Shown here one piece after another: positions 1 through 47,924 of a DNA stretch of 47,924 nt (positions within the stretch are counted from its first letter, which is position 1; each line of letters starts with the position of its first letter). The translations under genes and the position numbers were made by a program. Origin of the DNA: Devosia sp. 66-14. Lineage in GTDB: Bacteria > Pseudomonadota > Alphaproteobacteria > Rhizobiales > Devosiaceae. The notes below the pieces were generated by a model that saw only the letters and a list, made by a program, of their open reading frames with translations, was not told where the DNA came from and made no database searches. The stretch spans positions 1 through 47,924 of the forward strand of contig MKVB01000006.1 of NCBI GenBank assembly GCA_001899085.1. The letters run 5' to 3'.

Positions 1-91
1 CCCAGGCGCAGATATGATCCAGCGTGTCGAACGGCGCCTTGTCGCCCGCGAACTGGGCCAGGAAAATCGCCGGCCCCTTGATGGTGCGCAT
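1..91 (-). CDS. Sugar phosphate isomerase/epimerase-like protein, N-terminal fragment cut by the window edge
   Basis: The minus strand has an ATG at 91-89, preceded by a good ribosome binding site (GGGAGG, about 8 bases upstream). It opens a frame beginning MRTIKGPAIFLAQFAGDK and stays open to the window edge, giving only about 30 residues. From memory this opening is typical of TIM-barrel sugar phosphate isomerase/epimerase proteins that sit beside Gfo/Idh/MocA dehydrogenases. The catalytic part lies outside the window. Two further members of this superfamily occur at 2619-4128, so this may be a third enzyme of the same carbohydrate pathway. The start is well supported; the family assignment rests on the N-terminus only. 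Confidence 0.6.
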   Translation of the reverse strand, partial: MRTIKGPAIFLAQFAGDKAPFDTLDHICAW

Positions 92-259
92 CAGAATACC
101 TCCCTTGGACGACGCGGTTCCGCCGTCGGTTGTGCACGTACCTCAGGTCAGTCCGGATGCCTTGCCCGCTTGGAGTTCCGCATGTGGATGGAGCCGGGCC
201 GCCGCTGACATGTCGGCAGCTACCTTCATGCTCGGCTCGGAACTGTCAAGGTGATGGCG

Positions 260-282
260 AGGGGGAAACGGCCGCTCCCCCT
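260..282 (-). terminator. Possible terminator hairpin at the end of the orphan binding-protein gene
   Basis: AGGGGGA at 260-266 pairs with TCCCCCT at 276-282 around a 9-base loop. The hairpin overlaps the stop codon of the minus-strand gene ending at 281. No T-run follows on the minus strand, so it is weak evidence for termination. I see nothing else in the roughly 190 bases between this gene and the start at 91. Confidence 0.3.
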
Positions 283-1273
283 ACTCCGTCTTGACCTCGG
301 TCGACGGATCGCCGTCCACGGCAGATGCGAGCATGGGCGGCAGCTTGTCGATGATGTAGGCGATCGAGAGCGGCGACTGGAACCAGAGCGCCGACGCGAG
401 AATACCCTTACCGTCATCGAGCCAGACGGAGCGTCCTTCCCTGGGCAGGCGCAGCGTCTGGTAGAGCGACATCGCCTCGATCTCCTGCTGCCTGGTGCTG
501 GTCGAGCTATCGATGGGCCAGACGACGGCATCGAGGTCGATCATCTCGATCAGCTCGGGGCTGAGGCGGATCCAGCCGGTGTCGTCGGCGAGGCGATCGA
601 GCGCCTCGGGGAACACCATGCCGAAGCTGAGCAGAAACCGGCTCGGGGCAGAGCTCGAGTTCCACAGGGTGAACTGGCCATCGCGGAAATCGGCAACGAC
701 CCCGGTCTTGCCGACGATCGAGGAAAACTCGTCCTTCACCGCTGTCGTGCGGGCGTCGAGATCGGCAATGATGGCTTCGGCCCTGCTGGTATCGCCGGCG
801 GTCGCGAGGTCAAGCAGCTTCAACTGTTCCTGCCACGGCGCCTGCCAGACGGCAAAGCCGGCAGGTGCGGCGACGACCGGGGCAATCCTCGAGAGCTGCT
901 GATACATCGCCTGGTCGAGGTCGTAGTAGGTGGCAACAATCAGGTCGGGCTTCTGCGCGGCCACCCACTCGAGGTTGGTCTCGGGGCTCATCAGCACCTC
1001 GGGCATGGCGCCAAGTTCCTGGCGCCTGGGTTCGGCCCACGGCCAGGTGGCATAAGGCTGGGCGCCCCACCATTCGTGCACGCCGATCGGCGAGACCCCA
1101 AGGGCGTAGAGGAAATCCTGATCGTTGTAACCGAGCGAGACGATGCGCTGCGGCGTGGCGGCGATCGTGGTCTCACCGAGGCTGTGTCTGACCGTGACGG
1201 GGAAGCCGGCGGCGTTGACCAGGGTGGCGATCAGGCTGAAGGCAACGGCGAGGAGGATAGGGACAGCGCGCAT
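281..1273 (-). CDS. Periplasmic binding protein of the iron-siderophore/cobalamin type (PF01497-like)
   Basis: This 330-residue protein has a signal peptide at about residues 1-21 (a hydrophobic stretch ending LVNAA) and no lipobox cysteine, so it should be a soluble periplasmic protein. The mature part has the class III binding-protein pattern: a start like TPQRIVSLGYNDQDFLYALG, then WVAAQKPDLIVATYYD before the interdomain helix, and a C-terminal SIAYIIDKLPP segment. Such proteins deliver ferric siderophores or similar chelates to FecCD-type permeases. No permease or ATPase adjoins it, so it is an orphan component here; the FecBCD-type operon at 22796-25673 is far away. The ATG at 1273 gives the proper signal peptide, although the ribosome binding site is weak. 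The substrate cannot be read from the sequence. Confidence 0.75.
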   Translation of the reverse strand: MRAVPILLAVAFSLIATLVNAAGFPVTVRHSLGETTIAATPQRIVSLGYNDQDFLYALGVSPIGVHEWWGAQPYATWPWAEPRRQELGAMPEVLMSPETNLEWVAAQKPDLIVATYYDLDQAMYQQLSRIAPVVAAPAGFAVWQAPWQEQLKLLDLATAGDTSRAEAIIADLDARTTAVKDEFSSIVGKTGVVADFRDGQFTLWNSSSAPSRFLLSFGMVFPEALDRLADDTGWIRLSPELIEMIDLDAVVWPIDSSTSTRQQEIEAMSLYQTLRLPREGRSVWLDDGKGILASALWFQSPLSIAYIIDKLPPMLASAVDGDPSTEVKTE

Positions 1274-1407
1274 CGGATCACAAATATGAGTACTGTTGTC
1301 ATGAATTCGATAGCGCGCTGGGCGATGGTTGGCAACGGAGCTTCCCGCTTTGGCGGGAATGCCCGGTGATCGTGGTCTGCCGTGGTGTCGGGGGATTGCC
1401 CAAAAGA

Positions 1408-1435
1408 AAAGGCCCGGACGGATGCCCGGGCCTTT
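1408..1435 (-). terminator. Rho-independent terminator of the carbohydrate operon
   Basis: AAAGGCCCGG (1408-1417) pairs perfectly with CCGGGCCTTT (1426-1435) around an 8-base loop. On the minus strand the stem is followed by a T-rich tract (TTTTCTTTTG). It lies 22 bases past the stop codon of the oxidoreductase gene ending at 1457, where the long minus-strand operon should end. Confidence 0.8.
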
Positions 1436-1456
1436 CTCAATCTCAATGCTATCGGC

Positions 1457-2614
1457 TCAGCGCAGCAGGGCGCGGGCCTCTTCGATGCCGAGGGCGGCGG
1501 GGCGCTCGCAGGTGGTCTGGAGCGTGATCACCTGGCCGGTCTCGCCGGCGCGCAGGATCGAGGTCATGACGTCGACTGCATGCAGCGCCACGTCGAGATC
1601 GCAGCGCGCCTTCTTGCCGGTCTCGATCGAGTCCATCATGTCGCTCAGGCCGGCATTGCGGTAGTTGGCGCGCGGATTGGGCTTGTCGAGATCCTGGTTG
1701 GCCTTGCCGAACGGGTGATCCCACGGGGTCACCTTCTCCTTGTCACCGGCGCGGTTGGTGATGGTCACGTCGCCGTTGAAGAAGTTCGGATCGGGCACAT
1801 AGACCGAACCTTCGGTGCCGTAGAGCTCGATATTGTGGTGGCCGTGGCTGGAGACGTCCCAGCTGGCGCCCAGCGTGATGATGGCGCCGGAGTGGAACTC
1901 GAGGATCGCGTGGATCGTGGTCGGGGTGCCGACCTTGATGAACGTGCCCTTGAACGGCGAGCCCTCGGTGGTCACCTCGCGCTCGGCGCGGGCCGAGCCG
2001 GTGAAGGCGGTGACGCGCTTGATCGGGCCGACGAGGCTGATCAGGTCGGTGATGTAGTAAGGGCCGAGGTCGAGGATCGGACCGCCGCCGGGCTGGAAGA
2101 AGAAATCCGGGTTGGGGTGCCAGTGCTCCATGCCGCGGCTCAAGACGTGCATGGTGCCCGAGGCGATCTTGCCGACCTTGCCCGAGTCGATGATCGAGCG
2201 GGCCTGCTGGTGGGCCCCGCCGAGGAAGGTATCCGGGGCCGAGCCAACCTTGAGCTTGTGCTCGTCGGCCAGCGCCTTGAGCTGGATGCCCTCCTCGACG
2301 CTGAGGACGAACGGCTTTTCGGAGTAAGCGTGCTTGCCGGCCGAGAGGATGTCCTTGGAAACCGAGAAATGGGTCGAGGGGATCGTAAGGTTCACGATCA
2401 CGTCGATCTCGGAATTCTTCAGCAGCTCGTCGGGGGTCTGCGCCGCGACATTGTATTCCCCTGCCCGCTTCTTTGCGACCTCGGGGAGGATGTCGGCGAT
2501 GGCGCGGACTTCGAGGTTCCTGAACAGCGGTGCAAGGCGCAGGTAGGCGGCCGAGATGTTGCCGGCACCCATGATGCCGACGCCATAGGTCTTGGTCCCG
2601 GTGGAATTGGCCAT
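1457..2614 (-). CDS. Gfo/Idh/MocA family NAD(P)-dependent oxidoreductase
   Basis: 385 residues. The N-terminus carries the Rossmann dinucleotide motif (YGVGIMGAGNISAAYL, residues 9-24) and the family's EKPFVLSVEEG segment, whose lysine is the usual catalytic residue. The GGGPILDLGPYYI stretch belongs to the C-terminal substrate domain. Family members oxidise or reduce a ring hydroxyl of sugars, inositols or glycosides with a nicotinamide cofactor. The open frame runs upstream to 2917 inside the preceding gene; I chose the ATG at 2614 because it has a GGAG box and leaves a 4-base gap to the previous stop. It is the last gene of the ABC/isomerase operon, which implies a redox step on the imported sugar. 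Substrate unknown. Confidence 0.88.
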   Translation of the reverse strand: MANSTGTKTYGVGIMGAGNISAAYLRLAPLFRNLEVRAIADILPEVAKKRAGEYNVAAQTPDELLKNSEIDVIVNLTIPSTHFSVSKDILSAGKHAYSEKPFVLSVEEGIQLKALADEHKLKVGSAPDTFLGGAHQQARSIIDSGKVGKIASGTMHVLSRGMEHWHPNPDFFFQPGGGPILDLGPYYITDLISLVGPIKRVTAFTGSARAEREVTTEGSPFKGTFIKVGTPTTIHAILEFHSGAIITLGASWDVSSHGHHNIELYGTEGSVYVPDPNFFNGDVTITNRAGDKEKVTPWDHPFGKANQDLDKPNPRANYRNAGLSDMMDSIETGKKARCDLDVALHAVDVMTSILRAGETGQVITLQTTCERPAALGIEEARALLR

Positions 2615-2618
2615 TGTC

Positions 2619-3362
2619 TTAGGCTCCGAGGGTCTTGATGAAGGCGATCGAGCGCGAGGCGAAGCGGTCGATATCGTTCGGGTTGTCGTGTTCGGCGACG
2701 AAGTACTGCGCCTTGGTCTCAGTGCGCACGATCGGCCACAGCGTCTTCCACGGCACGATGCCCTGGCCGGCATCGGCCCAGCCGTCTTCATCGGCGTTCT
2801 GGCCGGCAGGAGCGATATCCTTGACGTGCACGGCGACGATCCGATCGCCGAACTTGGGCAGCCAGGTCGCCGGGTCGGCCTTGCCGCGGACAATCCAGGC
2901 GACGTCGGCCTCGACATTTACCGCCGGCGCGGCCTCGAGCAGCAGGTCCATGGCGTACTTGCCGTCATAGGTCGCGAATTCGAAGTCGTGGTTGTGATAG
3001 CCGAAGGTCAGGCCGGCGTCCTGGAAGGGCTTGCCGATCTTCTGCAGCCGATCACCGAACGTCTTCCAGCCATCGGCCGAGGTCGGCCGGTCGGTCGGAG
3101 CGAGCCAGGGGCAGACGACGACCTTGATGCCGAGCGTTTCGGCGAGCTTCAGGGTCTTCGACGTGTCCTCGAGGTCGCCGAGGCTCACATGCGCGGTCGG
3201 CATCGTGAGGCCGTTGGCGTCGAGCTGCGCCTTCAGCGCCTGGGGGTCGGTGTAGAGCGAACCGTAGCCCTCGACATGGGTGTAGCCAAGCGCGGCAACC
3301 TTCTTGAGCACATCCGCCAGCGGGTAATTGCGGGCGCTGAACAGCTGAAAACCGATATCCAT
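2619..3362 (-). CDS. Sugar phosphate isomerase/epimerase-like TIM-barrel enzyme (copy 2 of a tandem pair)
   Basis: 247 residues of the xylose-isomerase-like TIM-barrel superfamily (AP_endonuc_2). The metal-site pattern is visible: FGYHNHDFEF in the middle, VEADVAW, HVKDIAP and the final VAEHDNP acid. The protein starts MDIGFQLFSARNYPLADVL, and the next gene upstream starts MDFSFQLYSARNFPPLDGVL, so the two are clearly paralogous tandem copies. Superfamily members isomerise or epimerise free sugars, and several act as beta-eliminases or hydratases on 3-keto-glycosides together with Gfo/Idh/MocA dehydrogenases. The two copies may therefore carry out successive steps rather than duplicate one activity. 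Confidence 0.82.
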   Translation of the reverse strand: MDIGFQLFSARNYPLADVLKKVAALGYTHVEGYGSLYTDPQALKAQLDANGLTMPTAHVSLGDLEDTSKTLKLAETLGIKVVVCPWLAPTDRPTSADGWKTFGDRLQKIGKPFQDAGLTFGYHNHDFEFATYDGKYAMDLLLEAAPAVNVEADVAWIVRGKADPATWLPKFGDRIVAVHVKDIAPAGQNADEDGWADAGQGIVPWKTLWPIVRTETKAQYFVAEHDNPNDIDRFASRSIAFIKTLGA

Positions 3363-3375
3363 TATGAGGCCTCTT

Positions 3376-4128
3376 TCACTTCCAGGCGGTGACGGCGGCG
3401 ATCGAACGCGATGCGAAGCGGTCGACGTCGGCGGGGTTGTCGTGTTCCATCACCCAGTAGCGGGCGTTGGTGTGGGCTTTGACGGCGTCCGAGAGCGCCT
3501 GCCAGTCGAGCGTGCCGTGGCCGACATCGGCCCAGCCATCTTCGTTGGCGTTCTCGCCAGCGGGCGCGATGTCCTTGACGTGCACGGCGTTGATGCGGCG
3601 GCCGTGCTTCTTGATCCACTCGATCGGATCGTGACCGCCCTTCACCACCCAGGCGACATCCATCTCCCAGTCATTGTTGGGCGCGATCTCGAGGATGATG
3701 TCCATCGGCAGCTTGCCGGTGGCGGTGGGGCGGAACTCGAAATCGTGGTTGTGCCAGCCGAAGCCGAAGCCGCGCTTGCGGAAAGACTCACCGAGCCTGG
3801 CGAGGGTCTCGCCCAGCTCGATCCACTTGCTGTCGCCCTGCCCGGCCTCGCGCTCTTCCTTGGGAATGGCCGGGCAGTAAAGGAACTTCATGCCGAGCGT
3901 TTCGGCAGTCTTCAGCGCCGCGTCGGTATCCTTGAGCTGCGACAGGCCGAAATGGCCGGTCGGCATGGTCAGGCCATGCTGCTTCAGCGACGCGGCGAGG
4001 CTATCGGCCTCGGCATAGAGCCCGCCAAAGCCTTCGACCTGCTTGTAGCCAAGCTTGGCGAGACGCCCCAGCACGCCGTCCAACGGCGGGAAATTGCGGG
4101 CGCTGTAGAGCTGGAATGAAAAGTCCAA
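3376..4128 (-). CDS. Sugar phosphate isomerase/epimerase-like TIM-barrel enzyme (copy 1 of a tandem pair)
   Basis: 250 residues, same architecture as the following gene: FGWHNHDFEF, WEMDVAWVVKGG, HVKDIAPAGENANEDGW and VMEHDNPADVDRFASRS, which supply the likely metal-binding Glu, Asp, His and Glu. The HVKDIAPAG...EDGWAD and EHDNP...DRFASRSIA blocks are almost identical in both copies, while the middle third (residues 85-125) differs most. That pattern suggests divergence in substrate handling after duplication. The ATG at 4128 follows an AGGAG sequence. A strong hairpin at 4153-4176 separates it from the ABC cassette upstream. Confidence 0.82.
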   Translation of the reverse strand: MDFSFQLYSARNFPPLDGVLGRLAKLGYKQVEGFGGLYAEADSLAASLKQHGLTMPTGHFGLSQLKDTDAALKTAETLGMKFLYCPAIPKEEREAGQGDSKWIELGETLARLGESFRKRGFGFGWHNHDFEFRPTATGKLPMDIILEIAPNNDWEMDVAWVVKGGHDPIEWIKKHGRRINAVHVKDIAPAGENANEDGWADVGHGTLDWQALSDAVKAHTNARYWVMEHDNPADVDRFASRSIAAVTAWK

Positions 4129-4152
4129 AAGTTGTCTCCTCCAGTAATGCCA

Positions 4153-4176
4153 CCGCCCCGGTCGTTGCCGGGGCGG
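4153..4176 (-). terminator. GC-rich hairpin between transporter and enzyme genes (attenuator or mRNA stabiliser)
   Basis: CCGCCCCGG (4153-4161) pairs perfectly with CCGGGGCGG (4168-4176) around a 6-base loop. It lies between the ATPase stop (4258) and the isomerase start (4128), with no T-run on the minus strand. It more likely tunes read-through or protects transcript ends than ends transcription completely. Confidence 0.45.
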
Positions 4177-4257
4177 CGCAATGCTGCTCTTGGTTGGGCT
4201 CGTAACACCTCCGCCGAGGCGCTGCTACGCGCCCGGTAAGGTGGATGAGCCGAAAGG

Positions 4258-5334
<1,077 letters not shown>

Positions 5335-5340
5335 TGAGGA

Positions 5341-6267
5341 TTACCCCTTCACCGCACCGGCGGCGATGCCGCGGACGAACCATTTGCCCGAGATGAAATA
5401 GACCACCAGCGGTACCGCTGCCGTGAGGATGGTGGCAGCCATGTTCACGTTGTACTCGCGGATACCCGTCGTGGTGGTGACGATGTTGTTGAGCTGCACC
5501 GTCATCGGCATGTTCTCGCGGCCGGCGAAAACCGTGCCGAACAGGAAGTCGTTCCAGATGCCGGTGACCTGCAGGATGATGGCGACGATGGTGATCGGCA
5601 CCGACATCGGCAGCATGATGCGGAAGAAGATGCCCCAGAACCCTGCCCCGTCGACGCGCCCGGCCTTGAACAGCTCGATCGGCAGCGAGGCGAAGAAATT
5701 GCGGTAGAGCAGCGTCAGGATCGGCATGCCGAAGATTGTGTGGACGATGACGATGCCCGGCAGCGTGCCGAACAGGCTCAGTTCGCGCATGCCGATGATC
5801 AGGGGATAGATCACCACCTGGTAGGGCACGAACGCGCCGAAGATCAGGATGCCGAACAGCAGCTCGGAGCCCTTGTACTTCCAGAAGCTCAGGGCATAGC
5901 CGTTGATCATGGCGATGACGATCGAGACCGGCACCGAGAGCGCGGTGATCTTCACCGAGTTCCAGAAGCCCGGCTTCAGGCCATTGCAGTCGCGACCGGT
6001 ACAGGCGGTGTCCCAGGCCTTGAGCCAGGGATCGAAGGTGAGCAAGGCCGGCCAGTTGAACAGATGCCCTTCGCGGATCTCCGGCATGGTCTTGAGCGAG
6101 GTGACCACCATCACCCAGAGCGGCATCAGGAAGAACAGCGCCGACAGGATCAGGAAGGCGTAGACGCCGATCCGGCCGACGGTGACGGTCTTGGGCTTCG
6201 GGCCGCGCGGGCCGGAGCTGTCGACGACGCCGGAGGCGAGGCGTGAGGAAATGGCTTCAGCGGTCAT
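5341..6267 (-). CDS. Carbohydrate ABC transporter permease (MalG/UgpE type)
   Basis: 308 residues. The first membrane segment (VYAFLILSALFFLMPLWVMVVTSLK) follows a cytoplasmic N-tail. The coupling-helix motif reads ELFKAGRVDGAGFWGIFFRI (EAA...G...FW pattern), and the C-terminus is the usual FVRGIAAGAVKG. This is the second permease of a CUT1 importer. The open frame runs further upstream inside the previous gene; the ATG at 6267 shares one base with the TGA of that gene (TGATG), a typical translational coupling, and gives the usual family length. Confidence 0.9.
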   Translation of the reverse strand: MTAEAISSRLASGVVDSSGPRGPKPKTVTVGRIGVYAFLILSALFFLMPLWVMVVTSLKTMPEIREGHLFNWPALLTFDPWLKAWDTACTGRDCNGLKPGFWNSVKITALSVPVSIVIAMINGYALSFWKYKGSELLFGILIFGAFVPYQVVIYPLIIGMRELSLFGTLPGIVIVHTIFGMPILTLLYRNFFASLPIELFKAGRVDGAGFWGIFFRIMLPMSVPITIVAIILQVTGIWNDFLFGTVFAGRENMPMTVQLNNIVTTTTGIREYNVNMAATILTAAVPLVVYFISGKWFVRGIAAGAVKG

Positions 6268-7223
6268 CAGATCCTCGCAGCCTTGCGCTTGGCGTTCCAC
6301 TGGAACAGGTATTGCAGGCCGATGATCAGCATGACCGGCACCAGCATCATGGTCGCGGCGGCCATGCCCTGCGCCACGTTGGCGCGATCGGTAATGTGCT
6401 GGATGACGTAGATCGCCGGCATCTGGGTCGACACGCCCGGCCCGCCCTGGGTCATGGCGATGACGATATCGAAGACGCGGACCACGCCGGTGGCCGACAG
6501 GATGAAGGCGGTGGCGATGGCGCCCTTCATCATCGGCAGCACGATGAACAGGTAGGTTTTCCAGGTCGGAATGCCATCCACCTTGGCGGCCTTCCAGATT
6601 TCGGAATCGACGCCGCGCAGGCCGGCCAGCATGATGGCCATGGTCACGCCGACGCCGTTCCACAGCCCGCCCAGGACCAGGCCGTAAAGCGCCGTTTCCT
6701 GCTTCACCAGCGGCGCGAACTCGAAGTTCGTCCAGCCGAGCTGGCGGACCGCGGACTGAATGCCGAGGTTGGGATCGAACATCCACTGCCAGACGAGGCC
6801 GGTGACGACCAGCGACATGGCGAACGGATAGAGGAAAATCGAGCGGAACAGGTCTTCCTGACGGATGCGCTGGTCCATGAACACGGCCAGGAGGTAGCCG
6901 AAGATCATGCCGCCGACCATCGACAGCGCGCCGAACACGAAGACGTTCTGCACCGAGATGATCCAGCGGTCGGTGCGCCACAGCCGCTCATATTGCTGCA
7001 GCCCGATGAAGTTGAAATTCGGGAACAGCTTGGAGCTGGTGAACGACCAGATGATCGAGAAGATGATGCAGATGACGAACACCCCGATCGCCGTGGCGAT
7101 CATCGGAGTGGTGCCCAGAACAGACTGAATGTTGAATTTCCGGCGCGTGCGCGGTTTGCGCTCCGCTGCTGTACCGGCAAAACCAGGCGCCGCTCGTTCG
7201 CCCGGTTCGGCGATCTGGGTCAT
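6267..7223 (-). CDS. Carbohydrate ABC transporter permease (MalF/UgpA type)
   Basis: 318 residues with a polar N-tail of about 38 residues, then six predicted membrane segments starting at TPMIATAIGVFVICIIFSII. The coupling-helix motif EIWKAAKVDGIPTWKTYLFI (EAA loop) contacts the ATPase. It forms the membrane channel with the following permease. The gene is preceded by a hairpin (7292-7320) that separates it from the binding-protein gene, so it is probably expressed at a lower level than that protein. Confidence 0.9.
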   Translation of the reverse strand: MTQIAEPGERAAPGFAGTAAERKPRTRRKFNIQSVLGTTPMIATAIGVFVICIIFSIIWSFTSSKLFPNFNFIGLQQYERLWRTDRWIISVQNVFVFGALSMVGGMIFGYLLAVFMDQRIRQEDLFRSIFLYPFAMSLVVTGLVWQWMFDPNLGIQSAVRQLGWTNFEFAPLVKQETALYGLVLGGLWNGVGVTMAIMLAGLRGVDSEIWKAAKVDGIPTWKTYLFIVLPMMKGAIATAFILSATGVVRVFDIVIAMTQGGPGVSTQMPAIYVIQHITDRANVAQGMAAATMMLVPVMLIIGLQYLFQWNAKRKAARI

Positions 7224-7291
7224 GGTTCACTCCCCGCGTTGTTGAAGCAACCGGCCCCGGATCCCCTGCCCACCCGGATACGCCGAATAGA

Positions 7292-7320
7292 ACCGGGCGG
7301 TGCTTTTGGCACCGCCCGGT
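7292..7320 (-). terminator. Hairpin between binding-protein and permease genes (partial terminator)
   Basis: ACCGGGCGGTG (7292-7302) pairs perfectly with CACCGCCCGGT (7310-7320) around a 7-base loop, 15 bases beyond the binding-protein stop. No T-run follows. A hairpin here is the classical way to keep binding-protein mRNA more abundant than permease mRNA. The amino-acid operon has a similar hairpin at 34484-34515. Confidence 0.6.
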
Positions 7321-7334
7321 CATCATAGCACCAA

Positions 7335-8573
7335 TCAGTCGGCGTTCTGAAGGATCGTCACATACTGCTCGGCCGCAGCCGCCGCAGTCATGCTGTCGTC
7401 GGCCCAGAACTGGGCGACGAGGTCGTTCATCTGACCAGTGGTGTCGTTCGACTGCCAGCGGCCGGCATCGACGGCGATGTTGGCCGGGTCCTTGATGATC
7501 TCGAGACCGCGCTTCATGCAGTCGTCGGCGAGCGACATATCGACGTCGTCACGGATCGGCATGGAGCCCTTGGCGTTGTTGAACAGCGCCTGGACCTGCG
7601 GGTTGACCATCATGGAGGCCATCTTCAGCTGCGCCGCCTCGACAGCCGGATCCGACTGCTTGGGGAACAGGAAGATGTCGCCGCCGGTGGAGACGGTCGG
7701 GTGATCGATCGGCAGAGCGAGACAGGCGTAATCGACGCCGGCCTTCTCACCGGCGACGCCGAACTCGCCACGCGCCCAGTCACCCATGATCTGCAGAGCC
7801 GCCTGGTCGGTCACGACGAGATTGGTCGTGTCGTTCCAGTTGCGGTTCGCCGAACCGGCATCGGAGAACTGCTTGAACTGGCGGAATTTCTCGAACACGG
7901 CGGGCATCTCTGCCTTGGCCAGCTCGAGGTCCTTGTCCTTGAGGATCTTCTCACGCTTGTCGAGGCCGAGCAGCGAGGTCTGGATCACGCCGAAGGCGCC
8001 GTTGATCTGCCAGCTTTCGCCGCCGATGGCGAACGGGATGATGCCGGCTTCCTTGAGCTTGGGGGCTTCCGCGAGGAAGTCGTCGAAGCTGGTCGGGAGC
8101 GGCACGCCGGCCTTCTCGAACGCGGGGATCGAGGCCCAGGCCCAGTTCCAGGAGTGGATGTTCACCGGCACGCACCACCAGTGGCCGTCAACGAGGCAAG
8201 CCTCGGAGATGGACGCCGGGCGGATGAAGCCGGCCCAGTTTTCCTTGGTGGCGAGATCGGTCAGATCCAGCAGCATGTTGCCGGCGATCAGTTCTTCATA
8301 CTGACGGCCGGGGTTAAACTGCGCCGCGCCCGGGGGATCGCCACCGAGAATACGCTGCAGCGTGGCCGAACGGGCGTTCTCGCCGCCGGCGATAGCAGTA
8401 TCGACCCACTTGTCGCCGCCCAGGGCGTCGAACTCACGGGCGAACACCGACACGGCGGCCTGTTCGCCACCCGACGTCCACCAGTGAATGACTTCAACGT
8501 CCGCGGCGCGCACCGAGGTGCTGCCAAGCAGGGCGGCAGCCACCAGGGCCACCACCGACACGACTGACTTCAT
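7335..8573 (-). CDS. Carbohydrate ABC transporter substrate-binding protein (SBP_bac_1 type)
   Basis: 412 residues. A Sec signal peptide (residues 1-22, ending SVRA) precedes ADVEVIHWWTSGGEQAAV, the standard opening of family 1 sugar-binding proteins. The aromatic-rich centre (HWWCVPVNIHSWNWAW) is suited to stacking on sugar rings, and GDWARGEFG matches the hinge region. It is the periplasmic receptor of the importer and the first gene of the operon. A longer frame opens at 8606, but the ATG at 8573 follows a strong GGGAGGA site and starts the signal peptide correctly. Expression is probably controlled by the operators at 8678-8727. Confidence 0.9.
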   Translation of the reverse strand: MKSVVSVVALVAAALLGSTSVRAADVEVIHWWTSGGEQAAVSVFAREFDALGGDKWVDTAIAGGENARSATLQRILGGDPPGAAQFNPGRQYEELIAGNMLLDLTDLATKENWAGFIRPASISEACLVDGHWWCVPVNIHSWNWAWASIPAFEKAGVPLPTSFDDFLAEAPKLKEAGIIPFAIGGESWQINGAFGVIQTSLLGLDKREKILKDKDLELAKAEMPAVFEKFRQFKQFSDAGSANRNWNDTTNLVVTDQAALQIMGDWARGEFGVAGEKAGVDYACLALPIDHPTVSTGGDIFLFPKQSDPAVEAAQLKMASMMVNPQVQALFNNAKGSMPIRDDVDMSLADDCMKRGLEIIKDPANIAVDAGRWQSNDTTGQMNDLVAQFWADDSMTAAAAAEQYVTILQNAD

Positions 8574-8677
8574 AATGTAGTCCTCCCAACGTTCACCCAG
8601 GAGCAAAACGCCCCTCGCGAAATTTGCGCCAGCCGCGCAGGGGCCCCTCTTGTCGGGAAGCCTCCGGTGCTGGCTGC

Positions 8678-8693
8678 GTGTAATCGATTACAC
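8678..8693. promoter_or_regulatory. LacI-family operator O1 overlapping the operon -10 region
   Basis: GTGTAATCGATTACAC is a perfect 16-base palindrome with the central CG typical of LacI/GalR operators. It overlaps the probable -10 element of the minus-strand operon and lies 118 bases upstream of the lacI-type gene. Confidence 0.75.
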
Positions 8694-8713
8694 AACCCCT
8701 TGCAGAAGGTCAA
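8681..8713 (-). promoter_or_regulatory. Probable promoter of the carbohydrate operon
   Basis: On the minus strand TTGACC (8713-8708) serves as -35. A 17-base spacer leads to TAATCG (8690-8685) as a weak -10 inside operator O1. This orientation reads into the binding-protein gene. Operator O2 lies directly upstream of the -35, so bound repressor would block polymerase from both sides. Confidence 0.55.
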
Positions 8714-8727
8714 TGCAATCGATTGCA
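8714..8727. promoter_or_regulatory. LacI-family operator O2
   Basis: TGCAATCGATTGCA is a perfect 14-base palindrome sharing the AATCGATT core of O1. The centres are 35 bases apart. It abuts the -35 element of the operon promoter and lies in the upstream region of the regulator gene, so autoregulation is also possible. Confidence 0.7.
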
Positions 8728-8810
8728 GGAGTTTCAGACATTCCTTGCGCGGCTGTCAAGGTCGATCTAGACAGAGCGTACGAGCAGCGGTGAGGGAGCG
8801 CTGCCAAGCG

Positions 8811-9839
8811 ATGACTCCGGCGAGAAAAACACCAACAATTCAAGATGTTGCCCGTCACGCAAGTGTGTCGGCGGCGACGGTCAGCCGTGTGCTCAGTTCC
8901 CCCGAAAGGGTGACGGAGACGACGCGCGAGCGGGTCTACGCCGCCGTGCGCGAGACCGGCTACACCATCAACCAGGCGGCCCGCTCGCTGCGCCTGAAAG
9001 CGGCCCGCACGATTCTGATGGCGGCGCCCAATATCGGCAACCCGTTCTACTCGACCATCGTCGACGCGGTGATCCGCGAGGCCGCCGAACGCGGCTACAG
9101 CGTGCTGGTGGCGAGCCGCATCGGCGACGACCCCAACCGCTGGCTGAGCGACTATCTGCTGTCGAACCGGGCCGACGGGCTGCTGCTGTTCGACGGGTCG
9201 CTCGATACCAACCGGCTGCACGGGCTGCGCGACGACGGCGTGGCGCTGCCGCTGGTCGCGGCCTATGACGAAATCCCCGATGCAAAAGTCCATTCGGTGA
9301 TCACCGACAACCGCCTCGCCGCCAAGCGGGCGCTGAAATACCTGCTCGAGCTGGGCCATACGCGCATCGGTCACGTCATCGGGCCGTCGCGTAACCAGTC
9401 GACCAACGAGCGTTTCCTCGGCTTCACCGAAGCGATGCAGGAAGCGGGCCTCGAGGTGCGCGACGAGTGGCTGTTCCCCGGCACCTACAATATGGAGTCG
9501 GGTACAGCGGCGGCCGAGCATCTGCTGGCCAGTGGCGAGCTGCCGACGGCGGTGTTCTCGGGCAATGACGAGATGGCGATCGGCCTGATCCACCGGCTGC
9601 GGCTGGAGGGGATCGATTGCCCGCGCGACATCTCGGTGATCGGTTTCGACGACATCGCGGTGGCACGCTTCTTCGATCCGCCGCTCACCACCATGCGCCA
9701 GCCGCGCGAAGACATCGGCCGCATGGCGACCCGCTCGCTGATCGACATCATCGAGGGCGTGGTTCCGGAAGACGACCCCATCCACGTGGTGCTGACCTCC
9801 GACCTCGTCATACGGGAAAGCACGCGCCCGCTGCGCTGA
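8811..9839 (+). CDS. LacI-family transcriptional repressor of the adjacent carbohydrate operon
   Basis: 342 residues. The N-terminal helix-turn-helix reads TIQDVARHASVSAATVSRVL (residues 9-28), followed by the hinge helix (NQAARSLRLK), whose Leu-containing stretch intercalates at a central CG. The rest is a periplasmic-binding-protein-like sugar sensor (ILMAAPNIGNPFYSTIV through FFDPPLTTMRQP). It is divergent from the sugar importer operon, and two palindromes with CG centres lie between, so local control is a safe inference; the inducer is unknown. A longer frame opens at 8667, but that start would read through the operators; ATG 8811 places the HTH as usual, though its purine-rich site (GAGGGAG) is rather distant. 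Confidence 0.9.
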   Translation: MTPARKTPTIQDVARHASVSAATVSRVLSSPERVTETTRERVYAAVRETGYTINQAARSLRLKAARTILMAAPNIGNPFYSTIVDAVIREAAERGYSVLVASRIGDDPNRWLSDYLLSNRADGLLLFDGSLDTNRLHGLRDDGVALPLVAAYDEIPDAKVHSVITDNRLAAKRALKYLLELGHTRIGHVIGPSRNQSTNERFLGFTEAMQEAGLEVRDEWLFPGTYNMESGTAAAEHLLASGELPTAVFSGNDEMAIGLIHRLRLEGIDCPRDISVIGFDDIAVARFFDPPLTTMRQPREDIGRMATRSLIDIIEGVVPEDDPIHVVLTSDLVIRESTRPLR

Positions 9840-9993
9840 GCCGGCGAGCCACCGGACCCCTGCCGAGGCAGCAAACAGTCGCGTCACGCCAGCGCAACAC
9901 AACCGGGGTTACATCACGTCGCTGCCACGGCGCGGTGAAGCAACCACGAGCCGCACTCGGACGTTCAGTGAGCCGATCGGAGGGCGCCCCCGC

Positions 9994-10239
9994 ATGACCA
10001 TCGTCAAAATTCTGGTGCGACATGACGGTGCCGGCTGGCGGATCGCCAGCCCAGGCCGCGATCTCGACGCCACTTCCGGCCCCCGCCCCTACACCCAGCG
10101 CGACGAAGCGATCTCGGACGCGCTGTTCGCGGCGCGGATGCTGCGCGCGCTGGGCGAGAATGCCTCGGTCTATGTGGAGAACAGCGACGGATTGCGGCTC
10201 GTCGCCGAGGAGGACCTGCAGGTCTGGCGCAAGCACTGA
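9994..10239 (+). CDS. Small protein of unknown function, weakly DUF2188-like
   Basis: 81 residues, soluble, no signal or membrane segment. The order of elements (a VRHDGAGWRIASPG strand pair, a DEAISDALFAARML helix, then ENASVYVENSDGLRLV strands) resembles the small DUF2188 alpha/beta fold, but I am not certain. ATG 9994 follows a GGAGGG sequence about 11 bases upstream. It stands alone between the LacI gene and the glycosyltransferase locus, on the opposite strand to the latter. No function is proposed. Confidence 0.55.
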   Translation: MTIVKILVRHDGAGWRIASPGRDLDATSGPRPYTQRDEAISDALFAARMLRALGENASVYVENSDGLRLVAEEDLQVWRKH

Positions 10240-10424
10240 CCGCAGATGGGGGGAACCGGATGCCACCCCAGGAGGAGCAGCACCCGGCCCACCCGATTAG
10301 CGATTGTGGACGCGGTGTCGGGCAGCTTCATCAAGCCGGATGGATATCGTTACCACAATCAGACCAAGGTCGATATCTCGCTGTTTGTGCTGGCGATTTG
10401 GCCCTGCCCTGTGCCCGTGGCACC
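10240..10424. other. Intergenic stretch without a recognisable gene
   Basis: 185 bases between a plus-strand and a minus-strand gene (convergent). GATTGTGG (10302-10309) and CCACAATC (10353-10360) form a distant inverted repeat of doubtful meaning. I see no convincing terminator. Confidence 0.3.
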
Positions 10425-11924
10425 CTATGACCGGATCAGCACGGCCTTTCCGTCGATGGTTGCGTCCGATACGGAGTCGAACAGGCAGCAGTGCCAGTCC
10501 GGGCGGACCATGCCGAGGATGGCGAGCGGATCGCGGCCGGTGGTTCTGAACAGCTCAGGATCGGCGAGCGTTGCGGCAAAGTCGAAGCCTGTCGCGAGGA
10601 GCACCTGGACCAGCGTCTGTTGCCGTTCGAGGCGCTGCAGATCCGATCCCGCTCCGGTTACCCGGCTCCGTGCCCCGATCCATTGGTGCAGCCGCTCGCC
10701 CGACAGCCGCTCGCTCGGCGGGCGAAACGATACCTGCTTGCGGCCCTCTTCGATCGGTCGCGTCGGCGCGAGGGGATACCAGAAGTCCATCGGCTCGCTC
10801 ACCGGCACGGTCGCCTCGACCTCATCCAGCGCGGCCTCGGTCGCCGCCCGGCGCAGGCAGAGCACGCCCTCGACCGACAGCCGGACCTCGGCCAGCGCCT
10901 CGATCAGTCGCGCCCCGCCACCGCGCGCAAAGGCGGCATTGATGCGATCCTCGAGGCCTGGAACCCAGAGGTCGCGCGGCACCCAGGTCAGGTGTCGCAG
11001 AACCGGGTCAATGAGCACGATGACGTCGGTGTTGGCCGCCCAGTCGTCGCGGTCGAGTATCGCTACGGCGACGGTGTAGCGGGCTGCGCCCTGCTGTCGG
11101 GAGCCGGCGCGGGACGCTCCGGCTTCATAGGCCATGCAGGCGGCAAGGACGATCGGCGAGGCTGCCAGCACCATCAACCTGTCGCGCCCGCGTGAGGCGC
11201 GCAGCGCCAGCGGCAGCGTGCCGGCAAAGCGCCTCAGCACGCGTGCCGGCCACGTGCCGTGCTGCGGCGTCGGCCAGTGCACCGCCCAACGCTCACCGCG
11301 CAGCTTGTGGTCGTCGATTAACTGGCGCCAGGTCTGCGGGTAGCGATGCGCGGCCACCACCTGCGGCGCCCAGACCGGGCGGTCCCGGCGCCGCATGCGG
11401 CGATGGAACTCGGTGTCCTCGCCGATGCGCAGGTCCTCCCGGAACAGACCGTAGCGGTCGAACAGGCTGCGCGCGTAGCTGGCGCCGTAGCGATGCGCTC
11501 GTCGCTTCGGCAGGCCCGCCATCCGTCGCGCATGCAGCGTCACATGGGCGGCCCAGGCGAAGATGTTGCCAGCCTGGACGTTGCTGACCGCGGAGGCCAC
11601 CGAGGCCTTGCCGGCCCGGTGCAGGGCGAGACGCTGGGCCGCCCAATCCGGCGCCGCGACCAGATCGGACGCGAGGAAGGCCACCCAAGGCGCCCGCGTC
11701 GCCCTGATCCCGGCATTGCGCGCCGCACCGGGCCAGAGCAGCTCGGGCACCTCGACGGTGCGAATGGCCTGCCCTTCCGGCAACAGGTCGGCAAGGCTCC
11801 CACCGCCGGAGTTCACGACGACGATCTCGAGCGGCTCGGATTGGCGGAGCAAGGAGTCGATCGCCGCCCGCAATTCCGGCGGCGCACCGACCGACAGCAC
11901 CACAACGGCGAGTTCAGGTTGCAT
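10425..11924 (-). CDS. GT2 glycosyltransferase fused to a C-terminal LCP (LytR-CpsA-Psr) domain
   Basis: 499 residues. Residues 1-235 are a GT-A glycosyltransferase of family 2: LAVVVLSVGAPPELRAAIDS, GAARNAGIRA, then FREDLRIGEDTEFHRRM carrying the catalytic ED. A hydrophobic segment (about 249-266) follows. Residues 280-445 match the LCP phosphotransferase pattern: NTDVIVLIDPVLRHLTWVPRD (Arg317 in the PRD motif), RINAAFARGGG (327-337), LSGERLHQWIGARSR and SDLQRLERQQ, giving Arg419, Arg421, Asp428, Arg431 and Arg434-Gln435 in the canonical spacing. LCP proteins transfer polyprenyl-linked glycans to cell envelope acceptors, mainly in Gram-positives. A GT2-LCP fusion in a proteobacterium is unusual to me. 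The ATG shares one base with the upstream stop (TGATG), so both genes are translationally coupled. Confidence 0.8.
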   Translation of the reverse strand: MQPELAVVVLSVGAPPELRAAIDSLLRQSEPLEIVVVNSGGGSLADLLPEGQAIRTVEVPELLWPGAARNAGIRATRAPWVAFLASDLVAAPDWAAQRLALHRAGKASVASAVSNVQAGNIFAWAAHVTLHARRMAGLPKRRAHRYGASYARSLFDRYGLFREDLRIGEDTEFHRRMRRRDRPVWAPQVVAAHRYPQTWRQLIDDHKLRGERWAVHWPTPQHGTWPARVLRRFAGTLPLALRASRGRDRLMVLAASPIVLAACMAYEAGASRAGSRQQGAARYTVAVAILDRDDWAANTDVIVLIDPVLRHLTWVPRDLWVPGLEDRINAAFARGGGARLIEALAEVRLSVEGVLCLRRAATEAALDEVEATVPVSEPMDFWYPLAPTRPIEEGRKQVSFRPPSERLSGERLHQWIGARSRVTGAGSDLQRLERQQTLVQVLLATGFDFAATLADPELFRTTGRDPLAILGMVRPDWHCCLFDSVSDATIDGKAVLIRS

Positions 11925-14900
11925 CACGCGCGGGACGCCTCGAGCGCACGCGACGGCCCCATATCTCCCAGCAGGCGCGCGTAGCGCGGATGCGCTGCAA
12001 TGAGCGAGCGCACCCTCTCGGTCGTCCCGGTGGGGGAACGGTAGATGGCGACGTCGGTAATGCTCCTCGTGCCATAGCCGCACCAATGGTCGGCGGCGCT
12101 GCCGATGTCGATGGCGATGCCACCCGCCTGCTTGATCCAGTGGCAGTAGATCTTGCCCAGCATGCCCGCCGATACGAGTACAACCTGCCCCGGCGCAATT
12201 TCCTGCAACGGGCCGCGCAACCTTTCGAACACCGTTGGGAAGTGCGCCTCGTCGCTGGTTTCTGCAAAGGCGGCCGCATATTTCCGCTCCGGCGGGATGC
12301 GGTGGGTTAGGCCGATGCTGACGCCGTGCGTACGCGCCAGCACGTCGCCGAGCTGGCCGTGACAAGTGACCAAGTCGAGCCGCCCGAGACGTGGCAGGAG
12401 GATGTCCCACAATCCCCAGAAGGCGAGCGACTGATGGACATGGCAGGTGGTCCAGACGGCGAAGGGACAGTGCACGGCGACGAAGTCGATCACCGCCAGC
12501 AGCCCGCGCATATTTCGGCCATTGGCGAGCAGAGCGGTGGGTTCCGTCGGATAGAATATGCGGGTTGCACGATCGAGTTCGGGGATGCCAACCACATCAG
12601 CGGCGCGGATGGCGACTTCGAGATCTTCCGCCAGAGCCGTGGTCGGCGAGCTGCCCTGCCCCCACCAGGTCCTGCTGTTCTCGGCAAGATCGTTGGCGCG
12701 GAACCCCTGCAGCTCGGGTCGGTACGGCAACACGGCGCCCTCTCCGTCGCCGAGCCGGAGCAACGAGAAGGGGCGTCTAGCATCGGCCGCGTCGGCGACG
12801 CTTAGAGCAACCTCCAGCGCGTCGCGCAGCAGGAATGAAGCATCGAGGAGGTGGCCGTCCGACCTCTGCTGACGATGCCGCGCCAACGTCTCGGCAAAGT
12901 CTTTCAGATCACCCGGCGCTTCGGCACCTTCCGCCTGCAGCGCCGAGAGCACCAGTTGCTCGGATGGCTGTTCGGGCGCCATCAACCTGCCCTCGGTCAG
13001 CGCCTCATAGCTGTCGAGGCGAAGATGCTGGAACTGTCGGTTCAGGTGCAACGCCCGCCCGGCCCGCCCGGCCGAGGCCGGCAATCCGTTCAGCACCGAT
13101 CGTGCCAGGGGAACGCCGCCGGTTTCCTGGGCCGCCGTCACCATCGCGGCCAGGTTGCCGCCGCCGATCCTGTCAATGGTCCCATGCTCCCACGCGGATT
13201 GCAGCAGCCGGTCGGCCTCGCTATAGCGCCGGGCCTCGACCAGGCATCCAATGGTCAGCGAGGCTCGTTGTGTAGTGCTGCCGGCCGGGCTGCGCTGCAG
13301 CATCAGCAAGGCATCGTCGATGCGACCCAGCCGCCGCAGCGCGGTAACGTGCATGCCCAGCAGAGACCAGTTGGTGTCGGTCAGCGCCCGGTGCCGGGCC
13401 AGCAACGCATCCGTGCCTGCCCAGTCATGGGTGGCTCCCTGGAGTTGCGTGGCTGCGAACAGGAAGGCCAGCGTGTCGTCCTGTTCGCTGATTCCGGCGA
13501 CGAACCGGTTCGCCTCATCGAGCCGATCCAGGCGGCACAGCAGCGTAGCGTGACGTTGCGCAAGGGCGGGGTCTCGCGACAGGGCCCAGATCTTTCGCTG
13601 CAGCTCGAGGACTTCTGCCCAGCGGCCACGTTCGACGGCGATCCGTTCGAGCCCACGCAGACCTTCCGGCTGATCCGGAACGAGCGCGCTGAGCCTGCCA
13701 TAGGCCCGCTCGGCCTCGTCCAGCCGACCAAGCCGCATCGCGGCACGCCCCGTGCCGGTGAGCGCGCCGATCTGTTGCGGTCGCAGCCGGCTGACGGTGC
13801 CCCAGGCGGCGAAAGCGTCTTCCCACAGTTCCAGCTGCTCGGCCGCCTTGGCGCCGCCGCGATAGGCCGAGGCCCGGTTGGGCTGCAACTGCTGCCAGGT
13901 CTCGAACGTCGCCTTGGCTTCCACTGCATGGCCGAGGCGCAAGAGCGCTTCCGCCCTGCCCTGCAGAGCGCGCGTCGACCTGGGCAACAACTGGCCCAAC
14001 CAGGTGAAGGTATTGAGACGCCAGATCAGTTGCCGCCGGGTGCCGGGCGGAAGATCGCCATCGGGCGGCCGCTGCGCCGCCCGCGCCTCGGTCGTCTCTT
14101 CGAGACGCCGCTGGATGGCCGGCAGGAGATGCCGCCAGGCGGCGCCGCTGACGATCTCGCGGGGCGTCCACTGGCTATAGGCCAGGTCGCAGAGGAACTG
14201 CTGGCGATCCGGCTCCAGCGGCGCCTCGATGTCGTCGAGACTCTGCGAGCAAAGCTGATAGGCGAGGTTGGCCGACGACAGGCAGATCGGCGGCACCCCG
14301 GCCAGCAGCGCATCCACCGCTCCGCCCGACGAGTAGGTGACGCAGGTCCATGCATCGCCGATGTCGGCGGAGAAGCTGTTCTCGACCGGCGAGATCGTCA
14401 GGTCGGCGACCTCGCTGCATTCGGCGATGGCCCTCACACGATCACGCCAGCGCATGCTCGGATGGAGGCGCACGACGATCGGCCGGCTGGTCCGCTGGCG
14501 CACCTGCCTCGCCGTTTCGCCGAGCCATCTGGCGATATCCAGCCCACGCAGCGAGGCGTCGCGGCCAACCTGCCCCAGGATCAGCACGTGTCGGCCCCGG
14601 CGACGATAGGGTGCAACCTTGATGCCGAGTTCGCGGCGCTGGGCGTCCCAGCGGTCCGGCGGGCTGCCGGTCGCACAGAAATCGGCGTCGTCACCGAGCG
14701 CCCCGTCGAGCGCCACCCTGAAATAGGGGTGAACCTGGCGCGGTCGCAGTGGCCGGCGACGCAGCGCCGCCACCCAGTTCGGCACTGCCGGCCTGAAGCT
14801 ACGCCCCAGCAGGCTGCTCTCGACGACGACGATCGGTCCCTTGTGTTCGCGGTAAATCGAGTTGCGCAACTGCCCCTGCAACGACCGGCGTTGCGGATTG

Positions 14901-15046
14901 GCGAGCCCGTACATAATCGCCACGTCACAGGGCTGGTAAAGCCAGCCGCTGGTGGGGGTCACCCGCATTCCTTCAACGCCGAAGCGTGAGATGTCGGTAA
15001 AACTGACGCTGTCGGTGAATATTCTGGCGTGGAGCATCGAACTCAT
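11924..15046 (-). CDS. Large multidomain glycan-synthesis protein: GT-B-like domain, TPR repeats and GT-D-type glycosyltransferase
   Basis: 1040 residues in three parts. Residues 1-320 look like the polysaccharide GT-B/KpsS-like fold: HVLILGQVGRDAS (152-164), VVRLHPSMRWRD (191-202) and TYSSGGAVDALLAGVPPICL (237-256). Residues 345-660 are helical TPR-like repeats with recurring GRxDEAERAYGRL-type units. Residues 735-1010 resemble the GT-D fold (DUF1792): FSLLRLGDGEG (760-770) with its acidic DGE, IPELDRATRIFYP, then AGMLGKIYCHWIKQAGGIAIDIGS (960-983), the usual C-terminal core. No signal peptide is visible, so it should act in the cytoplasm, probably building a surface glycan. The start at 15046 gives an uninterrupted frame; the next Met (residue 4) is also possible. 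Confidence 0.75.
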   Translation of the reverse strand: MSSMLHARIFTDSVSFTDISRFGVEGMRVTPTSGWLYQPCDVAIMYGLANPQRRSLQGQLRNSIYREHKGPIVVVESSLLGRSFRPAVPNWVAALRRRPLRPRQVHPYFRVALDGALGDDADFCATGSPPDRWDAQRRELGIKVAPYRRRGRHVLILGQVGRDASLRGLDIARWLGETARQVRQRTSRPIVVRLHPSMRWRDRVRAIAECSEVADLTISPVENSFSADIGDAWTCVTYSSGGAVDALLAGVPPICLSSANLAYQLCSQSLDDIEAPLEPDRQQFLCDLAYSQWTPREIVSGAAWRHLLPAIQRRLEETTEARAAQRPPDGDLPPGTRRQLIWRLNTFTWLGQLLPRSTRALQGRAEALLRLGHAVEAKATFETWQQLQPNRASAYRGGAKAAEQLELWEDAFAAWGTVSRLRPQQIGALTGTGRAAMRLGRLDEAERAYGRLSALVPDQPEGLRGLERIAVERGRWAEVLELQRKIWALSRDPALAQRHATLLCRLDRLDEANRFVAGISEQDDTLAFLFAATQLQGATHDWAGTDALLARHRALTDTNWSLLGMHVTALRRLGRIDDALLMLQRSPAGSTTQRASLTIGCLVEARRYSEADRLLQSAWEHGTIDRIGGGNLAAMVTAAQETGGVPLARSVLNGLPASAGRAGRALHLNRQFQHLRLDSYEALTEGRLMAPEQPSEQLVLSALQAEGAEAPGDLKDFAETLARHRQQRSDGHLLDASFLLRDALEVALSVADAADARRPFSLLRLGDGEGAVLPYRPELQGFRANDLAENSRTWWGQGSSPTTALAEDLEVAIRAADVVGIPELDRATRIFYPTEPTALLANGRNMRGLLAVIDFVAVHCPFAVWTTCHVHQSLAFWGLWDILLPRLGRLDLVTCHGQLGDVLARTHGVSIGLTHRIPPERKYAAAFAETSDEAHFPTVFERLRGPLQEIAPGQVVLVSAGMLGKIYCHWIKQAGGIAIDIGSAADHWCGYGTRSITDVAIYRSPTGTTERVRSLIAAHPRYARLLGDMGPSRALEASRA

Positions 15047-15294
15047 GAACAGGGGGAGATGATGATCGTTATCACGGTATGCGCGTAGCGACAGTCATTA
15101 TTGCCCAACGGCAACTGTCGCGACCGAACAGTGGCGGTGCTTCAGTGCTAAGCCGCTCTTCCTGAACCCAAAATGACTGGACCCGTCCTGTTCACAGAGC
15201 GGCCGCAGGGGCGACGATCGGATGGCCCGGAGTTGTCACCGCTCCCTATTCGGGGATACTGACCCGCTCTGCCGAAAACTGTGGACCAACGGGC
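15047..15294. promoter_or_regulatory. Divergent intergenic region between glycan locus and exporter
   Basis: About 250 bases that must hold the start signals for both the minus-strand glycan genes and the plus-strand exporter. A short inverted repeat (ACTGT 15114-15118 / ACAGT 15129-15133) is present. I cannot assign promoter elements with confidence, and no gene is visible. Confidence 0.3.
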
Positions 15295-17085
15295 GTGACG
15301 ACCAGCAACAGCCGAAAACCGCGGACTGATGCGGCTCCGAATCCCGGGCAGTTGCCGCTGGTCAGGCGGCTGCTGGCAGACGCCATAGGCGGCCATCGCG
15401 GCAGCTATTCCGGCGCCGTGTTCTGCATGGTGCTGGTGGCCGTTGCCACCGCGGCGCTGGCCTGGCTGATGCGCCACGTGGTCAACGACGTGCTGGTGGC
15501 CCGAGAGCAATCGGCGATGTGGTTGACCGCCGGCGCAGTGCTCGCGGTCTCGCTGCTGAGGGGCCTGGCCGATTATGGGCAGACGGTTCTGCTCGCCGGC
15601 GTCGGCAACGACCTGGTCGCCGGCCTGCAGCGCCGGATCTTCGACAAGGTGCTGACCCTGGGCGTCGACGATGTCGCGCGCTCGCATTCGGCCAAGCTGA
15701 TCAACCGACTCATCGGCCACGCCGGTGCGGCCCGCAATGTACTGGTCCGCGTCTCGACCAGCGTCGGATGCGACCTGCTGACGGTGATCCTGCTGACCGC
15801 GGTGATGATCGCCCAGGACGTGACGATGGGCCTCGCCACCATCCTCGTGGCGCCGCTCGCCCTGCTGGGGCTCAACCGCATCATGCGGCGGATTCGCGAC
15901 CTCGCGGCGCGCGAGCAGCAGAGCGTCGCCGGCGTCATCCAGTCGATGCAGGAGACGGTACAGGGCATGCGGGTGGTGAAATCCTACACCTCCGAAGCAG
16001 CCATGCGGCAGCGCTTCGAGGCGGCCAGCCGCGATTCACTGGGGCGGGCCAATGGCGTGGTGCGGATTCGCGCCTGGACCTCCCCATTGATGGAAGGGCT
16101 CGGCGGCGGCCTGATCGCCGGGTTCATCCTTTATGCCGGCTGGCAGACCGTCGCCGCCGACAAGTCTGCCGGCGAGTTCATCGCCTTCATCCTCGCCTTC
16201 CTGCTTGCCTATGAGCCGACCAAGCGGCTGGCCAAGGCGCATGTCCTGCTGCAGCGCGACATTGTCGGCATCGAGAAGATGTACGATTTCCTCGACCAGC
16301 CTGAGCCGGAGCCGGATTTCGATCCCCGGCCCGCCCTGCTGACCGGCTCCGGTCCGGTCGCCTTTTCCGACGTGGCGTTCGGCTACGCGCCCGATCGACA
16401 GGTGCTTGACGGGGTCTCGCTGGTCATCGCTCCCGGAGAGATCGTCGCACTGGTCGGCAGTTCGGGCGCCGGAAAATCGACCATCACCGGGTTGCTGCAG
16501 GGCTTTTACGCGCCGACGCGCGGCCGGATCAGCATAGGCGGCACCGATATAGCGACCGTCAATCGAGCCAGCCTGCGCCGCAGCATCGCCGTGGTGAGCC
16601 AGGACCCTGCAATGTTCGCCGGCACCATCAGGCAGAACATCGCGCTCGGTCGCGATGGAGCGACGGACGACGAGATCGAGGCAGCCGCCGAGGCGGCTGG
16701 TGCGCTGTCGTTCATCGAAGCGCTGCCGATGGGCTGGGAAACGCCGATCGCCGAACGCGGCTCCACGCTTTCCGGCGGGCAGCTGCAGCGCATTTCCATT
16801 GCCCGGGCAATCCTCAAGGACGCGCCGATCCTCATCCTCGACGAGGCGACCTCGGCCCTGGATGGCGAGACCGAGCGGCACGTCCATACCGCCCTGAAGC
16901 GCCTGATGTCGGGGCGCACGACGCTGCTGATCGCGCACCGCCGTTCAACCGTCGAGACCGCCGGCCGCGTGCTGGTGCTCGCGGACGGTCGGATCGAAAC
17001 AACGGGGACGGTCGAGCAGCTGTCGCGGAACAGCGCGTCGTACCGCCAGCTGTTCGAGCCGGCGCAGTCGGCAGGACCGGGATAA
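15295..17085 (+). CDS. ABC exporter with fused membrane and ATPase domains (MsbA-like)
   Basis: 596 residues. Residues 30-320 carry six membrane segments of an ABC type-1 exporter (for example TVILLTAVMIAQDVTMGLA). The C-terminal ATPase has Walker A GSSGAGKST (388-396), signature LSGGQLQRI (492-500) and Walker B ILILDEATSALD (512-523) followed by the H-loop LLIAHR. The membrane half reads like the MsbA lipid-A flippase group (QSMQETVQGMRVVKSY). The predicted start is GTG at 15295 with no strong ribosome binding site, so the first few residues are uncertain. Divergent from the GT genes, it is a plausible flippase for their lipid-linked product, but general lipid export is equally possible. Confidence 0.85.
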   Translation: MTTSNSRKPRTDAAPNPGQLPLVRRLLADAIGGHRGSYSGAVFCMVLVAVATAALAWLMRHVVNDVLVAREQSAMWLTAGAVLAVSLLRGLADYGQTVLLAGVGNDLVAGLQRRIFDKVLTLGVDDVARSHSAKLINRLIGHAGAARNVLVRVSTSVGCDLLTVILLTAVMIAQDVTMGLATILVAPLALLGLNRIMRRIRDLAAREQQSVAGVIQSMQETVQGMRVVKSYTSEAAMRQRFEAASRDSLGRANGVVRIRAWTSPLMEGLGGGLIAGFILYAGWQTVAADKSAGEFIAFILAFLLAYEPTKRLAKAHVLLQRDIVGIEKMYDFLDQPEPEPDFDPRPALLTGSGPVAFSDVAFGYAPDRQVLDGVSLVIAPGEIVALVGSSGAGKSTITGLLQGFYAPTRGRISIGGTDIATVNRASLRRSIAVVSQDPAMFAGTIRQNIALGRDGATDDEIEAAAEAAGALSFIEALPMGWETPIAERGSTLSGGQLQRISIARAILKDAPILILDEATSALDGETERHVHTALKRLMSGRTTLLIAHRRSTVETAGRVLVLADGRIETTGTVEQLSRNSASYRQLFEPAQSAGPG

Positions 17086-17086
17086 C

Positions 17087-17162
17087 TGGTGACCTCGGGA
17101 GGATTCGAACCTCCGACCAACAGCTTAGAAGGCTGCTGCTCTATCCCCTGAGCTACGAGGCC
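17087..17162 (-). tRNA. tRNA-Arg (anticodon TCT)
   Basis: The minus strand folds as a 76-base tRNA. The acceptor GGCCTCG pairs with CGAGGTC (one G-U), the D-arm is AGCTCAGGGGATAGAGC, the anticodon loop is CTTCTAA, and the T-loop is GGTTCGAATCC. The 3' CCA is encoded. Its 3' end lies one base from the stop codon of the convergent exporter gene. Confidence 0.95.
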
Positions 17163-17170
17163 GTGGCGCG

Positions 17171-17199
17171 GGTGTAGCGCAATCGGGACGGAATGTCAG
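17171..17199 (-). promoter_or_regulatory. Promoter of tRNA-Arg
   Basis: On the minus strand CTGACA (17199-17194), a 17-base spacer and TACACC (17176-17171) form a sigma-70-like promoter ending 8 bases upstream of the tRNA 5' end. Confidence 0.6.
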
Positions 17200-17320
17200 G
17201 CCTCGGGTTTGCCGACTCCCAAAGGCAATGGCAGGGTGCGCGGCGGCCCTTGAGTTTGCCGCGCTCTCGGGCCGGAGAGGTCTGTCACGCCTGCCGAAAG
17301 CACTCCAGGAGGACCCTGCC

Positions 17321-18109
17321 CTGTTCCCCTATCTCACACGCATCTTCTGGCTGGTGATGCAGCCGTTGTCGCTGGTGGTGCTGCTGCTGGCGGCGGGGCT
17401 GGCGCTGAGCTGGCTGCGGCGGCGGTGGATCTCGCGGGTGCTGGTGGGATCGGCGCTGCTGCTGCTGTTCCTGTGCTGCTTCACCACGTTCGGCTACCTG
17501 CTGATCACGCCGCTGGAGCAGCGGTTTGCTCGGCCGGCGGAGCCGGTGCAGGTCGATGGCATCGTGGTGCTGGGCGGCGGCATGGACAGCGAGGTCAACT
17601 CGGTGCGCGGCGGTTATGAGCTCAACCGTTCCGGCGATCGCTACGTCGAGACCTTGCGATTGGCACTGCGGCACCCAAACGCCAGGATCGTCATCGCCGG
17701 CGGGCCGGCTGCACTGGTGCAGCAGGAGCCGGAGGCGCTGGCCGGCCGGCGATTCTTCGAGGCGTTCGGCATCGCCCCCGAGCGCATCCTGACCGACGAG
17801 CAATCCCGCAACACCGAAGAGAACGCCCAGTTCGCCAAGCAACTGGCCGGAACGACCGATGGACAGACCTGGCTGCTGGTCACCTCGGCTTTCCACATGC
17901 CGCGGGCGGTCGGGCTGTTTCGCAAGGCCGAGTTCCCGGTCGTTCCCTGGCCGGCGGACTACCTGGCGAGCGGCGCCGAGGGGGTGCGGATCAAGCCGGA
18001 TCAGTCGACCGAGAATGTCTCAGTGAGCAATCTTGCACTGCGCGAGTGGGCCGGGTTGCTGGGATACTACCTCACCGGGCGGATCGAGGACGTACTGCCC
18101 GCGCCGTGA
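17321..18109 (+). CDS. YdcF/ElyC-type DUF218 membrane protein
   Basis: 262 residues from a probable CTG start. Two hydrophobic segments at the N-terminus (LTRIFWLVMQPLSLVVLLLA and WISRVLVGSALLLLFLCCF) precede a DUF218 domain: VDGIVVLGGG, VIAGGPAAL, DEQSRNTEENAQF and LLVTSAFHMPRAVGLF, all typical. Family members are implicated in cell envelope glycan metabolism (ElyC/SanA group). The frame opens with ATG at 17228, but that adds 31 residues unlike the family. A perfect AGGAGG at 17307-17312 sits 8 bases before CTG 17321, and translation from there gives (M)FPYLTRIFWLVMQPLSL, matching how I recall relatives beginning. Confidence 0.82.
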   Translation: MFPYLTRIFWLVMQPLSLVVLLLAAGLALSWLRRRWISRVLVGSALLLLFLCCFTTFGYLLITPLEQRFARPAEPVQVDGIVVLGGGMDSEVNSVRGGYELNRSGDRYVETLRLALRHPNARIVIAGGPAALVQQEPEALAGRRFFEAFGIAPERILTDEQSRNTEENAQFAKQLAGTTDGQTWLLVTSAFHMPRAVGLFRKAEFPVVPWPADYLASGAEGVRIKPDQSTENVSVSNLALREWAGLLGYYLTGRIEDVLPAP

Positions 18110-18144
18110 GCGGCGCCGGCCTAATTCGAAGCAGCCAGCGTCGG

Positions 18145-18741
18145 CTAGAAATCGAACAGCGACAGTTGCGGCGCCGGCTGCGGCGGCGGTGGCGCGACGA
18201 GATCGGCGACAACCTTTGTTCTGGCCGCGCGGGGTTTGGCTGCCTTGGGCTTGTCGAGCACGATGGGCTCGGCGGCAGTGTCGGGCACGACCGCCACGGG
18301 CTCGAGCACAACTGGCTCGGGTTCGGACACCGCTGGCGCGGGTTCGTGTGACATCGACGGCTCGGGCAGTATCGCAGCCGGCTCGGCGTGGGCGATCGGC
18401 TCGGCGGCCAGCGCCGGCGCTTCGGCCAGGGCAACGGGTGCAACGGCCTCGACCACGGCAATCTTCTTCGCCCTGCCCGGCTTTTTCTGGTGCGTTTCCA
18501 ACCAGGCGATGCCGGCCTTCAGTTCGTCCCGCTGGAACGAATAGAGGTTCTCGCGGCCCTGTTTCTCTTCCTGCACCAGACCCGCCTCTTTCAGCACCCG
18601 CAGATGCCGCGAGATGGCCGGGCGACTGATCTCGAAGGCAGCCGCCAGGTCGTGCACCGGACGCGCCTGCCCGTGCAGCAGTTCAAGCACCCGGAGCCGG
18701 GTCGGGTCGGCGAGGGCGGAATAGAGGTCGGCGAGACTCAT
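18145..18741 (-). CDS. ArsR-family winged-helix regulator with a long Pro/Ala-rich tail ending QLSLFDF
   Basis: 198 residues. Residues 1-85 are an ArsR winged helix: LYSALADPTRLRVLELLHG, then FEISRPAISRHLRVLKEAGL as the recognition helix and QGRENLYSF as the wing. No cysteine metal site is seen in the helix (ISRPAIS), so it is probably not a metal sensor. Residues 92-190 are low complexity (Ala, Pro, Glu, Val), presumably disordered. The last residues are QLSLFDF, matching the beta sliding-clamp binding consensus QL[SD]LF. ATG 18741 is chosen because it starts the conserved domain; a palindrome 31 bases upstream could be its own operator. Confidence 0.82.
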   Translation of the reverse strand: MSLADLYSALADPTRLRVLELLHGQARPVHDLAAAFEISRPAISRHLRVLKEAGLVQEEKQGRENLYSFQRDELKAGIAWLETHQKKPGRAKKIAVVEAVAPVALAEAPALAAEPIAHAEPAAILPEPSMSHEPAPAVSEPEPVVLEPVAVVPDTAAEPIVLDKPKAAKPRAARTKVVADLVAPPPPQPAPQLSLFDF

Positions 18742-18771
18742 TTCGCATTCCGAAACAATGGACTGCGCGGA

Positions 18772-18786
18772 CAGTTGTAACAACTG
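18772..18786. promoter_or_regulatory. Candidate ArsR autoregulatory operator
   Basis: CAGTTGTAACAACTG is a perfect inverted repeat (6-base arms, 3-base centre) located 31 bases upstream of the ArsR-type start codon. Its size and place suit an ArsR-family dimer. Confidence 0.5.
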
Positions 18787-18823
18787 CGTTACGTGTCAAG
18801 CGGTCGAGCGCAGAATGGGTTGA

Positions 18824-18854
18824 CTGTGACAGTCCGATGACGGGATTGTCACAG
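18824..18854. repeat. Inverted repeat in the divergent ArsR / hemolysin-III intergenic region
   Basis: CTGTGACA (18824-18831) and TGTCACAG (18847-18854) are exact inverted copies with a 15-base spacer, 33 bases before the plus-strand start at 18887. TGTGACA/TGTCACA resembles a CRP/FNR-type half-site, but the spacing is too wide, so a different regulator or a hairpin is possible. Confidence 0.4.
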
Positions 18855-18886
18855 CTTATTGCTTTTTTTGCGAGACCCGACGCGCC

Positions 18887-19573
18887 GTGACGACCGAGAC
18901 GACCATTACCCGCACCTGGTGGACCCGGGGCCGCCCCTTCACCCTCCCCGAGCTGATCGCCGACGGGGTGGTGCATGGGATCGGCATCGTCGTGGCGGTG
19001 GCGCTCGGAGCGGTGCTGCTGGCCTTTGCCGGCTACGAGACGGCGCCCAACGAGTTACCGGCGCTGGTGCTTTACGTGGGCAGTCTGCTCCTCGTGCTCA
19101 ACATCTCGCTGGCTTTCAATCTCTGCCCGATCGCCTCGCCGGCCAAGCGCACTTTGGCGCGGCTCGACCAGGCGGCAATCTTCCTGTTCATCGCCGGCAC
19201 CTACACGCCATTCCTGGTGCTGCTCGGCGCGACGCCGTCGAGCATCATCATCGGGTTGCTGATCTGGGGCGCGGCACTCACCGGCATGGCCCTGAAGCTG
19301 TTCGTGCCACACCGCTTCGGGCGTGGCGCGATCGTGCTCTACCTGGGGATCGGCTGGAGCGGCGTGTTCGTGTTCCAGGCGCTGGCCTCGCACCTGCCCG
19401 GCACGGCGCTGTGGCTGCTGGTGGGCGGCGGGCTCTGCTACAGCGTCGGACTGATCTTCCACCTGTGGGAGCGGCTCACCTTCCACAACGCCGTATGGCA
19501 CGGCTTCGTCGTCGCCGGAGCGAGCCTCCACCTCGTGGCGGTGCTCGACTGCATGGTGATCAGCCGGCTTTAG
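18887..19573 (+). CDS. Hemolysin III family (PAQR-like) membrane protein
   Basis: 228 residues with seven hydrophobic segments. Family hallmarks are the early ELIADGVVHGIGI helix, the RLDQAAIFLFIAGTYTPFLV segment and the C-terminal HNAVWHGFVVAGASLHLVAV, whose histidines form the presumed zinc site of the HlyIII/PAQR superfamily. Cytolysis is not implied; most members are uncharacterised integral membrane proteins, possibly hydrolases. The start is GTG 18887. Its 3' end overlaps the convergent DUF192 gene by 14 bases. The divergent ArsR gene may regulate it. Confidence 0.88.
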   Translation: MTTETTITRTWWTRGRPFTLPELIADGVVHGIGIVVAVALGAVLLAFAGYETAPNELPALVLYVGSLLLVLNISLAFNLCPIASPAKRTLARLDQAAIFLFIAGTYTPFLVLLGATPSSIIIGLLIWGAALTGMALKLFVPHRFGRGAIVLYLGIGWSGVFVFQALASHLPGTALWLLVGGGLCYSVGLIFHLWERLTFHNAVWHGFVVAGASLHLVAVLDCMVISRL

Positions 19574-20030
19574 CGCCGTTCTTGATCCGGTCGTGAATCA
19601 CCCGGTCGCCGGCGGCGAGGCCCAGTTCCTTGGCGCGACCGCCCGGGATTTCGAGCACGAACATCACCGGGCCGTCGGACGGGATCGAGGTCACGTCGAG
19701 CGGCCGGGCGTTGGCGTGGATATTGGCGACCAGCCCCTCGGCTGTGATGAACACCATGTCGAGCGGGATCAGGGTGTTGCTCATCCAGAAGCTGACTTCG
19801 CGACTTTCCTTGAAGTCGAACAACATGCCGGCGTCCGGCGCCAGGGCCTCGCGGTACATCAGCCCCTTGGCGCGGGTCTCGGGCGTATCCACCACCTCGA
19901 CGGTGAAGCTGTGGTTGCCGTTGCGCGACTCGATAACCAGCCGGTCATCGGAGGCGCAGGCGGTGAGGGTGAGGAACAGAAAGGCGAGGAACGCGCCGTG
20001 CAGGGCCCGAAAGATGTTCATGAAGAGCAT
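19560..20030 (-). CDS. DUF192 family lipoprotein
   Basis: 156 residues. An N-terminal signal ends in a lipobox (LTLTAC, Cys near residue 25), so it is probably a lipid-anchored periplasmic protein. The mature region is a DUF192 fold: FTVEVVDTPETRAKGLMYRE, MLFDFKESREVSFWMSNTLIPLDMVFI and VLEIPGGRAKELGLAAGDRV. The biochemical role of the family is not established. Two in-frame ATGs (20030 and 20021) compete and neither has a clear ribosome binding site. Confidence 0.85.
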   Translation of the reverse strand: MLFMNIFRALHGAFLAFLFLTLTACASDDRLVIESRNGNHSFTVEVVDTPETRAKGLMYREALAPDAGMLFDFKESREVSFWMSNTLIPLDMVFITAEGLVANIHANARPLDVTSIPSDGPVMFVLEIPGGRAKELGLAAGDRVIHDRIKNGAKAG

Positions 20031-20070
20031 GGGGGTTGGAGCAAACTGGCAACAGCTTAGCCCAGCGGCC

Positions 20071-20120
20071 CGGGTTCGGGAACAGCGTCAAGAGACGGGT
20101 TCGAAAACAGCGTCGAAAGC
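20071..20120. repeat. Short imperfect tandem repeat, two 25-base units
   Basis: CGGGTTCGGGAACAGCGTCA (from 20071) is repeated 25 bases later as CGGGTTCGAAAACAGCGTCG (from 20096). The pair lies in the divergent upstream region of the DUF192 and SnoaL-like genes. It could be two binding sites or a slippage product. Confidence 0.5.
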
Positions 20121-20123
20121 CCG

Positions 20124-20154
20124 TTGACCTCAACTGCAGTTGAGGTCCGATAAG
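20124..20154 (+). promoter_or_regulatory. MerR-type promoter with a palindromic operator in a 19-base spacer
   Basis: TTGACC (20124-20129) and GATAAG (20149-20154) are separated by 19 bases, the long spacer characteristic of MerR-family promoters. A perfect 22-base palindrome (20126-20147, arms GACCTCAACTG) occupies the spacer, and its CCTCAA...TTGAGG ends resemble SoxR-type boxes. It reads into the gene at 20184. Confidence 0.7.
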
Positions 20155-20183
20155 CGTGGCATCCAGCGGGAAGGAACACCCAG

Positions 20184-20591
20184 ATGAATGCCCAGCAAAA
20201 GACCGACATCGAGAGCATCCGGCGCTTCGTCGCCACCGTCGGGGCGTCGCAGCGCAACCGCAGCCCGGACGATTTCATCGCCCTGTTCGCGCCCGATGCG
20301 GTGTGGGTGACCGGTGGCGGCATCCGGCTGACCGGCCGCGATGAGATCGACGCCTTCACCCGCCGCGTGCTGACGCCGGCGCTCGGCGACGTTCACGCGA
20401 CCTATGCGGTCGAGCACGTGCTGTTCGTCGACGACAATGTCGCAGCGGTCAACGTACGGGCCACGCCGGTGCGTGGCGACGGAACGCGGATCGAGGGCGA
20501 ACTTGAGGGCAGCAAGCTCTATGTGCTGAAGCGCAACGCCGAAAGCTGGACGTTCGCCTCCAGCCACAACGGCTTCATCCAGCCGCAATAG
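20184..20591 (+). CDS. SnoaL/DUF4440-like (NTF2 fold) protein
   Basis: 135 residues. The pattern IRRFVATVGASQRNRSPDDFIALFAPDAVWVTGGG...LTGRDEIDAFTRRVL...SWTFASSHNGFI is that of the SgcJ/EcaC/DUF4440 group of NTF2-fold proteins, which includes small isomerases, hydrolases and proteins of unknown activity. No signal peptide. ATG 20184 has an AAGGA site 8 bases upstream. The gene lies directly behind a MerR-type promoter (20124-20154), so it should be induced by whatever that regulator senses, possibly redox or toxic compound stress. Confidence 0.8.
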   Translation: MNAQQKTDIESIRRFVATVGASQRNRSPDDFIALFAPDAVWVTGGGIRLTGRDEIDAFTRRVLTPALGDVHATYAVEHVLFVDDNVAAVNVRATPVRGDGTRIEGELEGSKLYVLKRNAESWTFASSHNGFIQPQ

Positions 20592-20618
20592 GTCAATCGG
20601 CGGCCCTTCCACCAGCTT

Positions 20619-20648
20619 CACCGGCGGTGAGCGCCGGTGGCGCTCACC
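20619..20648. terminator. Bidirectional terminator with two alternative hairpins
   Basis: GGTGAGCGCC (20626-20635) pairs with GGCGCTCACC (20639-20648). Alternatively CACCGGCG (20619-20626) pairs with CGCCGGTG (20632-20639). The two stems exclude each other. The region separates convergent genes ending at 20591 and 20686. There is no T-run. Confidence 0.5.
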
Positions 20649-20685
20649 CGCGCCCCGGCATGCGGAGAAGGAGGTCAGGAGGCGA

Positions 20686-21309
20686 TCAGTGCGAGGACGG
20701 CGCGTCGCCCCAGCCGTCGGGACGGATCTCGGCGACCATCAGCCCCTTGGGGCCGGTGCCATAGCGCACCAGCACGTGCTGGCCGGGACGCAGTTCGGTG
20801 ATGCCGAAGCGGCGCAGGGTTTCCATGTGGACGAAGATGTCCGGGGCCCCGTCGCCGGCCGACAGGAAGCCGAAGCCGCGAATCCGGTTGAACCACTTCA
20901 CCTCGAGCCGCTCGAGGCGGCTGGTCGGCTCGACCGTGACGTGCGTCCGCGGCGCCGGCATCTGAGCCGGGTGCTTGGCGGTCGAATCGTCCATCGACAG
21001 GATGCGGAAGGCCTGCAATCCGCCGGGCCGGGCCAGTGCTTCGACGACGATGCGCGACCCCTCATAGGCGGTCTGGTAGCCGTCGCGCCGGAGGCAGGTC
21101 ACATGCAGGAGAACATCGGGGCGGCCATCATCGGGTACGATGAAGCCGAACCCCTTGGACACGTCGAACCACTTGATCGACCCCACCACCTCGATGACAT
21201 CGAGATTGGCGTCACCGCCGTGGTCGGATGCCGGGTGCTGTCCGCGCGAACCGGTCTCGTCGGACCGGAACCCGGGCTCTTCACCGTCGGCTGTAAACTT
21301 GGCCCCCAT
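20686..21309 (-). CDS. Cold-shock protein with two CSD domains
   Basis: 207 residues. Two OB-fold cold-shock domains: the first has [17 protein letters not shown] (44-60) and DVLLHV (65-70), the second [20 protein letters not shown] (135-154) and DIFVHM (157-162). These are the RNP1 and RNP2 motifs that bind single-stranded RNA or DNA. The double-domain form of about 190-210 residues with a charged N-terminal extension is usual in Alphaproteobacteria. The N-terminal 35 residues are polar and probably disordered. It likely acts as an RNA chaperone in stress or stationary phase. Confidence 0.9.
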
Positions 21310-21413
21310 GCCTCAAGCCTTTTCGTACTCGCCCCGCCGCTGATCGGGGTACGCCACATATGAGACACTGTGTCCGATTCAGCACAGGAAGTTAAGAAGC
21401 GTTTACGATTTTG

Positions 21414-22799
21414 TCAGGGGTTTTTCGCAACTGCCGCGGAGGCCGCGGAATTGCTGCCGACGACGGTCGCAAGGACGGGCGCCCTGCCCTCGCGAACCCC
21501 GGGATTGCGCACCGGCCGGCCGGCCAGGCGAGCGCAGATATGAGCGACCAGGGCAAAGGCGTGGGGACCGTGATCGGGGTAGCGGATCATGTTGTCGCCG
21601 TTGTGCATGAATACATAGCCGCCCTTGCCGTCATCGGTGGGATAGCGCCAGAGCCAGTCGGCAGGCCTCGGCTCTTCGGACGAGCCGACATCGGTGAGCC
21701 AGATGCCGCCGGGCGGCACTTCGGTCCAGCCGCGGGCATATTGGCCGACGACGCCGCACCAGCCATCGAACTCTGCGTCCATCTCGGAAAAGAAGCCGAG
21801 CGGGTCGTGCTTCACCCGCACATGCAGGTTGGTGAAGGGACGGCCGGGCACCGCGGTGAAGGTGGTGAGGAACGGCAGCCATGCAATGGCGGGCTCGGAA
21901 TTGATGACCAGGTGTCCGCCTCGTCCGAGGAAATCGAGAAATACCTGCTGCTGCCTGCGCAGGAAGAACTGATCCTGGTTGTTGGGAATGTAGAGGATGT
22001 CGGTGTCGGCCAGTCGCTCCGGGCTCAGTTCGGTGGCCGGCAGGTAACTCAGCGTGCCGCCCTGCCCCTCGATGCTCTCGGCCAGCCCCTCGGGCTCCCA
22101 CTCGGTCTCGTGATTGTAGCACTGCAGGTAGGTAACGCGGAAACCCGGCTGCCGCTCGATACCGAGTTCGCGGTTGAGCCAGGGATAGAAGGCATCGAGG
22201 AAGCGCTTGGTGGCCGGCATGAAGCGCTCGCCGTTATGGACGTGCGGGTCGAGTGTCGTGACGATCAGCCGGCCGCCGCCCGGCAAATTCTGGAAATCGA
22301 GGAACAGGCTGCCGCTGTCATCGGTGAGGTTCAGCGCCGATACCGCCTGCTCGTGCAGTTCGTAGACGCCGGACCAGTGCCAGCCCATGTCCCGCAGCGG
22401 GATACTGTCGCAGATCGGGTGGCGCGGCTCCGGCTGGTGCAGCTCCAGCGTCGCGCCGGGTTTTTGCCACCACAGCCAGTCCTTGACATAGGTGGGCTGC
22501 CACTTGAGCTCGACCACATCGATGAGCTCCGCCGTCGCCCGGCCGCCGAACACCACGAGGAAACCGCCCTGCCGGACATAGTCGTTCAGTTGCCTGGCAT
22601 GGGCGCCCAGCGCCACCTCGTCCATGCCGTCAGGCGAGACCACCGCAGCATATCGGGTCAGGTCGTGCTCGGCGAGATCGCCGACATAGATCATGTCGTC
22701 GAGCAGGTCCGCAAAGTCATGAAAGCTGCGGATCTGCGAGCCATTGCCCCAGGTCAGGTAGGCGATTTTCTTCTGCGTCACGATGCAATCGTCTTTCAC
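21414..22799 (-). CDS. Protein of unknown function with two glutamine-amidotransferase-like halves, coupled to an ABC transporter
   Basis: 461 residues, no signal peptide. The two halves appear related. Residues 10-80 run KIAYLTWGNG...FADLLDDMIYVGDL...YAAVVSPDGMD...LNDYVRQGGFLVVFGG; from about 240 the pattern recurs as RVTYLQCYNH...LPATELSPERLADTDILYIPNNQ...FLDFLGRGGHLVINS. Both resemble class I amidotransferase-like (ThuA/DUF4350-type) flavodoxin folds, without a clear catalytic Cys. The GTG start overlaps the TGA of the ATPase gene (GTGA), so it is translated with the FecBCD-type transporter at 22796-25673. I do not recognise the family; a role in processing or sensing the imported substrate is a guess. 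Confidence 0.7.
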   Translation of the reverse strand: MKDDCIVTQKKIAYLTWGNGSQIRSFHDFADLLDDMIYVGDLAEHDLTRYAAVVSPDGMDEVALGAHARQLNDYVRQGGFLVVFGGRATAELIDVVELKWQPTYVKDWLWWQKPGATLELHQPEPRHPICDSIPLRDMGWHWSGVYELHEQAVSALNLTDDSGSLFLDFQNLPGGGRLIVTTLDPHVHNGERFMPATKRFLDAFYPWLNRELGIERQPGFRVTYLQCYNHETEWEPEGLAESIEGQGGTLSYLPATELSPERLADTDILYIPNNQDQFFLRRQQQVFLDFLGRGGHLVINSEPAIAWLPFLTTFTAVPGRPFTNLHVRVKHDPLGFFSEMDAEFDGWCGVVGQYARGWTEVPPGGIWLTDVGSSEEPRPADWLWRYPTDDGKGGYVFMHNGDNMIRYPDHGPHAFALVAHICARLAGRPVRNPGVREGRAPVLATVVGSNSAASAAVAKNP

Positions 22800-23554
22800 G
22801 AAGCTGGTCCGTTGGTCGGGTCTAGAAAGCGCGGCACGAAGGTGCGGGCGCCGTTATCGGTGAACTGCGCATCGAGCACGGGCAGGCCGTAAAGCTCGGA
22901 GAGGCGTGGCGCGGTCAGCATGTCGGAGGCCGGGCCGAAGTCGTAGCGGCCGGGACCGCGCAACAGCAGCACGTCGTCGGCGACATCGAGGGCGTGCTGC
23001 GGGGCGTGGGTGGAAAAGACGATGGTGAGGCCCCGCTCGGCGCGCAGTTGCGCCAGGAGCCGGAGCACCACGGCCTGGTTGCGATAATCGAGCGCCGCAC
23101 AGGGCTCATCGAGGATCAGCACGCTGCATTCGGAGACCAGTGCCTGGGCGATGATCGCCAGTTGCCGCTGGCCGCCGGAGAGCGAATTGAACTTGCGGTC
23201 GGCAAGATCGGCAATGCCGAGCCGCTCGAGTTCACGCGCCACCTCTTCGAAATCGGCCCTGCCGGGCGAGCCGAAGAGGCCGATCTGACGGGCCCGTCCC
23301 ATCAGCACCACGTCAGAGACGGTGTAGTCGAAGGCAAGATCGAACAGTTGCGGCACGTAGCCGATGCGGGCCGCGACGCTCACTGCGCCGGCTGCCGGAC
23401 GCAAGGTGCCGATCAAGGCATTGAGCAGCGTGGTCTTGCCGACGCCGTTGGGTCCTAGAATGCCGAGAATGCGGCCGTCAGCAATGCCGAAGCTCAGCTG
23501 GTCGACGACCAGATTGGGGCCGCGCCGCAGCGCCAGATCCGTTACCTCAATCAT
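22796..23554 (-). CDS. FecE/BtuD-type ABC transporter ATP-binding protein
   Basis: 252 residues. Walker A GPNGVGKTT, Q-loop YVPQ, signature LSGGQRQLAIIAQAL, Walker B VLILDEPCAALD and the switch histidine in FSTHAPQHA are intact. This is the ATPase of a type II (BtuCD-like) importer for metal chelates. Its start overlaps the permease stop by 8 bases (23547-23554), and its stop overlaps the start of the next gene. The C-terminus is slightly longer than usual. Confidence 0.9.
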   Translation of the reverse strand: MIEVTDLALRRGPNLVVDQLSFGIADGRILGILGPNGVGKTTLLNALIGTLRPAAGAVSVAARIGYVPQLFDLAFDYTVSDVVLMGRARQIGLFGSPGRADFEEVARELERLGIADLADRKFNSLSGGQRQLAIIAQALVSECSVLILDEPCAALDYRNQAVVLRLLAQLRAERGLTIVFSTHAPQHALDVADDVLLLRGPGRYDFGPASDMLTAPRLSELYGLPVLDAQFTDNGARTFVPRFLDPTNGPAS

Positions 23555-24605
23555 CGCGCCACCCGCCCTTGCTGTGCACCCGACGCAGGATCACCGCGAA
23601 GACCGGAACGCCGACCAGCGCCGTGATGATGCCGATGGGGATTTCCGCGACGCTGGCGGTGCGGGCGACATTGTCGACGCCCAGCATGTAGATGCCGCCG
23701 AGCAGACCGGCGACCGGCAGCAAGCGCCGATGATCGGCGCCGACCAGCACGCGCGCCACATGCGGCACGATCAGGCCGACCCAGCCGATCATGCCGGAAG
23801 TGGCGACGACGCCGGCCGAGATGCAGGCGGTGGCGACCAGCACCGTCCACTGCACCAGCGCGACGGGCGAGCCGAGAGCGCGGGCCTTGTCCTCGCCCAG
23901 CGAGACGATGTTGATCTGGAAACGCAACAGATAGATCACCAGCGCCGCGGGGATGATGGCGATGCCGAGCAGCAGCAGGTCCCAGTAGCTGGTGGAGGCG
24001 AGGCTGCCCATCAGCCAGTAAGTGATGGCCGGCAGCTTCTGGTGCGGGTCGGCAAGCAGCTTGGCAATGGAGATCGCCGCCTCGAAGAAGGCCGACACCA
24101 CGACGCCGGCGAGCACCAGGGTGAGGATCGAGGTCCGCCCCTTCACCGTCGCCAGCGCCCGCACCACGATGACGCTGCCGATGCCGCACAGGAACGACAG
24201 CGCCAGCAGCCCTGCCCCGTTGATATCGAGCAGGATGGCGAGCGTGCCGCCAAAGCCGGCGCCGGCGGTGACGCCGACAATGCCCGGATCGACCAGCGGG
24301 TTGCGGAACAACCCCTGCAAGGCCGCGCCGGAGACCGACAGGCCGAAGCCGACCAGCACCGCGGCAAGGATCCGCGGCAACCGCACCATTTCGACCACGC
24401 TCGCCTGCACATCGGTCCAGCCGGGGTTGGCGTTCGGCACGATGTTGTCGAAGAGGATGGCGGCCACATCGGGGACCGTCAGGCCGTAACGGCCGATGGT
24501 CACCGAGTAGAGAATGAACAGGATGAGCAGTGCGAGGCAGATGAACGCGACGGGGAGTTTCCCGCCGCGCCCTGCAACGACCACCGCCTTGGCGGCGCCG
24601 GTCAT
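23547..24605 (-). CDS. FecCD/BtuC-type ABC transporter permease
   Basis: 352 residues, around ten membrane segments. Family landmarks: LPRILAAVLVGFGLSVSGAA, LQGLFRNPLVDPGIVGVTAGAGFG and the late GWVGLIVPHVARVLVGADHR, which forms the ATPase-coupling region. The C-terminus (TALVGVPVFAVILRR) is canonical. It transports siderophore-like chelates, haem, cobalamin or molybdate in known cases; the substrate here is unresolved. ATG 24605 lies 3 bases from the binding-protein stop at 24609. Confidence 0.92.
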   Translation of the reverse strand: MTGAAKAVVVAGRGGKLPVAFICLALLILFILYSVTIGRYGLTVPDVAAILFDNIVPNANPGWTDVQASVVEMVRLPRILAAVLVGFGLSVSGAALQGLFRNPLVDPGIVGVTAGAGFGGTLAILLDINGAGLLALSFLCGIGSVIVVRALATVKGRTSILTLVLAGVVVSAFFEAAISIAKLLADPHQKLPAITYWLMGSLASTSYWDLLLLGIAIIPAALVIYLLRFQINIVSLGEDKARALGSPVALVQWTVLVATACISAGVVATSGMIGWVGLIVPHVARVLVGADHRRLLPVAGLLGGIYMLGVDNVARTASVAEIPIGIITALVGVPVFAVILRRVHSKGGWRDD

Positions 24606-24608
24606 ACG

Positions 24609-25673
24609 TCAGCCGCCGAACTGGGCGGTGTAGCCTTCTGACGGGGTGTTGGCCTCGAGCTCGAGCAGCTTGTCGATCTGGGCGGCCGTCAGGTCGGCGC
24701 TGTAGATCTTCTTGTAGCCCGCTGCCACGGTATCGCGGAAGCCGCCGGCCGCAGCATCGGGATGGGTGATCGCCGCCAGCCACACCGCGGTCAGGTAGAC
24801 CTCGGGTGCATCGGGCGAGCGGTTGAAGGCCGGGACCTTGTAGACGCGCTTGTTCTTGATCGCGTCGACGCTGGCGAGCAGCGCGTTGTCGTAGAAGGAT
24901 TGCGGCGTCAGGTCGGTCGCCCAGGCGGGGATGATGATCACCGAGGGGTTCCAGACCAAAAACTGCTCGACGTCGATGGTGCGCCACCATTCCTCGGTGC
25001 CGTCGGCGGCGAGGTTGGCCACGCCGCTCAGCGCATAATCCTGCGAGCTGTTGGCGACGACCCGGATCTGGTCGGCGAGTTGGTCGACCTCGAGGATCTT
25101 GACGTAGTCCGTGGCGGGCGTCGCGGCGAACCTCTCGCGCAGCGCCGCGTTGGAGGCGTCCTGCATGGCCAGCATCGACTGTGCGCGATCGATCTTGCCG
25201 GAGGCATAGCCGGCCATCAGCAGATAGTCGCGGCGCTGCTGTTCGGTGCAGCAATCCCAGCCCATGACCTTGAGGCCGACCCGCTCCAGCGGCTCGATCA
25301 GCTTGGGATCGGACGTCCACTGCATCACGAGGTCAGGGTTAAGCGCCAGGATCGCTTCGACGTTGGGCACGAAACCCTCGGTCACGGCAGAGGCCGGAAT
25401 GTCAGTGAGACGGGGGAAGATCTCGTTATAGACCGCCGAGGTCAGGGCGTCCTTGCCCCGCACCGCCATGGCCGCGATGTGGTCGGCCGAGCCGTCCACC
25501 GCGAGATAGGCAATGGCGCCAGAGGTGTGCGTCGTCACCACGCGCTCAGCGGGCTTTTCAAGCTCGATCTTCACGCCCCGATGGTCGAGGAAACTCACCT
25601 GCGCGTAGGCGGGGCTCATGGCGGCAAGGGCCAGGCCGGCGGCGATGGCCGGCAGACGGAAGGGGGTATGCAT
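24609..25673 (-). CDS. Periplasmic metal-chelate binding protein (PF01497-like) of the FecBCD-type operon
   Basis: 354 residues. A signal peptide (residues 1-24, ending SPAYA) leads into QVSFLDHRGVKIELEKPAERVVTT, the usual first strand region. FVPNVEAILALNPDLVMQW and NKRVYKVPAFNRSPDAPEVYLTAVWLA match the N- and C-lobe signatures of class III binding proteins. A WDCCTEQQRRDY segment with paired cysteines is unusual. It is the first gene of the operon. The ligand cannot be deduced; vitamin B12, haem, siderophore and oxyanion systems all use this fold. Confidence 0.85.
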   Translation of the reverse strand: MHTPFRLPAIAAGLALAAMSPAYAQVSFLDHRGVKIELEKPAERVVTTHTSGAIAYLAVDGSADHIAAMAVRGKDALTSAVYNEIFPRLTDIPASAVTEGFVPNVEAILALNPDLVMQWTSDPKLIEPLERVGLKVMGWDCCTEQQRRDYLLMAGYASGKIDRAQSMLAMQDASNAALRERFAATPATDYVKILEVDQLADQIRVVANSSQDYALSGVANLAADGTEEWWRTIDVEQFLVWNPSVIIIPAWATDLTPQSFYDNALLASVDAIKNKRVYKVPAFNRSPDAPEVYLTAVWLAAITHPDAAAGGFRDTVAAGYKKIYSADLTAAQIDKLLELEANTPSEGYTAQFGG

Positions 25674-25718
25674 GGTTCGGGTCCAGACTCTGAAATGCGT
25701 CAGCGCCCGAGGTGCTAT

Positions 25719-25724
25719 ATTATA
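25719..25724 (-). promoter_or_regulatory. Consensus -10 box upstream of the FecBCD-type operon
   Basis: On the minus strand TATAAT is present 46 bases upstream of the binding-protein start, inside an unusually AT-rich patch (25714-25728). No good -35 lies at the proper distance, so an activator or an extended element may be needed. ATAT-T-ATAT symmetry around it could also be an operator. Confidence 0.4.
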
Positions 25725-25778
25725 TGACTGTTACACTCAAGTTTGTTTCCTGCGCCCTCCTGACGCGGCTCCTGAACC

Positions 25779-26588
25779 TCACGAGCGGGGCAACCCGAAC
25801 GCGGCCACCAGCGCCCTGATCGCCAGGTCATTGCCGGTCTGCTCCGGGTTGTTGATTGAAAACAGGCTGGCGATGCTGGAGGTCGGGAGGGTTTCCGGAA
25901 GAGCGGTGGATGCCGCCTTGCGAAAACCAGTGCCGCGCAGTTGCGCCATCCAGAAGAGCCACAGGTCGTCGGAGGTCGGGGCCAGGGCCTGGAACAGGTG
26001 TCGCTCGATCACCCTGGGGTCGAGAGCAGATGGCGGATAGAGGATCCCCCCGACGCCGGTCGGCAACACGATGTCACCCTCTACCTGGCCGTCGATCTCG
26101 CGATCCCAGGCTTCATAGGGCATGGGCGAACCATCCGGCGCAAACCGCATCCGGTGGCCGCGATGGTAGGCGATCGTGTCCGGGCCGGCGGCAGCTGCCA
26201 GCTTCGACAGCCAGTCCGGGGGGTAGATATGGTCATCGTCGGCGGTCGCGATGTAAGCGGTCGGGTACTGCTCCAGCGCCGGCACGATCTTGCCGTAGGA
26301 TCTGAGGCCGTTTTCACATGGCCGGATCGCCAGACCGAGGCGCTGCAACGCGCGAACTCCGGCGGGGAGCTGCGCGAGGTGCTGGTGCTCGATCCACAGG
26401 TGCACGCCATCCGGCCGTACATCCTGCGCGAGCAGGCTGAGCAGGGCCTGTCGCAGATATTTGTAGCGGGGCGGATGCGACTTGACGCTCACCTGCAGCG
26501 GAGAGGGCAACCGGTGAGCCTGGCGCCGAGCGCCGCGGTACAGCGCTATCCGGGCCTCGATCTCTCTTTTAAGTATCCAGGGACGCAT
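25779..26588 (-). CDS. Putative glycosyltransferase of GT-A fold
   Basis: 269 residues, no signal peptide. KYLRQALLSLLAQDVRPDGVHLWIE resembles the first beta-alpha-beta unit of a GT-A fold, and YIATADDDHIYPPDWL carries a DDD metal site at 117-119. WDREIDGQ and the ATSDDLWLFWMAQLRGTGF region lie where the acceptor base would be expected. The frame extends to 26846, over the neighbouring gene; ATG 26588 with GAGGTGGGG just upstream is preferred. It is divergent from a GT8 gene, so the pair may form a small surface-glycan unit. Confidence 0.7.
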   Translation of the reverse strand: MRPWILKREIEARIALYRGARRQAHRLPSPLQVSVKSHPPRYKYLRQALLSLLAQDVRPDGVHLWIEHQHLAQLPAGVRALQRLGLAIRPCENGLRSYGKIVPALEQYPTAYIATADDDHIYPPDWLSKLAAAAGPDTIAYHRGHRMRFAPDGSPMPYEAWDREIDGQVEGDIVLPTGVGGILYPPSALDPRVIERHLFQALAPTSDDLWLFWMAQLRGTGFRKAASTALPETLPTSSIASLFSINNPEQTGNDLAIRALVAAFGLPRS

Positions 26589-26688
26589 TGACCCCACCTC
26601 GTCCAGCGCCCAGACTGACATCACCGACTGCCAGGCAGTCGTGACCCAGACAAGGCGCAGAAATGACATTCGGCGTGGCGCGCCACAA

Positions 26689-27651
26689 ATGAACGATATC
26701 AACATAGCCTTTACGGTCGACAGCAACAATCTCGACCAGGTGGCTATCGTCATCGCTTCGATTCTTTCTACGTCTGCCGATCCGACCCGGTTGCGGTTCT
26801 TCATCGTCGTGGACGGCCGGCAAGACGCCGCTGAAAACAAGATCAACGGGTGGGCGAGCCGACCGCCTCGCCTGACTGTGGTCCCCTACCGAAACGCCTT
26901 CAGCAGCCGGACCACGCTAGGGCATATTTCGACTGCGGCGCTGCTGCGCACCCAGCTGCCGGATTCCCTGCCGGATCTCGATCGAGTGCTGTACCTCGAC
27001 GCCGATATCGTGGTGCGACGGGATATTGCCGGGCTGTACCAGAGCGATCTCGGCGGCAAACCGGTCGGCGGCATCCTGGACATCGGCATGTACCTGCGGC
27101 TGCGCCGCGACAGGATCCGCCACGATGCGACTCTCGCCGACTATTTCCTGAAGCTCGGCCTCGATCCCCACCAATCGCAGTACATCAACTCGGGCGTCCT
27201 CCTGATGGACCTCGAGGCGCTTCGCGAGCTCGGTTTCAGCGCCCGGGCGCTAAGGTTTTCCAACGAGCACGGCGCGAGCCTCATCACCATGGATCAGTGC
27301 CTGATCAACACGATCCTGCTGGGCCGGATCGCGCTGCTCGACCCACGCTGGAACGTCGGCGGCTACCTCATGGGCCTGCCGCGCCACCACCACTACGTTC
27401 CTCGCCGCCTGCAGCGGGACCTTCGCCTGCAGAAGGCAGATCCCTGGCTGGTCCATTACACCGGCAAGAGCAAACCCTGGAACGCCGCATCGGTCTGGCA
27501 CGGCGAGGATTGGTGGGCCTATGCAGGCCGCTCGGGCATCGCATGGCCGGCGGTTCCCGCTGTCGGCAAGCGCCCGTCGCGCCTCAAGGCGGCGTGGCGC
27601 TCGGTGACCTGGGGGTTCTCCTATGCCCTCAGCCGCGTGCACCCGGACTAG
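26689..27651 (+). CDS. Glycosyltransferase family 8 protein
   Basis: 320 residues from the ATG at 26689. Starts NDINIAFTVDSNNLDQVAIVIASIL, then LDRVLYLDADIVV with the DxD metal motif (104-106), NSGVLLMDLEALRE, MDQCLINTILLGRI and WLVHYTGKSKPW near the end, all typical of GT8 galactosyl/glucosyltransferases that build lipopolysaccharide cores or capsules. A GTG at 26641 would add 16 basic residues; I prefer the later ATG on family pattern, though neither has a strong ribosome binding site. No membrane segment, so cytoplasmic. Confidence 0.88.
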   Translation: MNDINIAFTVDSNNLDQVAIVIASILSTSADPTRLRFFIVVDGRQDAAENKINGWASRPPRLTVVPYRNAFSSRTTLGHISTAALLRTQLPDSLPDLDRVLYLDADIVVRRDIAGLYQSDLGGKPVGGILDIGMYLRLRRDRIRHDATLADYFLKLGLDPHQSQYINSGVLLMDLEALRELGFSARALRFSNEHGASLITMDQCLINTILLGRIALLDPRWNVGGYLMGLPRHHHYVPRRLQRDLRLQKADPWLVHYTGKSKPWNAASVWHGEDWWAYAGRSGIAWPAVPAVGKRPSRLKAAWRSVTWGFSYALSRVHPD

Positions 27652-27724
27652 GCGGCAGCAAACTTGCTACGGGCGGTCAGCCGTTGTAGGCCGCAAGCAC
27701 CACATTTCTCCGGGAGGATCAGAC

Positions 27725-28144
27725 TTGAAATATCTCCACACCATGGTGCGGGTCACCGACGTCGACGCCAGCCTCAGGTTCTATCGCGACGGACTCGGAC
27801 TCGAGGAAATCCGCCGCACCGAAAACGAGAAGGGACGCTACACGCTGATCTTCCTCGCTCCCAAGGGACAGCACGAGACCCCGGTCGAACTCACCTACAA
27901 CTGGGATCCGGAGGTCTATACCGGCGGCCGCAATTTCGGCCACCTCGCCTATGAGGTCGAGGACATCTACGCCTTCTGCGACCACATGCAGAAGCTCGGC
28001 TACACCATCAACCGCCCGCCCCGCGACGGCCGCATGGCGTTCGTGCGCTCGCCCGACAACATCTCGGTCGAGATCCTGCAGGAAGGTGCAGCGCTCGCCC
28101 CGGCCGAGCCGTGGCTGTCGATGCCGAATACCGGCGCCTGGTAA
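27725..28144 (+). CDS. gloA: Lactoylglutathione lyase (glyoxalase I), VOC superfamily
   Basis: 139 residues. The opening (M)KYLHTMVRVTDVDASLRFY with the first metal His, the GLEEIRRTENEKGRYTLIFL strand, ELTYNWDPEVYTGGRNFGHLAYEVEDI and SVEILQEG (last metal Glu) are the classical glyoxalase I pattern. It converts the methylglyoxal-glutathione hemithioacetal to S-lactoylglutathione. The start is TTG at 27725: GGGAGGA lies 8 bases upstream and the protein then begins exactly like known enzymes. The in-frame upstream stretch from 27623 overlaps the previous gene and is unlike the family. Confidence 0.9.
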   Translation: MKYLHTMVRVTDVDASLRFYRDGLGLEEIRRTENEKGRYTLIFLAPKGQHETPVELTYNWDPEVYTGGRNFGHLAYEVEDIYAFCDHMQKLGYTINRPPRDGRMAFVRSPDNISVEILQEGAALAPAEPWLSMPNTGAW

Positions 28145-28165
28145 CCGCGCCAGCGCCCCTTTCGG

Positions 28166-28202
28166 TAACCGCCCGCTAACCAATCGGCTTAGCGGGCGGT
28201 TA
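28166..28202 (+). terminator. Long hairpin after the glyoxalase gene
   Basis: TAACCGCCCGCTAA (28166-28179) pairs perfectly with TTAGCGGGCGGTTA (28189-28202) around a 9-base loop, 21 bases after the stop. A second stem follows: CGCCGGCC (28230-28237) with GGCCGGCG (28245-28252). There is no strong T-run, but the position suits termination. Confidence 0.6.
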
Positions 28203-28289
28203 GCCAAGACTTTGTAGCTTCCTCGCGAGCGCCGGCCGGGCAAGGGCCGGCGTTCTGCTACCGCCCGCAGGCGGCATGGGAAGTGACGA

Positions 28290-28745
28290 ATGATCCGACT
28301 TATTGCGGCGCTCGCGAGCGCCCTGCTGCTGAGTGGCTGCTTCTTTCTGGGCGGCGGAGGCGGCGCTTCGTATAGCGGCTACGTGCAGCGCGCCGGCATG
28401 TACCTGTCATCCACCGATGTCGACAATTCCTGCATCTCGCCCAAGCTCCGTTCGGTGATCGCCTCGTTCGAGCGAAAGTTCGGCAACAAGATCGTCGTCA
28501 ATTCCGGCTATCGCGACCCGATCCGCAACATCATCGGCGGCGGCGAGGATTCGAGCTACCACATGCGCTGCATGGCGGTGGATTTCTTCATCCCCGGCGT
28601 CAACAAGGGCCAACTCATCGCCTTTGCCATGCGCAACGAGCAGGTCGGCGGCCTCGGCTGCTACCCCGGGCGCAACTTCATCCATGTCGACGTGCGCGAC
28701 CGGCCGCGCGGCTGGAAGAAGCCGGTCACCTTCTCAGGCTGCTGA
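28290..28745 (+). CDS. YcbK/M15-type peptidase lipoprotein (DUF882-like)
   Basis: 151 residues. The signal ends in lipobox LLLSGC (Cys17), followed by a glycine-rich linker. The catalytic core has SGYRDP, SSYHMRCMAVDFF with His91 and Asp98, and FIHVDVR with His132, which are the zinc ligands of peptidase family M15 (D-Ala-D-Ala carboxypeptidase/VanY-like). It probably trims peptidoglycan peptides in the periplasm. It stands alone; the ATG start places the lipobox at the expected distance. Confidence 0.85.
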   Translation: MIRLIAALASALLLSGCFFLGGGGGASYSGYVQRAGMYLSSTDVDNSCISPKLRSVIASFERKFGNKIVVNSGYRDPIRNIIGGGEDSSYHMRCMAVDFFIPGVNKGQLIAFAMRNEQVGGLGCYPGRNFIHVDVRDRPRGWKKPVTFSGC

Positions 28746-28793
28746 TTGCTCCACAGGGGCGGGAATTAGCGAGCAGTTCTTCGAAAAACACCC

Positions 28794-28822
28794 TTGCCAG
28801 CCCGAATGAACCTCCCTATACG
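28794..28822 (+). promoter_or_regulatory. Promoter of the first tRNA-Glu
   Basis: TTGCCA (28794-28799), a 17-base spacer and TATACG (28817-28822) form a sigma-70-like promoter that would start transcription a few bases before the tRNA at 28835. Confidence 0.65.
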
Positions 28823-28834
28823 GACGCCACCGCG

Positions 28835-28909
28835 GCGCCCTTCGTCTATCGGTTAGGACGGCACCCTTTCACGGTGCAGAGAGGGGTTCGACTCCCCTAG
28901 GGCGCGCCA
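28835..28909 (+). tRNA. tRNA-Glu (anticodon TTC)
   Basis: 75 bases. Acceptor GCGCCCT pairs with AGGGCGC, the anticodon loop is CTTTCAC (TTC), the T-loop is GGTTCGACTCC, and the discriminator G and CCA are encoded. Confidence 0.95.
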
Positions 28910-28931
28910 CTCTCCCCTCATGGGCCGGTGG

Positions 28932-28960
28932 TTGACGGTACGGCGCTCATCGCCGATAAC
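28932..28960 (+). promoter_or_regulatory. Promoter of the second tRNA-Glu
   Basis: TTGACG (28932-28937), a 17-base spacer and GATAAC (28955-28960), 11 bases upstream of the tRNA. The second tRNA therefore need not depend on read-through from the first. Confidence 0.65.
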
Positions 28961-28971
28961 AGAGTTCCTCC

Positions 28972-29046
28972 GCGCCCATCGTCTAGCGGTCAGGACACCG
29001 CCCTCTCACGGCGGGAACAGGGGTTCGATTCCCCTTGGGCGCGCCA
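28972..29046 (+). tRNA. tRNA-Glu (anticodon CTC)
   Basis: 75 bases. Acceptor GCGCCCA pairs with TGGGCGC, the anticodon loop is CTCTCAC (CTC), and CCA is encoded. It closely resembles the tRNA-Glu(TTC) 62 bases upstream and probably arose by duplication. Confidence 0.95.
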
Positions 29047-29143
29047 ACTCTCTCCCCTACACTGCCGCTGACAGACGGACCGTGCGGCTTTCTCGCGGCG
29101 GCTTTTGGCGGATTCGTACTCGGCCTGTGGGGGGGGGAATGCG

Positions 29144-29593
29144 TTGACGTCACTCATTCTGCTGCAGCTTGGCTGGTTGGCCGTGGGCCTCACTGCCACC
29201 GTACTGATCCAGATTGCCGGCCTCAGCCTGATCTCGCGGCTGGTGAACCGGCTCAGCGCGCGGCCGGACGCCGTGGCGCAGACCTGGCAGATCGCCATCA
29301 TGGGGCTCGTCGTCTACCTGCTGTTCGTGTTGCACCTGATGCAGATCGCCACCTACGCGGCGATCTATGTCGTCACCAACGCCATCCCGTCACTGCATAA
29401 CGCACTCTACTTTTCGGCGGCGACCTTCACGACGATCGGCGGCGACGTCGTGCGGACCGAGGAGGCGTGGCAGTTGTTCGCGGCTCTGCAGGGGCTGAAC
29501 GGCATCATCATGGTTGGCTGGTCGATCGCCTTCCTCGTCGCCGTGACGCATCGGCTTGGTATGTGGACGGGAAAACCTGCCGGCGAGCAGTGA
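29144..29593 (+). CDS. Two-TM ion-channel-like protein with a degenerate K+ selectivity filter
   Basis: 149 residues. Hydrophobic segments at about 3-30, 48-80 and 112-138 flank a pore-loop-like stretch FSAATFTTIGGDVV (residues 90-103). In potassium channels the filter is TxGYG/TxGFG; here it reads TIGGD, so selectivity is doubtful. No cytoplasmic regulatory domain is present. Two in-frame TTG codons (29105, 29144) could start translation; the second follows a run of nine G that could act as ribosome binding site and gives a normal membrane N-terminus. Confidence 0.7.
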   Translation: MTSLILLQLGWLAVGLTATVLIQIAGLSLISRLVNRLSARPDAVAQTWQIAIMGLVVYLLFVLHLMQIATYAAIYVVTNAIPSLHNALYFSAATFTTIGGDVVRTEEAWQLFAALQGLNGIIMVGWSIAFLVAVTHRLGMWTGKPAGEQ

Positions 29594-29692
29594 TCTACAG
29601 GCGCAGCGCCATCTCGTGGCTTCGGCCGCCTCTTTCGCTGGCATGCCCGGCGTTGCAAACTGCCTTGTCCACGTCGCCGCTGGGGGGAGGAA

Positions 29693-30661
29693 GTGGAGCA
29701 CCACACCGAGAGCGAACAGGCCGTACTCGACGTCATAGCGCGTGAATGCACCGCCTTCTGGATGCGCGACGAAGCCGGCTTTCGCGACTGTCACGCGCCG
29801 GGCGACGACACGCTGCGCTGGGGCTACTGGCACGGCGGCGGCCTGTTTGCGCGGCGAGGCGCCGACAGCATCGTGCCGGCTTCGATTGCCCATATGCGCA
29901 GGTTGGAGAGAGCGTTCCCGGAGATTCCTCGCGCGCGTGTCGCCAATGTCGTGGTGCATGTGTCGGGAGACATGGCGTGGGTGCGGCTCGATCGGTTGGT
30001 GCCGCATATTCCTGACATGCGCCACGGGCACGGCCCCAACGGCACCATGCAACTGCTGTTCATCCTCGAACGGATCGACGGGCAATGGCTGATCGTCGTC
30101 ACCACCATGCTCGATGCGCATCTGGGGGACGAAGTTGCAGTGCGGGTCGACGCTGCGGGGACGGTGATCTGGAAAAGCCGGAGGGCCGAGACCAGGCTGG
30201 CCGACGATCCGAACTTCGTCCTGCGCAATGGCCGGCTGCGCCTGAGGCAGCGACAGCTCGACCTGCAACTGCAATCGGCGATCCGCTGGGCAACTGGGCT
30301 CAGCGGGCCGCTGATGCCCACGCGCGGCGCCGTGCCGCTGGTGGTCGAGCGGGCCGCCGGCGCGACGCGGATTTCATGGGTCATCGCGGAGGATGCCGGC
30401 AATGCCCTGGTGATGCTGGATGACAGCCGCCCGATGGCCGACCGGATCAACCATGCGGCCCAGGTGTTCGGCCTGTCGCCGGTGCAGACCCGCGTGGCGC
30501 TGGCAATCAGCGCGGGCCACACGCTTGGCGATTTCGCACGACAGGCAGGCACCACGCAGAACACCGCCCGCACGCACCTGCGCCGCGTGTTCGACAAGAC
30601 CGGCGTCTCGAGCCAACCCGCACTGGTGGCGCTGCTGCTGTCGCTGACGCAGCCGCGCTGA
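29693..30661 (+). CDS. NTF2/SnoaL-like domain fused to a LuxR-type DNA-binding domain
   Basis: 322 residues. Residues 1-150 have an NTF2-fold (SnoaL-like) pattern: CTAFWMRDEAGFRDCHAPGD, RRLERAFPEIPRARVANVVV, MQLLFILERIDGQWLIVVTTM. After a central linker, residues 260-318 are a LuxR/CsgD-type helix-turn-helix: VFGLSPVQTRVALAISAGHT, FARQAGTTQNTARTHLRRVF and DKTGVSSQPALVALLLSL. A sensor that binds a small hydrophobic ligand in the NTF2 cavity is a reasonable inference. GTG 29693 follows GGGGGGAGG. It lies 70 bases upstream of an O-methyltransferase gene, a possible target. Confidence 0.75.
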   Translation: MEHHTESEQAVLDVIARECTAFWMRDEAGFRDCHAPGDDTLRWGYWHGGGLFARRGADSIVPASIAHMRRLERAFPEIPRARVANVVVHVSGDMAWVRLDRLVPHIPDMRHGHGPNGTMQLLFILERIDGQWLIVVTTMLDAHLGDEVAVRVDAAGTVIWKSRRAETRLADDPNFVLRNGRLRLRQRQLDLQLQSAIRWATGLSGPLMPTRGAVPLVVERAAGATRISWVIAEDAGNALVMLDDSRPMADRINHAAQVFGLSPVQTRVALAISAGHTLGDFARQAGTTQNTARTHLRRVFDKTGVSSQPALVALLLSLTQPR

Positions 30662-30731
30662 GCTTGTCGCCCAACCGGGTGACAGAGGCGACGGGCCGGT
30701 CGCCCTACCCTGCTTGTGCAAGGAGGGCATC

Positions 30732-31721
30732 ATGGACATGCAGGCATTCGACTTCGTACGGCAGCTGGCGGCATCGCACTATCTCGTGCGGGCGCTGCAC
30801 GTGGTTGCCGACCTCGGAGTGGCAGACCAGCTCGGCGACCGACCGACAGCGAGCCAGTTGGCATCGAGGCTCGACGCCGATGCGGACGCGCTGCGGCGCG
30901 TTCTCACCCTGTTGGCGTCACGCGGCGTCTTTCGCCTCGACGGCGACCACATCCAGCATAGCAACGCGTCGGAATTCCTCCGCAGCGACCACCCTGCCTC
31001 ACTGCGATCGTTCGTTCGGATGTTCGGCCAGCAGATCCAGTGGCAATGCGCCGGAGACCTGCAGCACGCGGTACGGACCGGCGAGGCCGTGGCGACGCGC
31101 GCCTTCCGCGGCGGTCTGTGGGGGTATTTCGAGGAGAACCCGACCGACGGTCGGATATTCGGCGAGGCGATGGTGGCCAAGTCCGCCGCGCAGATCGCCG
31201 ACATCCTTGCCGCACACGACTTCTCGCCCTATCGCAGCATCGCCGACATCGGCGGCGGACACGGGCATATGCTGCGCGCTATCCTCGCGCGTCATAGCGC
31301 GGCCACGGGATTGTTGTTCGACCTGCCGGCGGTAATCGATGAAGCCAAGGGCGCCGGGGACAATAGCCGCCTCTCGTTCCAGTCCGGCGATTTCTTCACC
31401 ACCCCGCTGCCGCAGGCCGACGCCATGCTGCTGATGGAGGTGCTGCACGACTGGGACGACGCACATTGCGGCGCGATCCTCAATGCGGCGCGGCTGGCGC
31501 TCGGGGCCGCGGGCCGCCTGCTGATCATCGAGATCGAGATGACCGAGGGCTCGGCCCCCGATTGGCCGAAGCTGCTCGATATCGTGATGCTGACCCTGTT
31601 CGCGGCGCGACAGCGTACCAATGCGGAGTATGCGCGATTGCTGCAAGCCAACGGCTTCCGCGTCGAGCGGCAGACCAGCACGCCGGGCGGTGTCACGATC
31701 ATCGAAGCCATGGTGGCGTAG
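30732..31721 (+). CDS. SAM-dependent O-methyltransferase (COMT/PF00891 type)
   Basis: 329 residues. An N-terminal winged-helix dimerisation domain (residues 1-85, RALHVVADLGVADQLGD...LRRVLTLLASRGVF) precedes the Rossmann methyltransferase core with DIGGGHGHMLRAIL (SAM motif I) and LLMEVLHDWDD, whose His is the usual catalytic base. Such enzymes methylate hydroxyl groups of small aromatic or polyketide-like molecules. ATG 30732 has an excellent AAGGAGGG site, so the alternative GTG 30714 is rejected. The physiological substrate is unknown. Confidence 0.88.
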   Translation: MDMQAFDFVRQLAASHYLVRALHVVADLGVADQLGDRPTASQLASRLDADADALRRVLTLLASRGVFRLDGDHIQHSNASEFLRSDHPASLRSFVRMFGQQIQWQCAGDLQHAVRTGEAVATRAFRGGLWGYFEENPTDGRIFGEAMVAKSAAQIADILAAHDFSPYRSIADIGGGHGHMLRAILARHSAATGLLFDLPAVIDEAKGAGDNSRLSFQSGDFFTTPLPQADAMLLMEVLHDWDDAHCGAILNAARLALGAAGRLLIIEIEMTEGSAPDWPKLLDIVMLTLFAARQRTNAEYARLLQANGFRVERQTSTPGGVTIIEAMVA

Positions 31722-31752
31722 CGAGACCGCGCCATCAGCATCACCGCGGAGA

Positions 31753-31776
31753 CCGGGACGCCCGTGGGCGTCCCGG
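31753..31776. terminator. Bidirectional terminator hairpin
   Basis: CCGGGACGCC (31753-31762) pairs perfectly with GGCGTCCCGG (31767-31776) around a 4-base loop, between the convergent genes ending at 31721 and 31785. Confidence 0.7.
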
Positions 31777-31784
31777 CAGATCGA

Positions 31785-32210
31785 TCAGTCGACGATGCGC
31801 AGCTCGACGGTGCGGCCCTGGTCGAACCAGGTCTCGATGCCGGCAACCTTCAGCTCGAGGCCGCCTTCGATGACCTCGCCGATATAGGAGATCGGCAGCG
31901 GCTCCTCGGCCGTGTCATCGCCATAGACGACGCAGAACTGCTGGCGCGGGCTGTAGAAGCACACCGAGCCGGCGCCGCTGCCATACTTGGCGCGGCGTTC
32001 GCGGCCGACATCCTCGGTCAGGTACTTGTTCTCCCACGGCGCCACGATCGGCAGGGTGAAGAACACCATGTCGCCGATCAGCTTGCCGTGCTGCAGCATG
32101 GTGACCATTGGCAGCTTTTCGCGCAGTTCCTTGGCGAGCTTGGGAACCTTGTCTTCCCACACCTCGATCGTGCAGACATCCTTGCCCGCCACAGCCATCT
32201 TCAGTTTCAT
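31785..32210 (-). CDS. Cyclophilin-like fold protein (DUF3830 / cucumopine-synthase-like)
   Basis: 141 residues, no signal peptide. The order of strands and turns (KLKMAVAGKDVCTIEVWEDKVPK, KLPMVTMLQHGKLIGDMVFF, GSVCFYSPRQQFCVVYGDD, PLPISYIGEVIEGGLELKVAG) is that of the bacterial cyclophilin-like fold found in DUF3830 and in cucumopine synthases. Cucumopine synthase condenses L-histidine with 2-oxoglutarate (Pictet-Spengler type). Here the fold is a separate gene directly after a helical partner gene (32243) and a polar amino-acid ABC transporter. Synthesis or breakdown of a histidine-derived compound is inferred, not shown. The longer frame to 32375 overlaps the neighbour; ATG 32210 is preferred. 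Confidence 0.65.
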   Translation of the reverse strand: MKLKMAVAGKDVCTIEVWEDKVPKLAKELREKLPMVTMLQHGKLIGDMVFFTLPIVAPWENKYLTEDVGRERRAKYGSGAGSVCFYSPRQQFCVVYGDDTAEEPLPISYIGEVIEGGLELKVAGIETWFDQGRTVELRIVD

Positions 32211-32242
32211 AATCAAACGTCCTTCGTGTTCGTGCGGGGATC

Positions 32243-32719
32243 TCAGGCGGTCTTCTTGCGACGGAAGCCGTCGCCGAGGCCCCACGGCAGGATGAAATCG
32301 ACCCACATGTGCAGGCGGTTGGCATAGCTCAGCATGGCATGGGTGAGCCGCACCAGGTCGGCGACCGTGGCGCATTCCATCGCGGTGTCGACGTAGATCT
32401 TGGTGATCGCGGCGGCTTCCGGCAGGCTGACGAAATCGAAGAAGTCGGCCTTGTAGCCGATGATCTGCTTGATGATCGCCTGCAGGGTCTTGAGGTCCGC
32501 GTCGGTGTCCTCACCGACCCGGATGATGCCCCACAGCATTTCGTCGGCGAGGGTGCGGGTTTCACCCTCGGCGAAGATGATGGTGCTCAGGTACTGGCCG
32601 CGCGAACCGGTGCCGCGCGGAACTTCGCCACGTCCCAGCGCCAGTACGTCATCGGGGCCCTGAAGCCAGATGCGTTGCCGCTCGCTCTCGAAGTGCTGGA
32701 TGGCTTCATCCACAGTCAT
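32243..32719 (-). CDS. All-helical protein resembling the cucumopine synthase C-terminal helical bundle
   Basis: 158 residues, predicted almost entirely helical, no signal peptide. Segments such as LADEMLWGIIRVGEDTDADL, LQAIIKQIIGYKADFFDFVS and ATVADLVRLTHAMLSYANRL resemble, from memory, the helical bundle that follows the cyclophilin-like domain in cucumopine synthases. It precedes the cyclophilin-like gene by 32 bases, so the two could form a two-subunit version with reversed domain order. Family identity is tentative. It follows the ABC ATPase gene after a 76-base gap holding a weak hairpin (GGGAGC 32763-32768 / GCTCCC 32779-32784). Confidence 0.55.
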   Translation of the reverse strand: MTVDEAIQHFESERQRIWLQGPDDVLALGRGEVPRGTGSRGQYLSTIIFAEGETRTLADEMLWGIIRVGEDTDADLKTLQAIIKQIIGYKADFFDFVSLPEAAAITKIYVDTAMECATVADLVRLTHAMLSYANRLHMWVDFILPWGLGDGFRRKKTA

Positions 32720-32795
32720 AGTCGTCTCCTAAACTTGAACAGGCTTTGGTGGTTTCCGGTCCGGGAGCGCTGTCCGTGGCTCCCGTCCGGGATGG

Positions 32796-33560
32796 CTAGA
32801 GAATGTGCGCGAGGAAGCTCCTGGCGCGCTCGGTCCGCGGGCGGTCGAACAGTTCGGACGGCGGCGAGCATTCGACGATCCGCCCCTCGTCCATGAACGC
32901 CACGCGGTCGCAGACCTCGCGGGCGAAACCCATTTCATGGGTGACGACGACCATGGTCATGCCGTCGGCCACAAGGCCCTTCATCACCTCGAGCACTTCA
33001 CCGACCAGCTCGGGGTCGAGGGCGGAGGTGGGCTCGTCGAACAGCATCAACTTAGGCTGCATGGCCAGGGCCCGGGCGATGGCGACGCGCTGCTGCTGCC
33101 CGCCGGAGAGTTGCGAGGGGTAAGAGTCGGCCTTGTGACCGAGCCCAACCCGCTCGAGCAGCGCCCGGGCGCGCTCGGTGGCCTCGCTGCGGCGCTCCCT
33201 TTTGACCTGGATCGGCGCTTCGATGACGTTTTCCAGCGCCGTCTTGTGGCCGAACAGGTTGAAGCGCTGGAACACCATGCCGATCTCGGCGCGCTTGGCG
33301 GCGGTCTCGTTTTCGCTCAGTTCGTGCAGCGCGTTGCCGCGCCGCTGATAACCGACCAGTTCCCCGTCGACGCTGAGATAGCCCGAGGTGATCTTGGTGA
33401 GGTGATTGATGCAGCGCAGAAAGGTCGACTTGCCCGAGCCTGAGGGGCCGATCAGGCTGACCACCTCGCCGCGCGCCACGTCGAAATCGACGCCGCGCAG
33501 GATCTCGAGGTGGCCGATCTTCTTTTCGACGCCACGGGCTTCCACCATGAGATGGCTCAT
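32796..33560 (-). CDS. Polar amino-acid ABC transporter ATP-binding protein (HisP/GlnQ type)
   Basis: 254 residues. Walker [10 protein letters not shown], signature [15 protein letters not shown], Walker [15 protein letters not shown] and [10 protein letters not shown] with the switch His are intact. The insert after VDGELVGY (about 20 residues, [18 protein letters not shown]) is common in the HisP-like subgroup. ATG 33560 overlaps the permease TGA (ATGA), so the two are co-translated. It powers uptake through the permease at 33557-34459. Confidence 0.92.
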
Positions 33561-34459
33561 GTGCGGTCTCCCTGGTTGGTACCGACCGGGGTCGCGCCGC
33601 GCCCGTAATAGGCCTCGATGCGCGCCTGCACGACGCTGAGCAGGCTCGTGAGCACCAGGTACCAGCAGCAGCACACCAGCAGCAGCGGGATGGTCTCGAA
33701 GGTGCGCGAATAGATCGCCTGCGCCGAATAGAGCAGATCGGACAAGGCGATGACGCTGACCAGCGAGGTCATTTTCAGCATGCCGATGGTTTCATTGCCG
33801 GTGGGCGGAATGATGAAGCGCATGGCCTGCGGCAGGACGATACGGCGCATCGACTTGAGGCGCGGCATGCCGAGCGCCCGCGCGGCCTCGTCCTGGCCTT
33901 CATCGACCGAGGAAATGCCGGCGCGCACGATCTCCGCCATATAGGCACCCTCGTTCAGCGCCAGCCCGAGAATGGCGGCGGCAAGCGGGGTGATGATGTC
34001 GTTGGTGCGGAACTCGATCAGCGTCGGGCCGAACGGAATGCCGAGGCCGAGATTGGGAAAGAGCGCCGCCAGATTGTACCAGAAGATCAGCTGGACCAAG
34101 ATCGGCGTGCCGCGGAAGAACCAGATATAGAGCCGCGCGAAGCCCGAAACGATGCGGCTGGGCGACATGCGCATCACCGCGATGACGATGCCGAGCAAGA
34201 CGCCGAGGCTCATGCACAGGGCCGTCAGCCAGACGGTGGTGGCGAGGCCCTGCAGGATTGTCGGGGTGAACAGGTAGCTGCCGACCACGCCCCACTCGAA
34301 GCGCGGGTTGAACACCACGCCGTCGAGCAGCATCAGGGCCAGCACGATCACGATGGCGATCGGTATCCAGCGGTAGCGGCCATTGCGCGGAACGATCCGC
34401 AGATTGGCCAGTTCGGGAGGTGCGCGCTCCGTGTCCGGCAGCTCACGTTCGATGGTCAT
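33557..34459 (-). CDS. Polar amino-acid ABC transporter permease (HisM/GlnP type)
   Basis: 300 residues. An 80-residue N-terminal part includes one additional membrane segment ([19 protein letters not shown]). The permease domain then runs from [20 protein letters not shown] and ends in the coupling loop [38 protein letters not shown] is the classic signature. A single permease gene means a homodimeric channel. It follows the binding-protein gene after a hairpin (34484-34515). Confidence 0.92.
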
Positions 34460-34483
34460 CTGTTCTTCCAGTCCAGAGGGAAT

Positions 34484-34515
34484 GCCTGGCGGCCACGCTC
34501 GGCGGGCCGCCAGGC
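34484..34515 (-). terminator. Hairpin between binding-protein and permease genes of the amino-acid operon
   Basis: GCCTGGCGGCC (34484-34494) pairs perfectly with GGCCGCCAGGC (34505-34515), loop 10 bases. There is no T-run. Same position and style as the hairpin at 7292-7320 in the sugar operon; probably sets the ratio of binding protein to permease. Confidence 0.6.
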
Positions 34516-34534
34516 CAGGTCGGGCAGGAACCGC

Positions 34535-35470
34535 TTACGGCTCGGGATAGGGCAGCGGCTTGGAGGCCGCAAGATTGATGCCCGGCTCTTCGATTTCGAG
34601 CGGCGAAATGTTCCACTTCGCCATGACCTTGGAGTAGACGCCCTCGGCCTGCACGGCCTTCAGCGCAGCGAGCAGCGCTTCGGCGAGCTGCATGTTGTCC
34701 TTGGCGACGACCATGCCGTTGTAATACTTGGGCAGCAGCTCGTTCTCGACGAAGCGGACCGGCTGCGGCGCAGCGGCCTTGATCGCCGTGGCGGCGGCGA
34801 GGCCATCAAGCACGAAATCCGAACGACCCGAGTAGAGCGACAGCAGCACCTGGTCGCCCGAGGGGTATTCGCTGACCTGGACCGCCGGCTTGCCGTTCTT
34901 TTCGCAGCGCGGCGTCATCACCTTGTTGGCGACGTTGACGAAGTCGAAGCCCTGCTGGATGCCGACCTTGAGGCCGCACAGCGACAGCGGATCATCGGTG
35001 ATCGTGGTGTTGCTGGCGAGGGTATAGACGGCGCCGGTCGAGTAGGCGTGAACGACGAAGTTCACCTTCTTCTCGCGCTCGAGATTGTCCGAGATGCACT
35101 CGGAGGCGACGTTGTAGCGTCCGCTTTCGACGCCTGGGATCAGGCCGGCGAAGGCGATGGACTCGACTTCGTAGGTAATGCCCAGCTTCTGCGCGATGGC
35201 GTTCCACAGGTCCGGCTCGTAGCCGATGATCGTGGTGTTGTCGGAGGCGAAGGACTGGCACGGCGGATAGTGCGCGTCAGTGGCGATGGTGATCTTGCCG
35301 GCATCCTGGATGGATTGCGGCAGCATGGCGTGAAGGGCATCGTCCTTTTCGAGCACCGGAAGGCCGGAGCCGACCACCTCGGCAAATTCCTCGGCCATCG
35401 TCATGCCCACGCCTGAGGCGAGGACAGCACTTGCCGCGACGGCGACAAACAGCGTTCTCATTCGGGTCAT
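34535..35470 (-). CDS. Polar amino-acid ABC transporter substrate-binding protein (SBP_bac_3 type)
   Basis: 311 residues. A signal peptide ends near residue 26 (GMTMA). The mature protein has KITIATDAHYPPCQSF, IIGYEPDLWNAIAQKLG, GVESGRYNVASECISDNLEREKKVNF and LCGLKVGIQQGFDFVN, the family 3 pattern for amino acids and opines. The two-lobe fold is complete. The usual acidic residue that pairs with the ligand's amino group is not obvious to me, so the ligand may not be a standard amino acid. ATG 35470 follows AGGAGAG. It is the first gene of the operon and divergent from a HutC-like regulator. Confidence 0.9.
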   Translation of the reverse strand: MTRMRTLFVAVAASAVLASGVGMTMAEEFAEVVGSGLPVLEKDDALHAMLPQSIQDAGKITIATDAHYPPCQSFASDNTTIIGYEPDLWNAIAQKLGITYEVESIAFAGLIPGVESGRYNVASECISDNLEREKKVNFVVHAYSTGAVYTLASNTTITDDPLSLCGLKVGIQQGFDFVNVANKVMTPRCEKNGKPAVQVSEYPSGDQVLLSLYSGRSDFVLDGLAAATAIKAAAPQPVRFVENELLPKYYNGMVVAKDNMQLAEALLAALKAVQAEGVYSKVMAKWNISPLEIEEPGINLAASKPLPYPEP

Positions 35471-35998
35471 TGTGTTCTCTCCTGTATGCGATCGGAAGGT
35501 ACACCTCCCCTTCCGTCGGCAAAAAGTATGTACAAAAGCGAATGCCCGTCAATCGCCATCAGCACCTGTTTCGTCCATTTTTTGTGCGCTATCGTTCGCA
35601 GCCCAAAGTTTGATCAGCGCGACGCAACGCGTGGCGCCCTGAACGGACGCAACCTTCGGCGCCGCTTGGGGCGCGACTTCGCCAGCCTGGCATCGGGGGA
35701 GCCAGGGAGCGGGAAATATCTTGCATCGGGGCGCCCGCCCTTCATCCTCCTCAGGGGGCGGTGCATCAGAGTTTGCCGAGGGCGACGCTCCTCCGAACGT
35801 CGACGGGAAACCATGTGTTGTACGGCGAGAGATTATGGACAGTCAGATTTTATGTCTATACCTATTTGGGACTATGTGTTCACGTATTGCTGTGTCCGCG
35901 GGCGACCCACCGATCACCAAGAAACGCCACCGGAACTGCGGGCGGCGTAACATTGAGGGTGGGGCGTGCCAGGAATTGGGGAAACGGGAGCTTTGCCG
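35471..35998. promoter_or_regulatory. Long divergent regulatory region between the amino-acid operon and the GntR regulator
   Basis: About 530 bases without a convincing gene, with two AT-rich patches. GTATGTACA (35526-35534) and TGTCTATACC (35853-35862) both resemble the TGTATATACA-type operators of HutC-like GntR proteins and lie near the two divergent starts. CGGAAGG (35493-35499) and CCTTCCG (35509-35515) form a 5' leader hairpin before the binding-protein gene. The GC-rich middle (35620-35820) shows no recognisable coding content. Confidence 0.5.
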
Positions 35999-36796
35999 AT
36001 GACGACCAGATCAATTGCGGCCGCGGCACAAGCTGATCTGCCGGAGCCTGCCCCGGCGATCGCGCAGGCCGCGAGCCTGTCGGAAACCATCCAGCGCGAC
36101 ATCGAGGACAAGATCATGTCGGGCAAATGGGCCCCGGGCGCCCGGATCCCCAACGAGTCCGAGTTCATGACCGAGTACAAATGCTCGCGCATGACCGTCA
36201 ACCGCGTGCTGTCGCGCCTGTCGGAACGCGGCCTGATCGTCAGGCGGCGCAAGGCAGGTTCGTTCGTTGCATCGCCACGCAGCGACAGCGCCATGTTCCT
36301 GCAAATCCGCGACTTCGCCCGCGAGGCGGCGGGCCAGGGCCGGCGCTATCGCCACGAGATCCTGCTGCGCCGGGCTGAAAGACTGTCAGACGCGCGGGCC
36401 CGCAGCCTGCAGCTGGAGAGAAACCAGCAGGTGCTGCGGGTGCTCTGCCTGCATGTGCTCGACGACCAGCCCAATGCCTATGAGGATCGCGTCATCTCGC
36501 TCGACAAGGTGGCGGCGGTGCGCGACGAATCCTTCGACGAGGTGCCGCCGGGCACCTGGCTGCTGGGCCACGTGCCCTGGTCCGAGGCGCGCCATACCAT
36601 CAAGGCGGTGAATGCCGACGCGACGCTCGCCGGCATCCTCGGCATCGAAGAACACGCGGCCTGCCTCGTGCTCAACCGCCGCACCTGGCACCAGGGCGAG
36701 TTTGTCACCGACGTGGAAATCACCTACCCCGGCGCCGGGCACGAACTGACCGGCGAGTTCTCGTCGACATTCGGTGAACTGGCGCCCAACAAATAG
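35999..36796 (+). CDS. GntR-family regulator of the HutC subfamily (UTRA domain)
   Basis: 265 residues. The winged helix (residues about 30-100) has SETIQRDIEDKIMSGKWAPG, RIPNESEFMTEYKCSRMTVN and RVLSRLSERGLIVRRRKAGS. The UTRA effector domain follows (RHEILLRRAERLSDARARSL, LLGHVPWSEARHTIKAVNAD, CLVLNRRTWHQGEFVTDVEI). It is clearly a paralogue of the HutC at 45954. HutC senses urocanate; this copy may sense a related imidazole compound. ATG 35999 has GGGAG 8 bases upstream; the GTG at 35966 is less likely. It probably controls the divergent amino-acid/cucumopine-like operon and the following kinase gene. Confidence 0.85.
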   Translation: MTTRSIAAAAQADLPEPAPAIAQAASLSETIQRDIEDKIMSGKWAPGARIPNESEFMTEYKCSRMTVNRVLSRLSERGLIVRRRKAGSFVASPRSDSAMFLQIRDFAREAAGQGRRYRHEILLRRAERLSDARARSLQLERNQQVLRVLCLHVLDDQPNAYEDRVISLDKVAAVRDESFDEVPPGTWLLGHVPWSEARHTIKAVNADATLAGILGIEEHAACLVLNRRTWHQGEFVTDVEITYPGAGHELTGEFSSTFGELAPNK

Positions 36797-36837
36797 GCGC
36801 CGAACGGCGCACCAGACATTTAGATGGAGGAGAGGCC

Positions 36838-38532
36838 ATGAAGAAGCTCATCAACGATATCCCTTCGGTCGTGCGGCAGTCGCTCGAGGGCCTGGCGGCG
36901 CTCTATCCCGGCCTGGCGCTGCTCGGCGGCGAGAACACCCTGGTGCGGGCCGACCTCGCGAGCTTCGTTGCGAGCGGCAAGGTGGCGATTGTCACCGGCG
37001 GCGGCGCCGGCCACGAGCCGGCGCATGCCGGCTATGTCGGCAAGGGCATGCTGACGGCCGCGGTGAGCGGCGACGTGTTCGCTTCGCCCAGCACCGATGC
37101 GGTCTACACGGCGCTGCGGGCCGTGGCCAATCCGGCGGGCATCCTGGTGATCGTCAAGAACTATACCGGCGACCGGCTGAATTTCGGCCTCGCGGTCGAG
37201 ATGGCGCGCGCCGATGGGGTCGCCGTCGAGATGGTGATCGTCGATGACGATGCGGCGCTCGGCAAGGCGGAACGGACCGCCGGTCGGCGCGGCATTGCCG
37301 GCACGGTCTTCGTGCACAAGGTCGCCGGCGCTGCGGCGGAAGCCGGCCTGCCGCTGAGCGAAGTGAAGGCCCGGGCGCTGGCCGCCATCGGCGCGGTGGG
37401 GTCGATGGGCGTCGCGCTCTCGCCCTGCACGGTGCCGGCCACCGGCAAAGCCAATTTCTCGCTCGGCGATGACGAGATGGAACTGGGGCTCGGCATTCAC
37501 GGCGAAGCCGGGGTGCGGCGCGTCACCATGCAGCCGGCGCAGCAGGTGGTGGAGACGCTGCTCGACACCATTATTGCCGACCGCGGCCTGGTCGGCGGCG
37601 ATCGGGTGGCGCTGCTGGTCAACAATCTGGGCGGCACCGCGCAGATGGAAATGAGCATCGTGGCGCGCGATGCCCTCCAGACGCTGCGAGCGCGCGGCCT
37701 CACCGTCGAGCGGGCCTATTGCGGCACCTTCCTGACCGCCATCGAGATGACCGGGGTATCGCTCAGCCTGATCAAGGCGGACGCAGCAGTGCTCGCCGCC
37801 CTCGACGCCCCAGCCGAAGCGCCGGCCTGGCCGGGCAACCACGGTCGGCTGCCGCTCGCAGCGATGTCGAGCCTCGCCGCTCCCGCCACCGACGACGAAG
37901 CGGATGGCGGCGCCGGCATGGCAACGCCAAAGGAACTGGTGGCCATCCTCAGCGCCGCCTGCCGCGCCATCATCGCCGCGGAACCGGAGTTGACCGAAAT
38001 GGACCGCATCGTCGGCGACGGCGATATCGGCCATTCACTGGCCGGCGGCGCGACGGCGCTGCTGCAGCGGGCCGCCGGCTGGGAGGGCCGCCCGCTCGAC
38101 GCCGTGCTGCGCGAGATCGGCCTGACGCTGAGACGCAGCGTCGGCGGGACCTCGGGACCACTCTATGCCGCCTTCGCCATCGCGGCGTCGCAGACGGCTG
38201 CGCGGAGGGAGGAAGATGGCGCGGCATTGCTCGCCCGTGCCGTCGCCGCAGGTACCGATGCGATCATGCGACTGGGCGGCGCCGGTGCCGGTGATCGCAC
38301 CATGCTGGATGCGCTGATCCCTGCAGCGTCGGCGATGGGCGGCGGCGCGACGATCGCGGCGACGCTGGAGACTGGTGCCCGCGCCGCGCGTGCCGGGGCA
38401 GAAAGCACTGCGGCGATGCAGCCGCGGCGGGGCCGCTCGAGCTATATCGGCGAGCGGGCGGTCGGGCACCCGGACCCGGGCGCCGTGGCGGTGGCGCTGT
38501 GGCTGGAGGCGGCGGCGAAGGCGGCGGGCTGA
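36838..38532 (+). CDS. Dihydroxyacetone-kinase-type enzyme, DhaK-DhaL fusion (ATP-dependent)
   Basis: 564 residues. The DhaK half (1-330) has GGGAGHEPAHAGYVG (54-68) and ELGLGIHGEAG (215-225), whose His221 forms the covalent hemiaminal with the substrate carbonyl. The DhaL half (from about 365) has DGDIGHS (394-400) with the Mg-ATP aspartates and SVGGTSGPLYAAF. The fused form uses ATP directly rather than a phosphotransferase system. Dihydroxyacetone, glyceraldehyde or erythrulose are known substrates. ATG 36838 follows GGAGGAG, 41 bases after the GntR regulator, so the pair looks co-transcribed. The link to the amino-acid operon is unexplained. Confidence 0.9.
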   Translation: MKKLINDIPSVVRQSLEGLAALYPGLALLGGENTLVRADLASFVASGKVAIVTGGGAGHEPAHAGYVGKGMLTAAVSGDVFASPSTDAVYTALRAVANPAGILVIVKNYTGDRLNFGLAVEMARADGVAVEMVIVDDDAALGKAERTAGRRGIAGTVFVHKVAGAAAEAGLPLSEVKARALAAIGAVGSMGVALSPCTVPATGKANFSLGDDEMELGLGIHGEAGVRRVTMQPAQQVVETLLDTIIADRGLVGGDRVALLVNNLGGTAQMEMSIVARDALQTLRARGLTVERAYCGTFLTAIEMTGVSLSLIKADAAVLAALDAPAEAPAWPGNHGRLPLAAMSSLAAPATDDEADGGAGMATPKELVAILSAACRAIIAAEPELTEMDRIVGDGDIGHSLAGGATALLQRAAGWEGRPLDAVLREIGLTLRRSVGGTSGPLYAAFAIAASQTAARREEDGAALLARAVAAGTDAIMRLGGAGAGDRTMLDALIPAASAMGGGATIAATLETGARAARAGAESTAAMQPRRGRSSYIGERAVGHPDPGAVAVALWLEAAAKAAG

Positions 38533-38542
38533 GCAAAGGCCC

Positions 38543-38660
38543 CCTCACCCGGCCCTGTGGGCCGACCTCTCCCCCAAGGGAGAGGGGGTGCGGTGGCGTC
38601 GCCCTGGCCTCTCTTCCCTCTCCCTCGGGGGAGAGGTTGAAGCGTCAGAGTCGGGTGAGG
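38543..38660. repeat. Composite palindromic intergenic repeat
   Basis: Outer arms CCTCACCC (38543-38550) and GGGTGAGG (38653-38660) enclose two hairpins: CCTCTCCC (38566-38573) with GGGAGAGG (38578-38585), and CCTCTCCC (38617-38624) with GGGAGAGG (38629-38636). This is the style of dispersed intergenic palindromes in Rhizobiales-like genomes. Its right end forms the last codons and stop of hutD (38645). It may also act as a bidirectional terminator. Confidence 0.75.
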
Positions 38661-39223
38661 AGGCTCTGCGATGGTCCGATTTCGACGACCAGCATCGCCC
38701 CCTCGACAGCTAGGGTACCGGGGCCAATGATCAGGCAATCATAGCGGCCGAGTGCCGGGCGTTCGCCGCGAACCTCCACCACCCCTGCTCCGAGCGAGAG
38801 CAGCGCCAGGGTCATTCCCGGCGCAACGGCAAGCTCGTGTCGGCCGGCCCCGAGCCGGCGCACCGTGTGCGCCGCCACGCCGCGCGCCGTCATCACGTTG
38901 AAATCGAGGGTCGCGCCCGCAGTGACGCGCCCATCGACGCGGGTCTCACCGGGAAACGACCACTGGTCGCCCGGCAGCAGGGCTATCGGATCGGCCCTGC
39001 CCTCGATATGCAGCGACAGCCCACCGCCTTCGAGCAGCACCAGCGTCCGATCGACGCCGGGAAAGAACGAGAACGGGCCATCCCGATCGACCGTCGCGAT
39101 GCTCAGCCGCCAGGCAAAGCCCGGCGCCTGATCGGTATCTTTCGCCGCAGCCACTTCGCGCGTCGCCCCGCCGCCGTTCTTCCACGGCTGCACGGTGAGA
39201 TCGGCGAAGCGGATGAGGCGCAT
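38645..39223 (-). CDS. hutD: HutD family cupin
   Basis: 192 residues. The opening MRLIRFADLTVQPWKNGGGATREVA, FAWRLSIATVDRDGPFSFFPG and RTLVLLEGGG are the HutD signature; the fold is a bicupin. HutD is thought to limit histidine breakdown by binding urocanate or formylglutamate, rather than catalyse a step. It is the last gene of the hut operon, 8 bases after hutU. Its C-terminal codons and stop lie inside the palindromic repeat (38543-38660), so the native end may have been altered by the repeat. The frame extends to 39499 over hutU; ATG 39223 fits the family. Confidence 0.9.
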   Translation of the reverse strand: MRLIRFADLTVQPWKNGGGATREVAAAKDTDQAPGFAWRLSIATVDRDGPFSFFPGVDRTLVLLEGGGLSLHIEGRADPIALLPGDQWSFPGETRVDGRVTAGATLDFNVMTARGVAAHTVRRLGAGRHELAVAPGMTLALLSLGAGVVEVRGERPALGRYDCLIIGPGTLAVEGAMLVVEIGPSQSLLTRL

Positions 39224-39231
39224 GGAAGAAC

Positions 39232-40899
39232 TCAGCCGAGAATACCGGGAAGATCGAGTTGCTTCTCCCGTGCCGTCTCGATGGCAATTTCGTAACCGGC
39301 ATCGGCGTGGCGCATGACGCCGGTCGCCGGGTCGTTCCACAGCACGCGGCCCAGCCGCCTGGCCGCCGCTTCGGTGCCGTCGGCGACGATCACCACGCCG
39401 GCATGCTGGGAGAACCCCATGCCGACGCCGCCGCCATGGTGCAGCGACACCCAGGTGGCGCCGCTGGCGGTGTTGAGCAGGGCGTTGAGCAGCGGCCAAT
39501 CCGACACCGCATCGGAGCCGTCGCGCATCGCCTCGGTCTCGCGGTTGGGCGAGGCGACCGAGCCGGAGTCGAGATGGTCGCGGCCGATGACGATCGGCGC
39601 CTTCAGCTCGCCGCGGGCCACCATCTCGTTGAAGGCCAGGCCGAGGCGATGGCGGTCGCCGAGCCCCACCCAGCAGATGCGCGCCGGCAGCCCCTGGAAG
39701 CGGATGCGCTCGCGCGCCATGTCGAGCCAGTTATGCAGGTGCGCGTTGTCGGGCAGCAGTTCCTTGACCTTCTGGTCGGTCTTGTAGATGTCCTCGGGGT
39801 CGCCCGACAGCGCCACCCAGCGGAACGGCCCGACGCCGCGGCAGAACAGCGGACGGATATAGGCCGGCACGAAGCCGGGGAAATCGAAGGCGTTCTCGAC
39901 CCCCTCTTCCAGCGCCATCTGGCGGATATTGTTGCCGTAGTCGACGGTTGGGATGCCCCGCTGGTGGAACTCCAGCATGGCCCGCACATGCACCGCCATC
40001 GAAGCCTTTGCCGCCTTGACCACGCTGGCGGGAGCCGAGGCACGGCGGTCTTCCCATTCGCCGAGTGTCCAGCCGGCCGGCAGATAGCCGTTGAGCGGGT
40101 CGTGCGCCGAGGTCTGGTCGGTCACCGCATCGGGGCGGACACCACGACGCACCAGCTCGGGCAGGATCTCGGCGGCATTGCCGAGCAGGCCGACCGACAC
40201 GGGCTTGTTATCGGCACAGGATTTCTCGATGATCGCCAGCGCCTCGTCGAGATCGCTGGTGTGGGTGTCGAGATAGCCGGTGCGCAGGCGGAAATCGATG
40301 CTGCTGGGCCGGCACTCGATGGCGAGGCAGGAGGCACCCGCCATGGTCGCGGCGAGCGGCTGCGCGCCGCCCATACCGCCGAGGCCGGCGGTGAGGATCC
40401 ACTTGCCGGCAGGGCTGCCGCCAAAGTGCTGCCGCCCCATCTCGACGAAGGTCTCGTAGGTGCCCTGCACAATGCCCTGCGCCCCTATATAGATCCACGA
40501 GCCGGCAGTCATCTGGCCGTACATGGCCAGGCCCTTCTTATCGAGCTCGTTGAAGTGCTCCCAGTTGGCCCAATGCGGCACGAGGTTGGAATTGGCCAGG
40601 AGGACGCGCGGCGCGTCGGCATGGGTGCGGAACACGCCGACGGGCTTACCCGACTGGATCAGCAGCGTCTGGTCGTCGTCGAGCGCCCGCAGGCTGGCGA
40701 CGATCCGGTCGTAGCTCTCCCAGTCGCGGGCGGCCCGGCCGATGCCGCCATAGACCACCAGCTCCTCGGGCCGCTCGGCCACTTCGGCATCGAGATTGTT
40801 CATCAGCATGCGCAAGGGCGCTTCGGTGAGCCAGCTCTTGGCGGTGCGTTCAGTGCCGCGCGCCGCGCTGATCGAGCGGGAATTGTCGAGACGGGTCAT
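39232..40899 (-). CDS. hutU: Urocanate hydratase
   Basis: 555 residues, normal family length. Urocanase landmarks: [49 protein letters not shown] (NAD+ site), [18 protein letters not shown] with the conserved Cys, and [19 protein letters not shown]. It converts urocanate to imidazolonepropionate using tightly bound NAD+. ATG 40899 has AAGGA 8 bases upstream; a TTG 18 bases earlier is a less likely start. It lies between hutG and hutD. Confidence 0.97.
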
Positions 40900-40913
40900 T
40901 GGCCGGTCCTTAG

Positions 40914-41738
40914 TCAAGCAAGGGAGGTTGCGAAGTCGCGGCAGGCTTCGAGCACCTGGCGCAGCGTGCGCCGGGTGGGCGCGGCGAATTCGGGGTCGTA
41001 GGGCGTGGGCCAGTTCGAGGCATCAACCTCGGCGGGTTCGCGGATGTAGCTGCGGCAGGCGAGCTCCATCTGCACGGCGTGAACGGCATGCGTCGGGTTG
41101 CCGGTACTGCGAACGATCTGGCCGCCCCGGAAGCGGCCATTGACCACGTGAGACTGCCCGGACGCCGCGAGGATGGCCTCGATCCGCCCTGAAAGCTCCG
41201 GAGCACAGGTGGCGCCGAAATTGGTGCCGAGATTGAACACCGGCAGGTCCCCATCGAACAGCCGAGGGATACGCGAGCGGATCGAGTGGCAGTCGTAGAC
41301 AACGATCGCCGGGTGCAGGCCGCGCAGCCGCTCGACCTCGTCGTGCAGCGCCTGGTGGAACGGCGCGAACCACTGCGCCTGCCGCCGTTCGATCTCGGCG
41401 GCGTCGGGCGCTTCGCCATCGCGATAGAGCGGCTCGCCGTCGAAGCTGGTGGTCGGACAAAGCTCGGTGGTCGCCTGGCCCGGATAGAGCGACACACCGC
41501 TCGGATCGCGGTTCACGTCGATGACGGTGCGCGAGACCCTGGTGCGGATCACCGTGGCGTCGAGGTCCTCGGCGAAGTCGTAGAGCTGGTCGATCCACCA
41601 GTCGGTGTCGCGGCGCCCAAGCCAGGGCGAGGTCAGCCGCTTAAGGATCGGATCGGGAATCTCGGTGCCGGTATGCGGCAGGGTGACGATGAGCGGTGCC
41701 GAACCGCGCCGGATTTCCAGCCAATCCAAGGCGCTCAC
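40914..41738 (-). CDS. hutG: N-formylglutamate deformylase
   Basis: 274 residues. [47 protein letters not shown] and [20 protein letters not shown] are the N-formylglutamate amidohydrolase motifs with metal-ligand His and Asp. It releases formate and glutamate, the last step of the HutF route, and hutF is present at 44544. The GTG start at 41738 overlaps the hutH TGA (GTGA), so translation is coupled. Confidence 0.95.
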
Positions 41739-43270
41739 CCTTCCACTCCGGGCAGCTCGATCGCCGCCGCCGCAACCAGCGCGCCGCTCCGGACGAGACC
41801 GGTGGCGAAGGCCATGTCCGGAGCAAAGTAGCGGTCGTCGTCGAGCGTGGGGATGTTGGCGCGCAACAAGGTGCGCACCCGCTCCAGCGCTGCGCTCGAG
41901 CGCAGCGGACGGTGGAAATCGCAGCCCTGCGCCGCCGCCAGCAATTCGATGCCGATGACGTTGGCAGTGTTGGCGGCCATGTCGAGCAGGCGGCGAGCGC
42001 CATGCGTCGCCATCGACACGTGGTCTTCCTGGTTGGCCGAGGTGGGAATGGAGTCGACGCTGGCCGGATGGGCCCGCTGCTTGTTCTCCGACACCAGCGC
42101 CGCGGCGGTGACCTGCGGCAGCATGAAACCCGAATTGAGCCCCGGATTTGGGGTGAGGAATGCCGGCAGGCCGGAGAGCGCCGGATCGACCAGCATGGCG
42201 ACGCGGCGCTCGGCCAGCGAACCGATCTCGCACAGCGCCAGCGCGATGATGTCGGCGGCGAAGGCCACGGGCTCGGCGTGGAAATTGCCGCCGGAGATGA
42301 CCTCGCCGGTGTCGGCAAAGACCAGCGGATTGTCGGAGACGCCGTTGGCTTCGTCGCCGAGGGTGGCCGCGGCCTGGCGCAGGATGTCGAGCGCCGCACC
42401 CATCACCTGGGGCTGGCAGCGCAGGCAGTAGGGATCCTGCACGCGGGTATCGCCGACCAGATGCGACTGCCGGATCGGCGAGCCGTGCATCAGGCTCCGC
42501 AGGGCCGCGGCCGTTTCGATCTGGCCACGATGCCGGCGCAGTTGCTGGATGCGTGGATCGAACGGACCGTCGGAACCCTTGGCCGCATCGGTGGCCAGCG
42601 CGCCGGTGACCAGAGCCGATTGCAGCACGCGCTCGGTTTCGAACAGGCCGGCGAGCGCGAGGCCGGTCGAAACCTGTGTGCCGTTGAGCAGCGCCAGGCC
42701 TTCCTTCGGCCCGAGCGCCAGCGGCTCAAGCCCGATGCGCGCCAGTGCCTCGGCGGCATCGAGCCGCTCGCCGGCAAGCTCGACCTGCCCGACTCCCAGC
42801 AGCGCAGCGGTCAGATGCGCCAGCGGCGCCAGATCGCCGGAAGCGCCGACCGAGCCCTGCCCCGGGATCAGCGGCACCAGGTCGTTGGCGAGGCAGGCCT
42901 CGAGATGTTGCAGGGTCGACCAGCGGATGCCGGAAGCCCCCTGCCCGAGGCTCGCGAGCTTCAGCGCCATGATCAGCCGCACCACGGCGCGTGGCAAAGG
43001 CTCGCCCACGCCGGCCGCATGCGACAGCACGATATTGCGCTGCAGCACCGACAGGTCGGTGTCGGCGATACGGACGCTCGCCAGCTTCCCGAAGCCGGTA
43101 TTGATGCCATAGACCGGCTCGCCCTTGGCGATGATGGCATCGACGACGGCAGCGCTCAGCGCCACCGGGGCCTCGGAGCCCGGATCGAGCGACGCGGCGG
43201 CGCCGAAATAGATGTCGCGCCAGATGGAAAGCGTAACGTTGCCAGGCGAAAGGATGTGGCGGGCAGACAT
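41735..43270 (-). CDS. hutH: Histidine ammonia-lyase
   Basis: 511 residues. [16 protein letters not shown], then [15 protein letters not shown] whose Ala143-Ser144-Gly145 cyclise into the MIO electrophile, followed by LNGTQVSTG and [29 protein letters not shown] and [13 protein letters not shown] complete the pattern. It deaminates L-histidine to urocanate, the entry step of the pathway. ATG 43270 is 2 bases from the hutI stop; the frame runs on to 43453 without support. Confidence 0.97.
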
Positions 43271-43272
43271 AG

Positions 43273-44466
43273 TCAGGATCGGCCTTTTGAGATGCGGGAA
43301 TGGAGTGGGTTGAAACCCATGCGGTAGACGAGTTCGGCCGGCGTCTCGGCGTCCCAGATCGCCAGGTCGCAGGATTTGCCGACGGCAATGCTGCCGCTGG
43401 TGGCGGACACCCCCAGCGCCTCGGCCGCATGGCGCGTCACGCCGAGCAGGCACTCCTCCACAGTCAGGCGGAACAGCGTCGCCGCCATGTTCATGGTCAG
43501 GAGGATCGAGGTCAGCGGCGAGGTGCCGGGGTTGCAGTCGGTGGCGATGGCGATGGGCACGCCGTACCGGCGCAACAGGGCGACAGGCGGGACAACGGTC
43601 TCGCGGAGGAAATAGTAGGCTCCCGGCAGCAGCACGGCGACGGTCCCGGCGGCGGCCATGGCGCGCACGCCGGCTTCATCGAGATGTTCGAGGTGGTCGG
43701 CGGAGAGCGCGCCGTAGCGTGCGGCGAGCGCCGCGCCACCAAGGTTGGAGAGCTGTTCGGCATGCAGCTTCGCCGGCAGCCCGAGCCGCTGCGCCACGTC
43801 GAATACCCGGGCAATCTGCTGCGGCGAAAAGGCGATGCCTTCACAGAAGCCATCGACAGCGTCGACCAGCCCCTCGGCGGCGAGGGTCGGCAGCATCTGG
43901 CTACAGACCTCGTCGATATAGGCATCCTTGTCGGTCGTTCCCGGCGGCAGCGCATGGGCGCCCAGAAAACTGGTGCGCACCGTCACCCCGCGCTCGCGGC
44001 CCAGTTGCCGCGCGGCGCGCAGCATGGCGCGCTCGGAGGCGAGCTCGAGCCCGTAGCCGGACTTGATCTCGATGGTGGTGACGCCCTCAGCCAGGAGATG
44101 ATCGAGCCGCGGCAGCGCCGAGGCGACCAGCTCGGTCTCATTCGCGGCACGAGTGGCGCGGACACTCGAGGCGATGCCCCCGCCGGAGCGGGCGATCTCT
44201 TCATAGCTCGCCCCGGCGAGCCGGAGCTCGAACTCGCGGGAGCGATTGCCGGCGTGGACGATGTGGGTGTGGCAGTCGATCAGCCCCGGCGTCACCAGTC
44301 GGCCGCCGCAATCGACCACGACATCGTCGCGGCGCTCGCCCAATGCATCGCGTGGACCAACATGGGTGATGAGGCCGTTTTCTTCGGCGATCACCTGTCC
44401 GTCAGCAACCGCGATACCGCCGGCCATCGGCGCAATCCTGGCATTGACGAACAGCTGTCGAGGCAT
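43273..44466 (-). CDS. hutI: Imidazolonepropionase
   Basis: 397 residues, an amidohydrolase-superfamily enzyme. [13 protein letters not shown] holds the first metal histidines (66 and 68), KLHAEQL a later one, and [14 protein letters not shown] the conserved Asp. It opens the ring of 4-imidazolone-5-propionate to N-formimidoyl-glutamate. It is the first gene of the minus-strand hut operon; the promoter region with a HutC-type operator lies directly upstream (44467-44543). Confidence 0.96.
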
Positions 44467-44488
44467 GGCAACGATCCGAAACTTGATC

Positions 44489-44510
44489 TTGTATAAGGAT
44501 GTATATACAA
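44489..44510. promoter_or_regulatory. HutC-type operator between hutI and hutF
   Basis: TGTATATACA (44500-44509) is a perfect palindrome matching the known HutC consensus. A second half-site TTGTATA (44489-44495) lies just left of it, so two repressor dimers or an extended site are possible. It sits in the 77-base divergent gap and could repress both hutI-H-G-U-D and hutF-C. Confidence 0.75.
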
Positions 44511-44543
44511 TTCATTTGACGACGCAAGAGGGGGCGAAAGCCA

Positions 44544-45899
44544 GTGACGGGACTGCATTTCGACGAAGCGCTGGTGGGTGGCCGCTGGCTGGAGAATGTG
44601 CGGATCGAGCTGGCGGCCGGCCGGATCGCCGCGATCGTCCCCGACAGCGCACCGGGCCCGGGCGACGAGCGGCATGCCGTCGCCCTGCCCGGCATGCCGA
44701 ACCTCCATTCGCACGCGTTTCAGCGTGGCATGGCCGGCCTCGCCGAGACCCGCGGCACCGGCATCGACAGCTTCTGGAGCTGGCGGGAAACGATGTACCG
44801 TTTCGCCCTTGCGATGACGCCCGACGACGCCGAAGCGATCGCCGCGCAGGCCTATGTCGAGATGCTGGAGGCGGGCTTCACCCGCGTCGGCGAGTTCCAC
44901 TACCTGCACCATGACCTGGACGGATCGCCCTATTCCGATCCGGCCGAGATGGCCGCGCGGATTTGCGCCGCCAGCGACACGACCGGCGTTGGGCTGACGC
45001 TGCTCCCGGTATTGTACGCCCATGCCGGCTTCGCAGGCACGGCGCCGCAGCCGCAGCAGCGGCGTTTCATTTCCGACCTCGATCTGTTCGCCCGCATGCT
45101 CGAGCGCTCCCGCGCGCTCACCGCCGAGCTCGACAACGCCAATCTCGGGGTGGCGCCGCACAGCCTGCGCGCCGTCACGCCGGAGGAGCTGTCCGCGCTC
45201 GTGCCGCTCGCCGGCGACGGGCCGATCCATATTCACGTCGCCGAGCAGATGCGCGAGGTGGACGACTGCCTGTCCTGGTCCGGTCGACGGCCGGTCGAAT
45301 GGCTGCTGGAGAACGCCGATCTCGACCGACGCTGGTGCCTCATCCACGCCACCCATATGACCGGCAAGGAAACGGTGGGCGTGGCGGAGAGCGGCGCGAC
45401 GGTCGGTCTCTGCCCGATCACCGAGGCCAATCTCGGTGACGGAATCTTCGACGGGCTGGGTTTTCTCGCTGCCGGCGGTCGTATCGGCATTGGCTCGGAC
45501 TCCAATGTCGAGATCGGCGCGGCCGCGGAATTGCGGCAGCTGGAATACTCGCAGCGCCTCGCCCGGCAGAGCCGCAACGTGCTGGCCGAGTCCGGCGACT
45601 CGACCGGGCGGCGGCTGTACGAGCTCGGGCTGCAAGGCGGCGCGGCCGCACTCGGCCAGCCATTGGTCGGGCTGACGGTGGGGGCGCCCGCCGACATCGT
45701 GTCGCTTGATGCCGAACATCCGGCGCTGGTGGCGCGACAGCGCGACAGCCTCATCGACTCGCTGATCTTCTCGGCTGGCCGATCGGCGATAGATTGCGTA
45801 TGGACGATGGGACGAAAGCAGGTTTCGGAAGGCAGGCACGTTCGGCGCGACGAGGTGTTTCGCCGCTTCCACGCCGCCCTGTCGCGCCTCATCGCCTGA
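44544..45899 (+). CDS. hutF: Formimidoylglutamate deiminase
   Basis: 451 residues, amidohydrolase superfamily. PGMPNLHSHAFQRGMAG carries the first metal ligands (His55, His57), IHIHVAEQMREVDDCL and IHATHMTGKE the further histidines, and IGIGSDSNVE the Asp. It hydrolyses N-formimidoylglutamate to N-formylglutamate and ammonia, which HutG then cleaves. The GTG start at 44544 is preceded by a purine-rich GAGGGGGC site. It is divergent from hutI and followed by hutC. Confidence 0.95.
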   Translation: MTGLHFDEALVGGRWLENVRIELAAGRIAAIVPDSAPGPGDERHAVALPGMPNLHSHAFQRGMAGLAETRGTGIDSFWSWRETMYRFALAMTPDDAEAIAAQAYVEMLEAGFTRVGEFHYLHHDLDGSPYSDPAEMAARICAASDTTGVGLTLLPVLYAHAGFAGTAPQPQQRRFISDLDLFARMLERSRALTAELDNANLGVAPHSLRAVTPEELSALVPLAGDGPIHIHVAEQMREVDDCLSWSGRRPVEWLLENADLDRRWCLIHATHMTGKETVGVAESGATVGLCPITEANLGDGIFDGLGFLAAGGRIGIGSDSNVEIGAAAELRQLEYSQRLARQSRNVLAESGDSTGRRLYELGLQGGAAALGQPLVGLTVGAPADIVSLDAEHPALVARQRDSLIDSLIFSAGRSAIDCVWTMGRKQVSEGRHVRRDEVFRRFHAALSRLIA

Positions 45900-45953
45900 C
45901 TGCCCGCGAACCCAGGAGCTCTCAGATCAGCCACACAATGCCCGGGACCGCCC

Positions 45954-46697
45954 ATGTCGCTGATGCCTGACGCTGCCACACCGCTCTACGAGCGGGTGAA
46001 GAACCACATCCTCAGCAATATCGGCTCGGGCGCCTGGTCGGGCGACCGGCGCATTCCCTCAGAGAACGAACTGGTTGCCGAACTCGGCATCTCCCGGATG
46101 ACCGTCAACCGGGCGCTGCGCGAACTCACCGCCGCCGGCGTGCTGGTGCGGGTGCAGGGCGTCGGCACCTTTGTCGCCGCGCCGCGACCGCAAACCGACC
46201 TGCTCGAGATCAACAACATCGCCGAGGAGATCGCGAGCCGCGGCAACCGCCACCGCAGCGAAGTGCTGACGCTGGAGCAGGTGGCGACGACGCACGAACT
46301 GCGTGCGGCGTTCGAGGCGGCCAAGCTCGAGACGGCGTTTCACTCGGTGGTGGTGCACTACGAGAACGACATCGCGGTGCAGCTCGAAGAGCGGTTCGTC
46401 AATCCCGGCGTCGTGCCCAACTATGGCGCCCAGGATTTCCGCCGCCAGACCACCTACGATTATCTCGTCACCATCACTCCGATCACCGAGCTGGAGCACA
46501 TCATCTCCGCCGTGGCGGCCGACCAGCGCACCGCGCAGCTGCTTGGCATCGGCGAGGGCGACCCCTGCCTGCTGCTCGACCGCCGCACCTGGACCGGCAG
46601 CGAAGTGGTGACCGTCAACAAGCTGAGCTATGTCGGCGCGCATTATTCGTTCCGTACCCGCGCCCAGGCCAACCGCAACGCCACTCGCTACACCTGA
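45954..46697 (+). CDS. hutC: Histidine utilisation repressor
   Basis: 247 residues, GntR family. TPLYERVKNHILSNIGSGAW, RIPSENELVAELGISRMTVN and RALRELTAAGVLVRVQGVGT form the winged helix; the UTRA domain follows (RHRSEVLTLEQV, PITELEHIISAVAADQRTAQ, LLLDRRTWTGSEVVTVNKLS). HutC represses hut genes and is released by urocanate. It lies 54 bases after hutF and probably shares its transcript. The TGTATATACA site at 44500-44509 is the likely target. Confidence 0.93.
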   Translation: MSLMPDAATPLYERVKNHILSNIGSGAWSGDRRIPSENELVAELGISRMTVNRALRELTAAGVLVRVQGVGTFVAAPRPQTDLLEINNIAEEIASRGNRHRSEVLTLEQVATTHELRAAFEAAKLETAFHSVVVHYENDIAVQLEERFVNPGVVPNYGAQDFRRQTTYDYLVTITPITELEHIISAVAADQRTAQLLGIGEGDPCLLLDRRTWTGSEVVTVNKLSYVGAHYSFRTRAQANRNATRYT

Positions 46698-46702
46698 GCC
46701 GG

Positions 46703-47924
46703 CTAGCGGACGACCAGCCGGCTCGCCAGTTCGGCGCACTGTACCCGGATATCCGGGATCGCCTCGATCTCGAAGAAGGTGCCGCGGGTCAGCGGCCCCA
46801 CCGCCAGCAGCCGGTCGGATGGCGTGCCGAAGCGGTCGATGGTGCGGCACTCGGTATCCACCTCAAGGCCGATATGAAGCGGATCCGGCCGGATGTCGCC
46901 GCGGGCGAGGAGAGCACGAATGGCAGCGTTGCTCGATTGCTCGACATCGACGCTGATGCCGCCGCAATCGTAGACCCGAGCCACATCGAAGAAGGTGAGG
47001 TTGCCGGCGCCCTTGCGGCGCACCGTGGCCCGCACCTCGGCGCCCCGTCGCTCGATATCGAGATAGGTGCCCGCGACGAGGCGAACCTGCCCTGCCCCCA
47101 CCGCCTGTTCCAGCCGCGCATGCAGGTCCGGCGGCAGGCGGTGGCGGTGGATATTCCAGAACGGCCTGACATGGCTGAGGAAGCGGCGACGCGAGCCGAG
47201 CGACCAGTTCTGCCAGATGCGCTGGTTGAAGGGCCGCAAGGCATCGACGACGCTGCGCCAATCCTCGCCGCGCCCGGCGGCCTCCTCGATGAGATCGCGG
47301 AACCAGGCGGTGAAGTAGTGGAGCTCGGTGCCGAACGGCACGTCGGCGGCCTCGAGCGGGATCGGCGCCACCTGCCGGTGCGCTTTGGGCAGGAGGCCGT
47401 GGCGCGAGACGACGGTGATCGGCCCGCGATGCTCGGCTTCGGCCAGCGACAGCCAGGCGTCCACCATCGAGAGGCCCGAGCCGAGCAGCAATACCGGGGC
47501 ATCCGGATCGAGCGGAGTGTCGGCCTCGGAGCCGACCCGTACGGCAATGCCCTTGGCGCGGGCCGGGTTGGTTTCGTGCCCCACCGCCAATATGGCGACA
47601 TGGCCCATCAGGCTGGCGCCGCTCCTGAGCCTTGCCTCCACCCCCGCCCCGGAGGCCAGAATGTCGATACACTCGTCGTGGACGATATGCAGCCGGCCGG
47701 GCGCCGCCGCTTCGACCCCGGCCAGCACATCGGCGAGGTAGCTGCCATAGTGCCGGCGTGGCACGAAGACGAAGCGTTCGCCTTCGGTTACCAGTTTCCG
47801 ATCTCGCAACCAGCGCCAGAAATGGCGCCGCGACGTTCAGCACGTGGTCGAGCTGCCGGGTCGAATAGGCGACACCGCGCCCCAACTGGGGGCGCCTCTC
47901 GATCAGGGTGACGCGGATATCGGC
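46703..47924 (-). pseudogene. FAD/NAD(P)-binding protein (YdhS-like), frame-disrupted and cut by the window edge
   Basis: The 3' part (46703-47809 and a few codons upstream) encodes HFWRWLRDRKLVTEG...FVPRRHYGSYLADVL, APVLLLGSGLSMVDAWLSLA (second dinucleotide fold) and VYDCGGISVDVEQSSNAAIR. This is the FAD-NAD(P)-binding family often annotated as hydroxyacylglutathione-hydrolase-like or YdhS. The upstream part to the window edge encodes ADIRVTLIERRPQLGRGVAYSTRQLDHVLNVAA in a different frame. In relatives these pieces are joined by about a dozen residues (an NMSAF-like stretch). The frames meet near 47822, so a small out-of-frame deletion or a sequencing error is likely. Confidence 0.7.

Follow-up and report, generated by a model that had tools for sequence, protein, structure and literature searches.

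In hairy-root plant tissue, an enzyme of the cucumopine synthase kind welds histidine to another molecule. The window analyzed here, a stretch of 47,924 nucleotides from Devosia sp. 66-14, encodes what look like the two halves of such an enzyme on neighboring genes, which raises the question of what a bacterium does with them. The halves stand with an amino-acid importer under a predicted switch of histidine breakdown; therefore, the bacterium probably dismantles such compounds for food.

Identification of the gene pair

The sequence-only reading had taken the two proteins for the halves of cucumopine synthase, and the coordinates, lengths, strand, and order that it gave for the five genes of the row were correct (Table 1). 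The 158-aa protein matched Pfam PF18631 (Cucumopine_C) at 163.6 bits (E = 4e-48; cut-off, 27), not an unrelated family, and its sequence matched PDB 3x27 at 3.7e-16. The AlphaFold model (pLDDT, 88) is all-helical and matched McbB at a TMq of 0.85, and the confident matches of this helical partner were Pictet-Spenglerase chains only. It is the product of the only Cucumopine_C gene in the Devosia genome. The 141-aa protein stayed below every Pfam cut-off: DUF3830, 21.6 bits (cut-off, 26); Cyclophil_like2, 20.8 (22.7); and Cyclophil_like, 18.4 (27). Hence, of the two domain assignments to be checked, Cucumopine_C stood and DUF3830 fell. The model of the 141-aa protein (pLDDT, 76) matched cyclophilin-like TM1367 and KslB, with TMq values of up to 0.71, and also fits the McbB fold, besides other cyclophilin-like proteins. 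Profile-profile alignment with hhalign against the pRi1724 riorf22/mis set gave 96%. Sequence-profile comparison placed the 141-aa family slightly nearer to the cyclophilin-like 2nnz and 3kop than to KslB. Its best phmmer match, Tako8, was an artefact of summed repeats of ~5 bits each.

The two domains are encoded by separate genes with 32 bases between them, rather than by the one polypeptide that defines the family. Because other split members exist (on pRi1724, S. medicae pMl1, and Sodalis pHS1), we treat the pair as a variant and not as a failed definition.

Table 1. Coordinates of the features of the window
Feature	Coordinates	Strand	Basis
Predicted cyclophilin-like subunit, 141 aa	31785..32210	-	Sub-threshold DUF3830, fold match, residues
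Predicted helical subunit, stand-alone Cucumopine_C domain, 158 aa	32243..32719	-	Pfam PF18631
Importer ATPase, 254 aa, 4-base overlap with the permease gene	32796..33560	-	ABC_tran, 127 bits
Permease, 300 aa	33557..34459	-	BPD_transp_1, 90 bits; HEQRo_perm_3TM, 85 bits (cut-off, 42)
Solute-binding protein, polar amino-acid ABC importer, first gene of the operon	34535..35470	-	SBP_bac_3, 94 bits
Predicted HutC-type operator AGTATGTACA, importer promoter region	35525..35534		One mismatch to TGTA-N2-TACA
Second conserved motif TATGTCTATAC, before HutC2	35851..35861		Fits HutC-subfamily pattern GTMTAKAC
HutC2, HutC paralogue, divergent from the importer operon	35999..36796	+	TIGR02018, 268 bits (cut-off, 220; scored for the frame starting at 35966, start 35999 from gene calling)
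Fused dihydroxyacetone kinase DhaK-DhaL	36838..38532	+	Dak1, 397 bits; Dak2, 136 bits
Complete hut cluster (hutD, U, G, H, I on -; hutF, hutC1 on +)	38645..46697	both
Predicted HutC operator TGTATATACA, between hutI and hutF	44500..44509		Exact

Conserved residues

In the cyclophilin part, P23, P34, H41, G46, G81, Y96, and G97 were present in all 46 pair-linked or fused sequences, and both KslB and McbB carry these invariant residues. E103 was found in 45 of the 46, the 141-aa protein included, versus none of six stand-alone DUF3830 proteins, which came from five plasmids hand-picked among 43 matching records and whose lack of a partner was judged from annotated neighbors and from absence from the seven records matched by two Cucumopine_C queries. 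E103 alone discriminates, since H41 and Y96 also occur in these controls (4/6 and 5/6). Together with the score below the cut-off, the E103 control rules out DUF3830 membership of the 141-aa protein. In the helical part, P22, G38, Q42, Y132, W139, P145, and W146 were conserved in 88 to 98% of 51 sequences and were compared in McbB and 9uwa; mis deviates at Q42, Y132, W139, and W146. The window pair has every listed residue in both parts. Judging by homology, fold, and conserved residues, the two genes almost certainly encode subunits of an enzyme of the cucumopine synthase/McbB/KslB-type Pictet-Spengler family.

Importer operon and hut cluster

The pair forms the last two genes of a polar amino-acid importer operon, as had been proposed. 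The nearest solved chains of the solute-binding protein are AncQR, glutamine-binding, and other amino-acid-binding proteins, and the best NCBIfam models of the ATPase describe polar amino-acid and ectoine importers, at scores below their cut-offs. The operon has a single permease gene, a point absent from the sequence-only reading. On the opposite strand, an O-methyltransferase gene (30732-31721, +) ends just past the pair; the catabolic reading leaves this gene unexplained.

The divergent regulator, read earlier as a HutC paralogue, passes the HutC equivalog model. The DhaK-DhaL kinase gene begins 41 bases behind HutC2, and its product scored 609 bits against NF011049 (cut-off, 492). The complete hut pathway was likewise found where it had been placed, its cluster starting 3.2 kb from the solute-binding protein gene; HutU, G, H, I, and F and the second HutC pass NCBIfam equivalog cut-offs, and HutD was assigned by a Pfam match.

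Predicted HutC-type operators

The available part of PMC12977541 gives the Pseudomonas HutC operator as TGTA-N2-TACA, and that of PMC4494728 gives GTMTAKAC as the consensus of the HutC subfamily. Exact operators occur at only three places in the 5.72-Mb genome, one of them TGTATATACA. One-mismatch places number 105, so that the AGTATGTACA site in the importer promoter weighs mainly by its conservation in relatives; an exact TGTACATACA stands at the corresponding place in two of them, L040 and L041. The AGTATGTACA site touches a promoter-like match, from a promoter scan that found 1 versus 0.8 expected by chance. In the window and in L040, L041, L051, and L053, both the importer and the hutI/hutF promoters have TGTA-N2-TACA with at most one mismatch, accounting for 10 of the 13 sites there. 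Across eight loci, 18 of 33 such sites lie in these promoters versus 0.95 expected, a count covering 8 of 13 hut-linked records, chosen after an earlier site scan. The five hut-linked records outside the count are L055, L063, L032, L033, and L070; L055 and L063 had no such site in a scan that accepted a one-mismatch site only if it had certain central bases. L054 has a site, TGTATAGACA, ~0.4 kb before its importer, yet no hut gene in its stretch. Altogether, this conserved sequence pattern shows that the importer promoter, like that of a HutC regulon member, carries a predicted HutC-type operator resembling those of the hut cluster.

Distribution and gene neighborhoods

A profile scan of genome contigs found both halves side by side in 20 of 20 loci, which rules out chance adjacency. 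Of 37 records, 36 have an ABC transporter gene no farther than 10 kb from the pair, and 13 have hut genes (≥45% identity) at that distance, no record having been chosen for hut. Because the other 24 clusters lack hut genes, the histidine link is claimed for the window arrangement and not for the whole family. In nine of the 37 records, some of them holding close relatives of the window pair, a glutamine-synthetase-like gene is close by and hut genes are absent. Full hut sets are likewise missing around wider-family members near UbiD-type decarboxylases (L025 to L028 and L054), near glutamine-synthetase-like and mostly Rieske genes (L043 to L050 and L052), and near branched-chain-type importers (L021, L057, and L058).

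A Dak kinase gene was found near the pair in 5 of 38 records. In four genomes (G000, G244, G321, and G371), Dak1 is single copy and within 10 kb of the pair; in G828, it lies on a different contig from its (different) pair. Two Kaistia species have a DhaL, DhaM, HPr, EI, DhaK row behind the pair and importer on one strand, with DhaK named by NCBIfam, DhaL by BLAST, and the others by eye.

When partners were detected automatically, a cyclophilin half was assigned to 43 of 48 genes; L053 accounted for two of the misses, and L027, L028, and L073 for one apiece. A cyclophilin-like match was found otherwise for the first L053 pair, L028, and L073, and L027 is a near relative of L028. In this count, L040 was booked as "same ORF" through deletion of stop signs; its halves are actually separate. 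L057 is absent from the 37-record table and the trees through de-duplication, its pair and kinase having been seen separately. The collection scan relied on a closer set of helical domains (A2), since an alignment of nine diverse ones (A1) varied too much. In a phylum sample of 398 genomes, the sole match was the window's own.

Ri-plasmid relatives and the origin of opine synthases

Homologues lie beyond the T-DNA borders of pRi2659 and pRi1724, with importers and hut genes. On pRi1724, riorf22 and riorf23 form, like the window genes, a split cyclophilin-like and Cucumopine_C pair outside the T-DNA and beside an amino-acid importer; unlike in the window, the order is reversed (cyclophilin first), the clade is another one, and hydantoinase genes adjoin the pair, with hutF, I, H, G, U, and D further on. 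Dak was not found in the pRi1724 stretch (L030). The available part of PMC4242671 identifies riorf22 and riorf23 as homologues of mis located outside the T-DNA and states no function for them.

The cucumopine T-DNA gene, cus, which nearly duplicates a gene from its own plasmid's hut region, matches the bacterial gene L035:34301-35248 at 99.64% over 837 bp; pRiO132 has identical copies of the T-DNA gene and its bacterial twin. The twin is situated between the importers and the hut genes; HutC-type sites with one mismatch occur at hutH and at hutF/hutI, and the site count gave none between the two fused genes of the cus-type plasmid. The pRi2659 cus and its twin share with the window pair the same two domains, helical first, but are single polypeptides, plasmid-borne, and of a different clade. 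mis groups with the split riorf22/23 type. A single origin of cus and mis was rejected (p-AU, 0.0005), with a long mis branch and a mis-plus-cus group named after the first tree; for this topology test, 9 of 49 first-tree rows were dropped (near-duplicates and the outliers G933 and G1192) and 2 PDB rows were added. PMC5606197, in its available part, ascribes the differing right ends of Ri T-DNAs to recombination between Ti plasmids.

In the window, as in opine catabolic systems, importer and catabolic genes share one cluster. A T-DNA with a matching synthase was not found in this genome: no T-DNA border was detected in the window at up to three mismatches or in the genome at up to two. Pure catabolic plasmids likewise have no T-DNA, so its absence does not exclude an opine catabolic function. 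A cucumopine-catabolic plasmid, pAtAg67 (Hooykaas et al. 2022), is cited in the available part of PMC10745273. The literature surveyed, some of it available in part only, held no report of a catabolic function for the pair or of the cus near-copy; Hooykaas et al. 2022 may hold part of this.

Proposed function and alternatives

We propose, with a probability of about 0.6, that the pair is a two-subunit Pictet-Spengler-type enzyme that acts catabolically on a cyclic amino acid derived from histidine and imported by the cell. The importer would take up this amino acid, built from histidine joined to a carbonyl compound, and the heteromeric enzyme would then carry out a retro-Pictet-Spengler reaction, in which protonation of an imidazole carbon leads to ring opening to an iminium and then to hydrolysis, yielding histidine and the carbonyl compound. 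Counting against cleavage, the known role of McbB, KslB, and the synthases of cucumopine and mikimopine is to make their products, not to break them down. In Pictet-Spengler ring formation, the equilibrium often strongly favors the product, so a reversal needs a strong pull; HutH, by removing histidine irreversibly, could provide it. We still consider the cleaving direction the probable one. A link of the pair to histidine catabolism at the window locus is likely. The carbonyl compound may be a triose, which the dihydroxyacetone kinase whose gene follows HutC2 would then consume, because this gene, the sole Dak1 gene of the genome, is 4 kb from the pair; for the window lineage, we regard this as doubtful.

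An earlier suggestion was that the locus imports and processes an opine-like compound derived from histidine. It gains support, at the sequence level, from predicted operators at the importer and hutI/hutF that recur in four relatives, from homologues that neighbor importers and hut genes beyond the cucumopine and mikimopine T-DNAs, and from the near identity of the cucumopine T-DNA gene to one such bacterial gene.

Three other readings were weighed. Were the pair to join histidine with a carbonyl compound into a secreted or stored opine-like compound or metal ligand, the importer would recover the product. In favor of this, the T-DNA genes cus and mis encode synthases, the available part of PMC12513458 describes ring formation by McbB and KslB, and an O-methyltransferase gene adjoins the pair on the other strand. 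Against it, neither an exporter nor a tailoring gene for biosynthesis is present in the five-gene row of importer and pair, a predicted hut-type operator stands in the promoter, and the Ri-plasmid homologues come with hut genes and importers; biosynthesis is quite unlikely and was not kept as the main reading. Catabolism of a ring-closed compound other than a simple histidine adduct, such as a derivative of another imidazole or aromatic amino acid, would make the hut-type control a reflection of nitrogen supply only. It fits the tryptophan used by McbB and KslB (PMC12513458, available part) and the UbiD-type, glutamine-synthetase-like, Rieske, and branched-chain-type importer genes around the wider family, but the operators before both importer and hutI/hutF in five window-type loci speak against it and render it unlikely.

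The same fold might also serve other chemistry, namely, lactam or hydantoin hydrolysis, racemization, or decarboxylation. Several stand-alone DUF3830 genes are found together with genes of the dihydropyrimidinase, racemase, or ureide type, and 6 of 37 records have hydantoinase A/B genes no more than 10 kb from the pair. The E103 distribution and the exclusively Pictet-Spenglerase matches of the helical partner make such chemistry very improbable, and racemase or hydantoinase activity was set aside.

Significance and comparison with known systems

The proposed cleavage gives gene pairs now labeled hypothetical protein and DUF3830 a testable function and bears on the source of the opine synthases cus and mis. 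Tentatively, and at somewhat less than even odds, the locus would represent a natural two-subunit retro-Pictet-Spengler nutrient enzyme, splitting an imported adduct of histidine with a triose and sending histidine to hut and the triose to dihydroxyacetone kinase; the plant-expressed cus and mis would have been captured from its bacterial relatives in two independent events, for the opposite direction. We know of no earlier case of a Pictet-Spengler ring closure run backwards as a nutrient pathway. If true, histidine adducts would feed bacteria without T-DNA, and a natural enzyme reversing the closure would be useful in biocatalysis.

KslB, the kitasetaline Pictet-Spenglerase (L-Trp plus 2-oxoglutarate), and McbB, the marinacarboline Pictet-Spenglerase, resemble both subunits in fold, but they are fused single chains of secondary metabolism with tryptophan as the substrate; to our knowledge, they have no importer or hut context. 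The HutC hut regulon shares the TGTA-N2-TACA operator with the window, and the available parts of the published hut/HutC regulon descriptions surveyed mention no cucumopine-synthase-like member. A further likeness is to the Ti-plasmid mannopine and agropine systems, whose enzymes are unrelated and perform other chemistry, not that of a Pictet-Spengler ring. In those systems too, T-DNA synthesis genes are reportedly homologous to bacterial catabolic genes (moc versus mas and agc versus ags), as is said to have been described by Kim and Farrand in 1996 and by Hong et al. in 1997.

Gene organization around the pair

The 158-aa helical protein and its 141-aa cyclophilin-like partner are encoded with an amino-acid importer by five minus-strand genes in one operon-like row (see table). 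On the other side of the divergent HutC paralogue, HutC2, the kinase gene is followed by a complete histidine utilization (hut) cluster, with hutD, U, G, H, and I on the minus strand and hutF and a second hutC on the plus strand. The sequence-only reading had described a pair closing an amino-acid importer operon, with a divergent HutC paralogue and a complete hut cluster nearby; all of these are present in the window, whose genome holds a single Cucumopine_C gene.

Genes of the importer row and its flanks in the window
Gene product	Position	Strand	Remark
Solute-binding protein	34535-35470	-	operon-like row, gene 1
Permease	33557-34459	-	operon-like row
ATPase	32796-33560	-	operon-like row
158-aa protein (Cucumopine_C)	32243-32719	-	operon-like row
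141-aa protein (cyclophilin-like)	31785-32210	-	operon-like row, last gene
HutC2	35999-36796	+	divergent from the five-gene row
Fused dihydroxyacetone kinase	36838-38532	+	41 bases beyond HutC2
O-methyltransferase	30732-31721	+	ends just past the pair

Identity of the two subunits

Against the Pfam Cucumopine_C profile, the 158-aa protein scored 163.6 bits (cut-off, 27), clearly confirming its assignment as the helical half of cucumopine synthase. It also matched McbB (PDB 3x27) at 3.7e-16, and its AlphaFold model (pLDDT 88) resembled McbB (TMq 0.85) and KslB (about 0.7). All Pfam matches of the 141-aa protein were below threshold; its proposed membership in DUF3830 fell short of the cut-off (21.6 versus 26 bits), whereas its identification as the cyclophilin-like partner half held, given a fold match to KslB and McbB and the presence of E103. 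Its AlphaFold model (pLDDT 76) matched TM1367, KslB (TMq up to 0.71), the cyclophilin-like 3kop, and McbB, while in its family profile 2nnz and 3kop scored slightly higher than KslB; thus, fold and profile alone do not separate the KslB/McbB type from other cyclophilin-like proteins. Profile-profile comparison of the 141-aa family with the riorf22/mis set of plasmid pRi1724 gave a 96% probability.

Judged from the alignments, residues, unlike fold and profile, set the Pictet-Spenglerase-type cyclophilin part apart from stand-alone DUF3830 proteins. Across the 46 sequences that are pair-linked or fused, seven residues (P23, P34, H41, G46, G81, Y96, and G97) were invariant, and E103 occurred in 45 of 46, compared to none of six stand-alone DUF3830 proteins. 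Conservation makes H41, Y96, and E103 candidates for a catalytic role. In the helical part, P22, G38, Q42, Y132, W139, P145, and W146 were each found in 88 to 98% of sequences (n = 51); the window subunit keeps all seven, and the T-DNA synthase mis differs at four. Stand-alone DUF3830 genes at four compared loci (L074, L077, L078, and L079) adjoin dihydroorotase/dihydropyrimidinase-type, aspartate/glutamate-type racemase, and ureidoglycine or urate genes, and none of these neighbor types was annotated at L076; these proteins may act in hydantoin or ureide metabolism.

HutC-type operators

The HutC operator published in PMC12977541 is TGTA-N2-TACA. The window contains AGTATGTACA at 35525, between the importer and HutC2, and TGTATATACA at 44500, in the hutI/hutF region. 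The 5.72-Mb genome contains just 3 exact matches to this pattern, against 105 with one mismatch, so the importer site is unremarkable by itself; its weight lies in its conservation in relatives. Loci L040 and L041 carry an exact TGTACATACA upstream of the importer and TGTATATACA upstream of hutI/hutF; at both places, L051 and L053 show TGTCTATACA, with one mismatch. In the window and these four loci, 10 of 13 sites fall in the importer and hutI/hutF promoters; with the fused-gene loci L029, L035, and L064 added, 18 of 33 lie in promoter regions, versus 0.95 expected from promoter length. Three observations count against the hut link: the operator scan found no HutC-type site at L055 and L063, where hut genes are present; the operator count found none between the two fused genes of L035; and L054 carries TGTATAGACA before its importer, though there is no hut gene in the available stretch. 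At L046 and L057, which are without hut, the scan found no site. A second motif before HutC2, TATGTCTATAC, has a core conserved in L040 and L041 and fits the HutC-subfamily pattern GTMTAKAC given in PMC4494728.

Distribution and neighborhoods

Counting the window's genome each time, Cucumopine_C genes turned up in 13 of the 397 order-level genomes, 3 of the 136 family-level genomes, 4 of the 385 at class level (two of them above the cut-off), and 1 of the 398 at phylum level, this last being the window's own. Profile search of genome contigs yielded 20 loci, among them loci in Kaistia, Sodalis sp. dw_96, Acerihabitans, Mangrovicoccus and other Rhodobacterales, and Actinotalea; both halves were adjacent in all 20, with the helical gene first in 19.

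The neighborhood table covers 48 Cucumopine_C genes from 37 records, leaving out T-DNA copies, and no search behind it had selected for hut. Within 10 kb, an ABC transporter gene was found in 36 of 37 records (no match at L043, whose contig is just 7.9 kb), hut genes (≥45% identity) in 13, a glutamine-synthetase-like gene in 9, hydantoinase A/B in 6, and UbiD in 5. L043 to L050 and L052, some of them close relatives of the window pair, have the glutamine-synthetase-like gene, with a Rieske gene in eight of nine, instead of hut, so substrates differ within the clade; we read these clusters as another catabolic route. The L046 cluster includes type III glutamine synthetase, luciferase-like monooxygenase, aldo-keto reductase, and FAD enzyme genes.

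Other surroundings were also seen. UbiD-type decarboxylase genes lie near the pairs of L025 to L028 and L054 (by family scan in L028 and L054, by tblastn in the others), and L027 and L028 also carry a histidine-ammonia-lyase-like gene (identity about 40%), the L028 copy just above the HutH cut-off. In Actinotalea (L055:9992-20465), two pairs are followed by HutH-like (41%), HutU-like (59%), carbamoylase-type, and HutF-like (34%) genes, perhaps a route for thio- or N-modified histidine. The distant pairs of L072 and L073 adjoin genes resembling, by eye, glutamate-synthase domains, with a glutamine-synthetase-like gene also in L072, perhaps an N-methylglutamate-type cluster. At L029, L064, and L035:32963-35248, divergent pairs of fused-enzyme genes, with their domains in opposite order, recur next to hutH. 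As with cucumopine and mikimopine, which are stereoisomers of each other, the two enzymes of a pair may handle two stereoisomers.

Proposed function of the pair

The family, operon, and operator pattern of the pair are established, as is the Ri-plasmid context of its homologues; the role of the pair is probably catabolic. The importer would take up a histidine-derived tetrahydroimidazopyridine amino acid, the two-subunit enzyme would cleave this adduct by a retro-Pictet-Spengler reaction, and the released histidine would enter hut. Against this reading, the characterized relatives are described as synthases, reversal may be uphill without the pull of HutH, and the close relatives at L043 to L050 and L052 stand with a glutamine-synthetase-like gene rather than with hut.

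For the carbonyl half, a triose or similar ketose is a fair hypothesis but no more, since the kinase lies near the pair in two unlike contexts that together make up just 5 of 38 records. One, HutC2-Dak divergent from importer and pair, is common to the window, L040, and L041. The other, in Kaistia granuli and K. adipata, is a one-strand row with small gaps: pair, branched-chain-type importer, DhaL, DhaM, HPr, EI, a 135-aa gene, and DhaK (a family scan confirmed DhaK; DhaM, HPr, and EI were identified by eye). Dak1 is single-copy and within 10 kb of the pair in all four of the genomes G000 (the window's), G244, G321, and G371, and the single Dak1 of genome G828 is on a different contig from its (different) pair. 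For Ri plasmid opines, the carbonyl partner would be 2-oxoglutarate, which needs no kinase.

Relation to Ri plasmid synthases

The T-DNA genes mis and cus were named from homology and position by the right border, where PMC5606197 places them; database records call them hypothetical. On the mikimopine plasmid pRi1724, fused mis lies inside the right border (L030:13889-13911; no mismatch, 0.05 expected), and the split riorf22/riorf23, noted as mis homologues in PMC4242671, starts about 630 bases outside it. Behind this pair come an importer for amino acids, the hydantoinase genes B and A, another importer, and hutF, I, H, G, U, and D. On the cucumopine plasmid pRi2659, cus is flanked by border-like sites at L035:3475 (no mismatch) and 18434 (2 mismatches). 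Outside these sites, two divergent fused homologues lie between hutH and an importer, together with hutC, hydantoinase genes, hutF, and hutI. cus matches the bacterial gene L035:34301-35248 over 837 bp at 99.64%, with divergent ends, and plasmid record pRiO132 has identical copies of both. The S. medicae legume symbiont plasmid pMl1 (L031 and L036) carries two Ri-type split pairs, one 96 to 97% identical to riorf22/23, in regions that also contain a recombinase, a transposase, and genes of group II introns; hutH lies about 14 kb away from one pair.

The gene mis shares 53.6% identity with riorf22, 40% with riorf23, and, over its cyclophilin part, 22% with cus. The tree places mis inside the riorf23 group (99/98) and cus beside its bacterial twin (100/100); the window pair belongs to a third clade, made up of 18 split rows (100/100). 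Constraining mis and cus together was rejected (p-AU, 0.0005); the long mis branch and the naming of the group only after a first tree call for caution here. We read this as T-DNA synthases captured, apparently at least two times, from bacterial genes living with importers and hut genes.

Altogether, the Cucumopine_C score, fold, residues, operators, and Ri-plasmid context bear out the earlier view of split halves joined to an importer and linked to hut. The probable catabolic role, if true, would account for the origin of the T-DNA synthases. The locus differs both from an ordinary importer operon and from a plain cucumopine synthase, being a split, hut-linked variant.
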